Assembly (NCBI GenBank): GCA_963971425.1
Contig: OZ020514.1
Coordinates: 12,715,218-12,779,217 of the forward strand
Origin: Bryoerythrophyllum caledonicum
Lineage: Eukaryota > Streptophyta > Bryopsida > Pottiales > Pottiaceae
Length of the DNA stretch: 64,000 nucleotides
Direction of reading: 5' to 3'
The notes under the pieces are model-generated. The model saw nothing but the letters and a program-made list of their open reading frames with translations. It was not told the origin of the DNA and did no database searches. The position numbers and the translations under genes were made by a program. Each line of letters opens with the position of its first letter. The first letter of the stretch is position 1. This document shows positions 1 through 64,000 of this stretch, piece after piece.

Positions 1-540
1 AGGTACACCTCAAACACTCAAGTCTACTCCTTCTAGACTCAAATTTACACCTTTTCACCTCATTCAAACAAATCAGCCCTTTCTTTGCTCCTACTCGCAA
101 ATATGGGCTTCAATGACCTCAATGAGCTTCATGTAGATTCCAATGTGCAACCAAGCACCTCAATCACTCAAATCAGCACTTCTAGGAAGCATAAAAGCAC
201 ATCCACTATGAATGAACACTTACAAGATTCAAAAGCTTGAATGTGCACAACCGCCACTCTTTGCAGCTCCTTGTGCCTTTTTAAATTGCCTCCAATGCTC
301 CAAATGAGCTCTTTTGCACCTCCTGAGCTACAAATGAGCCCTTGTGCACCACCAAAGCTCCAAAGCCTTTCTTGTGCACCATCGAAGCTTCTAAGCCTTC
401 CTTGTAGTAAACCTAAGCTCCAAAGTCTTCCTTGTGCACCACCAAAGCTCCAAAAGCTGTCCTTGTGCACCTCCAAAGCTCAAAATCAGCCCTTGTGCAC
501 TAAAACACTCAAACTCACTTAAGACCTCTTTCTAAACAAC
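1..540. repeat. degenerate ~30-bp minisatellite (CTCCAAAG / CTTGTGCACC)
   Basis: A drifting tandem array. The pieces CTCCAAAG and CTTGTGCACC recur about every 30 bases, most clearly at 300-500. Reading frames across it encode the same repetitive peptide on both strands, so they are by-products of the repeat and not genes. Confidence 0.6.
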
Positions 541-940
541 TTAGCAACAAATCCTGTACTCGCAACTGACATGAGTGGGTCCACAACCTATTGATGTTAA
601 AAGAAGTAGAGAGATGGTTCCACAAGAAAGTGAAAGAGACACAAGGTAGTAGAAACAATGCTTAGAGTGAGATGTTGTCTTCTTCCAAAAGACTTTGCTT
701 ATATTACCACTTAGTGTCGTCTCATGCATTTTGTAAGTGGCTTCTCAAGCAACTTGTAAGTCCCTTTATGCCAACTCATGGCCACCCACTTGTCCTACAT
801 CTTTGATCTTGCGCCATATATGTATCTTCTCAAATTCCTTTCACCTCTCCTCCCTTTCTCCCCATTTACATTATCCTCTAAATCTACCAAAATAAATATT
901 TACAATGCCGTAATAACTACGAGCAACTCTTGACTCCAAC
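541..940. other. non-coding stretch, nothing recognised
   Basis: I see no coding pattern, RNA gene or clear repeat here. It lies directly upstream of the gypsy-like homology and may be diverged sequence of that element or its flank. Confidence 0.4.
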
Positions 941-1435
941 AATTGTTCCATACGGTCTTAGCGTGCTGCAGGCCAAGGTGGATGCCTTGTAGAAGATTCT
1001 TGCCTCAACCAACGTGTCACGGCTTTGAGGTTTTTTTGGCTTGGCAAATTACTATGGTTGATTTGTCAAGAACTTTAGCTTGATCACTAAACCACTTGCT
1101 ATTCTCACGGGAAAAGATCAACCATGGACTTAGGGAGGGGAGCAGCAGCAGTCGTTTCCTACTTTAAAGCTGAAACTCAGTACAACGCTTGTGCTGTAGC
1201 GTCCAAATGCTATTCGACCCTTTTGGATACACTGAAACTGGAGTGCTATTGAATTGGGGGCAGTGTTGACTTTGAAGGATAATGAGAGACGTGAGTACGT
1301 TGTGGCATCTGCTTCTAGGAGCAACAACAACGCGGAGTCCAACTATTTGTCCTTTCAGGTGGAGGCTTTGGTCGCTTTTTGGGCCATAGCCCATTTCAAG
1401 CCCTATTTGTATAGGCAACGTTTTACGTTGGTGAC
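941..1435 (+). mobile_element. Ty3/gypsy LTR retrotransposon fossil, part 1 (end of reverse transcriptase and RNase H)
   Basis: The plus strand shows gypsy polyprotein homology running from the end of the reverse transcriptase into the RNase H domain (YASRS-like and EALVAFWAIAHFKPYLY-like stretches). It is an old, broken copy with several breaks. The homology stops exactly where the hAT insertion begins and resumes at 38422. It is the oldest identifiable layer of the left part of the window. Confidence 0.75.
1428..1435. repeat. left target-site duplication of the giant hAT (TTGGTGAC)
   Basis: The 8 bases TTGGTGAC directly precede CAGGG and recur at 38414-38421 directly after CCCTG. Eight bases is the hallmark duplication length of hAT elements. 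Confidence 0.85.
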
Positions 1436-1515
1436 CAGGGTTGTCAGGACGCTCGACGTCCCTGACGTCAGGACGTCAGGACGGAGGACGTCCTCTGGCC
1501 TATCAGGACGTCCGG
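1436..1515. repeat. left terminus and subterminal GACGTC palindromes of the hAT
   Basis: After CAGGG, the 6-base palindrome GACGTC occurs five times (1455, 1464, 1472, 1487 and 1507). The right end holds four. Subterminal repeats of this kind are usual transposase-binding sites in hAT elements, and that role is inferred here. Confidence 0.7.
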
Positions 1516-1549
1516 TGACATAACGGGTTTTGGCAGTTTACCCGGGGGT

Positions 1550-1675
1550 ACATAGCCGTCCGCAGCCCCGGCCGACCGCCCATTCCGTCCACTTAGACGG
1601 ACGGCACGGCCGACTGCACGGCCGTCCGCCATGGCCGACCGCTAGGCCGACCGCCGCGGCGGACGGCCTTCTCAC
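1550..1675. repeat. CGGACGGCC cluster upstream of the hAT transposase
   Basis: A GC-rich run of CGGACGGCC and GGCCGTCCG-like words lies between the left terminus and the transposase gene. Similar clusters occur at 8862-9035, 13560-13870 and 37808-38240, each upstream of an element gene. Confidence 0.75.
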
Positions 1676-1741
1676 GACAGCTCCCCCGTCCCGTATTAGA
1701 TTGACAATGAATCGCCTCCCAACGGTCAGAATCACCGTGAG

Positions 1742-1748
1742 TATAAAG
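1742..1748 (+). promoter_or_regulatory. possible TATA box of the hAT transposase
   Basis: TATAAAG lies just downstream of the GC-rich cluster and about 195 bases before the chosen start codon. Placement and sequence fit a core promoter, but no transcript evidence is available. Confidence 0.4.
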
Positions 1749-1942
1749 AAAACAATACATGGAGCCTCACTTCACTTCTGAACTTTTGTTTCCCAAGAGC
1801 TTTCAGCTACATTATGTATCTATTGCTTGGTAATCATCGAGTTCGGAAGTCTTGAATATCAGAGTTTCTTTTGGAAATCCTGATATTTCTTCCACATACT
1901 ACCTATCACGTTTGTTCGTTTCTCGATACTATATCCATCAGA

Positions 1943-4900
1943 ATGGCTACCAAACCTTGGTCTCCTTGGTATATCGAAATCAGTGAAGTACAAGGTAGGA
2001 AGACCGACTCCGTCCGATGTAATCTTTGTCACCGCATTTTTGCAAGAAGGCTAGAACGACAGCTAAGTCATCTCGGGTACGAAGAACTCCCTGGCAAGCG
2101 CAATAGCGGTGTTGGCCTCTGCACCAAATTGACACCCCGCGTACACACTTTGTTTAAAAATTGTCGTGGCCACTACCCGAAACACAATGGAGAACTTTTC
2201 TCCGAACATTGCCCCACCCCACCATTGAAATCTGCGCCTGCCTCAGGATATAGCACGCCCAAGTCCACCGGTGAAGATTCTTGTGTAGGGTCCACTCAGG
2301 CCCCCCCCCATGATTTTACCATCAACCATGGTTGAACCGACCTCTACCTTCCACGACTTCACCAAACAAGGGAGTGTAGGTGCCACGTTCCCCAGATTGG
2401 TGAGGCAATCCGTGCTCGAAGAGGGCTTTCAAGAAGTGGAGCGGCGGGAGCTAGACAAAGTGTGGGCGAAGTTTTTCTACAAAGCAAACGTGCCGTTTGC
2501 TATAGCACGGAATGCTGCATTCAAGGAAGCCGTGATGAAGACTGCCTCTTTGAAAAAACCATATGTCCCACCCTCTTACCATGACATTCGAACAAGGTTG
2601 TTGGGACAAGCGAAGGCTGATTTGGAAGCACAACTCAATAAAAGACTGGTCGAAAGTGTTCGGAAGTTTGGAGGAACTCTAGCTATAGATGGGTGGACAT
2701 TTGTGACTAGTCGCCCTTTGTGCAATGCAGTGCTCGTGTCTCCCGCTGGAGAGCTCTTCTTGGGAGCTGTAGATACTACGGGCAATGAAAAGAACGCTGC
2801 GTACATGGCATCCATCATGATCAAGTTCATGGAACAAGTTGGCCCCCACAACATTGTTCAGGTGTGTACTGACAATGCTCCAGTCATGCTCAATGCCTCA
2901 GCATTGGTCGTCAAGAAATATCCACACATATACATTCAAGGATGTGCCGCGCATGCCATGGACTTATTGTTGGAGGACTGGGGGAAGGCTACATGGGTAA
3001 AAGAAACTCTCGAGAAGGCCAAGTTCTTGGTTAAGTTTGTCAAGAATCGGCAAATGCCCCTCGCCCTGTTTCATAAACACGAGGCGAAGTTCAGCCTATT
3101 GCTCCCCGGGCAAACAAGATTTGCATGTAATTTCATAATGATAGATCGCCTGCTGAAGGTGAAGGAATCATTGGAGCAAACCGTCGTTGATCCTGAATGG
3201 CCGGCATACGCCTCTAGGAAGTTACTCTCGACTAGAGATAAAGTAGTCATCTCTCGAGCCATCAAAAGAGTGGTTCTAGATGAGCGTTTCTGGGAGCGGT
3301 GCACGAACTTCTACGAGATGGTAGCCCCTGTAGTGTATGCGCTTCGGAAATTCGATGCCAAGGAACCTTGCATGCCCAAGGTTTTGCACATCCTTCGCAA
3401 CCTCGAGAAGCATGTCCTAGCGTTGCGTAATGAACCATTCTGTCTCGATAGCAATACAGCGTTCATTGCTGAGGACGAGTTCTACGCACGGAAACGGATG
3501 ATGACGACGGATTTACATTCCGCCGGTGCACTTCTCAATCCTTATTTACTACATGATGAAGAGTTGGCCGATGATCCGGATGCCATCACGGCATGCAAAC
3601 GAGTACTACAAAAGCTATGTGATCCTAAGATTTACCCGGACGTGGTGAACGAGTTCCTTGCATTTGGAAACAAGGATGTATCATTCCATGACATGTTGGA
3701 TCCTAAGGACCAAAAATGTTCTCCGTATGCTTGGTGGGATTTTGAAGGTGCTTGTGGAAAGCTCCTGGCACCAATTGCAAAGAGAATACTAGCGCAGACA
3801 GTGTCATCTTCTTCTTGCGAACGCAGTTGGAGTAGCTACTCTTTCGTCCACGACAAGAAACGGAATCGGTTATTACGGGGAAGGGCTGATGACTTGGTCT
3901 TTGTGTATACGAACTCGAAGTTGCTTGCGAATGCAAAGTTGACGGATGAGAAGAGGTGGTACGTGGAGAACTTGGATTTAGAGGATCCACAACCACGTGA
4001 GTCGGATGACCCGGACTACTCTGACGATTCAAGCACCGGTGCCCTTGCCAATTACGATGCAGAGCATCTAGACGATGACATCGACAGCAGTCCATCTCAA
4101 CGTATGGATCATACTCACGATGCCCCAATCACCGAGTATGATTTTGTCGTTGACGATGTTCTTGCAGAGAAAGAAGATGACTTGTTGCCCATAGCACGGT
4201 ACTTGAATGGAGACGGCATGGTCAATAGCAATAATATCCTTTGTCGTGGATCGACTCCGCTTCCGGAAGACACGAAAGACAAGGGAGGAGAAGATTTATC
4301 ATCCTCACGTGCAACAGCACTACACGGGCGAAAAACGCAAGGGTCCTCAGTGAAGAGTGTTGACGAAGGCGTCCACGGTCTCGCATTTGCGGACAACCGC
4401 GAGCAAACAACGAAAGAGCCAATTCTAGACGACACAGTTGTTCTTGGGGAGAAAACCATGGAGGGCGGTACTTACGGCGGTACACGGAGTCCCATTCACG
4501 TTACGGAAAAGAAAGCATCCTCCTCTAAGGATCGACCGTCCTTGCAAGCTCGCGCGTCGCAGTCTCTATTTGCAACCCCTCTTGCAACGGTCACTACAAC
4601 CAATTTGAAATCCTCCCACGGTTTGGTGTCCCTTTCAAAACATGTGCGACCCCGAACGCCGCAGCACCAATCCGATGGCCTACCTAGTGATGGCAATGTA
4701 CCTCTGTCTAAGCTCTTCATACATCACCCGGAGGTTCAAGGAGGTTTAGGGTTACAACCTAGGCGGCCTACAAACGACATGAGGAAACGTAAAGCTTCCA
4801 TGCATCCATTTCTTTGCACGCGACCTAGTAATCCCATTGATGTCATCGGAACTTGTAAGAGATTCAAACCCATTAAAACATTGTCGATGAGACGGAGAAT

Positions 4901-5006
4901 CAAACAAGAACCCGTCACGGATAATGAAGACCATCCTTCGGGATCTAGTGGAGCTGAAATCAAAGATGACAGTGATTACGAACTTCCTACCGACGTAAAT
5001 GAGTAG
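1943..5006 (+). CDS. hAT transposase with degenerate BED finger and long acidic tail (one frameshift)
   Basis: The ATG at 1943 opens a frame with a BED-like zinc finger (CNLC, then H and C in SHLGYEEL...GLC) ending at 2335. The main frame runs from about 2310 to 5006. The two overlap at a run of nine C at 2301-2309, so a one-base slip in that homopolymer, in the genome or the assembly, is the likely cause; an intron is less likely. In the main frame (898 residues) a DUF659/hAT core is visible: D of DGW near 127, D of CTDNAP at 188, CAAH near 212-215. A hAT dimerisation region follows (SSSSCERSWSSYSF near 497-510). Beyond about 560 a long acidic, low-complexity tail follows that is unusual for the family. 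It ends in basic stretches (RKRK) and a SUMO-type site, IKQEP, near 4898. The protein would cut and paste the element by binding its CAGGG ends in the nucleus. Confidence 0.85.
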
Positions 5007-5560
5007 GAAAATTTGGCCCATTTACGTAGTATGCATTCACCGCACTTATTTTGTATATAAATACTGTAGTTCAAGTTTAGGGTATTTTATAGTCGTTCTA
5101 CGTATGCATTAAAAGCTTCTATTGTCTCAATTGATTATTGGATTTATTCCAAATATCAATAAAGTTTTTTCATATATGCACAAGTTTTACATCCATCTCT
5201 TTTGCTATTCTATTGTCTTGTATTTTGTGTATGGAATTAGTCATCCCATACAAAATGATTTAAACATGACATTCTTGTTGTATGCAGAATGTAATTTGAG
5301 TTTCCAAACTTCTATTCATTTCACTGCTTCGCATCCACCTGATGCACCACAATATTTATAACATCCACATACAATAAAAGAATTCAGAAGTTGACAAAAT
5401 AAATTACAAATTGCAAACCTTTATTTCAAAAAGTATGCCCTACCATGACATGCTTCGGACTTCTTGCCACACCATTCCTTAAACAACAACTACGCTAAGC
5501 TTTACATTCATCTATCACATTCTATTGCCTTCAAGAAGAAGGCTCGTTGGTATGATCCGT
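5007..5560. other. spacer between two convergent genes
   Basis: An AT-rich spacer between the hAT transposase (plus) and the RING gene (minus). It must hold both 3' ends. I see no gene or repeat in it. Confidence 0.5.
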
Positions 5561-7858
5561 TCAAATGCTACTACGAGTCCGCGGTCTCTGGCTTGGCCTA
5601 ACAATCCTCCCCCCCTCTTCGTACTCTCGATCCACGGCTGCAATTTCCCTATGCATCTCCAACCACCAACTATCGTCGCTCTCATTGCCATCATCCCTCT
5701 TCCGCTTCCCGCCAGGATCCACCTTCTTCGCCGCAAAGATTTCCATGGCCTTCTTTATTCGTTCCACCACATTCGGGTTTCTGTAGCACGTTCCGCCAAT
5801 AGCCAATGGCGTCCCCAATACTCCGATCAAATGCTTGCACCGCATCCCAATAAGAACATTCTACGTCTTTAAAAGAATCCTCTTCTGTTGAACTCCGTAG
5901 CTTTGCGGCCTCTCCCAACTTTGCAAGGACCAGGGCTCTTCCTACCAAAGTATGATTGTACTTCCTGTACTCATCTCTCAATTCAATGCCATCGTTTATC
6001 TCATGCCATACACCATCTTCTGCCTTCTCTGCTCTCCTTGGAGGAAATCGGAAGAAATGCTTGTGCTCAGTGCTCCAATGCCCCCCAAAGTTGCAGCAAA
6101 ACAACTCTTGTTGCTCGCCATCTTCAATCTCTCGCGCCCATATCTCCACCTCATAGTCTTGTGTCATCCAAAATAATGGATCAATTTCCATCCCATACTC
6201 CTCGTATAGTTGGTGACAAGAAAGCTCACTATTCCATATAAGTGGTTTTCCCCACTCACGATAGTTCAAGGATTTCTTCGGAAGTTGATCCAAGGGGAGA
6301 TTCCATCGGTTGAACTCGTGCCCTGGTGGCATAACATCTCTTATCCCCATCACTTCGTAGAATCTTGAGCTAATTGGAGAGCGACACATAGGACACGCTG
6401 ATTGTATCATAGAACCTGCGGAAATGCAAGTAATATGAAAGTTATGGCCACATTGGCCCAACGTATACGCTCCCTCCGACCGAAATGATCTTGGCACAAG
6501 CTGCATTTGTCATTGAGGAATGCCGGGACAGGGTCGCAAGTATGGATTACTTTTCGCTCTGATTCTACAAAATGTGATGAGAATGTATTGTAGGGCACCC
6601 ATCCTTCCTCCACTTCTAAAGCCCAGTCAATACCATGGCTCTTTCCCTTCCGATGATAGTTTGTGCGATCCATCATCTCCGGTACATCACCCCAGATAGT
6701 AACCTTCGTGGACTCATGTCCACGTTGTCCAACAAATTTCCTCAATCTCTCCAATGAGGTATCCACGAGTTCACATGATTCTTGTGATTCGGCGGCAAAT
6801 TTCTTGACATCATGTTGTGCTTTCGAGACCATGGTCTCCCTGTCCTGAAGGCGATGAACCCAACCCAACCAAGGCATTGTGTTCTCGTTCCATGGTGTGT
6901 CGTCCACCGATCTCAATGTCCTCCGCAGTGTCTCTAGTTCCGCTCGTGCCTCGTCCCTCTCCTTATTTGCCACCTCCAACTTCTGTGACATCGATTCCAT
7001 CTCCCCTTCACCTTCCACTATCGCCTTCCTTTTTCCAGGCGCTGCTGGCCGTACTTGGCTACTCCCAGCTGGTACTGCCAATTGAACAGAAGATGACTCA
7101 GCTAGTCTGTTAGATTTGACCGGTGTGGCATCCTCTGCATCATTCCCTCCAAACTTGGAAAGAGAAAGGTCGTCAGAAGTTCCGGCGCTGTCGTCAATGA
7201 CTATCACATCCACCTCACGAACCCGCGCATTCATCTTCTCCGACATCCTTGTAACGAGTCTCCTACTGGCTTCTAGCATACGCTTGTTATCTTCTAATTC
7301 CCATTTAAGGTGTCTAGTGAGCATTTCATTTTTATAGACCTCCTCCTCCATATCCATCACATTCTGAGTTAGCGCGATCCTGTCTTTTAACATTGGCGTT
7401 ATAGAGGAAGCCAACGTGTCGAAGCCATCAGCGGCTCGTAGCACACTCGGAGTGATAGTTGAAAACGTATGAGCCATTTCTAGAAGATGAGGAGCCATTG
7501 CTGCAAGAATTTCGGCCCCGACCACCAAATTACGTGCCACTCTCACTATTCCATGTATTTGGTCCCATTCGTTTGTATGACTTTGCAGATCGACTGGATG
7601 ACCAAATTCCGTTACTTGAGGGCACGCTTCAGTCCACGTAACACTCAAGTCGAGCAAGCCTTTCAACTTATCCTTGTTTGGCATTGATCGAAGCATTTCT
7701 TTAATATTGGAAATCAAAGTATCCTTGTCAATGATCGGGTCCTTGGAATTTGGTTCCAATATTTCCCGCATTGAAGTGCTTGGCCCGGCATCCATTGTCT
7801 TCGGTGCCATGCCTTCCAAAGTTTGAACATTTGGAACAACGGTTTCTTCTCCATTCAT
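5561..7858 (-). CDS. hAT-borne RING-H2 protein with coiled coil and SUMO-interacting motif (about two frameshifts)
   Basis: Read from 7858 leftwards. The first 483-codon frame starts MNGEETVV and has a SUMO-interacting motif (VDVIVIDD, about 7190-7213), a nuclear signal (GKRKA) and a coiled coil (NKERDEARAELETLRR). It then reaches CSLC, the first zinc pair of a RING, near 6510. The rest of the RING (CGHNFH, C, CPMC) lies in the next frame, opening within about 20 bases, and carries on to about 5700. A third frame supplies a plausible end (5561-5800) with GGKRKR and a WW-containing helix. The spacing C-x2-C, C-x-H-x2-H-x2-C, C-x2-C is RING-H2. The breaks look like small indels, or short introns I cannot prove. 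A RING protein with a SUMO-interacting motif would fit a SUMO-targeted ubiquitin ligase; that function is inferred. It sits 33 bases downstream of accessory gene 1, in the same frame and direction. Confidence 0.65.
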
Positions 7859-7891
7859 ATCCTCCCCCCTCGTTCCGCGTTACCATTGTCT

Positions 7892-8643
7892 TCACCTCCT
7901 ACAATCACAATATTCGGAATATTTGATTGTACGGGGTCTTCTACCGTCGTTGTCTCCAAAGTCTCTTTGGGAAATTGTGGTTGACAATATATTGTCGACC
8001 ACAATATCCAAATGATTGCTAGACTCCATCAGAACGGCAACCTCCTCCACCGATGGTTGTATATTCGGCATGGTATCCACCACGATCATCTGACGAGGCT
8101 TTTTCTTCAACTCCTCCAAAATAGCCTTGGTCAAGGTCGATTCAGGATTGAATAAATCAGGAATATGCTTTTGTTTTCGCCCAATCCTAAGCGGATATTT
8201 TTTTGTAGTTGGAAACGTGCTCCAATCCACCTTTCGTTTCAACACAACCTCGGTGTATACCATTGATAGTAGGCTGTAATTGAAAAACCCTTTGCTTCTT
8301 AGGCGATTCCCAAACAAAGCCCGCCAAACCTCCTCCGCACGATGAATGAAGTGATCATCTTTGCACATCCACGGCTTGCAAGCAAAGTAAGTCGTATGAC
8401 TTATGTGGCAATCTCTTGGCCAAAGTTTATCGATGTGGTACATCTTCACGTATTTCTTGCATGTCTTGGATACCCAGTAATCATCCATTTCAGCTTCCCA
8501 ACCTTCATCCGCTTGAATGTCTTCAGTGTCCAAAATCTCCCACCGTAGATCATGAGTAGCACCTTTTTGTTTGAACCGTTTCCGACTCTCTCGTTGCAGC
8601 TTCACTCACATCTTCCACCACGATTTGCTTCCCCGTCGCCATG
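7892..8643 (-). CDS. hAT accessory protein 1 (KYVKM/KLWPR family, function unknown)
   Basis: The likely start is the ATG at 8643 (MATGKQIVVEDVSE). That frame closes at 8550, while the frame with homology (MKLQRES onwards) is open from 8605 to 7892, so a small frameshift near 8560-8600 is probable. The body holds GWEAEMDDYW, TCKKYVKM, KLWPR, HFIHR and TEVVLKRKVDW. The same words in the same order occur in the gene at 14237 (GWQDEEERLW, MCKRYVKM, KLWPR, HFRHR, AEIVLHKNVDW), so the two are clearly paralogous. I do not recognise the family. Conserved Cys and His hint at metal binding but do not match a known finger. It probably shares a transcript with the RING gene downstream and is driven from the GC-rich cluster at 8862-9035. 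Confidence 0.7.
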
Positions 8644-8861
8644 ATAACGCTTGCTTTTAAAAAAACAAACGCGGACACTGCGGTATTAATTCGTGAATGA
8701 CTCGATTGGGAAATTAAAAAACGGTTTATCCGGTCACAATAAAAGGACCCCCGTCTCCTCACCTAGTAAGAGCAACAAGTACAAAAAATTGTAACTGCAG
8801 CACATCCGACTCGGCATGAGAGGAGAGGAAGTGAGGAAAAAAGAAGTGGCTGTCCGCATGT

Positions 8862-9035
8862 ATATGCGGACGGCCGCCTAACCTAACCGGGCGGCCGTCC
8901 GAACCGGCGGACGGCCAATCGGTCGGGCCCACCGGGCCGACGGTCGGCCAATGGGCCGGCCGTCCGAACCGGCCGTCGGCCGAGCCTGTCCGACCGCGGC
9001 GGCAGGCCGTCCGCCATACGGCCGCGTCCGCCAGC
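8862..9035. repeat. CGGACGGCC cluster upstream of accessory gene 1
   Basis: A dense run of CGGACGGCC, GGCCGTCCG and related words about 220 bases upstream of the ATG at 8643. It resembles the clusters at the two element ends, and CCCCCCAAGGACG at 9115 resembles sequence near the right terminus (38385). A T-rich stretch follows to 9110. Confidence 0.7.
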
Positions 9036-9237
9036 CTCGTGGGACGGGTTTTTTTTTTGGGTTATTTTTTCATTTTTTTTTCCTTTTTTTTCCTTCTTTT
9101 TACCATTCTTTCGACCCCCCAAGGACGTTTAGGGGTTAAGGTTAAATTGTATTTGGATTGAAAATATGTTTGAAAAAGAAAAACTAGATTCGAAATCGGA
9201 GATGGAAAAGAGCACCCTTAGGTTTAGGGTTAAGGGT

Positions 9238-11470
9238 TTAGTATATATGTAGAAGAATGGACATGGCATGTTGAATATCTATGGTGTTAATGTTTCTAAA
9301 GGAGGTTTTAATTGTTTCAATGGATATCTTGAAGGTATCTTCCAGAGCTTTCATACATGGGATGAATGTGGTGGCACGAGCGCCGGATATGATTACAATA
9401 AGGGGGTCGACATTCCATCCGAGGGCGATGATGTCGTCTATTAGGGGTTGGTATTTATCTTTTTTTTTTTGGATTGTTTCCGAGGAAAATCTATCGTTGC
9501 AACATGTGAATTCAATGAATTGAATGGTGTAGTCTTGGTTGATGTTACCGGCTGGTGGGTCATTATATGGTAAACCTTTCACACAAAGGATGTCCGGTTT
9601 GAGCCTAGCGTTACAATGACATCTTTGGGTCATACATGAGCATGGGAGTAGCCTTTTTGGGGACCGTATTTTTTTGAGGGTTGTTATTAAAAGTGCCGGC
9701 GTTCATTAGTATAAAACATCTCGATTTATTGTGAGAGGTGAGTAGTTTTCGGACTTCCCATACCGCTTTGTTATGTCTTTTGACAATTAGGGAGTGTATG
9801 TGGTGGTTTTGGCATTTGAGTAGAACATGTAGCCATGTGTCCGGGTTCGTTGAGGGGTATATGGGGCATGTTATGGATGGAAATCTTTCTATTCCAAAGA
9901 AGAGTTGTTTACGGGCGTTTCCCATGTATTGACCGGTACGGAATTTGATAAGGCATGTTATTTGTGAATCGGTGATGATGGGGTTTTTCCAAAAATTTGT
10001 AGAGAGTTCATTGTCTATGTCGTTGTTGTTAACCCACTTTTCTATGTTAGGAAAGTTGTCTGTGATTGTGTCAAGATTGTTATGTAGGTCTTGTTTTTTG
10101 AGGTATTTACTCATGAATCTAACCGGGCCTTTGTCGGGGGTGTCTTCATTGGAAGGCCAATCTTCTTTTCGGAAATAGTAAGGAGCGGCGTGGGCGTGTT
10201 CATGTGGGTCTTTGGCATTTTTATGTGGTTTTTCTCTTCCTTCTTTTGCAAGTTTATCCGCTTGTTCATCAATATTAGCATGGGCTCGGACTTTGTGGAG
10301 GGTTGTGATTTGTTCTCTTTTTAGTATCATTTGGACCATTGATTCTAGTATGATTCGGTCGGGGTGACTATTATGGAGGGTACAATGTGTTATTTGGGTG
10401 TTTAGTAAATATAGTGCGTTAATGCAATCTGTAAATATGTGCACCGGTTCATTGTTGTATTTTGTTGAGACGATTTCTAGTGTTTTATGGATGGCCCCTA
10501 TTTCTGCTCTAAGGATATTTTGCAGTCCATGTAGTCTTTTGGCTAGTTTGATTTCTTTCGTAGCGTTGTATATTCCATATTCGGCTTTTTCTGTGCGCCA
10601 AGATCCCAGGCTAATTTGTTCTGGCCGTTTGAAGGAGCCATCAGTATAGTAGCTATATACAGGTTAAATTTAGGTGGGATATTAGTTTGATACTCTGGGA
10701 GGGGTGGGGGTGATAGGATGTAGTTTAGTGTATGGTTATTGTAGTGTAGATTTGACCAATTTTTGATTCTGTTGACTGGTGTTTGCATCGGCGTTGGTGG
10801 GGCCAGTTTTGTGAGTATCCGGTGTATGTTTAGAGTCTTTGCTATGGAGGAGAGTTCTTGTAGTTGTTCTTGTGTGCCTAGAGATTGATTTTGGTGGTGG
10901 ATGCATATTATTTGTAGAGTGGATGATTCTATTCTGGGCTATTTTAGATCTAGTGGGATAGTGGGTTCGTCGTATGTTATTGCGTCCGCTTCGAATAGTG
11001 CAATGATGTGTGTGTCAGGGAAGGGGCCCGAGTGTGGGTTAGGATTTTGATACCGGTTTTTGTCAGGGATTATGATTAGGGTGGAGGTGTGATTTGGATC
11101 ATGTTTGGCCGCGAGGCGGGCCCAATGTAGTGCTTGTTGTGTATCTTCTTCATTGTGGGGGTGGGCCATACCATTACCTATCCATTTGTGGTCAAAGGCT
11201 TTACCTAGTGATCCGAATATTTTATCTCTTTCAAAGGGGGAGTAAAGTTTTTTTAGTTTGGTGGAGCATGTGAGGGGGGAGGAGAAGTATGAGTGTTGGA
11301 TGTTGAATGTGGAGATTAATGAGTTTAGTATAGGTGTGGGTAGTGTATCTACAAAACTACAATTCAAACTCATCTTGCCATTGCGGACCTTTATCGTTCT
11401 AGGATTCGAATTGGAGACTGCATAGAATTTCAATAGTGGACCAATTGAATTTGTAGTTTATGTGAAGGCG
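9238..11470 (-). mobile_element. LINE copy L1 with RNase H domain (3' part of ORF2, broken)
   Basis: The minus strand encodes, from right to left, an unrecognised domain (11433-10939; LHWARLAAKHDPNHTSTLII), then an RNase H domain (IFTDCINALYLLN; KVRAHANI; QADKLAKEGREK) and a C-terminal region with a CPIYPS / WLHVLLKCQNHH zinc-knuckle-like stretch. The D, H and D positions of RNase H are visible. Reading frames are broken in a few places (near 10540, 10900 and 9630). Two more copies lie at about 15830-16376 plus 30341-31178 and at 31179-32915. The reverse transcriptase is not visible here, so the copy looks truncated at its 5' end. Confidence 0.75.
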
Positions 11471-13559
11471 TTTAGGGTCGTTGAGTTTTAATGTATACAT
11501 GATGCTACATTACCTTGACTATTTCTCCGAGAAAAAAATTAAATTTCCAATGTTAAAAACTATAATTTGTACTGTGCTTCGGATGGAAGATTTTCGGGTT
11601 GTAGCAATTTTTATGTATATCAACCGAAGAATCTCTCAACCATGGCGGGGTTTGAACTATAGATTTTGATCAACTTTTTTTACTCATGATACATAAATAC
11701 ATACAAATAGTGCCAACCATGGTGGTTCAAGGAAGACGATTAAAATGTGGTGGGACATGTGGGCACTCTTGAATATTTAGTTGATTTGGGTTGTAGGATC
11801 CAACAAATGATTTGTCATGCCAATTCCGGCAATGCACAATCTGCATCCTTTAGGTTTTTGTATAAATTCATGGCATTTAATAAATTGTTTAAGTAATACG
11901 TTTCTGGAATTTGGTGTAATGATATGCTATGTCATGCTTACACAATTACTAATATGAGCACATTGGATATTATGTTTTGTTCATGTTGGAGATTAGAATG
12001 GAAATACAAAGAGAAGAAAATGTTAGACGGTACATGTAGAAGAGAAGTGTAGGAAATTAGAGAGAAGCAGAAAGAAAATAATTCAAAAGGAAGAGAGGGA
12101 CAACCAAATAAAAATTAAAACTGTCAAGTAAACTAGAAGGAGAAGAGAACCAGAGAGAGAGAGGGACAATTATAAATGTACATCTTCTTAAATTTGAAAC
12201 ATCTTGTTTTCTCTTGTACAAGATGTGTTATAAACCTTCTCATTCATTGTTTGGATAAACGTTCTAAAAGATGCCGGGTGCACAAAAAAGTGAAATGTGA
12301 ATTGGCCATGTTTGAACCTCCACTCCTTGCACAAATTTGTTTGAATATGCTACTCCCGTTTCTTACCTCTATAAATTGGTGTATATGGAATTAACATCAA
12401 GATGATCAGAACAATATAAAATTATGAACTTTTGGATTGGATCAGGGTTTAGGGAAAGAAAAGTCAAAGTCTACAATACCAGTCAACGATGGAAGAAAAT
12501 GAACATTTTTTTTTACTTTACCGACTATAAACTATCAATCCATGTGGTGGATTGCAACCATAAGAGCATGTTGTGTTCATTTAGAAGTCTACTTTAGGAT
12601 CTTACGATTTAAATTCTAAAGATCACTTGAAAAATGTGATTGCTATGCCTCTTTTTCGATGTGACGGTTTAGGACTAATTTTTTAGCTAAATTGGCCATG
12701 TTCCTTTAGAGTTTCAAACAAGGGTAAAATATTTAGACCTTGCATATTACTTAAATATGATACGAAGTGTTGTCAAAGTCTTAGTGTCTCATGAATATGG
12801 ATCAACGCACGGAAGAGAATAAGTTGTTGTTTGGATTGTAAAGCCCATGATTTAACTATCCATGCGGTCGATAGGAACCAAATATATGAACACGCCATAT
12901 TGTATTAGTTGCAAACTATCGCAAGAATCGATAGATTATAGTGTCTATGTAATGTTTGAAGTATAGAAGTTCCAAATCTTTTACCATTGTCTTAAAAATT
13001 AGGCATCATGTTCATATCCAATACACCAATTTCTAGAGGTAAAAGAGGGGTGTAGCATCTTCGAGATAATTCAACAACAAGTGGAGGTTCAAGAATGGCC
13101 AATTCACGTTACAATCACTTGTGAACTAAATATCTTTTAGAATGCTTATCCATATTCCAATTGGTCAATTTTGTTGCACATTGTTTTGTTGCAAGTTTTG
13201 TTGCAATGTACCCTTGGCCTTTGAAACATTGTGACCGTGGGCCATTCCAATTTCCTCCTCGTGAATCAAACATAAAAAAACGAAACGAGCATCTCTTACA
13301 TGTTATGTAAGATATTTTCAGTGGAACCATTCTTAAGAAACTATATAAATATGTGCTTCCACGCGCACAATAGAATATCCGCGTGAATGCCCACAAAATC
13401 TTCCCGACATTCTTCCGACCATTAATGCACGTGACCGGATCTCCAGATCTGGATTGCACGGGGAAAGTCAACCGTCCCAGAAAAGGAAGTGGAGGACAAG
13501 GGAAGGGAGATGAGAGCCTGAGAGGGGAGAGAGTTGGGAGGGGAGGGAGCGCAAGGAAG
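11471..13559. other. AT-rich spacer with a diverged repeat in inverted pair
   Basis: No gene seen. A repeat at 12176-12560 (GAATTGGCCATGTTTGAACC, CCTCTATAAATTGGTGTAT) recurs in reverse complement at about 12870-13160 and in direct orientation near 34600-35060 and 35390-35700. It looks like an old non-coding repeat family. Confidence 0.5.
12176..13160. repeat. inverted pair of a ~400-bp diverged repeat
   Basis: The left arm (12176-12560) and the reverse complement of the right arm (about 12870-13160) share GAATTGGCCATG..TGAACCTCCACT and a TATAATCTATC-like block. Divergence is high, suggesting age. It could be a foldback element or two independent copies. Confidence 0.45.
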
Positions 13560-13870
13560 TGGAGGAGCCAAGAGGGGAGGCCGACCGATCGGGGTTGCCT
13601 GCGGACGATCTCGGCCGTCCGATCCGACGGCCGCGGACGGACTCTGCGGCCGGATCCGATCGGACGGCCGAGACAGATCTGACGGCTGTGGCTGCGGACG
13701 GCCACGGCTGTCCAATCGGTTGACCGCGACCCATGAGACGGTTGCGACCGTCTGTGGCGGCATCGTGGCCGTCCGATCGGGTGATATGCCCGAGGCCATC
13801 TGCGATCGGACGGCTCGGACGAGTCGCCGACCGTCCGCCGAGGCCATCCGCCACTCGCGGACGGCCGACC
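13560..13870. repeat. CGGACGGCC cluster upstream of accessory gene 2
   Basis: About 300 bases densely packed with CGGACGGCC / GGCCGTCCG variants. Arginine- and proline-rich frames on both strands are by-products of the repeat. With the L1-bearing segment 9050-13560 removed, it would fuse with the 8862-9035 cluster into one hub between two divergent accessory genes. Confidence 0.7.
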
Positions 13871-13946
13871 TTTCTCCCACACTACAGTGGGCGAGCTGGT
13901 TGCTTTGGCAGATTGTGCCGAATCGCTTGCGCCCCATCGAGTGGCT

Positions 13947-13956
13947 CTATATTTAT
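13947..13956 (+). promoter_or_regulatory. possible TATA box of accessory gene 2
   Basis: CTATATTTAT lies between the GC-rich cluster and the gene, about 280 bases before the ATG at 14237. The arrangement matches that of the hAT transposase. Confidence 0.35.
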
Positions 13957-14236
13957 CATATTTTAATTCGTTTAACCTCTAAACGAGCAGAGTCTCCTTC
14001 GGGGGGATTCCTTGATTTTTGGGCAGGTTCCTAAAATTCGTAAAACAATTCAATTTTCTCTGAAATTTTTATTCTACATTGCCTTTGATAAGAGCTACGT
14101 GGACATATTTTTAATTTCTTTTTTGGATTTGTGGTTTGAAAATTAGTATCACTTATAGTTTTTGAGGGAAATTGTCAAGGAACTTTAGGGGTTAATTCCC
14201 ATTCATTCATTTCATTGTTTGTTCTAGTTAGGGAAG

Positions 14237-15469
14237 ATGCCAAGGTCCAACCGGCCCGTTGCTCCAAAGGGGAAAGCCCCCGAGATGGATTGGGATGCAA
14301 CAGACGATCCAGATGTCGTTGCGGAGTACGGATGGCAGGATGAGGAAGAGAGGTTGTGGACTTGCACCATGTGCAAGAGGTACGTGAAGATGAAGCACCT
14401 CATGAAGTTGTGGCCCAGGGCACAAGCGAGGATATCGGGGCCGCGGCGCGAAGGTCTAGCGAGCAATTGTCTGAGCGACCATTTCCGCCATCGATATCAT
14501 GAGGTCACTACTGCGGTGGGTGTGCGTAACTCGAGGCCGGAGATCATGTTGTATTCGAACATGGCGATGGTTTGGGCGGAAATCGTCCTACACAAAAATG
14601 TGGACTGGCGCACCGTGGCGGGCCGCAATGTCAGCCTGATGGATCGAACTGCCCATTTTATACCAACCACCTGGAATCAACCGAGTGATTGTTGGCCACG
14701 TTGGTCAAACTGAAGATCCGGGGACGATTCCGATGCCCACCAACAACGGCGGACACCTCCAGAAGAGTACGGGGGACATAACTACAACGACTACAACCGT
14801 GGCAATGATATGGGTTCCGCACCTGTATCATTTGGTGGGGGGAGTGGCAGCCATTACCACGAAGGCGGCCAATGTGGTACAGGGACCAACACCCCTAAAA
14901 GCTATACGCCAACGCATCCAAGGGATACGTACGAGTCTGGTCGAAATTCCCCCGGAAAAGAGGAAGAACACAACACTCAACACTCAACACCCGTCTATTA
15001 CGACGGATATGGCGGTTCTTACTATGGATATGGCCGTTCTTTGGATGGCGGCCAATGTGGTACAGGAACAAACACCCCTCAGAGCTATACGCGAACGCAT
15101 CCAAGGGATACGTACGAGTCTGGACGTAATTCCCCCGGAAATGAGGAAGAACACGACACTCCAAACCCTGGACCCGTCTGTTACGACGGATATGGCTATG
15201 CTTACGATGGATATGGCCGGAGATTAGATGGGAGAGACAACACGCCTCCATCAACGTTTCCACCTCGTCAGAACGAAGATGCCGAGTTTGAAAGACAAAT
15301 GCATGAAGCCACAATACAAAGCCAGAACGAGTACATCCGTAGGCTCGAAGATGAATCTCGCTACATGAACAGACAATACAATAACTTGTATGATGTTTAT
15401 TCAAGCGGGCCGTACTCAAGTGGCGCTGGGCCAAGTCAAAGACGTGATACTGACTCAGATTCCGATTAA
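14237..15469 (+). CDS. hAT accessory protein 2 (KYVKM/KLWPR family) with Tyr/Gly-rich repeat and coiled-coil end
   Basis: One frame of 411 codons from ATG 14237 to the stop at 15469, broken only by an in-frame TGA at 14711-14713; the codons either side stay in the same frame and style. The N-terminal 150 residues match accessory protein 1 (GWQDEEERLW, MCKRYVKM, KLWPR, HFRHR, AEIVLHKNVDW). Then comes a hydrophilic region with a 61-residue tandem duplication (GGQCGTGTNTP...YYDGYG...YGYGR), a short coiled coil (FERQMHEATIQSQNEYIRRL) and an acidic, serine-rich end (DSDSD). The TGA could be a decayed CGA. The Tyr/Gly-rich part looks disordered and prone to self-association. Function unknown. Being found twice inside the element, it is probably needed for transposition or silencing control. 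Confidence 0.7.
14864..15229 (+). repeat. 183-bp in-frame tandem duplication inside accessory gene 2
   Basis: GGCGGCCAATGTGG starts at 14864 and again at 15047, exactly 183 bases (61 codons) apart, with high similarity across the unit. It encodes the Tyr/Gly-rich repeat. Confidence 0.8.
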
Positions 15470-15829
15470 TCATACATGGTCTTTGTGTAATGTAATCCAT
15501 GTGGATAATGTCTTCATGCGAGAACAATGTTGACTATTTTGTAAATTTAGAAGGCCATTCTTTAAGATCTTCAAATCGATGTTTATTAAATATTTCTACG
15601 TTGCGGCCATGTCAATGTGGATGATGAATGTACAATGCATGCTACATGTTTCCAAATGAATTTTATTGATAAGTTTTTAGTATAAGTGGATGTGTGGAAT
15701 GAGAGATTTTTATACATTCCAACTTTTCATTCACCTCATAAAAGTTATAGAGTATTTCATATCATTACATGTTAAATAAATTATTTTTACAACATGTACC
15801 TCTAAAGTTCCTTGAGTATTTCTGACCCA
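15470..15829. other. 3' flank of accessory gene 2
   Basis: AT-rich and non-coding. It probably holds the 3' UTR of accessory gene 2. No other feature seen. Confidence 0.4.
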
Positions 15830-16376
15830 AAAGTTAAAGCAAGAAGAGAAACGTCGGTCCGCAAAGGGGCCGGCGTGAATAAAGAATTTGTTCGTTCCAT
15901 CACTAAGACCATGCCCACCAGACACCATGTCGGGGAGGGCTTGGTTTCTTTTCCATTTTGCGTTGGTGTAGTAGAATGGACATGGTCTGTTGAATGGCAA
16001 CAGTGTTAATAATATTGAAAGTGTGTGAAATTGTTTCGATGGAGATTTTAAAGGTATCTGAAAAGGAAATTTATAGATGGGATAAAGGTGGTGGCACGAG
16101 CATCGGCAGTGATTACAATAAGTGGGTCCATTTTCCATCCAAGGGCAATGATGTCATTAATAAGGGGTTGTTCGGTTGGTATTCATTTATTTTGTTTTCA
16201 ACTGTTTCCTGGGAGAATCTATCATTACAATATGTGAATTCGATGAATTGAATGGTATACTCTTGGTTAATGTGGTCGGGTGCAGGGTCGTTGTATGGTA
16301 GGCCCCGAATGCAAAGTATGTCGGCTTTGAGTCTAGCGTTACAAAGACAGCGCTAAATTACGCATGTGCATGGGAG
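15830..16376 (-). mobile_element. LINE copy L2, 3' portion (split by MULE E1)
   Basis: The minus-strand homology matches the C-terminal and 3' part of L1 (for example TTGAATTCATTGAATTCAC-like sequence near 16230). It stops at the E1 left end and resumes at 30341, so E1 inserted into this LINE. Confidence 0.7.
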
Positions 16377-16485
16377 GGGGAATGCTATCTTCCGAGCGGT
16401 GAGCGGTGCGACGTGAGCGGTGAGCGATGCGACGTGAGCGGTGAGTGGTGCGACGTGAGCAATGAGCGGTAAGGGGTAAAAACTT
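16377..16485. repeat. E1 left terminal inverted repeat with GCGGTGAG array
   Basis: The terminus GGGGAATGCTATCTTCC is followed by repeated GCGGTGAG and GCGACGTGAG words. The mirror image lies at 30213-30330, and a related end at 63081. Confidence 0.85.
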
Positions 16486-17195
16486 TGAAGTGCATTTACT
16501 TCAAAAATTATCCTTAAAGTGAATTAAAAGGGACCTCAAATCCTAGAATATCAGTATTAATTTGTTATCCTGAAGAGAAACAATTTAATTTTTATGAAAT
16601 GACTCAAAAAGAATCGATCAGATGGAACCCTTTATATGTGGCAATGTCCATTGTAAGAGGCCCAACGATGTACGCAAAATTTGAGTATTAGTTGACACCC
16701 GGCAAGACTCCTATGATATCCGTTCACAAAAGAGATTATCAGAGGAATATCAATGAGGAAAACATGAAAGAGTCTCAGAACTAAGAAGGCCAATAAGAAA
16801 TAATTCGGTCCTATGAAGATATAAAAAGATATTGGGGGATCATAGAAGTTCCAAAAATTGTAATAATGTGAGATAAAGAAAGAATAAGGGTGAGAGTGTA
16901 TAGGGTTGGCAAATAATGGGATGCCAACGGCATTCGAATTGGAGTCGTTTAAGTAAGAATCGTGGGAGGATGACGATTTTAGAATATAAGCAGAATACAA
17001 TAGTTCTCGAGAGGGAGGAGTCTAGGGGAATAATGCTGATGTTTCGAATATTGCGCGAGATTAGTTCCAACCGAAAGACGGGAAGAAAAATTTGAGAACC
17101 CAAGGAACAAAAATAATTTTTGAGGGATAATGCATTGAGATGCAAAGTGACCACGAAAGTTGTTGCGAAGATATAGTGTAGCACATCAAAATTCT
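16486..17195. other. E1 left non-coding arm
   Basis: AT-rich, with no coding pattern I trust. It holds the 3' flank of the methyltransferase gene. Confidence 0.4.
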
Positions 17196-20100
17196 TTAAA
17201 AGGAAGAGTTACAGTAACTATCCGGCGATGAAAGTAAAATGTCTGACTCCTCTCGTGCCTCGAGATCAAGAAAGTCAATAAAACTAAAGCTTGAACTAGA
17301 AGAAGTAGATGCAGACAAAGGAGAGACTACGTTGGCCATCTGGTTTGCTGTTTGGCCCGCATACGAAGGGAGCAAGAAGTCCCTTTCCGGTGAAGGTGCC
17401 AACGCCATCAAACTGAAACAGAATGAGACCGCACAAATTAAAATGGAAGACAGGAAATATGTGATGAAAAACTAAATGTTGTGACTTACTTACTCAAGCG
17501 GTTTCTCTTGGTGATCTTGCGGATTGGGGGATCTTCGTCAATGGTGAGGTCCACAGAGGCTGGCTGAACGGGAGTGGCTCGAGGAGGCTTTGGCATAAAA
17601 AGTGGCTTCAACACCGCCTCAAACACAGCCTTATCCGATTCGAATCCCACGAAATGCCGTCCAGCGGCGCGACAAGCTCGAAGGGAGTTTCCTAGAGGAT
17701 CAGACAAGCACAGAATTGTTCATAAAAACAATAGAAGCGAAGTCAAAGTAGGAAATTTGAGGCTAATAGATGGATAAACGATACCTGTAGATGCAAATGC
17801 ATCAAAGATCACAGCGCCTTGATTCGTGAGGGCCTCGAAAAGCATCTGGAAAAAGATGACGCCCTTCTCCCGTCCAGCCCTCCAAGGAACATTTCCGCGC
17901 ATAGTCTGGGAAGTGAGGTCGTTGTGATTGAGAAGGACGTCGGTCTCTTCAACTCCCCATCCAGTCTTTGACAGTTGAGCATTCACAATGTATGTGAAGG
18001 ACTCCATGCCTAGCGCGTTCCTCACGTAGAGGAGGATACGAAATCGGTGGGTCTCTAACGGAAAAGTCATTGGAAAGAATCAAAATTTAGTGAACTGAAA
18101 TTAAAATATGGAGCTCCGAATGAAGATAAATAATAACTTACCTTATTGGATGGATCAGATGGCAATGCTAGCGGTAGTTCGTTCACACCCCACCACTCAC
18201 GAAGTAACTTGAAATCGTAAGTGGCAGCGTATGACCGGATGTCTGTGCGGATGTGCACAGACTCTAGAATGATAACCATAATGCATCCCTTTTCAGAAAG
18301 AAATGAATCAGCAAATTCGAAGACAGCTTCAACAACGGGTTCAGAATAAATATTCCAAGAAGGAACATCTTTTGCATCCCTCGAAATAGAAGGGACCCAG
18401 AGGCCTTCCGGAATGTCCCCAAGAATTAGATCAAAACCACGGTGGGGACAGACTGCGCTGCGGGCCTGGTTCGATGTTGTAGGACACACTTGTAAAAACA
18501 ATAAATTCAGCATAAAATTACAAGAAGTATCTTGGAAAACAAAAACTGCATGCACCGAAACAGAGTTAGACTTTAATGTATAGATACTTTGCGGAGAGCC
18601 GACTGAGGCAGTATCTCATAAATTTCCATTTTCGTGTGGTTTAGGATGCAAACTTTGGCTGAAGCAAAAAAACTTAACGAACTGAAATTAGGACATCTAA
18701 TCAAAACTGAGGAGTCTGATTAGTCAATAGAACGGCAGAATGATATTGCCGCCAACGGCATTTCAAAAAGGTACGAACTGATATCATTAATTTCAGAAAA
18801 GAAGATGAAATGCAAAAATTGTAGCCTCAAAATAATGGAGAAACTTACCTTCAGCATGAACTCGTTGAGTCGTACCATACAAGGGTGGTCTTTTCCACCA
18901 TTCATCATATCCTAGAGAGATGAAAGCTCCACCCTGGTATCCATCTTGGGAGCTGACGCAGTCGGTGGAGAAAATGCGTCATGAAACGCCTTCTTTTTTA
19001 CCACATGGGATGATTGAGGGGGAGGGGATACCGGAATCTCTGGAGTGGGATCTACATCTGGAGAGCTTTCACCGGCAGCTTGGGTGGCGTCAGACGCGGG
19101 AACAACTGAGGGAATAACGGCCTCGAAATCAGTCTCGCGCGATGATGATCCACGAGTCTTCTTTGCGGAAGCTTTGCCCTTACCCCTTGCTTTAGTTGTT
19201 GCAGAAGCCATTTGAGCACTGCTCTCCACTCCAATTACCTCAGGTTGAATGCCGTCTCGCAGTGAGATGTCAAAATGAGGCGGACTCTGAACTGGGCAGT
19301 CTAGATACCAGCCGCAGCGATCCAGTGCTGAGGACCCCAATCAAACTTGATTCCCTCAGAGATCATCGTGGAAGGGCTCTTGGGATCTAGGTAGGACGCA
19401 AAGAAGGGAGGACTGCGGGTTACGGCTTTTGCGGGCATCAAAATGTACTTAAAGTACCGGTATAACGTACGCCGCAGTGCCGAAGTAAACCCACATTGAT
19501 CCAAAGGTTCATAGTTCTTGTGAACGCCTTTGTCCACGTTGAACTCCCGATAGAATGTTGTTTCCCAAAGTTGAATCCGAAGTTCCTCAATGTAGTCCGC
19601 AATTTGTGTGATGGGCTCGCCAATATCAGGGTCGTAATTGACTTCCACCCCAATATCCGACAGTGAACCTTCCAACAGGCGCTCGGCTTCGATAGACAGC
19701 TGCAAAATAGTTTTAACCACAGAATGACTACAAGGTTTCATAGAAATATCTTAAAGCTATAGTTTATGTAGAATGCATACCTGTGCCCACCAAGTTGCTC
19801 GGTGAAGCCACTCAGGGAACTCACTGTCCGGGAACTTCGACTTCGGGAACCTGAGAGATTCACGAAGATTTCCATCTCTATTCCATCGTTGCAGCCACTT
19901 CACTTTCATCAATGGATCCATGGCGGATGTCGCGAGCATACAAAGCTTCTCCTGAGTCATCTCAGCGTCGTCCTCATGAGCTTCGTAATGTATTTTCACT
20001 TGCCCGAGGAACGCGGGCGTGTGCTTGGGATCCGCAATTGGAAGCTGCTTTCGTAGCTCTGAAAGGGTGGATAACTTCATTTTCTCAACGGCCTTTCTGA

Positions 20101-22730
20101 CGAAGTCTTGCGCATTTGATGAAGTCCACTCTGTCGGATCTGAGAATTTCTCAGCGAATTTCCTTTGCGCCACCGCTGCAGCTTCTCCGATCTCTTGCTG
20201 TAATTATTTCACAAAAGTTAGAGAGACAAACATTAAGACTAATGTAGCAGAACTTTATGGACAAGCACAGTCAAATTCATGGAGAATGAAGTATCGGATA
20301 AGGGAGTGCCGCTGCCGGCACACTACAAATGATAATGAACATTGAAAGTCAAGGATGTCTGAAGAAATCGAAAATACAACGGACTATCATTCTCCGAATA
20401 CAGTAAATGAGTACCTGCTGAAGTAGATCATTAAGTCGTAATTACTCCAGTGCGCACATTTACGATGCGCCGTGGCTCTACAGAATTCTATACACGTTCC
20501 AGATAGCTGAAACATGGAAGCGAGAGAAGCCGTTTCCGGCAGACAACTAAAGCGTCGCCCTAATTGACAAATGAGAACTGACGACGAGGATTATTTTGTG
20601 TGATGTAGCGACGGCTAATCGGCCTCAATGGCAGCGGCAGAGCAATTAGTGCCATTATTTGGAATGACAACCTTGAGCAGTAGAAGGTGCGCCGCTGCTG
20701 GCATACCCCTCACAGACTCTCCTGTCGTCCACATTTTAGATTGTGAAAGAAACAACACTGATCATGTCCAATCAAGAGTATAGTGCGAGTAAGGGAGCAG
20801 AAAGGTCTGCCGGTAGCGGCATACCATCACAGAGCAAAGAATTGAAGACTTCACATGGCGCTGTGAAGGTCTCTTGCTTCCGCTACAGTAAACAAATCTT
20901 CCAATCGCCTACCTCAAGTCGAAAATCATTATCTCCTGCTCACGACTTCGAGCAAAATTTGAGTGAATTCCAAAGGTGTAGAGGTGTGCCGTTGGCGGCA
21001 CACCCCCCAGCGCCCAAGTCATGACACGAGATTGGTGCGAATATGTACACATACGAACCAATCTCGTGTTGCAGCGTACGCGCTGGAAGGTGTGCCGCTG
21101 GCGGCACACCCCCCAGCGCCCAAGTCATGACACGAGATTGGTGCGAATATGTACACATACGAACCAATCTCGTGTTGCAGCGTACGCGCTGGAAGGTGTG
21201 CCGCTGGCGGCTCACCCCCCAGCGCCCAAGTCGTGACACGAGATTGGTGCTTATTAGCTAGTATACGCACCAATCTCGTGTCCCAGCGTACGCGCTGGGG
21301 GGTGTGCCGCTAACGGCACACCTCTTGTTATTGTATAAGCATTGTTAGAGAGCGAGTACGACAACACATAAATACATGTCGCTGCAACGGGCTGTAGGTT
21401 GGTTGGTGTGCAGGTAGTGGCAAATTAGTCCCAAATTCACAACTCACAGTATTGTTGTGCCGTAGGATTCAAGCAATCAATCTCATGTAGTCGCTTTACT
21501 CTATTCTAATACATGAGCCTAGCAGAATATCTAATGCTTTCTGCGGTGGAGGTCTGCCGCCAGCGGCATACCTCCTCTCCGAAGTAGATATGGGAAAGGC
21601 CAGGCACATATACTGACTTCCAAGTATACACATCTAAGAAAACAAACTATTTTGAGGTCTGTACTATGAATCAAAAGTCAGTTAAAGGACAAACCTGGTA
21701 AAGGACGGAGTTCAAAGACTTTAAAGTCAGCGTGTACCACGTCCGCTTGACGGAGTTCTGCTTCGCTTCCGCAGCATTAATCTCTGCTTTCGATACGAGT
21801 TTTTCGAAGTAGTTCAGAGGCTGACCAGCCATTCCTTGTATACGGTAGAGCTTGTGCACAAGATTGGTCGTCACAAATGACTTCTGGTTTCGCCTGAACA
21901 GTAAGGATATTTAGACATAAGAAATCATAATCATTATGGATCGAAACATTCAGAGGTTCTAAAGTCGTGGATTCATACCAATTAACTTGATGAAGCGCGG
22001 AAAGAAGAACCGGAACATATCCATTAACATTAAGTAGGATGGATTCAACAACATAATGCCAGCTCTGGTCATCTCCATGGTCTCGGTTTATAATAGGCAG
22101 CCATGCCTACAGCCGATGGTTGCCATCCCACACATGGAACATCATATTCGAAAAGACTCTCAAGTCCGGATCCGCCTTTAAACGCGACTCGAATGCCTCG
22201 TTAGCTGAAATCCACGCAGGACTCCAACTCTTCATGATATCCTCTGAGACTTCAACGGTTTTCCCTTCGTGATTTTCTGTCGCTACATAGAACACACTTG
22301 AACCTTCCATGTAGCCGTTCTTTAGAAAATGCGAGCCAAGCTCCATTACATCGTTCTTCAGGTGAGGTCTCACAATGGGCAGCCCAATCATCCGACAAAG
22401 AGGAATGCTAATCTTCGACTTCTCTTTGGGCTGATATCGAAGACCGTCTAAAACTGCAGTCGTGTTCACGGTCTCTTGTAGGACAAGGTCATCCATCTGC
22501 TTCTCCAAATCCTCGGCTGATAGTGGATTTGAAGGATTTTCTACTGGTCTTTGGACATCAGCAATATCATCACTCTCCGCCCCATCTTCATCCAGATCCA
22601 ACGGGTCTGCACTTTCTGCAGTTACAAAATTGTAAGTGATAAATGCAAAACTCCACTGATAATTAGAGAGCTCCGACGGAAAAATACCTGATGGCTGCAC
22701 TGTAGAATTCAAGGAATATATTGTCTCCAT
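17196..22730 (-). CDS. ParB-fold domain joined to a beta-class N4/N6 DNA methyltransferase (about nine exons, one in-frame stop)
   Basis: Read from ATG 22730 leftwards. Exon 1 ends at a GT near 22687, and exon 2 starts after CTGCAG at 22619. Exon 2 holds a ParB/sulfiredoxin-like motif WDGNHR (22113-22133), followed by an in-frame TAG at 22107 and then AWLPIINRD in the same frame. Further exons with consensus borders lie at about 21899-21696, 20206-19782, 19701-19300, 19290-18915, 18906-18848, 18491-18131 and 18059-17790, then 17695-17483 and perhaps 17417-17196. The segment near 18400-18440 reads FDLILGDIPEG, at the position of the DPPY catalytic motif. FDAFAST, split by an intron from GNS, then GRHFVGFESD, match the C-terminal motif I of N6_N4_Mtase enzymes (FxGxG). 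Catalytic motif before SAM motif is the beta-class order. ParB-methylase fusions are known in bacteria and phages; here the gene is intron-bearing. KARGKGKASAKKTRG is a likely nuclear/DNA tether, and VDLTIDED resembles a SUMO-interacting motif. DIPE in place of DPPY casts doubt on activity. Confidence 0.7.
20306..21572. repeat. E1 palindromes, cluster 1 (eight copies)
   Basis: The arms GGTGTGCCG and CGGCACACC, separated by four variable bases, occur at 20306 (shorter arms), 20686, 20804, 20983, 21089, 21195, 21301 and 21551. All lie in one non-coding interval, an intron, of the methyltransferase gene. The loop varies (CTGC, GTAG, TTGG, CTGG, CTAA, CCAG) while the arms are kept. Confidence 0.85.
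20983..21322. repeat. 106-bp tandem repeat, three units plus, each with two hairpins
   Basis: Palindrome starts at 20983, 21089, 21195 and 21301 are exactly 106 bases apart. Each unit also holds a longer inverted repeat, ACACGAGATTGGT ... ACCAATCTCGTGT. The third unit has a different loop between those arms, yet the arms are intact. Confidence 0.85.
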
Positions 22731-23307
22731 CTCAGTATGACGTTCCTCTCCTCGTCATGACACATCAGATTTGGCTCTCCAATTCTAAAAATGCAGTAGA
22801 GATCATTAGAGGGACATGATTGGGAATGTGCGCATCAGATGAACGGAGCTCTAATGTGCGATATTATCAATGCGAACTTCCTCAAGACAGGTGTGATAGA
22901 TTAAATCTGAAAAGATATGATATCCCATTCAGATAACAGCTCATCTTCCAAATTATGGATCTACAATAGATTAAGCCTATTCTAAAAAATACCTCTAAAT
23001 TCGGAGTATAGCAAGCCAATTCAAGATTTGGTTCAGGGTGAGAGCCGACATAGTATAACAGTAGGCAGTTTGCTGAGCTACCGATTCACTCAAGCATCAT
23101 TTGTGAACGTGATCCAAGACGGCAGCACAATAATGAACTGGGTGGAGATAGATGGAATATAACTAACATCAAGACTCAATCACCTAATTCAGCACGAATC
23201 ACTTTTATGGCAGTCACATAAATGAGCTCCAATCCGAGAAGACATGCACGAGTTTGGGCGAATCAACCGTATGTATGAGCCCGACTCCGAGAAGAGGTGC
23301 ACAGGAA

Positions 23308-23460
23308 GGTGTGCCGGTGGCGGCACACCCTCCAACATCAGTCCCGGGAAGTCCAAGATGGTGTTGACGATCATTTCATTGTGGCGACACCAACTCCGCC
23401 CAAAACACAGGCTCATCAGAAGATATCCTTTCGCGGAAGGTGTGCCGCCACCGGCACACC
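23308..23460. repeat. E1 palindromes, cluster 2 (two copies)
   Basis: GGTGTGCCG / CGGCACACC pairs at 23308-23329 (loop GTGG) and 23439-23460 (loop CCAC), in the divergent spacer. Both are followed by CTCC. Confidence 0.85.
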
Positions 23461-23519
23461 CTCCACAAGGTCCTTGTTTACAGACAGGGATATGACTAAC
23501 GCAGTGCCGAACCCTATGG

Positions 23520-23705
23520 CGACAAACATGATGGCCATAATCCATAAGCGCTATAACCTTGGTCGACATAACCTAAGGCGCCATAACCACGGGTTCCATA
23601 ACCTTAGGCACCATAACCGAAAGCGCCAAAATCTACGGTTACATAACCTTCGGCGCCATCACCCTTCGACGCCATAGCCTAAGGCGCCAAACCCTACGGC
23701 CCAAG
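23520..23705. repeat. short minisatellite (CCATAACC / GGCGCC words)
   Basis: CCATAACC and GGCGCCA alternate about every 15 bases for some 180 bases, with much drift. It is rich in the palindrome GGCGCC. Confidence 0.6.
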
Positions 23706-25357
23706 AATTTTATTTCCGATGGAATGTATGACACGATTAATAAGCAAACCGCTTACAACAATCCTATACTCAATTATAACGCAAAAAGCACGATGATTTC
23801 ATACCTCGAGATCGCGGAGTCGTTGATGCTTCTCCCCCACCCATCGTCGAGGGTCCGGCGACTACTACCGCTAGCACTTCACTGTCTTCTTTTCACAGTT
23901 GATCTAGAAGTCAGATTGACCTCACAGTGCAGTGAAGTTGAAAATATCGCAACGGATTACAGAACTTGTATGCTCTAAACCCTACCGCAACCCACAACTC
24001 TCTAATCAGGCAGTAAAGCAAGCGGAGTTTGTACCTTTGCTGGCCTGTCCCAGAAATGCTTCGCCGCCATCCATCTTAGACGATATGGCGATCACTCCCG
24101 CGCGCTGATGACTGTCTCCTGCACACCCGAAAGTATACTAGGTCAGATAGTACTCACAGTGTATCTGCACTCGACGCCCGACGTCTAACACACTTCCTGG
24201 GAAGATACATCAGACGGCATGATATCAAACCCGCCGCACGCATCAGAGACAACTTAAACCTTAAGAGACTGTAGTCCGGATTCGGGATCACTTCTCTGAA
24301 CAATATAGCTGCGCTAAACAAGAATTCAGATAATCACAACCTACCTCTTCACTCTCTGAGAAATTCACCATGTGCTATCAATCACGATTGTTTCATTACC
24401 CTGAAATTAATTTTAATCACGATTGACTACAAACCCTAAATCAAAGTGTCCACATCTCTCAAGTACTCGAGCAAGCGCTCAATTCTCTCAGTGCATGCTC
24501 AACATCGGTCCCCTCGCCGATATCATCAGCAGCTGAATCATTGGTTCCCTTTTGGAAATGACCACTTACGACATAGCCTTCTGAAATTCCAGCTAGCACA
24601 GAACTTCTCTCCCTATCATCGACAATGTCAGCATCAAAGTCTAGTCTTTTGGATGTTCAAGATAGGAATCCTTAGACTTCCCATTGCACTTCCTCTCACG
24701 GATCTACTTCTCATCAGTGTTTTTCGATCACTAAAATAGAGCTTCTGCTTACGTCTTTTCATAACAACCAGAAAGACATCGGCAAAAAGTGACCTCACTA
24801 GTCCATGTCAAAAGGATACATATAGTTGCCTTTCTGGAATAGGCATATCTGGGTCCAGTATGGATGACTCCATTAACCTTGGTGACTATTTCCTAATTAA
24901 CTACACCGTCCAGTACTTCATTCTGTTCATTAGTCTGTACCCCCATGTTGGCGCCGGCCCCTGCCAGCATAAATGACTAGAACTGCCATAGCCATTCTGA
25001 ATAACATTTATGGGGCTTCAATGTGGCAAAACCTCCAGATACTCTTTCGTACTGCCACCAAAATTGGGAGTATATCGTCAATTCCAATCAAAATTCTATA
25101 ATCATAAATCGTATGTACCAAACTAGGATATTGTACTCATTTACTAAAATAATTCCACCTGACAATATATTTTGGTGCACTGCAATCGAACTTGACAGCT
25201 ACAGTGATTTTATAGCACAATCCCCAATTAATCTTCCAATCGCATTAATTCAGCACACAGCAGGCTTTGAACATGCCATGATACACCTTCCTGCCAGTTC
25301 GAGGACCCCTTGTTTCTTTTTGTTTCTCATAATTCGCTGGTTTGTTCTTTGATTAGA

Positions 25358-28300
25358 ATGGCTTCGCTGGCGGATCATTTGGAGGGATCCGTCGTAATCC
25401 GTGGTGATAGTGCATTTGTCCCGATCTGTTTCTCTACTGATTCGGAGGGAGTTGCGACTGTTAGTTCCCTTCAATTATGTCAGCGATTCCATATCATTGA
25501 GGGGTCCTTGAATGTTGAGAAAGAGGAATTTGATGAGTTTTCGGGAGAGCTCTCATACACAATTGCACAGTCATCTTGTATTCGCAACAACGCAGTAGTC
25601 TGGTCACTTCGGTGTGGGAAGTAGAGAGTGTATGGTTCTAAGGATAGTCTAGACGATTCCCCATCAGTTTCCCTAACACCCAAGTTGTCTACTACTGCTA
25701 GCCAGGTGACACCTTTGATGCAGAAAGTGAAATTAGAACCGGATTTGAACTTCATTCACATCCTGAGCGATGACTCCGACAGTGATCGTCCTGGTTACGG
25801 ACCACCTGAATCGGAGAAGCAATCATCACTTCCGGCCGCGGCTCCGGCCACGGGTGCCAGTTTTCCTCCGCCTTCAAACTTCAAGCCCAGGGAGAATCCT
25901 AATCCTGTTAAGTCTTCTAGTACCATCGACTGTCTACATAATCTTCGGTCTAGATCTAGATCCAAATCTGTTCTAACTAAGATAGATTTTAATTCCATTA
26001 GAGTTGAGAAGGTTGACTTTCTTCCAGCAGTTTTTAATGGAGATGTCCTCTTCGAGCTTCCACCCTTGGGGATAGGAAATCCTTCTTCTCAAGCTGGGTC
26101 TCTCTTTGGTATGGATAAGAAACATGACGGACATAGTTGGACAAGAACCGTTACCACTCACATTGCCAATGATTCTAACCTCACCTTCAGGACATCTTCT
26201 TGTTTGGGACATTTACAATGTCTTAATCCTCAATGCGAATACTTGGAGCGTAAGCATAGAGCGTCTAACGTAAATGAGACGGAGTGGGAGGGCACGTCGT
26301 CAACGGTATTTGGGGTCGGCGGGACTACTCCACCTGGTTCAACAGTGGTCTGCAGACTTTGCCGAGTACAGCCTACCTGCTTGACAACTTGCCATGCAAA
26401 AATTTACTATGTTCTGGGTAAGGACACCATGTCACGTTTATGTGTCCATATGGGAACACATGTGCATCCTGTAAAACTAGGCAACTGTCGAGATTCATCC
26501 ACGAAGCTGAAGACTCTCATTTCGGAGCAAGTTGAACGGACACCAACAGCTACAAACTCTGCCATTATTTTAGAAGCAAGTAAAGAGTTTCTAGGTGAGC
26601 TACTGCTGTGTCCGGAGGGAGTGTCACAGAAGCCGCTTGCCTTGGACGAATTGGTTCCGGTGCTAGAGAAATTTAAGCAAATGACATCCCCTAGTATCCG
26701 TAACGAGGTTACAACTTTTAGATATTTGCGCCGCTTTGGTATAATGGATAGCATTACTAAACTTCGGGGATCAAGCAACTGGGCATTTGTACAAGAGAAT
26801 AGATTTCCGGGCCAAGGCGCCGATTCGGACAAGGTGTTCGTGTTTAAGATGGCGGAAGTTGGTCCAGGCAGCGGCGTCGACCTTGTGAAGCGAATGCAAC
26901 CTGGAGGGGACCTTGAGGATTCCTGGATCATGTTTGATCATGTCAAACGAGTCAAGGGATGGACCACGATGGGGTGTCATGTGTACGACTCAACCTACTA
27001 CCGTGTGATGACAATCGCCGTATGTGACATGCAATCCGAAGACGTCAAAGCTCAGCTAGTATTTTGGAAGAACCTAAATGCAGTTGCTGCATGACACGAT
27101 GTACCGACAGTTTCATTCAAGGGATTTATGGCTGATAGCGCACAGGCCAACTGGAATGCAGTCCGTATTCTTTACGGGAGCGGTGATGCTTCGGTTCCGA
27201 TGGAGAATCGGGAGAGAACGTGCCTTTTTCACTGGACTCAATCCCTTGAAAAGCATACGAAGGCTCACATTAGAGCCGACCTTCAAGAACAACATCGTCA
27301 GCTTTGCAAGCTATACAAAGACGCCAAGACAATGGAAGAAGCCGAAGCAAAGTACTTGGCTATCAAAGCGTGGTGGTTATCGTCGGGCGCAACATCTGAT
27401 GCTGGTGCCGTACGTCTTGATTTGTGGCTTGCCTTCTGGCATTTCCGGTATCGTCAATGGGGTGGATTTATGGTATCGGTATGTCTCTACTTTATTCATT
27501 CCATAAAGCTTTTATATTTGACGAATTCCTTTTCATCGAATTTTCAGTTTTTGACAAATTTGGGCACCAGAATAACGGCAGTCTGGATATTGTTGTCTGA
27601 AAAGGAGTGCCGTTAGCGGCACACCCTTGCTCTATAGACCATGATAGTGAGGACAAGATTATATTTTGGGGGTGTGCCGTCAACGGCACACCGTTTTCTT
27701 GTGGTTCAAAAACCTTCAGTAGGCTTCTTGATGACATGCCTTCTGGTTTGGGCACTCCCGGATTCTACGATTTAACCGCCTCATGAGGCGCACCATTGTT
27801 CTCTGCCGTTAGCGGCAGAATAGATTGGGCAAGTTCACTGCGTCAGATTTCTTTCTTCACAAATATTGCGCCGTCTTCTTTTCGTTCTTCTGGAATTTGA
27901 TTTAATCAGTCCACCTTTGTCTTTTTCACTTGCAGTTGGATGTGCCGTTGACGGCACACCTTCCTTTGGTTTACCTCAACTATTGCAATGTACTACTTAA
28001 TGGAAACCGTTTAATTCTTTTAGACGGGACCTGAATATTGGTTTTACTTCTTTATACGTAGTCTTCCCTTGTTGTCTCGCTCTTCTCGATTGATCTAATT
28101 CTCTATTTTTTGCTAATTTTTACAAGTTATTTGATCATTCATTTTTGATTGACGTATGCAAGAACTTTCCGAATCTGAATTGGCTGAAATGCCATCTTGC
28201 AATTTAGCGGAGACTGTCCACAACAAGTGGTTGCAACAGTCTGGAAAACGTGGAAATGATCTATACGTTGCCACTGTCGATGACACGGTTCGTGCATTCA

Positions 28301-29610
28301 TGCAAGTCGTGGCTTGTTATCAATACTCTAAAGGTGAGCGAGGAGGGCAAGGGCCTGGGAAGGAAGAGCTTCGACTTCGTGCTGCGCATCGGATTGCTCA
28401 ACGTTCAGGGAACTCAAAATCACTTCATGAGGCTTTCTGTAACATGCCTGGAGCTGCTGAGTTTTGCACTCGCCCTCCGCATTTGGAAGGAGGGGAAGTC
28501 TTTATGTCCCTGAAACGGAAGCCTGACCTTCCTCCAGGATCTGAGTTTGATTCTCATCGTCCAGACAAGATTAGCGTTTCACGTCCTAGGGTCGCGACAA
28601 GGGCGTCTTCACGAATTACCGTGGACCTTACCACTGATGATTCTGTGTATTCAATAGTTGCGGAAGCTCCAACAAATCTCGCCAATACCCCTACACCAGG
28701 AACATCACCAAGGGTAACCTGTAATATGGGTGTGTTGGAGACTGCCTGTGACGAGAGCAAGTGGCATATTGCTAGGCTTCCGAGGACATCAGCAAAAGCC
28801 TGTTTTGCCCAACAGGTTGGTACGTAGAAGAAGTGTATTGCTCGAATTGTACAGAACAACAAGAGTACTGCCGCACCAACTTACACTGGTATGATGAAGA
28901 ACTATAAGAAGACGCGGCTTGATAAGATGCAGTTTTTCTTCTATAACGATGACATCAATCGCTGTGTGATGGGATCAAAAAGGGACTGGGTAATTTTCAA
29001 GCCAGCGGTCCCTGACGTTTGGCCGGTGAAAGCTGGCACGTCCCTTACGAAGGCCGAGATTCTACAACTCGGAAATGCAGGTTTTCGACTCGCGGAACGC
29101 TTAATGCTCTCTCCCCGGAAGTTGTTCTCTCATGATGGTGCAATATTTGACCTGAAATCTGTTCCAACTCCGGTGAACTCAAATGAGCACCCGAAACGGA
29201 GATTCGGCAAGAACGTCCGCCGGAATCCGAAGGCCCCAACCACAAGACATCGGAACACCTGCGCATCCGCGCTTTCGGTTCTTGGAAAAGTCAGTAACCT
29301 TCTTATGCTCCCTGACCCTGCCTTTGGCTGCATTCTCTCGTTCGAGTCCAAATCCATAACTAAGGTTTCAAACTACATGATCTCTATCAGTCAATTTCCT
29401 AGTTGTGACTGCCTGTCTTTCAAGGAGATGTCCAGCAAGTCTCTTGGTAGACGTCCTCAGTGGTGTTACTGCAAACTCCTTTATTTTATCTTCACCATTA
29501 TTTGTGAGCTAGATCCGGAGGTGAATGTCTTCATGCACGCCCCTAGTTTTAGCTTCAACGAGATTAAGCGCGTTCTCGAAGTCTTGCTTCAGAAAGAGGG
29601 TTGCACCTAG
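25358..29610 (+). pseudogene. MULE transposase with zinc finger and SWIM-like end (three in-frame stops)
   Basis: The start ATG at 25358 gives MASLADHLEG. One frame continues through in-frame TAG (25622) and TGA (27092) to about 27475. An intron of roughly 680 bases follows, then a second exon from about 28157 to 29610 with an in-frame TAG at 28825. A SUMO-type site VKLEPD (about 25727) and an acidic HILSDDSDSD come first. Then a Cys/His-rich region (CLGHLQCLNPQC, CRLC) like the DNA-binding fingers of MULE proteins. The catalytic region has DSTYYRVMTIAVCD (about 26985-27040), GFMADSAQANWN (27122-27158) and ERTCLFHW. VDLTTDDS in exon 2 resembles a SUMO-interacting motif. The end has CDCLSF...WCYCK like a SWIM finger, with L where His is usual. 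The family fits the 10-bp target duplication of E1. Confidence 0.8.
27604..27960. repeat. E1 palindromes, cluster 3 (four copies)
   Basis: Copies at 27604 (loop TTAG), 27671 (loop TCAA), 27802 (short, TCTGCCG/CGGCAGA) and 27939 (loop TTGA), all inside the intron of the transposase gene. The loops are A/T-rich here, unlike those in the methyltransferase gene. Confidence 0.85.
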
Positions 29611-29734
29611 TGACCCCAAACCCGAAGTATCCCTTGTACCTATTTTCTATAATATATATGAGACGGTGAGACAACAGGGCCACCGCTGTATTGGCAATAA
29701 TTTGAAGTGTTTTAGAATCGCTCAATGTTTTTTT

Positions 29735-29960
29735 GAGATTTTTTTTTTCACTTTTTTTTCTAGAGGCTTTTTTTTTCGTTTTTTTCCTCTTTTTTTTTTT
29801 TTTTTTTCCCCCCGGGATAGGAGTCGTTCCTGCAATTGCCTACTATCGCCTATCTCGTCAAGTATAAGATTTTACAAGGAATCGAACCCTAGACCTCATT
29901 GTTCTTGATATCTGACATTTTCCCCGGGGTAGTTTATGGTCGTCTCGGACCGGCGTTGAA
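29735..29960 (-). mobile_element. possible SINE (tRNA-type B box and A-rich tail)
   Basis: On the minus strand GGGTTCGATTCC (29880-29891) matches a pol III B box. About 70 bases downstream a long A-rich tract follows (T-rich on plus, 29735-29812). I cannot place a convincing A box, so this is tentative. Confidence 0.35.
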
Positions 29961-30212
29961 GTATGGACCTCAAACACTTTTTGAAGGACCATAAACCCTG
30001 TTTTAGGTCCACGGTCATTTCCGGGAAATTGTCGTGCCCTATTTTCGGTCATAAGGCCCTCTTGGAATCCTTATTTCATATTTTGTTCCCTAATATAATG
30101 TTCGGTTCTTGTAGTTCAATTACTATCGTATAGAAAAAAAGTTACTTTCGTATAGTCAAAAAGTTACTTCCATACAGTAAAAAAGTGACAATTTTAAGAA
30201 ACTTTTTACAAA

Positions 30213-30330
30213 CTTTTTTCTTACCGCTCACCGGTCACCGCTCACGTCTCACCGCTCATGTCGCACCGCTCACCGCTCATGCCTCACCGCTCACCGCTCA
30301 CGCCTCACCGCACGCAAGATAGCTTCGCCC
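30213..30330. repeat. E1 right terminal inverted repeat with GCGGTGAG array
   Basis: CTCACCGC words in tandem end in AAGATAGCTTCGCCC, the inverted counterpart of the left end, followed by the duplication TGCATGGGAG at 30331-30340. Confidence 0.85.
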
Positions 30331-30340
30331 TGCATGGGAG

Positions 30341-31178
30341 TCGGGAGTAGCCAAGGGGGGACCGTATTTCCTTCTGGGTTGTAACTTGCTATTAAAGGTG
30401 CCGGCATTCATGAGGATAAATCATCGTGATTTGTTATGCGAGGTAAATAGTTATCGAATTTCCCGTACTGCTTTGTTATGTCTTGTGACAATTAAGGAGT
30501 GTATGTGATGGTTTTGGCATTCTCAGTAGAATATGGAGTGATTTGTCGGGGTCTGAGGAAGTGCATATGGGGCATGTTACATATGGGAATTTTTCTATTC
30601 CAAATAAGAGTTGTTTTCGGGCGTTTCCCACATGTCGGCTATTACGGAATTTGGTGACGCGTGTTATTTGTGAGTTCTTGATGATTGTATTTTTCCAAGA
30701 ATTCGTAGAGAGTTCATAGTCTATTTTGTTGTTGCCAACCCATTATTCTATATTAGGGAAGTTTTCTTTGATTGTGTCAAGGTTGTTATAGAGGTCTTGT
30801 TTCTTGAGATATTTGTTCAAGAATAAAACCGGAAGCTTAACGGGGGTATCCTCTTTAGGGGGCCAATCTTCTTTTTGGAAGTAGTATGGGGTAGCATGTG
30901 GATGTTCGTATGAGTCTTTGGCATTTTCATGCGTTTTTTTGCGGACCTCTTTTCCAAGTTTATTTGCTTGTTCGTTTCCATCGATATTTGCTTGAGCAGA
31001 ACTTTGTGAAGGGTTGTTTTATGTGTTCAGTTTTCTAACATGTGGACCAACAACATTAAAATAGTTTGGTCGAGATGGCTATTGTAGAAGATAGGGTTTG
31101 TTATTTGGATGTTTAGTAGATAAAGTGCATTGATACAGTCAATGAATATGTGTGCGGGTTTGTTGTTATATTTTGTAT
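30341..31178 (-). mobile_element. LINE copy L2, RNase H portion (right of E1)
   Basis: The minus-strand homology continues L2 from the other side of E1 and ends in the RNase H region (HIFIDCINALYLLN) at about 31178, where it meets L3 head to head. Frames are broken in several places. Confidence 0.7.
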
Positions 31179-32915
31179 GGCGAAGAGAAAAAGCCGGATA
31201 TGGAATATACAACGCTACGAAAGAAATCAAACTAGCCAAAAGACTACATGGACTGCAAAATATCCTTAGAGCAAAAATAGGGGCCATCCATAAAACACTA
31301 GAAATCGTCTCAACAAAATACAACAATGAACTGGTGCACATATTTACAAATTGCATTAACGCACTATACTTACTAAACACCCAAATAACACATCGTACCC
31401 TCCATATTAGTCACCCCGACCAAATCATACAAGAATCAATGGTCCAAATGATACTAAAACGAGGACAAATCACAACCCTCCACAAGGTCCGAGCCCATGC
31501 TAATATCGATGGCAATGATCAAGCGGATAAACTTGCAAAAGAAGGAAGAGAAAAACCACATAAAAATGCCAAAGACCCACATGAACATGCCCAAGCCAGT
31601 CCTTCCTATTTCCAAAAAGAAGATTGGCCCTCCAAAGAAGACACCCCCGATAAAGGCCCGGTTAGATTCCTGAGTAAATATCTCAAAAACCAAGACCTAC
31701 ACAACAATCTTGACACAATCGCAGACAATTTTCCTAACATAGAAAAGTGGATTAACAACAATGACGTAGACAATGAACTCTCTACAAATTTTTGGAAAAA
31801 CCCCATCATCACCGATTCACAAATAACATGCCTTATCAAATTCCGTACCGGTCAATACATGGGAAACACCCGCAAACAACTCTTCTTTGGAATAGAAAGA
31901 TTTCCATCCATAACATGCCCCATATGCCCCTCAATGGACCCGGACACATGGCTACATGTTCTACTCAAATGCCAAAACCACCACATACACTCCCTAATTG
32001 TCAAAAGACATGACAAAGCGATATGGGAAGTCCGAAAACTACTCACCTCTCACAATAAATCGAGATGTTTTATACTAATGAATGCCGGCACTTTTAACAA
32101 CAATCCACAAGAAAATACAGTCCCCCCTTGGCTACTCCCATGCTCATGTATGACCCAAAGATGTCATTGCAACGCTAGGCTCAAACCGGACATTGTTTGT
32201 GTTAAAGGTTTACCATATAATGACCCACCACCCAATAACATCAACCAAGACTACACCATTCAATTCATTGAATTCACATATTGTAACGATAGATTTTCCC
32301 CGGAAACAATCCAAAATAAAATAAATAAATACCAACCCCTTATTGAAGACATCATCGCCCTCGGATGGAATGTCGACCTCCTTATTGTAATCGCATCCAG
32401 CGCTCGTGCCACCAACTTTATCTCATCTATGAAAACTCTAGAAGCCACCTTCAAGATACCCATTGAAACAATTAAAACTTCTCCTTTAAAAACATTAACA
32501 CAATAGCTATTCAACATGCCATGTCCATTCTTCTACATAATCGCAAAATTGAAAACAACGAAGCCCTCCCCGATACACATGACCCCCATGCATGTTCTTT
32601 TCCCGCCTTGATTTATCATGACTAGTTGGTTTTGAGGCTTTTGACTACTTCCTTGATTGATGGTTCGTTCGACCAAAACTCCTTCTGAGACTGGCATTCT
32701 TCTTCTGTTGGTTGGTTCGTTGGCTAGTTGCTTCGTTTATGATTCGTTGGTCGGTTGATTGGTTTGTGGTTCTCTGGCTACTTGTTAAATAGTGTCTATC
32801 CTCGAGAGAGGGGAGTAGTTCGAGCTTACTAATTCCTTGTCCTGTGGGCATGGTCTTACTAGTGGAACGAACAGACACTTTATTCACGCCGGCCTCCTTT
32901 GGAGACCGGCGTTCT
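31179..32915 (+). mobile_element. LINE copy L3, RNase H to 3' end, mostly intact frame
   Basis: An open frame to 32506 carries RNase H (HIFTNCINALYLLN; KVRAHANIDGNDQADKLAKEGR), a C-terminal knuckle (CPICPS; WLHVLLKCQNHH) and a basic end. Its 3' flank resembles that of L2 up to about 32580 and again at about 32835-32915; the 250 bases between (GGTTGGTTCGTTGG-type) are extra. The frame is the best preserved of the three copies. The first catalytic Asp of RNase H appears as Asn (TNCINAL), so this copy would not be active. Confidence 0.75.
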
Positions 32916-33630
32916 TCTTCTTTTTTGTATTGTGTTGTGATGATTTGTCATGTTTTGTGTATGGCCATAAGTTCTGCTCTAAGGATATTACAGTGTGTGG
33001 AAATTACTCTATAGAATACACGAAATAGTAGACCAAATACATTATACAATATCAATGAATACAACAAAATCTTCCTATAAGCATTTTTGCTATTCATATT
33101 CGAATGCCTGTACATTTTAATGGATGCATGTTTGTATTAATGATTGCATATACTTCATTGCTTAAAATTGTTATGGTTCTAGATGTCTGAGTAAATATGT
33201 CGTAGCAATCTACCTACGGAGTTAGGCTTTCCACTTCCTTAAAATGCTTTATAAACACTCACAAGAATGTGGTTTTTGGAAAACCTTGTACACAATTTAT
33301 TTTTTCTACTAAATCAAAATCCTACTTAGAGAGCCGATATCCACCATTAATATAATCTGGCCAAATTAGAATTTCATCCACTGCGGATGAGAATAGTCAG
33401 AGGATGGAGAAGCAGTCCGTGGTTGAAAAAACAGTCTCTGGACGAAAAACAATCTCCAGAAGAAAAATCGTCTGCGAATGACTATTGCTAAGTGTTAAGA
33501 ATCATCACGAACACTATTAAGAAACATTTAATGTTTGTAACCCGCTCCTTCTCTAGTCTTCAATTTTTTTAAAATAATTTTGAAATGAGTTATTTTCTTA
33601 ATATTAAATAATATAGAAAATTCATTAAAG

Positions 33631-33732
33631 TGGTTGTTATAATGCGTTGCAAAACAAGCGCAAACCAATACTAAACTTCAATAGATGCAAAGTAGCGATT
33701 GGCGCTTGCTTTGCAACGCATTAGTCCAACCA
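33631..33732. repeat. ~100-bp foldback (TGCGTTGCAAAACAAGCGC arms)
   Basis: The left arm (33631-33665) and right arm (33699-33732) are inverted copies sharing AATGCGTTGCAAA and AAGCGC. Single-arm relatives, GCGCTTGCTCTACAACGCA and GCAACGCAATAGTCCAACC, occur near 55650 and 56225. Confidence 0.6.
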
Positions 33733-33764
33733 TTGTAATGTAGTTTAACATTATAATTAGTTTT

Positions 33765-33990
33765 CTAAAATTTCATCCGCAGTAAAATTTTCATCCGCTG
33801 CGAATGTTTTCATCCGCTGCAAACATTTGAACCGCAGTCTGATTTTCATCCGCATTCTGATTTTTCATCCGCCGTTTTTTTTCATCCACAGCCTGTTTTT
33901 AATTAGTTGCACTGGTTTTCATCCGCTGCGGAAATTTTCATCTGCGGCGAGATTTTTGTTCCGCCGCATGGAATTTCATTCATAGTGGAT
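33765..33990. repeat. TTTTCATCCGC minisatellite
   Basis: About ten irregularly spaced copies of TTTCATCCGC(T)GC, with complementary GCGGATGA-like words at 33378-33480. Confidence 0.6.
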
Positions 33991-35933
33991 GAAACTGTTT
34001 TTTTTGGCAGAATGAACTTAACAAATAGTTAATAACTTCTAAAATTGAAAATATTCTTTTTTTTTGAATTCCGACTTCGGATTCGGGCTTTTTAGGCGAA
34101 TTTTCATCTAGTAGGAACGCAAAAAAATTAGTACAAAAGTTTTGAAAATTTGACATTTTGGAGTGTATTTAAAAATAACATTTTAGGGACTAAACTTTGG
34201 ATGTAGATTATGGCTAGAGAATATGTTCATCTCATTCGATCTCATGCATGTTTTTTGTGTGTTACTGTTGGTTGTGTTTTCAAATTTGTTATATATGGCG
34301 ATATTCATTTACAAGACATGTAAGGTGCCTCGTTTGAAATCTCATTTGAAACAATAATATGATGATGGACACGGAAAGAATACAATTGGATGGAAGGGGA
34401 CGTCGCTAAAGCGTGCATGAACCCTAAACATGCAAAGTTTGAATGAAAGTTTTAACTTTTCTATGCACCTGATTCAAGTGTAAATATTTAGAAGAATGTA
34501 CATGACAATGTCATGGAAAACCTCATGAGAAACGATGTTTTTCAACGTTCCCTTGAAAAAACAAGTCTTCTCTTTATTGCATTTTATAAAAATAGCATAC
34601 CAACCCAAGTCAAACATTTTCACACATTGTCATTCATTGTCGGGCGAGGTACCAAAAGATCTTATTAATTTTCACATAAAACCTACATATCTTTGTATTT
34701 CTTACATTTTATTTTCTCTACATTAATATGTGGTGTAAACCTTCTTATTGACCATTCGGATTAGTAATTCAAAACACATGAAGTTCACAAGAAGAAGAAG
34801 TTTGAATTGGCAAAGTTTGAACCTCCACTACTTCCATAGTTGTTTAGAATACGCTACACCTGTCCTGTACCTCAAGAAATTGTTCTCTAAGGAACTACCA
34901 TCAGGCTTAGGGTAGTGGATTTAGACCTTGTGTAGTTCAAAATTTTGACGCCAGGGAAAGTCAAAGTCTGCGGATCCACTAAACGCAGTGAAGACCCTAT
35001 ACCATTTGCTTCACTTCACACACTATAATCTTTCAATCTGTGCGGTCAAAGTTTTTGAAATTTTGTAAACATATTTTTCAATAAGTCTTAATTGAGATCC
35101 AGCGGTCAGAACTAGAAATCAGACTTTTGGTTTCCTTCTATGGTCATTGCACTAGAATCCAACAACTTTGAAGTGTTTTCAGTTCAAAACTGTCACAATA
35201 TTTTTGGGGATATGGGAGACATGTTGTATGAGTAGGGAGTCGGGCATGAGGAGGCGTTTCAAATGGGGGTAATTTCTATAAATGCTAAATTGTATTCAAG
35301 AAACATAAAATGGTTGAGGTTATGTATGATTTAGTGCCATGGGCACTATGGTCTATCCCAAAAATTCGAACCCAAACTCGTTAAATTTGATATACGTCTT
35401 CTCTACATAAAACCTAGAGATCATCATATTTTACACATTTTTCTTTTTCAACAACATGTAGTGAACATTGAAAACCTTCCTAAACCTGGGTTTGGATTAT
35501 CATTTGAAATCTTATTCAGTTTACAAATAAATAAAACATGGAATGGCAATTTTTAAACTCCAGTATTTGCGCACTTGATTTGAATATGCTACAGTTATTT
35601 TCTACCTGTAAAAATTGGTGTGTAGGGAAATCTCATCATAAGGTTGGATTTGGATATTTTGAGGTAATTTTAACAAAAATTCTGAAATACAAGAATTTTG
35701 AAATAGAACACATTGATAAGTTAAAAAATCGGAACTATGCCACTACTTAAACCATATAAAATTAACAAAATGTCGGTCTTTGCACGGCTATATGAAATAA
35801 GGTTTTTTTACTTCTTGTGCCCAAATTTTAAAGGCATGCAATACATATTAATCTAAGACTATTGCTATAGTCACTTCAAAATGTGCATGCTATCTAGTAT
35901 AGTCTAATAATGCCGAAAGGAATAAAATAAAAC

Positions 35934-37427
35934 CTATGTATTACTAATACGTTGACCTATAATGCTCATGAGGCGTGGGCCAGTTGTATGTGTCGCTGAA
36001 GGTGTAATGATATGAAACAACCCTCCAACGCTTTCTCGGTTTTCGTTGCAGACTCTCTCCATGTACACATGAAATGTATCCGCAAATTCTTGATTTGAGA
36101 ATACTACGGAACTCCGAGATTTCCATTGCAGATTCTCGTAGTCGATGGACATTGTCCGCGCGTTGATTTGTTGCGCTATTCGGGCCGTAGGGAACTCCTC
36201 CGAAGCCATCGATAACTTCGGAATCATTTGCACATCCGCATCTGGTTTGTGCAAGTATGCAACCCGCGGATCGACCCACCATCGCTTTCGCAGAGTCTCG
36301 GCCATGTCTTCACGCTTTGTGAACGTATAAAGAGACTGCATTGGTTCGTTAATCTTCGTGGTCATGCCCCAATCGCATACTCCAATATACACTCGTGATT
36401 CATTTGGCGGGAAGTGGAGGAGGATATTGTCCGGAGACAAGTCATTGTGGAGATTGTTGCTCTTGTAGACCTCGTTCATGATGCGCAACAACGCCCACGC
36501 AAGCTTGGTCCGTTTTTTGCGAAAACGAACCAACTGTTGAACTCGAATAATCTCATCATCCGGAAATCTCCCATAGTTCAAACGTGTGATGACATCGTCA
36601 CCAAACTCGATATCCCGGTTCAACATCTCTCGAATTGTCCCGCCATTCCACCAATACGCATAGCCTTCGTACTTGTCCGGATGAATGGCCACGAAACAGA
36701 TGACACCCGGATGTGGAATCCTCACCGCCATCGACTCGTTCTGATGCTCCACTTTTGCCAAATCCGGCCGTGTCTCCGATTGGTTGGACAATTTGGCGGC
36801 AAATTCCCAGAATGGTTCAATGCCCGGAGCACCCTCAATGCGGACTTTGCGAATGGTGGCGTATCCACCTCTCCTGTTTGCACTGACCATTCGTATAACC
36901 GTTGCTGTTGGCGGAATGGCAATAAGATGGGCTTTACGCAGCAGGTCTTCTTCGTGCCCCTCTATCGAGTTCCACCATCCCACGGAGCCACGCCGGTTTC
37001 GATTCTTGGCGAATGGCTTCATCTGGGTGACGAACAAGTCCGCCTTCAATAGCACGTCGTTGAAAACTTCATCCGCCGCGCGATTGAACCTCCCAAACTT
37101 GGTCAACAAGTTCTTGGCATTCCAGAGTGAATCGTGCACTCTGGCATCCAAGAACTTCAAAAATCCGCGCTTCTGGGTCTCCGTATTCCACATCGGGGCT
37201 TGAAGCGCGTCCATCATGTGCTGCCGCATGTCCGTTCGGAACTTCTCGGGGCCTTCATCTCTGTATCTGACATACTTGCTCTCCAATGATCGAATAGAAT
37301 TTTCCTCATAGAATCTGACGGTGAGTTCTATGAGGAAATTCTTGCAAGCCTCAGATGGAACATCGTGGATTGGATGAAGCTTCACTCCGAAGTCCGCAAC
37401 CTTCTGCTTCTTCTTGTCCTTCGGCAT
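35934..37427 (-). CDS. hAT-borne protein-kinase-like protein, 497 residues, frame intact
   Basis: One uninterrupted frame from ATG 37427 (MPKDKKKQKV, basic start) to 35934. Kinase landmarks appear in order: a glycine-loop-like RRGGYATIRKV at 185-195, a VAIK-type lysine in FAAKL at 212, a hinge-like YAYWWNGGTIREML at 257-269, the catalytic loop HNDLSPDNIL at 327-336 (HxD and the Asn kept), and CDWG at 351-354 for DFG. The N-terminal 180 residues match no domain I know. The lobe between residues 270 and 320 is basic. It would be an active Ser/Thr-type or divergent kinase if folded. It reads inward from the right end of the giant hAT, with its own CGGACGGCC cluster and an A-rich repeat upstream. 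Intact kinase genes are unusual hAT cargo. A captured host gene is possible, but the gene shows no introns. Confidence 0.8.
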   Translation of the reverse strand: MPKDKKKQKVADFGVKLHPIHDVPSEACKNFLIELTVRFYEENSIRSLESKYVRYRDEGPEKFRTDMRQHMMDALQAPMWNTETQKRGFLKFLDARVHDSLWNAKNLLTKFGRFNRAADEVFNDVLLKADLFVTQMKPFAKNRNRRGSVGWWNSIEGHEEDLLRKAHLIAIPPTATVIRMVSANRRGGYATIRKVRIEGAPGIEPFWEFAAKLSNQSETRPDLAKVEHQNESMAVRIPHPGVICFVAIHPDKYEGYAYWWNGGTIREMLNRDIEFGDDVITRLNYGRFPDDEIIRVQQLVRFRKKRTKLAWALLRIMNEVYKSNNLHNDLSPDNILLHFPPNESRVYIGVCDWGMTTKINEPMQSLYTFTKREDMAETLRKRWWVDPRVAYLHKPDADVQMIPKLSMASEEFPTARIAQQINARTMSIDYENLQWKSRSSVVFSNQEFADTFHVYMERVCNENRESVGGLFHIITPSATHTTGPRLMSIIGQRISNT

Positions 37428-37454
37428 CTTCTTAAACCCGCCGCCGTTCGAAGT

Positions 37455-37665
37455 TTTAAAAAAAAACTTTTTGGAACAAGTTTTAAAAAAAACTTAACGT
37501 AAAAAACTAGTTTGGAACAAGTTCTAAAAAAACTATGAGAAAAAACTTCTTAGAACAAGTTTTAAGAAAAACTTGAAGAAAAAACTAGTTTGGAACAAGT
37601 TCTAAAAAAAAACTACGAGAAAAACTATGTTTCGAAGAAGTTTTTAAAAAAACTTAAAAAAAACC
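37455..37665. repeat. A-rich minisatellite (TTTGGAACAAGTT) upstream of the kinase gene
   Basis: TTGGAACAAGTTYTAAAAAAA-type units recur about five times directly upstream of the kinase start codon, with alternating variants ACTAGTTTGG and ACTTCTTAG. Confidence 0.7.
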
Positions 37666-37807
37666 GCAAAAACACCCCCCCAATGTGAATAACTTTTTCC
37701 CTCCCAAAGATGAGGAGCCAATGGATGGAAAAATGCCAGCCAAAGCCACTCCGCATCCACTCGAAAATGTATTTCAAGAGGGGAAGGAAAAAGTGAGAGG
37801 CTTTGGT

Positions 37808-38240
37808 TGGCGGACGGCCATGAGGCCGACCGCCACCACGGCCGTCCGATTGGAGGACGGCCGATCGGCCGGTCGTACGGCCGTCCGCGGATCGGGCAGC
37901 NNNNNNNNNNNNNNNNNNNNNNNNNNNNNNNNNNNNNNNNNNNNNNNNNNNNNNNNNNNNNNNNNNNNNNNNNNNNNNNNNNNNNNNNNNNNNNNNNNNN
38001 NNNNNNNNNNNNNNNNNNNNNNNNNNNNNNNNNNNNNNNNNNNNNNNNNNNNNNNNNNNNNNNNNNNNNNNNNNNNNNNNNNNNNNNNNNNNNNNNNNNN
38101 GTCGTGCGCCCCCGCAATCAAATCGGGGCCGTACGATCGGTCCTTCGGCCGTCCGATCAGGCGGACGGCTGAGGTGCCGTCCGATCTCTCCGACGGCAGG
38201 GACCGATTGGACGACCTGTCGCATTTCGACCGCTGAGATC
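37808..38240. repeat. CGGACGGCC cluster at the right end of the hAT (contains an assembly gap)
   Basis: GC-rich CGGACGGCC / GGCCGTCCG words on both sides of a run of N. It lies between the right terminus and the kinase gene, mirroring the left end. Confidence 0.75.
37901..38100. other. 200-base assembly gap (N)
   Basis: Exactly 200 N inside the GC-rich cluster. The true length is unknown. Confidence 0.99.
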
Positions 38241-38319
38241 TCGCCGCGTGGCACTTCGTCGAATCTGACGGTCCAGTAAACTTACCAGGGCCTTCCGTAC
38301 ATGCATTTTACCCCCCCCC

Positions 38320-38413
38320 CGGACGCTGCGTCTGACGTGACGTCAGGACGTCCTCGTCCTGGGACGTCCTAGGACGCTCTCTGACCCCCAAGGACGTCGG
38401 ATTGGTATCCCTG
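38320..38413. repeat. right terminus and GACGTC palindromes of the hAT
   Basis: GACGTC occurs at 38339, 38347, 38363 and 38393, and the element ends GGTATCCCTG. The duplication TTGGTGAC follows at 38414-38421. Confidence 0.75.
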
Positions 38414-38421
38414 TTGGTGAC

Positions 38422-38598
38422 CAACCATCACCTTTTGAAGTGGCTCATAGAGTTTGACAAGCTTACTACAAGCTCGCTAGGTAGGCTTTGTTGCTTCAAG
38501 AGTGTAACTTTGAGGTTGTTCATCAGGCCGGCATTACAAATTTGGATGCGGATGGTCCATCTCGCAATCCAAGTCCTTTGGAGGAGGATTTGACTGGT
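38422..38598 (+). mobile_element. Ty3/gypsy fossil, part 2 (end of RNase H and spacer)
   Basis: The gypsy homology interrupted at 1435 resumes here (HHLLKWLIEFDKLT) and is interrupted again by the LTR-like element C at 38599. Broken, several breaks. Confidence 0.75.
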
Positions 38599-41238
38599 TG
38601 TTGCAATATGTAGAGACATTATGCCTCCGGAATGCATCCAATCGTCACTAAATGCTTCCAAAGTAACCGCTCCGGTTTTGTTCTCACAGAGACCTAATGT
38701 TCTTTTCCAATTACTCCCAATTACTGATCTATCACAACAATCGTTCAAAGGTTAGCTATACTCTTCATTCATGTTTCAGGGATCCGGATCCTTCCGGAGT
38801 CCGGATTTCGTACAACGGCTTCCGGAAATTACTTTCCGAAAGTCCGAAGGGTAGTTTGATTTATCTCTGTTCTTCCTCCGAGAGTCTTCTGGAGTTTTTA
38901 AGCGAGTGGCCGAAGTCCACTGATCCTGTTTTGTGTAAGTGGCTGGATTTCCTACTGCCCGGTGACTTTAAGTGGCTAGGCATCCAGTGTCCAGAACTTA
39001 TAGTGACAGAACACCACTCTCCTACTTTGCAAACCGGTGATTTGATTGTTGTTGCTAAACTTAGACTCTCATGACCTCCGGATGGCCCTCCAGATGCGGT
39101 CACACAGAGTCAAATCTGGACTACAACGACATTCCGATAAGTATGATTGTACTTCTCCGGGGCAGAGGTTATGACTCGTCAAGGGTCTTTCGTCTGGACC
39201 TATGAATCAGGCTTTTTCCTATCTCGGGGGAGAACTTTGGCCTTGACCGGTATCCAGGTTAACACGGACACTTCTGTTTCCTAGAGATTACCAGAAACAC
39301 CTTTGTAGTTCATCTCTTCCCCTCCTGGCTACTTCCGAACCGTGGAGTCTACCATGCATACCTCTGCAATAGCCCTCTAGCTCTCCCAAACAATCTCCCG
39401 ACACGGGTCCTAAGCGGTTTTCCCTCTAACGCACAAGGTTACCACTCTGCTCTCCGGAAGAATTCTCACACAATCAATCTCACAAGAACGGATCTGTCTC
39501 ATACAAAGTCTACACTCCACACCAAAGTATACAAGGGAGCAAGTCTCGTAATAAGGTTTGAAGTGTATTCAAAGCGTGAAAGACAAGATGAAGGTTTTTC
39601 CACAAAACCTCACTACTAAGTACTAACTAAGTCCCTGTTAAACTTAGCCTTCCTCCTAGCTACATCTATTGGAAATCCGCTAGATCTTATCTAAAAGGTC
39701 CGAGAAATCCGGAAAGGTCTCAGATCGGATCTGAGATCCTGTAATCTTGGAACAGTTCTGGCTCCGGAATTCCTGAATCTTAGATCCTATAATCTTGGGA
39801 CAGTCCGCTGCTTGCCCTTCGCCTTCTTCGATGTTGCTGGTGAAAGGTTGGTCTTCTAGGTGGATGGTCCAGCCGCTAGAGAAACCCGTGCCACCGGAGT
39901 TCTGGAGGCCGGCGGTGTAGGCGGCTATTCCAATGAACCTTCCGGAACAGGAGGTGCTGGTGGTTCCGTCTCGGAAGCTCACCTGGTCTCCCAAACCATG
40001 TCCCTGTAGCTTCGTGAAGGGCTCCTTGGTCCGGGCGCCAATCTCTGAGACACGGACTTCGGTGGTGCCGGGAGGTCCTCTTCTGCCGGAGGATCTCGCA
40101 GGCGCATGTTGGGAGGTGAGAGCGGGTCGGACAGCTTCTTCAGAATCTCACTCGTACTAGGATTAGGAGGTACAATACCCTTCGCTGGCGTCCGAGGTGA
40201 CAAAGTGTCCAGGGACTCCAGATTCGCTGAGGTACCCGGAGTGGAGTTGTCTTGGGCTGTATTGATTCCGGAGGGGCCGTGGTCCGTTCCGGGGTCGTGG
40301 CGCCTTTCGGTACTGGTGCTCTTGGGTCTTCTGGAAGCACCTGGGTGATGTTGTCGACATGCAACTTTATTTGCTCTCAGGTATGGCCCATCTTCTCCGC
40401 TTGGTCCAGGAGAAACCGGAAGATGTTGGCCCTGGTGACCTTCTCCTTCTTTTCCACCAGTTTGGTGAAGAGTTGGCTCCGGTTGATCACGTCAACTGGA
40501 AATTCCAAAGCCTTCTGGACCTCCGTCAGGGCAGCTGCAAAGGCATTGGCCTTTGCCTCCGCCTGTATCCGGGCCACCACCGCCAGAGCTGTCTCCTGAA
40601 GGTAGTGTTTTACCTTCTTCTCCATTTTCGTGTTGGCCTTGTACATGGTGGAGATTTGAAGATGCAGCGCCTTTGTGCTGGTCTCCCTACTCCGGAGTTC
40701 TTCCACCTTGTTGATGGCATCCCCCAGTCGGTCGACTTCCAGAGTCCGGAAGATCTGTTCTACGCTCGTGGTGATGATGTAGTCGGTCTCCTTCAGGAGA
40801 CCAACTCTCTAGCCGATCTCGCGCGTGAGTTCGTCCATTTGCTTCAGTTGACCCTTGGAGTCCTTTCGGTCAATCTTCCTCTTCTTCCGGCTGGTTTCCG
40901 CTAATGGTCCGGACTCGTCTTCTCCGGACGATGCGGAGGAGCTGCGTATGTCCGGACTCTCCGGCATTGGCTCCTTCCCTTGAGGTCTCTTCTGAGTCCT
41001 CCTGCCTTCCGGGGTACGAATGAGAGCATGTCCCGGAATTTTGTTAACTGCTCCGGCTCTGCGTTTAGCAGCTTAAGGCTCATTTAGGGTTTGTAATCGG
41101 GTCCATCCGTCTTCATTCTTACAAGCTGACTATAGGTTGTATTCTAGTACGAACTACCGTAACTACTTAACTATTTTTTTTTGTTTTTGCCGGATTTTAA
41201 GGTTAACTTCCGGCACCATGTGGGAACGGAGTCTCACA
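38599..41238 (-). mobile_element. LTR-like element C, 2,640 bp, TG...CA ends and 5-bp duplication
   Basis: It starts TGTTGCAATATG and ends CGGAGTCTCACA. The 5-bp duplication CTGGT lies at 38594-38598 and 41239-41243. On the minus strand it has a coiled-coil protein region (about 40706-40377) and proline-rich regions, but no reverse transcriptase. It shares both termini and internal blocks (AAGTGGCTGGATT; TAAGTGGCTAG) with element D at 45806-49650. I cannot see long terminal repeats, so the family is uncertain: a non-autonomous LTR element or another element with integrase-type ends. Broken. Confidence 0.65.
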
Positions 41239-42345
41239 CTGGTGCCAAGTGGCATGGAGGTTGTGATAGAGAGTCAATTCCGAGGTGGCATGTAGTGGCT
41301 TACCTCGCGTTGATTTTTGGCTTTGCATCAAGGTTGTCTGATTTAGCAACGGATAAGAAACCGGATAGGGCAAAAGATGTTAGCAATGCGTGGAAAGACG
41401 GTCTAGTCCTGCACAAGCTACAACAAAATACACTTTCTCCAGCTCTTTTACGGACCAGAGGCGTAATTTCCTTGAGGCTTTCAAAGCTTTGTATAACAAA
41501 CCTTTGATTGACCATCGTACGACTTGGAAGGACCATCCGAAAGGGGGCGGTTTAGCGGGGCGTGTGGTTTAGACCGTCAAGCAGGGCCTAAAGAAGTATA
41601 GACTACTTTAGAGTAGCCACCGTGATTGAAATCTAATGATACTATGGATTACCACGGGGTATCGGTTTATTCGGCAAGCTTCATTAGCTGCTTTTGGTCT
41701 GTATCAGTTGTTGTACGGGCGGGAGCCAGTTTTACCGAGTTTTGTTTGGGAAAAGTTGGCTTTGATTGTGGATTTGGACAATCCAGAGGTGTCGGCCTAG
41801 TGTCTATGGGATCAAACAGAGTTCTTCAAGCGGGCCATGCCTATGGCCATGGAAACCTATCCATTGCTCAACACCGTGACAACTTACAATTTGCTCGTAT
41901 TCGTAGCGGTGCCTACTGACCTTAGTTGCAACATTTTTCCACGGGCAACTACATTTATCTTCAGCGTGAGGCGCCCACAACGTTGGACGTCAAGGTAAGG
42001 CGCACTATTGTTTGCGTAAAGGATGTGTTGCCTTGTGGCATCATGTTGCTAGAAGGCAAGGATTTCCAGGAGTGTCGGGAGCACTCAAAGAATTGTGCTC
42101 CGTATTATTTACTCATTGATGGCTCTGCTCCCCCGGAGTTGGCCGTTGTGCCAAACGGCCTTTCGTGTTTTGTGTGTGGTGAGAAGAAAGGCGCGGCTAT
42201 CATGTTGCTTTGTGATCATGGTCACCGTGGTAGGCATATGGCTTGCTTAATGCCGCCTCTTCCTACTCTACCGTCCGGGGATCGGACTTGCCCTTGTTGT
42301 GGGAGGTCTTCAAGCCACGTTTCAAATGATGAAATGGCTTGAATT
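41239..42345 (+). mobile_element. Ty3/gypsy fossil, part 3 (integrase and PHD-like end)
   Basis: The gypsy homology continues with an integrase zinc-binding and C-terminal region and ends in a Cys/His-rich PHD-like finger (about 42160-42310; CFVCGEKKG, HMACLMPPLP, CPCC). The PHD-like tail is a feature I associate with gypsy elements of charophytes and mosses. Broken, several breaks. Confidence 0.7.
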
Positions 42346-42765
42346 CTTTGTGGACTTGTCACTATATGGTGCATTGCCATCTAGTTGGACTTCTTGGTTT
42401 TGATTCACGGATAGGCAACGTGGACATTGACCAAGGGAATGGCAACAAAGTTGCCAAAGGCGATTAAAGATCAGGCTCACATTGCATCCGGTCTATCCTC
42501 TTTTTGTTACTTCTTCATATGCTTATTGATTTGGTGACGAGCAATATCTTTGACTGGATGCATACGATTGTTGCAGCAACATCACCGTGGCGTTTAGTCT
42601 TGATAGTGTTGTTTGGTCCTAGTTGTATAGAGGGTCTTTTTATCCGCTACTTGAAGGTGTACATCTGTGTACTTGTTGGATACTGGTTTTAGTGTATGCT
42701 TTTCGTTTATTTGATGTTGGTTAGGACTCTCAATCTGTTGTGGTTATCGATCTTTCTTTACACGA
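42346..42765 (+). other. 3' untranslated part of the gypsy fossil
   Basis: No coding pattern seen. Its last ~70 bases (about 42693-42764) repeat the end of the LTR-like block that follows. Confidence 0.4.
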
Positions 42766-43226
42766 TAGCTATCACGGGACGTGGTGTTGAGGGCCTCTCC
42801 GTATCGTAGTATTTTAGCCTGGATTAATTTCTTACTAATCTACATGTTTAGGAACGTGCAACGGAGCATCGTATTCATCCATGGATATCTCCATCTACTT
42901 AGGATTGTGTGTGTGTGCATATAGCGCCGCACACATCCTTGACTTGACGTCTTTGTCAAGTCAAGTATTGAAAGTGAAGTTAGAGAGTGATTAGTGAGTT
43001 CTTGCTTGCAAATGATGGTTGCTCATTAGTAAAGGCTCCCCATTCTCTACTTTAGTTGCACTCGTTGATTCTCCCGTTGTGGAGTGCATGTCACTTGACC
43101 TCTTGTGGGAAACACATGTCTTTCCTTGAGGATGTACTACGTATACTTGTCTTAGTGTATTTTTTTTGTTTACTTAATGTTGGTTAGGACTCTCGATCTG
43201 TTGTGGTTATGATCTTTCTTTACATG
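42766..43226 (+). mobile_element. LTR-like repeat, probable 3' LTR of the gypsy fossil
   Basis: About 460 bases ending GATCTTTCTTTACA. A full-length related copy lies inverted at about 54073-54540. It contains a perfect 11-bp hairpin, CTTGACTTGAC (42938-42948) and GTCAAGTCAAG (42955-42965). Confidence 0.55.
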
Positions 43227-43480
43227 ACAATACCGAGAAACTGCTTTTCAGCTTCAAAGTTGATGGACGTGTCGTGGGTCATGTATCCCCAGTATTGGCT
43301 ACAGCCTAATGCCAATGACTTGTTCACGAGGCACGTCACCAATTTGAAGGAGGCCTTCTGCTATTTGCGATGGTGTGGAGAGGTCTTATTAAAACCGTTG
43401 TTGGATGAAGACCGTGTCGACCATTAGTGCACCACATGGAAGAGCACAATAAAGGCAAACACCAGGAGATTGGGGGTCTC
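43227..43480 (+). other. short open stretch of unknown origin
   Basis: Plus-strand codons up to 43427 read SWVMYPQYWLQPNANDLFTRH, which looks protein-like, but the frame has no clear start apart from the LTR-like tail. It may be an exon remnant of another element. Confidence 0.25.
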
Positions 43481-43767
43481 CCAAAATAATAACTTAGGTA
43501 TAATCGACCTAAATGTGCATATTAAGCATAGTGGATTTGTGCAATGCATGTTTTTGAAATATCTACAATTATGGTGTCTACTAAATTGGGAGGCAAATAT
43601 TAACGTTTTAAACTCTATGGATATAGAAGATGTTGGTGTGCATGTGAAGCTCTATGCGACATTAATGTGAGTCAACATGTAAAACTTACAAATCCGTAAA
43701 AAAATACCACACGTTGAAGTCCATAGCAATGAATACGTTTCATGTACCATTCAAATTGGTGTACATG

Positions 43768-44254
43768 TTCAGGTTGAATCGAGTTGAAAGTGTGCCAACA
43801 ACCCATATGCATGTATAGCCATCGATATAGCAAAGGAAAAATCTCCAAGCAATATAACTGAAGCATTCCACTATATTTTGTGGACAAGTTCAACTCGAAT
43901 CAAGCAAAAAGTGCGCCAACACCTCAGATGTGTGCTTAGCATTCCAAATACTAAATATTTTCATTCATAATCAATGAAATTATCAAAATGACAACTGGAA
44001 TTTGTCATTTTCAATTCAAAAAGTATAGGCTCATGAGGAAATGAATCAAACAAAAAGAGCACTACATTGATGAAGTATTGAAATGCATCCTGGTTCAAAT
44101 AACATGTGTTGCACATTCAGCTCAACACGAGCTGAAAGTGCACCCCGACATCTCCCATTCGTCAACACATCAATGCACACAACTCTGTGTATATAGTCTA
44201 GACATTTAAGAGTAAATGGACGCGGGCATAGTGAGCTCAACTCGAGCTGAATGC
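43768..44254. repeat. E2 palindromes, cluster 1
   Basis: Imperfect copies at 43768-43788, about 43886, 44111-44141 and 44231-44254, of the type TTCAGCTCGA / TCGAGCTGAA, often flanked by GCACA and TGTGC. They lie downstream of the DUF7869-like gene. Confidence 0.7.
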
Positions 44255-44542
44255 TTAAAATATGATTTCAAATATGAATTACACTCACAAACAAAACACT
44301 TATAACAACATACTATGTTAATTGACTTCCTCAGAAAAGGATGCTAAGCTGCTCCTCATGAGGCTTGCTTTAATGATTTCAACCTGCTCTAGAGGTATCT
44401 TTGCACTCGAACGCGAAGTATCTCTGGGAATCCTTGATTTCCATGCCGTGAAGAAGGATTCCGTGCTCTCCTAGACCTCCTTAAGGTCGTCATCTATCCT
44501 CCACCTTAGACCGCCAGGGGCATCCCAACCCGCATAGCTTCT

Positions 44543-47500
44543 TTAGAGGTGCGAATCGCATGAGTTAGGACTGTAGTATTGTATGCAAAGTGAGTTCAGC
44601 CGCTCGGGGCCAGAATTAGGATTTGTCATTGCTCGAGCGATCCAAATAGGACGCTCGTCTCCATTACAAGGCCTTATAGCAAGAAAGTAGCCCGCAAATA
44701 CGTCCCGAGTGACCCGGAATGAGGGTGCAGGGCGATCACGAACGTGTCCAACAAAGGCATCATCATCATCAAACTCCTCTCGAAGAACTCCCCCTTCTGT
44801 GAACTGGTCCTCGACAATCCGGTCAATTCGAGTCGTAGGCCAAAATCCATCCTGAAGCGTAGTTGATAGAACCATGGGTTCATTGAGTGAATTCTTTACC
44901 GCACGCCAATAGTAGCTCAGAGGCTCATACCGCCAACGATATTCACCAATAGCGTCTTGCCGCGACTGTTGCTCCCAATATGAAATGAAACCCGACACGC
45001 CCTTCATCACTTCCTCAACATTCCAAATGGGACAAGGTTGCAAGGCAATTGGATCACCACGAGGCCACAAGGACCTTCCAATGGAATCCTCTTTCCACAA
45101 CTTGATTCCCCCATCTCATGGAAGCCAATCGTCATTATGGCACAGAATCTTATACTTCAGCACCGGGCATCCATTACAGTCAACATAGAATTTGAACTAG
45201 TGAGCCTTTGTGTGACCCTAAAGCGCTTTGTCTCCAACTAAAATTCCATCACTAATGAAGGACTTGAAGTCTGGAACTTCTTCAATAAGGTGCGGGACTG
45301 TTGGAAGTGCTTCAATCTCCATAAATGATTTCATCAACAGAGGAACGGTAAGGAAATTCTCCCTCTTCAATGCCATACTCCATCGACCAAATAACGCATC
45401 AATTTCATCATGAGTGTGTCCAACTAGCATGAAATTCACATAAACCTCTCGAAAGATACCCTTCGCAACAAGAAAAGACCAGAAGCAGAAAACATATCTA
45501 TTCTTATTGTCACTAACAGCATTATCCATTTGCACATGCAAAATTAGAGGCAGAGGTTTGGTAGGAGTTGGATTTCCAGAGTGATCGGGTAGTGAAGGCA
45601 CACACGCATCCTTGGCACCGCACAACACAACACGGAACAACGCAGTCCTCTCGGATCCTTCAAACAACTCCCGACTAGATGCCTTCGGGGGTTGTTTCAA
45701 ATCATGCAACAGCTTGACAAAAGAAGCGACAATGTAATTGACATCATGCAGGTAAATATCTAAGCCATAATGAGCATAACGAACGTCCCCATGACCATGT
45801 GCAAGTGTTGCAGTTCGTAGAGTGAGTATTCCTCCGGATAGCACTTAATTGTAACTAAATGTAACCGGAATATCCGCTCTGAATTCGTTCTCACAGAGAC
45901 CTATTTGTTTCATTCTTAAATGATAAGGAAAACTAACTATTACCCTCCTCTAATCTACCGGTTAGCGTTCTTGTTCATCCCTTGATCTCCTAATCCGGAT
46001 CCTTCCGGATTCCGGATGTCCCTTCTTTCAACCTCCGGACCCTTTTGAGTTCCGGATAGTGTCAAACGGAGTTTTCTTCTAGAGTTTTTAACCAAGTGGT
46101 CGGGTACCATTGATCATGTTTTGTGTAAGTGGCCGGATTCCCCACTGTCTTGTGACTTTAAGTGGCTAGACACCCACTGCCCCGGAATTTATAGTGACTG
46201 GACACCCCACTCTTCCTACTTCTCTAACCGGTGGTTGGTTTGTTGCTTCCAGATTCACTCTCTCACATTATCCGGAAGGCCTTCCGGATACGGTCACTCA
46301 GAAGTTCGTCCAGACTACAACGACATTCCGGTTGATGCTCAATGGTTCTGTGAGATGCGTATGGTAGATTTGCACCTAGATTTCCTTCTAGACATACACC
46401 TCAGGCTTTTCCATCTATTGTAAGGGGAAATTCCGGCCGCAATCGGAATCTGGGATCACACGGATTCTCCGTGCCCTGGGAGCTACCAGGCTCACCACCT
46501 ACGGTACCCTCCCTCCCCCTCCAGGCTTCTTCCGGTCACTGTGGATTGTCAGACTCTACCTAACCTCTCCTCCACCTTTTCCGGGCGCTCTCCCAAAGCA
46601 AATCCCAAGCGATTGTACTAGGTGCAATCTGTGTACCACTTCACATCCAAGAACTAATTCACTAGACATCAACCACAATGGATCTTATTCTCTATCCACA
46701 AAACTCGTGCTCCATCACCATAAGTTCAAGAAGAGAAAATATACTAACAGAAAATACTCTTCATGAGAGAGAAAACAAGACCCTGAGCCAACTAAGACTC
46801 AGATATTAAGTAACTACTACCCTTGATCCTAAAAATCTTGTCCTATCAGCTGAAAATCCAGAAAATCTGGAAAATCCTATCCTAAAAGTGAAAGGAATCT
46901 TATCCCTTTAAATTCGGAATTTAAAACTCAGATCCGGAAATTCCGGATCTGAGATCCGATTTTCTCGGATCTAACGCAAAACTTAATTTAGGGTTTTCTT
47001 TAGTCTACTGCGTGATAGCCGGGTGCAACCCTGAGTCCCATTGTTAGTCGCTATCACACTTAAGCACTAGAGGTCCCTATCTACGGAGTAACCTGGTTCT
47101 TCCTCCTACTGCTACGGCGTGTAGGGGTAACCTCCGCTGGTGCTGCGCTGGCTTTCGGATGTGCCAGAATGGTTGCTGGCGGCTCGGGTACTGATGCAGG
47201 TACCGGCGTCTTTGGTCCGGAAGGCGTGTCCGGATCTTTTGCTGGTGTGGTCGGGGCTGATGGAGCGGCTGTCCGGACTTGGAGGCTCTAGAGGTCCCTC
47301 AAGCTACCACTAGGACTGACTACCATGGGCGTCGTCGCAGAGCTTCCGGGTAAAGGGGCCGTCATTGGTGGTACCGGAGAAGGAGACTCTGATGGAATCC
47401 GGAAGGGCAACGGGGATATCTGCATATTCTCTGGTGTTTCCTGCCACTTCTGAATACTCTCTGTGCTTGGGAAGGCCACCACATTCCAATTCATCGGAGA

Positions 47501-50500
47501 CTTGAAGTTCAGCGTTCCCACGAGGTCGTTGAAGCCTCCGGTAGGGGTCTTTGGGGTTCTGGCTGCAAGTCTAGGTGAAGAGCCGGCTGTGGATCAGGGC
47601 GGGGATCCGACTTCCGGTCCGAATGGAGATCCGGACGGACCTACAACGATTCTGGATGGACCTGCAGCGTCTGGAGCCGGAGGTGCTGCGTCTAGAAGTG
47701 GAGCTTTTGGTACTGTTGAGGCCGCAGCAGCGAGATCTTTCACCAGCTCTTGCATCTTGGTCCAGGTGCTCTCCATTTTCCGGCTATGGTCGACGAGGAA
47801 CCGGATGATCAGCCCCTATAGAGCTTCTCGTTCTTCTCGAGGCTCTCAGTGTAGAGAAGAGCCCGGTTGACCATATCCACCAGAAAGTCCAGTGCTGCGC
47901 AAATTTTTGTTAAGGTCTGAGTGGTTGCCCGGACCTTTGCTTCTGCCACAACTCTTGCATGTTGTGCTGCATCTCTTGCGGCCTCCGCCCGTCGTACCTG
48001 TGCCCAGAGCCGGGTATTGGTCCGAGTGACGGTGGTGTTTTCTTGCTCCAACCTCTCGATTGGGCTCTCTTTGGCCTTCATTCGGGTGAGTCGTGGGATG
48101 AGGTCATTAGAACGTTCCATATCTACCGCCTCCATGACGGCCAGGATCATGGCGTGCCGTTCCCGGATTTCTCCTTCCTGGATCCACGTTCGCTAGAGGA
48201 TATGTCTGCAGAGCTCATTGACGTCCACCGGAATGTCGCCAATGATATTTGGGGCCCACGTTGGTCCTGGTTCTGATGCGGTCGTGAATCGTTCTTCTCC
48301 CGCTTCTTCAGGTGGTGGTGCCTCGGTCGGACTCTGAGCTTCTATTGTTGACAGAGGCCGGCAGGTTCCAGTGGCTTTTGGAGTCTTCTGAACCGAACGA
48401 CTCCGCTTCCAGTTTTTCTTGAGTATGAGAGGGGCCGATGACTTCTCTATCTTCGAGTCCTCCGAAACCTCCTGCTCCTCATCCGTCTCCATTCCTCCGT
48501 ATGTCTCGATGGTGATCAAGCTATCATACTCGGCCTGCTCGTCCGGACTCAGCATTTTCTGCTTCGCATACATATGGGCTACGTAGGTAGAGAGGGCTAT
48601 TGGGGTTTTCCGGGCTTTTGGTAGGTTCTTGACCATGCGGTCTATCTGCTCGTCCATGATAGCTCCCCAATCGACGGACAACTTCCCTCTCATCGACCCC
48701 AGAATTACACTCGCTAGTTTGGCCACTATCCGTTTAGGTTTCTCGGGGTGGAAAATAGGGTTAAAGAAGGCCATCACTAACCTCGCATCCGGATCGGTGA
48801 GGTTGCTGAGTACGTACCCGTCTTTAGGGTTTGCCTTCGCGTGGAACTCGCCCTTCAAGATGTTGTCGTGGCGCTCCGCCACCTTGATCGTCCCTGCCCG
48901 GAGTCCATAGATGTTGCTCCAAAGCGATGTAGTCCAGACCTTCGGATGCGCCTGGATGCGCTTCTCATATTGGCTTGGTGGCTCTCCAAGGAGCTCCGCC
49001 ACCATGACTTCGCTCTGGAACGCCCAAGGTGCCTCCAAGAGGCCTGCGCATCCCATTATCTCAAGGTAGCTTTCCAAAACCTTGTATGTCTTATCCGGTT
49101 TTGGAATCTCCGGCGTCACCTTTTGTAGCAGAAGGGTTCTGCCTGCTGGAGCCTTGCCCTTCTTGCCCGCCATCCGAGCCCACCACTCCGTGAACTTGCG
49201 CCTCGCACTTGTGGCTGGAAATCCTGCACGCACTGACCTCACCAAGTCCCTCGGGCTACGCTACCTCTGCTCTACCGTCCCAAACAAAGACTGGATGTGA
49301 AAATCCTAAGGAAATGCGCGGAGATGAAGAAAGACAAGACTGCTGGAAACCCTAAAAGAATGGCGCCCAGGGCTGGCAGTGGCGTTATATCCGACGCGCT
49401 GTACGGAAACCGTTACGCGTCATAATGGCATTTCCGGATCCGGCTGCCACCGTACTCCGGTTTCGCAACTTCCGGGAAAATGCTGTAACTACCTCTTTTA
49501 AAGATTCCGGCTCAGCATTAAAACCTTATTTCTTCTGCGAAACTATTTATGCTACTATAGCTAACTAACTACCTAATTTTTTTTATTTTTCTTCATTTCC
49601 TTCTGGATTCGGTATTAAGTTCCGGAAGTTAGTATGAACGCCTTCCCACAGCAAGCAATCCTGTGACCAAAATTGGTGATCGCGTAAGGTCGCTGACATG
49701 CTTGATCTTGTAAGAAAGGGCAGGCGAGGCAGTCTTGGAGTGATCCATCTCATCATGCATGATGGTGAGATATTCATCAGGCAATTCCTCAGAGCGGTAA
49801 CGATTGGAATACAACTTCCGATGGGCCATTGCGGAATCCAAGTGGGTGTTTAGCTTTAGCTGCCATACCAAAGCTGCGTAAGTTCCAGGCTGATGTAACT
49901 TCCTTTTGGTTTGGCAATTATCACAAAAAGATCATCGTGCAAAATTATCTCCAGGCCGTTTCGCATTGAAATCAGGAAAGTGGACCTGTCTAATCTTACT
50001 GAGTCCAGAAGTCAATATCGGTGGAAGTCCGCAATATGCTAAATGAGAGTTAAGCAGAGGGATTTGATCTTTCCACTTGAAATTCGAAGGTAAAACCTTA
50101 GCAAGAGCCTTCTCACCAGAGGGCAGTACTCGAGTCTTATGAGGCATGTAGTCGGCGTTCCTATTAAGGATGACGCGCAAAGCGGCAGTGGCGACGACTC
50201 TATGATGTCTAGGTTTCTTCAAGCTACTATTTCCATGTGGTTGAGCAGCAACACCAGCAGCTAAGTCTCTCGCATACAAATAGAACGAGGTCTCGCTGAC
50301 GCCCATGATGTGTTGCCAAGCAGCTGGGCAGACGTCAATTCCCTCCTGGTTGACAACATTTCGACCACTACTGTCAACACGGAGTTGTCTATGAACGTCT
50401 AACTTAATATGCCTCATATAAACCATTGTCGTGCCAAAGTATATACGCATCCTCAAGACCTTAATCTTATCACGAGGATATAGCTGGACACAACTTCTAG

Positions 50501-51033
50501 AACAGCAGGAGTTAGCGGCCACAGCGTTGATGGAGTCATCTGAGAGGAGCCGGCTCGACTTCGACAAAGAAGATACCGAAGGATTTCTAAAGGAGCTCTT
50601 GTAAGAGCGGGTCCTGTCACCAAGGGGCTGGTTTTGGCATTGCCATTACACTATTGTAAGTCTCCCGTTGGTTGTGATGGAATCATCTGACGCCATTGTA
50701 AAACACCCGCTCAATTGGCCATGCCTTCACGATAGATCGCCAATCATCCGGTGCTTCATCTGGAACATAAGTTCTTGATACTTGAATGGCAACATGTGTC
50801 TCACCTAATAGAGATGTTGATCCATAAACATCAAATGACGGAAGGTTTTGAAGAAATCCATCAGAAATGGTAACACCGGTGATATTTTTCATTTCTACGA
50901 TTTTCCCAACCCATTGACGGCAATGAAAAACTGCAAAATCAGGCTAGTCAGGGTCGAGAGGATTACTCTGAAATGAGCCGCTATCGTTGGAATTGAATTC
51001 ACTGATGAAGCTAGCAGTGCTTGAACTCGCCAT
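44543..51033 (-). pseudogene. DUF7869-like protein gene, split by LTR-like element D, with in-frame stops
   Basis: Read from about 51033 (MASSSTASFISEF) leftwards. Parts at 50892-50683 and about 50640-49890 hold a basic N-terminal half (VCPAAWQHIMGVSETSFYLYARDLAAGV). LTIMHDEMDHSKTASP follows at about 49760. Homology breaks at the insertion 45806-49650 and resumes at 45800 with HGHGDVRYAHYGLDIYLHD. Then come HVQMDNAVSDNKNRYVF and NFMLVGHTHDEIDALFGRW, both hallmark stretches of DUF7869. Three in-frame stops (two TAG, one TGA) lie between 45217 and 45110, after which the frame continues to 44543. The D/E-rich motifs fit an RNase H-like fold, so this may be the transposase of E2; that is inference. 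Some stretches around 50640 and 49890 may be introns. Confidence 0.65.
45806..49650 (-). mobile_element. LTR-like element D, 3,845 bp, TG...CA ends and 5-bp duplication
   Basis: It starts TGTTGCAGTTCG and ends CGCCTTCCCACA. The duplication GCAAG lies at 45801-45805 and 49651-49655, inside the DUF7869-like gene. On the minus strand the first protein (49245-48193, 350 residues) resembles plant transposon gag-like proteins (SNIYGLRAGTIKVAERHDNI; MVKNLPKARKTPIALSTYVA). A coiled-coil protein follows (about 48150-47594). No reverse transcriptase or integrase is visible. It is the same family as element C. The first frame looks whole and the rest broken. It is younger than the host gene it splits. 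Confidence 0.7.
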
Positions 51034-51094
51034 TTTAAATATGCCAGAGCATATAGAGACCGTATTAGTGTAGACGTAATAATCTAGTTCAATG

Positions 51095-51975
51095 GCGCAT
51101 TCAGCTCGACTCAAGCTGATTGTGAGTAGATAATGCATGATTTGTCCATCCTCCAAAGGATGTACTATGAGAGTGATGCCTCTTTAATTTCAGGGCAAGG
51201 AGGATAGAGTACTGAAAGATGCACATTGAGCTCGATTTAAGCATAATGTGGAAAGCAAAAACCATGTCCATATTCACATTAGTATTGAAGTGAACTGTAC
51301 TCACTATTATACTACTGAAAATTTGATATTGGCTGGAGATCAAATATGCGAAAAGTCTGAAGAATACAAATTAATTGTGCAACGGGAATAGCTGGCTAAT
51401 CCCAGCTTCCAAGTACCAACAGAATTCCGGTGAACGAAAGATGTCTTGCCATCGTGCATATTGCTCGACTCGAGAAGAATGTTCCACGACAACATTTGAT
51501 GAACCCGCACCTTCGAAGTTCAACCTACGTTGTGCGATTGCTTTCTACCGCGTTCTAGAGACGTCCTAACATTGTACACAATGAGCTCGACTCGAGCTGA
51601 ATGTGCAATTGGAATTGGATTTTTTCTTTTATTTTCTAAGTTCTTCAAGACATTCTGAGATTGTTGTTATCCTTTTATCACATGATGCCCAAACCTCGTG
51701 CACAATCAGCTTGAACTGAGTTGAATGTGCAGTTGAAATTGCTGATGATCTCTCGCATTCTAAGTTCCAGAAACATTCTGAGTTTGCTACTCTACATTGA
51801 TCACATGAAGTCCTTACGCCGCGCACATTCATCTCGACTGGAGCTTAATGTGCAACTAAAATTGTTGTTGAACATTCGCCTTCCAAATTCCAGCCACATT
51901 TGAAGATGTTGCTCTACATTAATCACAGAATATCCTCATGACCAGCACACTCAGTTCGACTCGAGTTGAATGTGC
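51095..51975. repeat. E2 palindromes, cluster 2 (seven copies)
   Basis: Copies at 51095, 51221, 51455, 51575, 51699, 51822 and 51945, each about 30 bp. Spacing is roughly 120 bases, so they may sit in a decayed tandem unit. The best has AGCTCGACTCGAGCTGAATG. They lie in the 5' region of the DUF7869-like gene. Confidence 0.8.
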
Positions 51976-54072
51976 AACGGAGGTCCTTCCACTTTGTTGA
52001 TAAGGTCATTTCGTACCCCGAAATATGCGGCGACATACGCGGAGACGTGAAGTTTACAAGTTTCATGATTCACTGTAGCAATTATGGTCATAACCATTGC
52101 AATGAACATAATGGTCCACAACATTGCCCGACTTGAGTACGAACATCAACGACTATCCTGAAACACAATATTGAAAGTACGACACCCCACTGAAAAGCAA
52201 ACGTTTAGAGGGAGAGAAGATGGGAACTAATCATACATGACAAAGAGAACGTTCGTCAAACTGTTGTACGTGAAGTCAGAAAGTGATACCCTACTCATCC
52301 ACGCGCCCAATGGCACCTTCCTGCGACCTCATAGCAACGCTTGAACTATGCATAATCTCATTGGAAAATTTTACATTCTATCACAGCAACGCAAATGCTA
52401 ATAACTCTACACCGACGCAAATGCTAATAACTCTAGAAGAAGTAGGGAAACCAAAGGCCAACATAAACAATGTAAGTCGTGCAGAGTCTTAACACGCAAA
52501 GCGAAGCAGAAGAAAGAAGGAAAAGGAGTTCGAATAGTGCGGCTGGTGCTGAGAGAACCAACGTTAGTCCGGGAGCGACTGGAGGATAGTGCAGAAGTTT
52601 GGGCGGGAAAGACTATTTTTGGACGGGAAAAGTAGGTGACGAAAAAATCTGCCTCAATTAGTGCATCACATTATTTGGGGAATTGAAAATAACTTTGTCC
52701 GTTTATCGTAGGATAGATATTGGCGGTCCAAATCTCTGTACTTTTTGAGGACGATTTATTGTTCGTTGTATGGAATTTTGGGTTCAACTTTTAGGTTTAG
52801 GGTTTAGGGTTTAGGATTTAGGATTAGGATTTAGGATTTAAGGGTTGGAGTTTAGAATAGGACTTTGGGTTTACGATTTAGGGTTTTCATAGCTTCGGTG
52901 TTTATGTTTATGAATTGTTATAAACATTCTTTCATTTATTTAGATGTTTTGAATTGGTTTGCAATTCACTATAGAACATATTCATATCCATCTATAGTCA
53001 CCGTGTACAATTATTTCAACTAATTGAACAAATGACCTGAGGTTAAATTACAGTGTATAATTTGTCCATTTATGGTTTTTATGAATATGCTATCATGTTT
53101 TGTATATAATTATTCACAACTTAGCCTTCTGAACTTGGTTCATTTCATGTTTAAAAAATCGATATTTAATACGTACATTGCATAACATGCATTGGGTTAC
53201 ATGATCAGGTTGCCAAATTATAAGGGCTATTGTTGTATGTTAACAATGTAAATACTTACCATAAACGTTGTAAAAACTTGACTTTTATTAAGGTAATTTA
53301 TAGTAAAAATATAGTATTGAAAATAAGCAAACTTCCACATTTATATTCTCATTGTAAAATTATTTTAGATTCACATAATTAAAAATGATGTATTTAGAAA
53401 TTCAATGATAGTGCATTTTTCATTGATGTCAATAAAGCACTAAGAAGACACGTTCTACACTAAAATTAATCTTCAACATATGATGTTTGCATTTACCTAT
53501 TTAAATTTGTTATAATATTTCAAATGAGCACTGTTCATTTTAATACCCTTGTATTGTATGTTAGATGAATATTTTTTAATTGATATTTATCACGGTTGTA
53601 TCATTGATATAGGATGTTTCATATAATATGTTAAAATGATTAAAATCCATTCGGATGTGTGAACAATTTTCCTTATTCACCAAACCTTCACTGATTAAAT
53701 TTGCAGTATATACCACGACCACAAAATATAGATATAATACACCCACTTCATATCATTGTAGTTGGGTTAAATAATAATAACTATAAATCATCGTACATAT
53801 TAATTATGTTCTAGAGAACCAAAGTTTTTAAACTATAATTATAGTATGACATTATTAATGGCAGCATGAACATATTCCACTCAGTGAAGTCTAGTTAACT
53901 TATTCAATGCATTGGTATATTACACAAATAAAATAATTACTCACATTGGTCATGTAATAGATCATATAATGATATGAAATTAATACTTCCACATGATGAA
54001 CTATTGTCAAAACACCTCATATTGATATTGTTATTCATTACTCATTGAAATAATTAAAAAAAAATTCAAATT
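51976..54072. other. AT-rich spacer with telomere-like repeat
   Basis: No gene seen. It holds a degenerate TTTAGGG run at 52790-52890. The rest is simple AT-rich sequence. Confidence 0.5.
52790..52890 (+). repeat. interstitial telomere-like repeat (TTTAGGG)
   Basis: Several exact and drifting copies of TTTAGGG, the plant-type telomere repeat, such as TTTAGGGTTTAGGG near 52795. This supports a green-lineage host. Confidence 0.7.
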
Positions 54073-54540
54073 TGGTAGTGTCGAGTAAAGAAAGATCGAT
54101 AACCACAACAAATCAAGAGTCCTAACCAACATCAAATATACGAAAAACATACACCAAAAGAAGTATACGTGATACATCTTCAAAGAACATTGAGTATGAA
54201 ATCACTCACGTACTCGATCGTCTCGCACTCCACGAAGGGAGAATCAACGAGTGCAAGTAGTATAGAAGAATGTAGAGCCTTCACTAATGATAAACAATCA
54301 CTTAACGCAATGGTAATCTCTAACTCACTCACAAAGCTTGACTTGACAAAGGCATCAAGTCAAGGACGTATGCGGAGCTATACGCACACGCATACAATCC
54401 TAATTGGATGAAAATCATCCACGTTTGAATGCGATGCGCTGAAGTTTGCTCCACAATAGACATAGATTAGTAACAAACTAACAAACGCTAAAACTACGAT
54501 ACAAAGAGGCCCTCTATGCCACATCCCATGACATTAGTGC
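54073..54540 (-). mobile_element. solo-LTR-like repeat related to 42766-43226
   Basis: The reverse complement aligns over its length with the gypsy LTR-like repeat, including the GAGGGCCTCT start, the CTTGACTTGA hairpin (here 54351-54363) and the GATGTTGGTTAGGACTCT tail. No internal element sequence adjoins, so a solo LTR is likely. Confidence 0.6.
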
Positions 54541-56400
54541 TTCTTAAATTTTATTTAGTTTTGATGTATTAAGGTACACTTTACAAAGATAGTGTAAGTC
54601 TTGTGTTGCCAAAAAATCTGTTCTGAAACGAAGATGAAATGAATTAAATGCATCAGGCTTCTCTATGCTAATACTCTATATGTGGAAAATTCTTCTTGGT
54701 ATTTTCCTAATAAAAGTTAGTTGAAATTCGCAATTAAATGATACCTTTGAAATTTCATAGATATGATGGCCCTAGATCATACTACATTGAAGACATAATA
54801 TAGTGTTTTCTATGGTAATGCATGAAGTCAATAGTATTTGTAACAACATTTAAAAAGATAGAAACCATGATATTAAAATATCTCGGGGAGTAGTCATCAT
54901 GTTTCTTTAGGAAAACAAAGTTGTTTACATTTGCAATGTCGTTACTTTATTAAGTGTCAATTAAAATGTTGTATCTTAACCATTCAAGGTTTGCCAAGCG
55001 ACATTGTGGTTGCAACACATAATGTTTTGTTTATTAAGCATACAAGGTGTCTGAATGGATGGATGAAATTGATACAAAAGCTTGCGTGAGTATGTGTAGC
55101 GATCCAAAGATACAAAGATATTAAAGTGTATATTGCTACTATATCTTTGACAATGTGTGTGAGAAGTTGAAAAAATAGCAGTTGATCTATTTGGCAAGGA
55201 ACTTTAGAGTTTTGGGTGTATATATTGGACTGTCCTCTTATTAAAAGATGTTAAATGATTTTTTTTAAAACTAAAAATGTGATATCTTATTCAATATTGA
55301 ATTATTAAATATTACATTGCAGTTAAATATATATTTTGCGTTAACTACAATGACTAAAAATCTATGACGGGTAATTAAGCATGAATTTTATGTTGATTTG
55401 ACAATATTCAATCAACTAACAATAATCAAAGTAATGGTGTATTAAAAGAGATTTCAAGTTTACGACAAGGAAATGGAAAAAAAAGTATATATTGATTCAT
55501 AATAGGCCTTAAAACTCAAAGACAAATTGAGGCGATAAAATACATGGTACTAGAAATCAAAGAATATGTAGTGATTAAATTTCAAGGATGAATACGAGTT
55601 TATGTTTATGATGTCTCTCAAAGGTCACAAGTTTAGATATAACTAGCAGTTGCGCTTGCTCTACAACGCACTAGTTCAACTATTTTAATGTAATTTTTTA
55701 TCACAAAATATAAGAAAGAAAGGTAACAACAATCTACATATAATATAAATATGTCTTTGAAACCTATGCATGTATTTTAATAATTTAATAGAATAGAGTA
55801 AAAGAAAATTAATAAGGTTCTAGATTTTTTGCATTTTAACATTGGATTTCAAAAACGTTATGAACGTCAAATTTGTAATCAAGAGTTTCAAATTTATTTT
55901 GGATAAAAACAAATTGCAACACACAAATGCAAATTTAACACACACACGAACTCAACTTGCAATCTCACCTCAAAACTTGTTATTTCAATCTCCAAAACCC
56001 AAATATGCAATTTTGCAACTCCAACTTTGTATGCCAACCTCCAAGATCACAACTCCAACTTCACAACTTTTTCACTCCAAGTTTAGAACTCATAATTTAC
56101 AATTCAATCTTTTAGTGCTTAGGTCAAAAAATAATATTTTGAACGACAAATTGCAATGATGATGAAGAGCACAAATTGCAACACACAAATGCAAATTTGT
56201 CACACCCCAAAACTCAAGCCAATGCATTGCAACGCAATAGTCCAACCATATTAATGTTGTTTTAATATTATGATTGAGGAAATTGGATGTGTGGGGCGAG
56301 TGGTGGATGAAAAGGTTTCCCGACGGTTGAAGGACCCGTGGAGAAGGTCACCTATGACCGTGCGCATGAGTTGACGCGTTGGATGGAAAAGTGAGGTCAT
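54541..56400. other. AT-rich spacer
   Basis: No gene seen. Single-arm relatives of the 33631 foldback occur near 55650 and 56225. Confidence 0.5.
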
Positions 56401-56439
56401 TTGTTCTAGGTTTTGTTTCTGCTCGTGCTGTTGGTGGTC

Positions 56440-57120
56440 GTTGTGTTGAAGGTGTGTGAGAGAGAGAGCGCGTATTTTTGAGTTGTGCGTATGTGAGGGT
56501 TTTTGTGCGTGTGAGTGAGTGTGTGAGTTGTGTGTGTGCGTGTATTTTAGAGTTGTGCGTGTGTGAGTTGTGTGTGTGCGTGTATTTTAGAGTTGTGCGT
56601 GTGTGAGTGTGCACGTTTGCATGTGTGAGGGTTGTGCGAGTGTGTAGGTTTTTGCATGTATGAGTTTGTCATTAGGTTTTGTGTTGTGTGAGGTGTGTTT
56701 GCGATAGGAGAGTGCGGTTGTGAGAGATTGTTATTTTGCTAGGGTTTCTATGAGGGAAGTTTGTTGTGAGGGTTAGCATGTTCATAGTGCATGGTTTTCT
56801 CCGCGCGCGTTTGTGTCTCTGAGAGTCGTTTGTTGCTAATGTATCTGTGTCAATAGTGCGGGACTGTGCGCGGATTCCTTTGCGCATAGTGTGTGGAGCG
56901 TGCGGGAGCAATTCGGAACAGAAAGTTCTGACCTTGGAGTGAGAAATTTGAAGCAAACTGGTAAGTTTGAACCTGATTCAGTTTTTTGTGTATGTTTGAG
57001 TTTTGTGTATGTTTCAGTTTTATGTCTGAGTATATGTTTGATTTTGTGTCTGTGTTTGAGTTCGTGTTTTTCTGTATGTTTGAGTTTGTAATCAAGTTTG
57101 AATTTATGTTTCAGTTCGTG
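56440..57120. repeat. GT-rich simple repeat and TGTTTGAGTT minisatellite
   Basis: TGTGTGAGTTGTG-type sequence with a GTATTTTAGAGTTGTGCG unit repeated near 56540 and 56585, then TGTATGTTTGAGTTT-like units to 57120. Histidine/threonine-rich frames here are by-products. Confidence 0.6.
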
Positions 57121-57132
57121 TTCCTGTTATTT

Positions 57133-57461
57133 TCCAATCATAGTTATAGAATTTTGTGATGAATGCTGTGATATCAGCTAATTGTATGTGAATGGTTTCA
57201 TTTTCTTTGTTTATGTTTGATTTTGTGTTGTTGTTGGGTTTGTGATTGAACTGATTTTGTGTTGATGTTGATTTCGTGTTGCTGTCATTTTTTCTATCAT
57301 AGTAGTAGAATTCTTTGATGAAAGCTGTGATTTTAGCTCATTGTATTTGAATCGATTCATTTTGTTGGTTTATGTTTGATTTTGTGTTGTAATTGAGTTT
57401 GTGATTCAACTAATTTTGTGTTGATGTTCATTTCATGTTGTTGTGGCATTTCTATCATAGT
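57133..57461. repeat. ~160-bp tandem repeat, about two units
   Basis: ATCATAGTTATAGAATTTTG at about 57139 recurs as ATCATAGTAGTAGAATTCTT at about 57297, with the following TGCTGTGAT and TTTGATTTTGTGTTG also repeated. A third start is broken by the insertion at 57462 and continues at 59687. Confidence 0.65.
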
Positions 57462-58289
57462 CAACACGCAATTAAGCAATTATGCACTTGGCCATTTAAA
57501 AGTGCACTTAGGAACCACGACGGCCATGGCGCACCAAAAATCCCACATTTGAAAAAATTTTGTCAATTTTGAAAAAAAATTAGAGTTCTTGGATCAATAT
57601 TGTGTGCAATTAAAAATGTTAATATAACAAGATGTTAAATTGCTTTTTCAACAAATTTTTAGTGGAATGTTGTTGAACTTTGATAAATGTCTATTTAATA
57701 TCATTGTACAAAATTTTGTGAATAGCTTATAAGAATTATAATGTACAAAAGATACAATCATCCAAACAAAATTGCCAATTGATATGAAGAAATTCCTCAT
57801 GGCATGATACATAAGAAGAAGACAAAAAAATAAAGGCATTTATACGTGCACTTGGTGATGTAATTGATCAATAATAAAACCTTATGGCATTTATTATTTA
57901 CATTGTGTGCCTACACAATACATGATATTTAAAGTAGTACTAAAATTCCACTTCTTGTATGTATAGCGGGAGGAGAGTAGGAAAGGAGAGGAGGGGTATG
58001 GGAGAGGAAAGAGGCCCTGGGTTTAGGTTTGGTGGTATTAGGTTGAGGATGGCTGCGGGTTTAGGGTTCCGCGGGTTTGGGGCAACGGCATCGAGTTCAG
58101 GACTCCAGATCAATGGCTCTGAATAGGTGCAGGAGATTAACGGCTAGATCTTTTCTCAGCCAGTTTTTGATTTCAAGGTTGGTTGGTCGCGAGGTAGGGT
58201 GTGCGCGCGCACACCCATGTAGAGGTGAGAGGGTAGTGTGAGAGAGGGGGTGTGAGCAACGGCGGATTAGGGTTCCCGCAAGGGTGGAG

Positions 58290-58760
58290 TAGCGGCGGAG
58301 GGTAGACGCTATGAACGGCGGAGGAGAGAGACTGTAAGCGAAGAGAGAAGGTTTGAGTGGCGGCTGGGAGAGGGTTTGAGCGGCAGCAAGGAGAGAGGGT
58401 TTGAGCGACGACGGGGAGAGGTTGTCAACACGAGGAGAGGGTGTAGGGAGAGGGTTTGAATGGCGTCAAGGAGAGAGGGTTTGAGTGGCGGCAGGGAGAG
58501 GCTATCAACGTGGGGAGAGGGTGTAGGGAGAGGGTTTGAGCGGTGGCAAGGAGAAGGTTTGAGCAGCGGCGGGTAGAGGCTGTTAACGTGGGGAGAGGGT
58601 GTAGGGAGAAAGTTTGAGCGGCGGTGGCGGGGAGAGGCTGTCAATGCGGGGAGAGGATGTAGGGAGAGCGGCGGTTTAGGGGAGAAGCTGTCAACGCTAG
58701 GAGAGGGTGTTGGAGAGGGTTTGAGCGGCGGTGAGGCTAGGGAGAAGGTTTAAGCGACCG
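58290..58760. repeat. purine-rich minisatellite (GAGAGGGTTTGAGCGGC)
   Basis: Units of about 35-70 bases built from GGGAGAGGGTTTGAGCGGC and GCTGTCAACGTGGGGAGAGG, repeated about eight times. Strand bias is strong (purines on plus). Confidence 0.75.
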
Positions 58761-58981
58761 CGGGGAGGGGTTGAGCTGCGTGGAGAGGAGGGGCTGTGTG
58801 GATAGGGATGGAGCGGCCGTGGGTAGAGTGTGTGAGTGGCGGAGGAGAGCTACATCTCAAGCTGCAATTGAACGCTGCCGTAAAGCAACCAAGGGTGTGC
58901 GCGCTCACACCCCCGCACACACCTATCCGCATAAATTAATAAAAGAAAATTTAATATAAAATTAATGCACGTGAACGAAAG

Positions 58982-59035
58982 GCTACACGAGCTCCCCGAG
59001 CTCCCCGAGTTCCCCAAGTTCCCCGAGTTCCCCGC
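58982..59035. repeat. GAGTTCCCC microsatellite
   Basis: GAGCTCCCC and GAGTTCCCC in about six near-perfect 9-10-base units. Confidence 0.7.
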
Positions 59036-59868
59036 GGGCTCTGCGGGCTTTGCGAGGCGAAGCCAAGAAGAGCTAGGAAATTTCAACCTAGTTCCCTTGG
59101 TCACCCATCCAAGTCCTATTCGTTCACCATCTTGCTTAACTTCAAGGTTGCTCAACCACCTCCAACCGGCTTCTACTAACCTTGGTGATGTTCAAGGCTT
59201 GGAAGTTAATATCTTTACACATAATGCTTTGTTTCACAAATGGTTTGTTGCACTGACATCAAGGTATGGTATTTCATTATATGATAGTACAAACACGTAA
59301 GAAAACAAATGAATTACTAAAATATTGGAAGTGGTACACCACTAATGTTGTCTTATGTTTCAAGATGTATGTATAAATTTTAAGTACATGATCAATGTCA
59401 TTTCCAAAAAAAACAAAAACCAAGTTAATAACCATACATTCTACATAGATTTAAAACAATAGTTATCATATATTTTGCATATTATTGAAGTACGTACACA
59501 TATGTAACGCAATATGTAACGCAACATGGAACACAACATGTAACACAACAAACACAAAAATTTAATACCAAAGAGTTAGTAAGATTTTAGCATTTTAAAA
59601 AAAATAAAAATTGGGGGCAAAATCTTCTCGTTTTTGAGTGTTGAGTAGTGCACTTGGCCAAGTGCATAATTGCTTAATTGCGTGTTAGTAGTAGAATTCT
59701 GTAACAAACCATGTGATTTTAGCTATTTGAATCTCTGTAGTTACAATGCGTAGGTGCTGAGATTGAGAAATTGGAGCAAAGCGGTCGGTGTTTTTCTTCA
59801 TACGAAGAAATGTCGCACACTAGGTAAGAATTTTCATCCCCAAAATCAATGACTTCCATCTGGTTACA

Positions 59869-60614
59869 TGCATAATCAGCTCGACTCGAGCTGATTATGC
59901 ACAATTCTTGATACGGGAGCATTGAAAATAGGATATAGGGATGGCAGATTCAGCTCGATTCGAGCTAATTGTGTACTAAAATTGTAAAACTAACCAATCG
60001 TTGAGAAGTTAAGCTAGCCATACCTGTGGCCAAACGAACAAAAATATAAGTAATATATCACACGATAGATTTGCATGAATATCTTTTCTAAAATCACTAT
60101 GACAGTTGGTAATCTAAACAGTAAACCATAAAATGCAACCCGCTAATTGCATGTTTAGCTCGACCCGAGTTAAATGTGCATAATACAGAGGACAATGGCA
60201 TCATTCAAAAATATTAACAGACTGCAATCAAAAGCATCAAACCACTGCATCCGCAAACAGAAGTTTCAGATTCAACTCGAACCGAGTTGAATATCCTTGT
60301 CGACGTTGTGCTCATATATTACTATCTAAGAGTGTGAAAGCCAAACCTCTGGAAAAAAAATTACGATTATTAACTAAATGGTAAAGTCAAATGAGTATTA
60401 ATCGTAAAATCACCTTGAGATTAATAATCTAAACAGTAGACCATATTATGAAATCCTCTTCTTGCACATTTAGCTCAACCCTAGCTGAATGTGCATGAAA
60501 AAAAGTCCTTTTTATTAATTATTAATTAAAAATATAAAGAGATTGCTGAGAAATGCAACATTACACTGAATCCAGAAACGGAAATTACAAATTCAACTCG
60601 AACCGAGTTGAATA
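59869..60614. repeat. E2 palindromes, cluster 3 (six copies)
   Basis: Copies at 59869-59901, 59945, 60148, 60269, 60464 and 60591. The first is perfect: two 16-base arms, TGCATAATCAGCTCGA and its complement, around a single C. They lie upstream of the ParB-like gene. Confidence 0.85.
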
Positions 60615-60713
60615 TGAATGTTAACATTGAACACAGAGATGCCAATCTGAAGTTGTAAAACGAAAGAGAAGCTGACATTGTAAAATTGAATCCTGCAATG
60701 AGGTTGAGGAGCA

Positions 60714-63080
60714 TTGGCGCTACTCGATGGATTCTACGCGCCTTCCAACGTCGCAATTGAATCAGATGACGGGAATGACTCTTCAGTGGGACCATTCTAC
60801 GAAATTTTAGAACCTCAACGGCATGAGGGCTGGTCCCTACAGAACGTCCCAACAACAAACACCCTGGCCCTGGTACACAATTGGGTGGGCGAAGAAAATT
60901 ACCTTCCACCTGCGTTGTTAGACCCGGTCCTCAACGTGGACCACCAGGACAAATGGGTTGTACTGAAGTGTCAATCAGAAACAACCTAGAAGTTCGTATA
61001 CTGCATTCTGATTGACAGCACTAGTGAGTTCTTGAGCCTCGCTCCGTTGCTATCGAGTCTGGAGGACACAATCTTCACGACGATGCTGAAAGGACTTGAA
61101 ATGTTGCAAGATCAAATTTTTTGGGTCACGCCCAATGGACTCCCACTGCGCGCAAAAGCATTGACTTTGAAGATGCGGACTAAAGTTTTCAAGCCGATGA
61201 CAATAAGGCTCACTGAAACACGGAACTTCTCAACTTCAATGGAGCTAGGTGAAGTTTCTCTCAGAACTGAGAGTCAACCAAATATCAGTCAAGGCTCGAC
61301 TGGGAGAAGGACCTCACGCCCAAGCAGAAGTAACCCACGCGGCTCACCACTAGGAGAGGTTGCAAATCCGAGACAACCTAGGCGTTCAGCTGCCACTGAC
61401 ACTCAAAGCCGGAAACCAACACGTGGACAGGAAAAGCCACTAGGAGTAACACATAGCAATTTAGAGGTCAGCATAGCTTCTGCGCTGACTAGTATACTAA
61501 TGGAGCTGAGGCCGCGCGACACCATCAATTACAAAAAGGCCACGGCCGTGTATGAGAAGTTCAGGGCGGAATGCCAAGACTGCTTCATCTTCCCGAACCA
61601 AGCCAAGCGTGAGATCGACATCAACCAGATGTCAAATGCTCCCATTGATTGGACTATCCAGGCCTGGAGCAGAAGGGCGTGGAGTCCATAAAGAACTACT
61701 TGATAAATATGTCAGACAAGTCTACCAAACAAACATTGTGCGTCATGCCCAACACACCTGTAGAACCTACAGGCGATTGGGAAGATATCCGGAAGATGAA
61801 CTTCAAGATCATCAATGGACAACACAGTGTTGCGGCGAGCAAGGCAATGATCGCTAAGAAGAAGGTACTGGAGACAATCCTTAGCCACTTCGGAACGTGG
61901 GACTGCTTTGTGGTGTGGTCACTGGACAAGGAGAAGCTGAGAAGAATTTCAGCGTTCTACAACCGCGTCAACCACTTCTCAATTTTCAAGCCATTGTGGG
62001 CCACGAACATCCTTAGCGCCCAACCAATCTGGCTCAATCTGGGGCGTCCGACACCACCCAAGCCACAGAATACTCCCGGTGGTCGTGGTCGCAATTCCCT
62101 GAACGATAAGAAGTACAGGGTTAGTTGTCCACATTCAACTCGAGTCGAGCTGAGTATGAATATGTTCGGATCCATCATTCTTGTTTACATGTTGAACTGA
62201 TATAATGCTTACTCTTCAGATGCAAATGTTAGCTAGTAAGATAGATTTATTCATATTGTTGACATACATGTTCAGCTCGGCTCGAGCTGAACATGCTTCG
62301 AAGTGCATGCAGTTTAGTTTCCGGAATCTGACATGTTGTTATGAAATAGCAGGAATTCATCGAAGAAGTTCAGCTTTGGTTTGCATGTATCGATGTAAAC
62401 TCGAATATAAGGTCGGCTGGAAAGAAGAAGAAGAGCGATGCTCTTGACCTTCACAACGAAGAGAAGATCATCACCAGATGTCACGACACTTATGCTCTCT
62501 CGAGCGAGTTCATATCGTCATACGCGCAGGGCGAGCTGATTGATGTCAATTCAGCAGACCTCCGCAAGATGAAGGACAAGTCTTCTTGGAAAGCTGCGAA
62601 GGATGGGGTGCTCAACCGGGAATTCTTCAAGTGGCTTGGCAACATGTCGGAGTCCGATCACTCGAAGATGCTTCTCCACATCTTGAATCGCAGCGGAGAA
62701 AAGCGGACGCAGCGATGGCCGAAGCTCGTGATCAAGCAACCTACTTCAGTGTTGGAGAGGTGCTATACTGTGAAGGAGTGGGTTCAGCGGCGCAAGAGAA
62801 AGCAGCTTGTCACGAGGGAGTTGTGCACAATTAAACCCTCCCTTGCTTTCTTTGATGCCGCAGAAATCTTCAGACTGGATCGCTAGAAGCAGCCCAAGAA
62901 GGATTACTTCGTCTCGTCAGCGACGATGCTCGTCCTGCTTAAGCAACCGGGGGGGAGATCTTCTTCACGGAAGGGAAGATGCTTAGGAGCAAGAACAAGA
63001 AGGCTGAAGAGCTCTCTCCCTACATGAAGGCCTTCTTCAAATAGTTTTTGGAGAAGCGGTCCAGCTTCATGAAGTCTGTT
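60714..63080 (+). pseudogene. ParB-like (NGQHSVAAS) protein gene, decayed and cut at its 3' end
   Basis: From ATG 60714 one frame runs through an in-frame TAG (60987) to about 61660. The reading then shifts once near 61650-61690 and continues to about 62116. PIDWTIQAW, VESIKNYLINMSDKSTKQT, FKIINGQHSVAASKAM (about 61800-61850) and ISAFYNRVNHF are visible. NGQH followed by VAAS matches the G-x-H-R/S-x-x-A signature of the ParB/sulfiredoxin fold. An intron (about 62117-62430) holding two palindromes follows, then a last coding stretch to 63080 (LRKMKDKSSWKAAKDGV) with a frameshift and two TAG. A serine/arginine-rich linker (61270-61430) is likely disordered. No methyltransferase is seen before the gene is cut at 63081. 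I recall this family as abundant in Chara; its function is unknown. Confidence 0.6.
62129..62295. repeat. E2 palindromes, cluster 4 (two copies, intronic)
   Basis: Copies at 62129-62158 (CATTCAACTCGAGTCGAGCT) and 62267-62295 (GTTCAGCTCGGCTCGAGCTG), both inside the intron of the ParB-like gene. Confidence 0.8.
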
Positions 63081-64000
63081 GGGGAGCGAAGCTATTTTGT
63101 AAGCAGAAAGTGGTGAGCGGTGAGCGGTGAGCAGATAAATATTGGATTTAGGTAGTAATTTCTTGAGAACTTGATAATATTGGTAGGTTTTTTTTTTAAA
63201 ATGGCTATTAATAAATAAAAATGTGTACTATTTGCGAACTTATCTTATCTTTTAATGTGAAAAACGTATTATCCTATAACCGTGGAAATGGAATTTTTTG
63301 TAACTGCATTTTTACATTCAGAAGGAAAGGGGGATTTTGGGATGATTTGAAAATCCTTCTTTAGCCACATGTTGAATTGAAAATGTTCAAAGTATGCATT
63401 TACTCAATCAATAAGACTATCCCTAACATCCTGATATCTTGACAAGAATTGTTTCAAAGTGTTATCTTCTTCACTTTTATACTCATTACTTTCACTTTGT
63501 ACTGAAATGCAAGGAATAGTAATTCACAAAGTTTTTTATTAGAGTTTGAGGTGAGCCTCATATTAAGATTTATGGACTATTTTTGGAGTCAAGTATAGTA
63601 ATCAAAGAGCCATAATAGAAATTTATAGTGTACAAAGAAGGCCTAGCATCCTAGATAATCCATTATAGGATTCCATACAATGGTAAGATGAAAGTGTAGA
63701 AGAAGTAACTATGGTAAGATGAAACTGTAGAAGAAGTACAAATCGCAATATGTATTGGTGGCCCTTTTAGTCACACCAATGTTTCAATTGAATATGCAAT
63801 GACAAATACAATATATCCAAATGTCAAACCGTTACAACAGTTTGGCACTTGGGTAGAAGAACTTCCAACACGTGCTTGATTTCATTGTAGCTAAAACTTG
63901 GTGCGTGGATAAATTGATCTACCTCAGGAAGAAGATGACATAGTTGAGTAAAAATATAGTACATATGTTTGCGATTTATCCATTGACCACGCTTCCCTAG
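63081..64000. mobile_element. left end of a second E1-type MULE (E3), running off the window
   Basis: GGGGAGCGAAGCTATTTTG followed by GTGGTGAGCGGTGAGCGG resembles the E1 termini (GGGCGAAGCTATCTTG then GCGGTGAG array). The coding pattern of the ParB-like gene stops exactly here. The candidate duplication GAAGTCTGTT (63071-63080) cannot be confirmed inside the window. The rest to 64000 is AT-rich and non-coding. Confidence 0.6.

Follow-up and report, generated by a model that had tools for sequence, protein, structure and literature searches.

Results

We found that the window, the 64-kb stretch of Bryoerythrophyllum caledonicum DNA analysed here, contains a MULE-like DNA transposon with two divergent genes, a MULE-like transposase on the plus strand and an accessory gene on the minus strand, and with 15 palindromes that are confined to it within the window. 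The C-terminus of the accessory product resembles the SAM-binding half of N4/N6 DNA methylases. Our best explanation, in which our confidence is about even, is that this is a decayed two-gene MULE-like element whose accessory protein of about 981 amino acids, possibly ParB-like in its N-terminal part and with the SAM-binding methylase half at its C-terminus, bound the element's own palindromes and altered the chromatin or methylation of the element.

The transposon itself is real and its ends are exact. It comprises 13,954 bp (16377-30330) and is inserted in a LINE copy, with a perfect 10-bp duplication at both sides. When its two flanks were joined, the resulting empty site could be aligned through two other LINE copies. 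MULE target-site duplications are 8-11 bp long, and the 10-bp duplication falls within this range. The element also has terminal inverted repeats, as MULEs do, with 81% identity over 94 bp and ends GGG..GCTATCTT, inverted. These results bear out the earlier note, which had placed the gene beside a transposase between MULE ends. Large inverted repeats at 9246-10600 and 31178-32539 were considered as long element ends and rejected, since both are LINE copies.

The transposase was found in two parts, with three in-frame stops in the present copy. Its CLFH, NLAETVHNKWL and CDC..CYC motifs, read by eye, fit MULE transposase hallmarks. No match was obtained with Pfam profiles, and single-sequence structure prediction of the transposase core reached a mean pLDDT of only 37.3. 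Nine donor/acceptor pairs were tried for the intron junction and none was both GT-AG and frame-open.

The accessory gene was modelled from sequence as running from 22730 to 17486 on the minus strand, with seven inferred introns. All the peptides quoted in the earlier note were found on this strand. Since the gene starts at 22730 and its stop codon occupies 17488-17486, most of the region previously assigned to it (17196-22730) is retained, and 17196-17485 lies outside the gene. Exons 6-8 were joined in frame via two GT-AG introns into an uninterrupted 265-aa C-terminus, which places FDLILGDIPEG, FDAFAST-GNS and GRHFVGFESD, as had been proposed, at one gene end. Codon usage trained on the element's transposase chose the model frame in nine of ten exon segments, the miss being the 43-nt exon 1. 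Judged by frames and codon usage, the parts do not belong to different genes, a possibility that had been raised against the fusion.

The accessory gene is broken in the present copy, with nonsense codons at two sites and what appears to be a frameshift (Table 1), and the whole protein cannot be made from it. The earlier note does not mention these three lesions. Two further frameshifts, where exon 5 meets exon 6 and exon 6 meets exon 7, were also considered; both disappear with other AG acceptors, with which the lesion near 18.9 kb is a nonsense codon.

Table 1. Positions of the element's features in the window
Feature	Position	Strand	Details
Left target-site duplication	16367-16376	.	TGCATGGGAG; in LINE copy
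Left terminal inverted repeat	16377-16487	.	Contains 21-bp tandem units GAGCGGTGAGCGGTGCGACGT
Accessory exon 8	17486-17691	-	Remainder of SAM motif I GNSLRACRAAGRHFVGFESD; stop TAA
Accessory exon 7	17785-18052	-	SAM motif I begins (FDAFAST)
Accessory exon 6	18142-18465	-	Motif-IV region FDLILGDIPEG
Palindrome	18747-18760	.	TGCCGNNNNCGGCA; accessory intron 5
Accessory exon 5	18849-19699	-	In-frame TAG 18914-18912; near 19312 an apparent frameshift or else an intron not recognised
Accessory exon 4	19781-20197	-	
Eight palindromes	20307-21568	.	Accessory intron 3; first bases 20307, 20528, 20808, 20987, 21093, 21199, 21305, 21555
Accessory exon 3	21695-21893	-	
Accessory exon 2	21979-22615	-	ParB-like motif MMFHVWDGNHRL; in-frame TAG 22109-22107
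Accessory exon 1	22688-22730	-	ATG at 22730; 43 nt
Two palindromes	23312-23456	.	Spacer separating the divergent genes
15-bp tandem array	23534-23693	.	GCCATAACCTAAGGC; 10.6 copies, 65% matches; spacer between the divergent genes
Transposase, first part	25358-27472	+	In-frame stops 25622-25624, 27092-27094; CLFH motif; 3' splice edge approximate
Four palindromes	27608-27956	.	Transposase intron; first bases 27608, 27675, 27804, 27943
Transposase, second part	28163-29610	+	In-frame stop 28825-28827; NLAETVHNKWL; SWIM-like CDC...CYC; 5' splice edge approximate
Right terminal inverted repeat	30209-30330	.	21-bp units of left end, inverted; 81% over 94 bp
Right target-site duplication	30331-30340	.	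TGCATGGGAG; 10/10 identical to left

Next, the accessory product was compared with profile libraries. PF01555 (N4/N6 DNA methylase) matched two C-terminal constructs above its cutoff, at 2.4e-6 and 3.5e-6, the latter being the 265-aa C-terminus (27.6 bits; cutoff 26.7), and the match covered the SAM motif I region. The profile search that had been suggested for the spliced product thus succeeded with these constructs, but the entire spliced protein scored 25.0 bits, below the 26.7 cutoff, and PF02195 (ParB) gave no match. The Pfam signal was confined to about 50 residues. The methylase end also matched PHROG (9.8e-7), and the accessory protein matched MTase_II of PADLOC (3e-7) and DpnA in the PDB (2.4e-4); the best NCBIfam match (1.9e-4, 21.2 of 244 bits) was far below its cutoff. 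None of 1000 shuffles reached the PF01555 score of the SAM half, and it is only in this C-terminal, SAM-binding half that the methylase similarity exceeds chance.

In beta-class N4/N6 methylases the catalytic motif IV is [DNS]PP[YFW]. The accessory protein does not have this motif but DIPE instead of DPPY, and methylase activity is therefore doubtful. The best match of PF01555 in the motif-IV half, at -1.8 bits, covered only 4 residues, which lay outside motif IV, and 32 of 1000 shuffles scored as high. The bacterial-type N4/N6 methylase of the earlier note is thus upheld for its SAM half but not for motif IV. A link with the 4mC methyltransferases of Marchantia (DN4MT1) was considered as a possibility.

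The gene had also been read as a ParB-methylase fusion. The WDGNHR peptide and the methylase end are both there, but no ParB domain was matched in Pfam, PHROG, NCBIfam, PDB or PADLOC. A custom ParB profile of 22 sequences (21 loci and YbdM) peaked on the motif in exon 2 (WDGNHRL), with -1.0 bits in the whole protein. This WDGNHRL score was equalled by 2 of 1000 shuffles, and that of the first half of ParB alone by 63 of 1000. HHalign of the ParB profile against the accessory protein gave a probability of 3.4%, yet higher than all 200 shuffles. Single-sequence structure prediction of exon 2 gave a mean pLDDT of only 39.6. The ParB part, which consists of one short motif together with published precedent, is suggestive only.

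The palindromes (GCCGNNNNCGGC) have the consensus TGCCG-NYRN-CGGCA and are located in introns and the spacer. All 15 GCCGN4CGGC sites of the 64-kb window lie inside the element and none lies in an exon, so that within the window the motif is restricted to the element's non-coding DNA, as in the VANDAL/VANC system. With 15 sites it outnumbers every other 4+4 gapped palindrome in the element, whereas in 100 dinucleotide shuffles the most frequent such palindrome, whatever its sequence, occurred at most 6 times. The sites at 20528 and 21199 have one mismatch each, outside the GCCGN4CGGC core. Four of the eight sites in accessory intron 3 belong to a 106-bp tandem array (20982-21322). Outside a core of about 22 bp the flanks show near-chance identity (means 28% and 26%; 12 sites), indicating that the palindromes did not arise by copying of a longer repeat. 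None lies nearer than about 2.4 kb to either end of the element. A central pyrimidine-purine step is present in 14 of the 15; deamination as its origin was set aside, the CpG observed/expected ratio of the element being 0.88. The occurrence of palindromes in the introns of both genes argues that both belong to one element.

Discussion

Similar accessory genes have already been reported from algal transposons (PMC12477816). Sola1-1_Ec32 of Ectocarpus carries a ParB-methyltransferase accessory gene of 1104 aa on the strand opposite its transposase, and the authors propose that the protein binds and modifies its own transposon (PMC12477816). Compared by description, the gene reported here likewise lies in a large DNA transposon on the strand opposite the transposase, encodes about 1000 aa and has an N4/N6 methyltransferase domain. 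It differs in that its carrier is MULE-like rather than Sola1, that the ParB-like domain reported there is suggestive here, that its motif is DIPE, and that a candidate target palindrome can be named. The same paper cites Iyer 2011 and Petroll 2025 for ParB-MTase proteins in green and red algal transposons, by that citation accessory proteins of like kind. In Arabidopsis VANDAL21 MULEs, VANC21 motifs are found in non-coding sequence and are tandemly repeated within introns (PMC5735166). The present element resembles them in having a MULE accessory gene and a motif repeated in its non-coding parts, with intron tandem repeats. However, VANC has DUF1985/DUF287 (PMC5735166), which Pfam did not find in the accessory protein, and palindrome binding here is a candidate only. 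What is new is the MULE-like carrier for such a gene, plus 15 palindromes whose arrangement resembles that of the VANC targets in Arabidopsis MULEs. The statement that no MULE of this kind had been described agrees with our literature search among the matches listed, although the accessory gene type is not new.

A ParB-like N-terminus joined to a DNA methylase occurs in Bacillus (Bce_0392; PMC5512222) and in met genes of Wolbachia prophages (PMC3089641); unlike these, the present gene is eukaryotic and has introns. No relative was confirmed by a pattern scan of IMG/VR and GTDB contigs, and no close relative was confirmed in phages with exon 2 as query. In a phage tblastn search with the methylase end, 206 records matched, none covering 80% of the query, and the matches began at query residue 109 at least in all of the best 40 of the 206. 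Transposon-borne DNA modifiers are also found in DNMT retrotransposons (PMC5890265), as the methyltransferase of DIRS elements (PMC3266345) and in TET/JBP DNA transposons of fungi (PMC12730594), but these represent other enzyme families and carriers.

Several other explanations were weighed against ours. It is quite possible, if short of an even chance, that the palindromes have nothing to do with the accessory protein and are transposase targets, hairpins that act in splicing or replication, or a small repeat that has been amplified. Some do lie in the transposase intron, and the 106-bp array reflects local amplification, whereas the near-chance flanks argue against a longer repeat and the distance of all sites from the element ends also tells against this explanation. 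We consider it somewhat unlikely that the methylase fold is inactive and that the protein acts by binding element DNA alone, like VANC or an accessory transposition factor. The DIPE motif in an otherwise open C-terminus and the failure of PF01555 in the motif-IV half would fit; however, the SAM-site half is well preserved, and with one decayed copy known, DIPE may be private to that copy.

A chance capture as in Pack-MULEs, in which the element took up a methylase gene of the host, or one acquired horizontally, and carries it as a passenger, appears improbable. Gene capture is known for MULEs (reference 49 of PMC12477816), but the palindromes are shared by the introns of both genes and the spacer, the accessory codon usage agrees with that of the transposase, and accessory genes of this type have been reported from other transposons (PMC12477816). 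An accidental C-terminal similarity, in a gene without methylase kinship, seems very improbable indeed: the short span of the Pfam signal, the slightly sub-cutoff score of the complete spliced protein and the low NCBIfam scores are compatible with it, but the matches at 2.4e-6 to 3e-7 across three libraries, the DpnA match and the shuffles speak against it.

Under our preferred explanation, the accessory protein would bind the repeated palindromes in the introns and spacer, and the bound protein would alter the chromatin of the element or the methylation of its DNA. As an outcome, the element genes might remain expressed, or element copies might be distinguishable from host DNA. By analogy, a methylase-like protein would here take the role that VANC has in the VANDAL MULEs of Arabidopsis. 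The evidence comes from a single copy of the element in which both genes are broken. A bolder version, which we regard as unlikely, is a complete self-marking MULE, in which a bacterial-type ParB-like/amino-methylase protein, of a type common to several transposon superfamilies and independent of VANC in origin, would use about 15 recognition palindromes of its own (TGCCGNNNNCGGCA) in introns and spacer to mark the copies of the element with 4mC or 6mA, or to put them in an anti-silencing state.

Together, these findings add a MULE-like element to the transposons that carry ParB-methylase-like genes. They also supply a concrete candidate recognition site for such proteins, a palindrome confined to the element within the window, so that the published proposal of binding and modification of the own transposon becomes directly testable by binding assay and long-read methylation analysis.

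Results

Insertion of the element into a LINE

Self-comparison revealed one LINE copy in two pieces, 15841-16376 and 30343-31176, whose counterparts lie side by side in other LINE copies; a 10-bp duplication, TGCATGGGAG, lies at the split and brackets 16377-30330. When the flanks were joined, they aligned continuously to two other LINE copies, at 75.5% (1287 columns) and 75.0% (1249 columns). The element has inverted ends (81% across 94 bp) in which 21-bp units occur, and a 10-bp duplication is compatible with a Mutator-like element. These observations bear out the earlier note's placement of the gene inside a transposon. Two further LINE copies account for the large repeats at 9.2-10.6 kb, where an RNase H domain lies, and at 31.2-32.5 kb. 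PCIF1 is a cap m6A methylase family; the lineage of the LINE with the RNase H ORF at 9611-10663 may carry a PCIF1-like domain, or two elements may abut there.

Features of the element and of the surrounding window
Feature	Position	Strand	Remarks
Accessory gene	ATG 22730, TAA 17488-17486	-	seven inferred GT-AG introns
Transposase gene	25358-29610	+	apparently one intron
Palindromes	accessory-gene intron 3		n=8
Palindromes	accessory-gene intron 5		n=1
Palindromes	spacer between divergent genes		n=2
Palindromes	transposase intron		n=4
106-bp tandem array	20982-21322 (intron 3)		contains a further inverted repeat, ACACGAGATTGGT...ACCAATCTCGTGT (by eye), in addition to the palindrome
Degenerate 15-bp units, GCCATAACCTAAGGC	23534-23693 (divergent-gene spacer)		about 10.6 units; second candidate regulatory target
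hAT-like transposase ORF	2289-5006	+	905 aa, no internal stop; DUF659 3.1e-35, hAT dimerisation 1.1e-10
LINE RNase H ORF	9611-10663	-	
PCIF1_WW (PF12237) ORF	10939-11457	-	3.4e-8, over cutoff; just upstream of the RNase H ORF, same strand
Undetermined-base run	about 37.9-38.1 kb		X in translations
DUF7869 ORF	45218-45844	-	1e-31; possibly another mobile element

Two decayed genes

Read by eye, the transposase has three features that fit MULE hallmarks: CLFH preceded by MADSAQANW, the stretch NLAETVHNKWL, and a finger of the form CDC...CYC. A Pfam search gave no credible match for it. Its gene has three in-frame stops (25622-25624, 27092-27094 and 28825-28827), and none of nine donor/acceptor pairs tried at the splice junction was both GT-AG and in frame.

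In the divergent accessory gene, whose inferred introns range from 72 to 1497 bp, frame is kept across all seven junctions, with two acceptors corrected in the model. Codon-usage scoring, trained on the element's own transposase, put the model frame first in nine of the ten exon segments and missed only exon 1 (43 nt); in five non-coding control stretches every frame scored below zero. As far as reading frames and codon usage show, the proposal of an intron-bearing gene held. The gene has nonsense lesions (TAG at 22109-22107 and 18914-18912) and an apparent frameshift in exon 5 near 19312, which may alternatively be an unrecognised intron. The end of exon 5, among the nine favoured segments, contains the TAG at 18914-18912.

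Methylase-like and possibly ParB-like ends of the accessory protein

The C-terminal 265 aa are open and matched PF01555 at 3.5e-6 (27.6 bits; cutoff 26.7), with a slightly different C-terminal construct giving 2.4e-6, but the whole 981-aa protein reached 25.0 bits, below that cutoff. This methylase end also matched PHROG 3008 (9.8e-7), PADLOC MTase_II (3e-7) and DpnA in the PDB (2.4e-4); NCBIfam matches were all far under their cutoffs. The top library matches cluster near motif I, the SAM-site region, and so within the C-terminal half; 0 of 1000 shuffles equalled the score of this half. For the motif-IV half, the top profile match covered just 4 residues away from that motif, and 32 of 1000 shuffles did as well. 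FDLILGDIPEG aligned with the DPPY motif only under forced global alignment. The N4/N6 methylase claim thus stands, as sequence similarity, for the C-terminal half only; because the catalytic tetrapeptide is DIPE, enzyme activity is doubtful.

No library searched with the accessory protein, Pfam with its PF02195 included, returned a ParB domain. A custom profile of 21 bacterial ParB domains plus YbdM gave a single reported match on the whole 993-aa model, at MMFHVWDGNHRL (-1.0 bits). Over a 148-aa region, 2 of 1000 shuffles scored as well, as did 2 for its second part alone and 63 for its first; with a 37-aa stretch removed post hoc after inspection, the figure was 1. HHalign gave a probability of 3.4%, yet higher than 200 of 200 shuffles. 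The ParB-like domain once proposed is suggestive only.

A palindrome confined, within the window, to non-coding DNA of the element

All 15 copies of the palindrome GCCGNNNNCGGC in the window lie within the element, which makes up 22% of it, and none falls in a model exon. They represent about 12 independent sites, because four sit in the 106-bp tandem array. Allowing at most one mismatch, TGCCGNNNNCGGCA had 16 matches in the window against 0.91 expected, one of them outside the element (11818). When every 4+4 gapped palindrome was counted for spacer lengths 0-10, GCCGNNNNCGGC was the most frequent in the element, with 15 copies, whereas the most frequent of any kind in 100 dinucleotide shuffles never exceeded 6. 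Four other 14-kb stretches (two overlapping) peaked at 4, 12, 6 and 9 copies, the 12 being T runs, all from sequences other than this palindrome. Identity of the sequence flanking the core is near chance. At the centre, 14 of the 15 copies have a pyrimidine-purine step, and no copy has CG.

Discussion

The earlier note knew of no described MULE of this kind, and none carrying such an accessory gene was among the matches listed in the open-licence literature. A similar gene is nevertheless described in PMC12477816: Sola1-1_Ec32 has a 1104-aa gene opposite its transposase with ParB-like and N4/N6 methyltransferase domains, and similar proteins are reported there from green and red algal transposons. 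Because these relatives share the layout, the prior for ParB is raised.

According to PMC5735166, VANC21 is found at a repeated motif in the non-coding DNA of VANDAL21, the MULE that carries it: in introns, where the motif forms tandem repeats, between genes and at the termini. The palindrome layout here resembles that arrangement. The accessory protein, however, had no DUF1985 or DUF287 match in Pfam, and membership of the VANC family therefore fails. We propose, from this single copy of the element, that the accessory protein would have bound the element's palindromes and acted on the element's DNA, perhaps by methylation.
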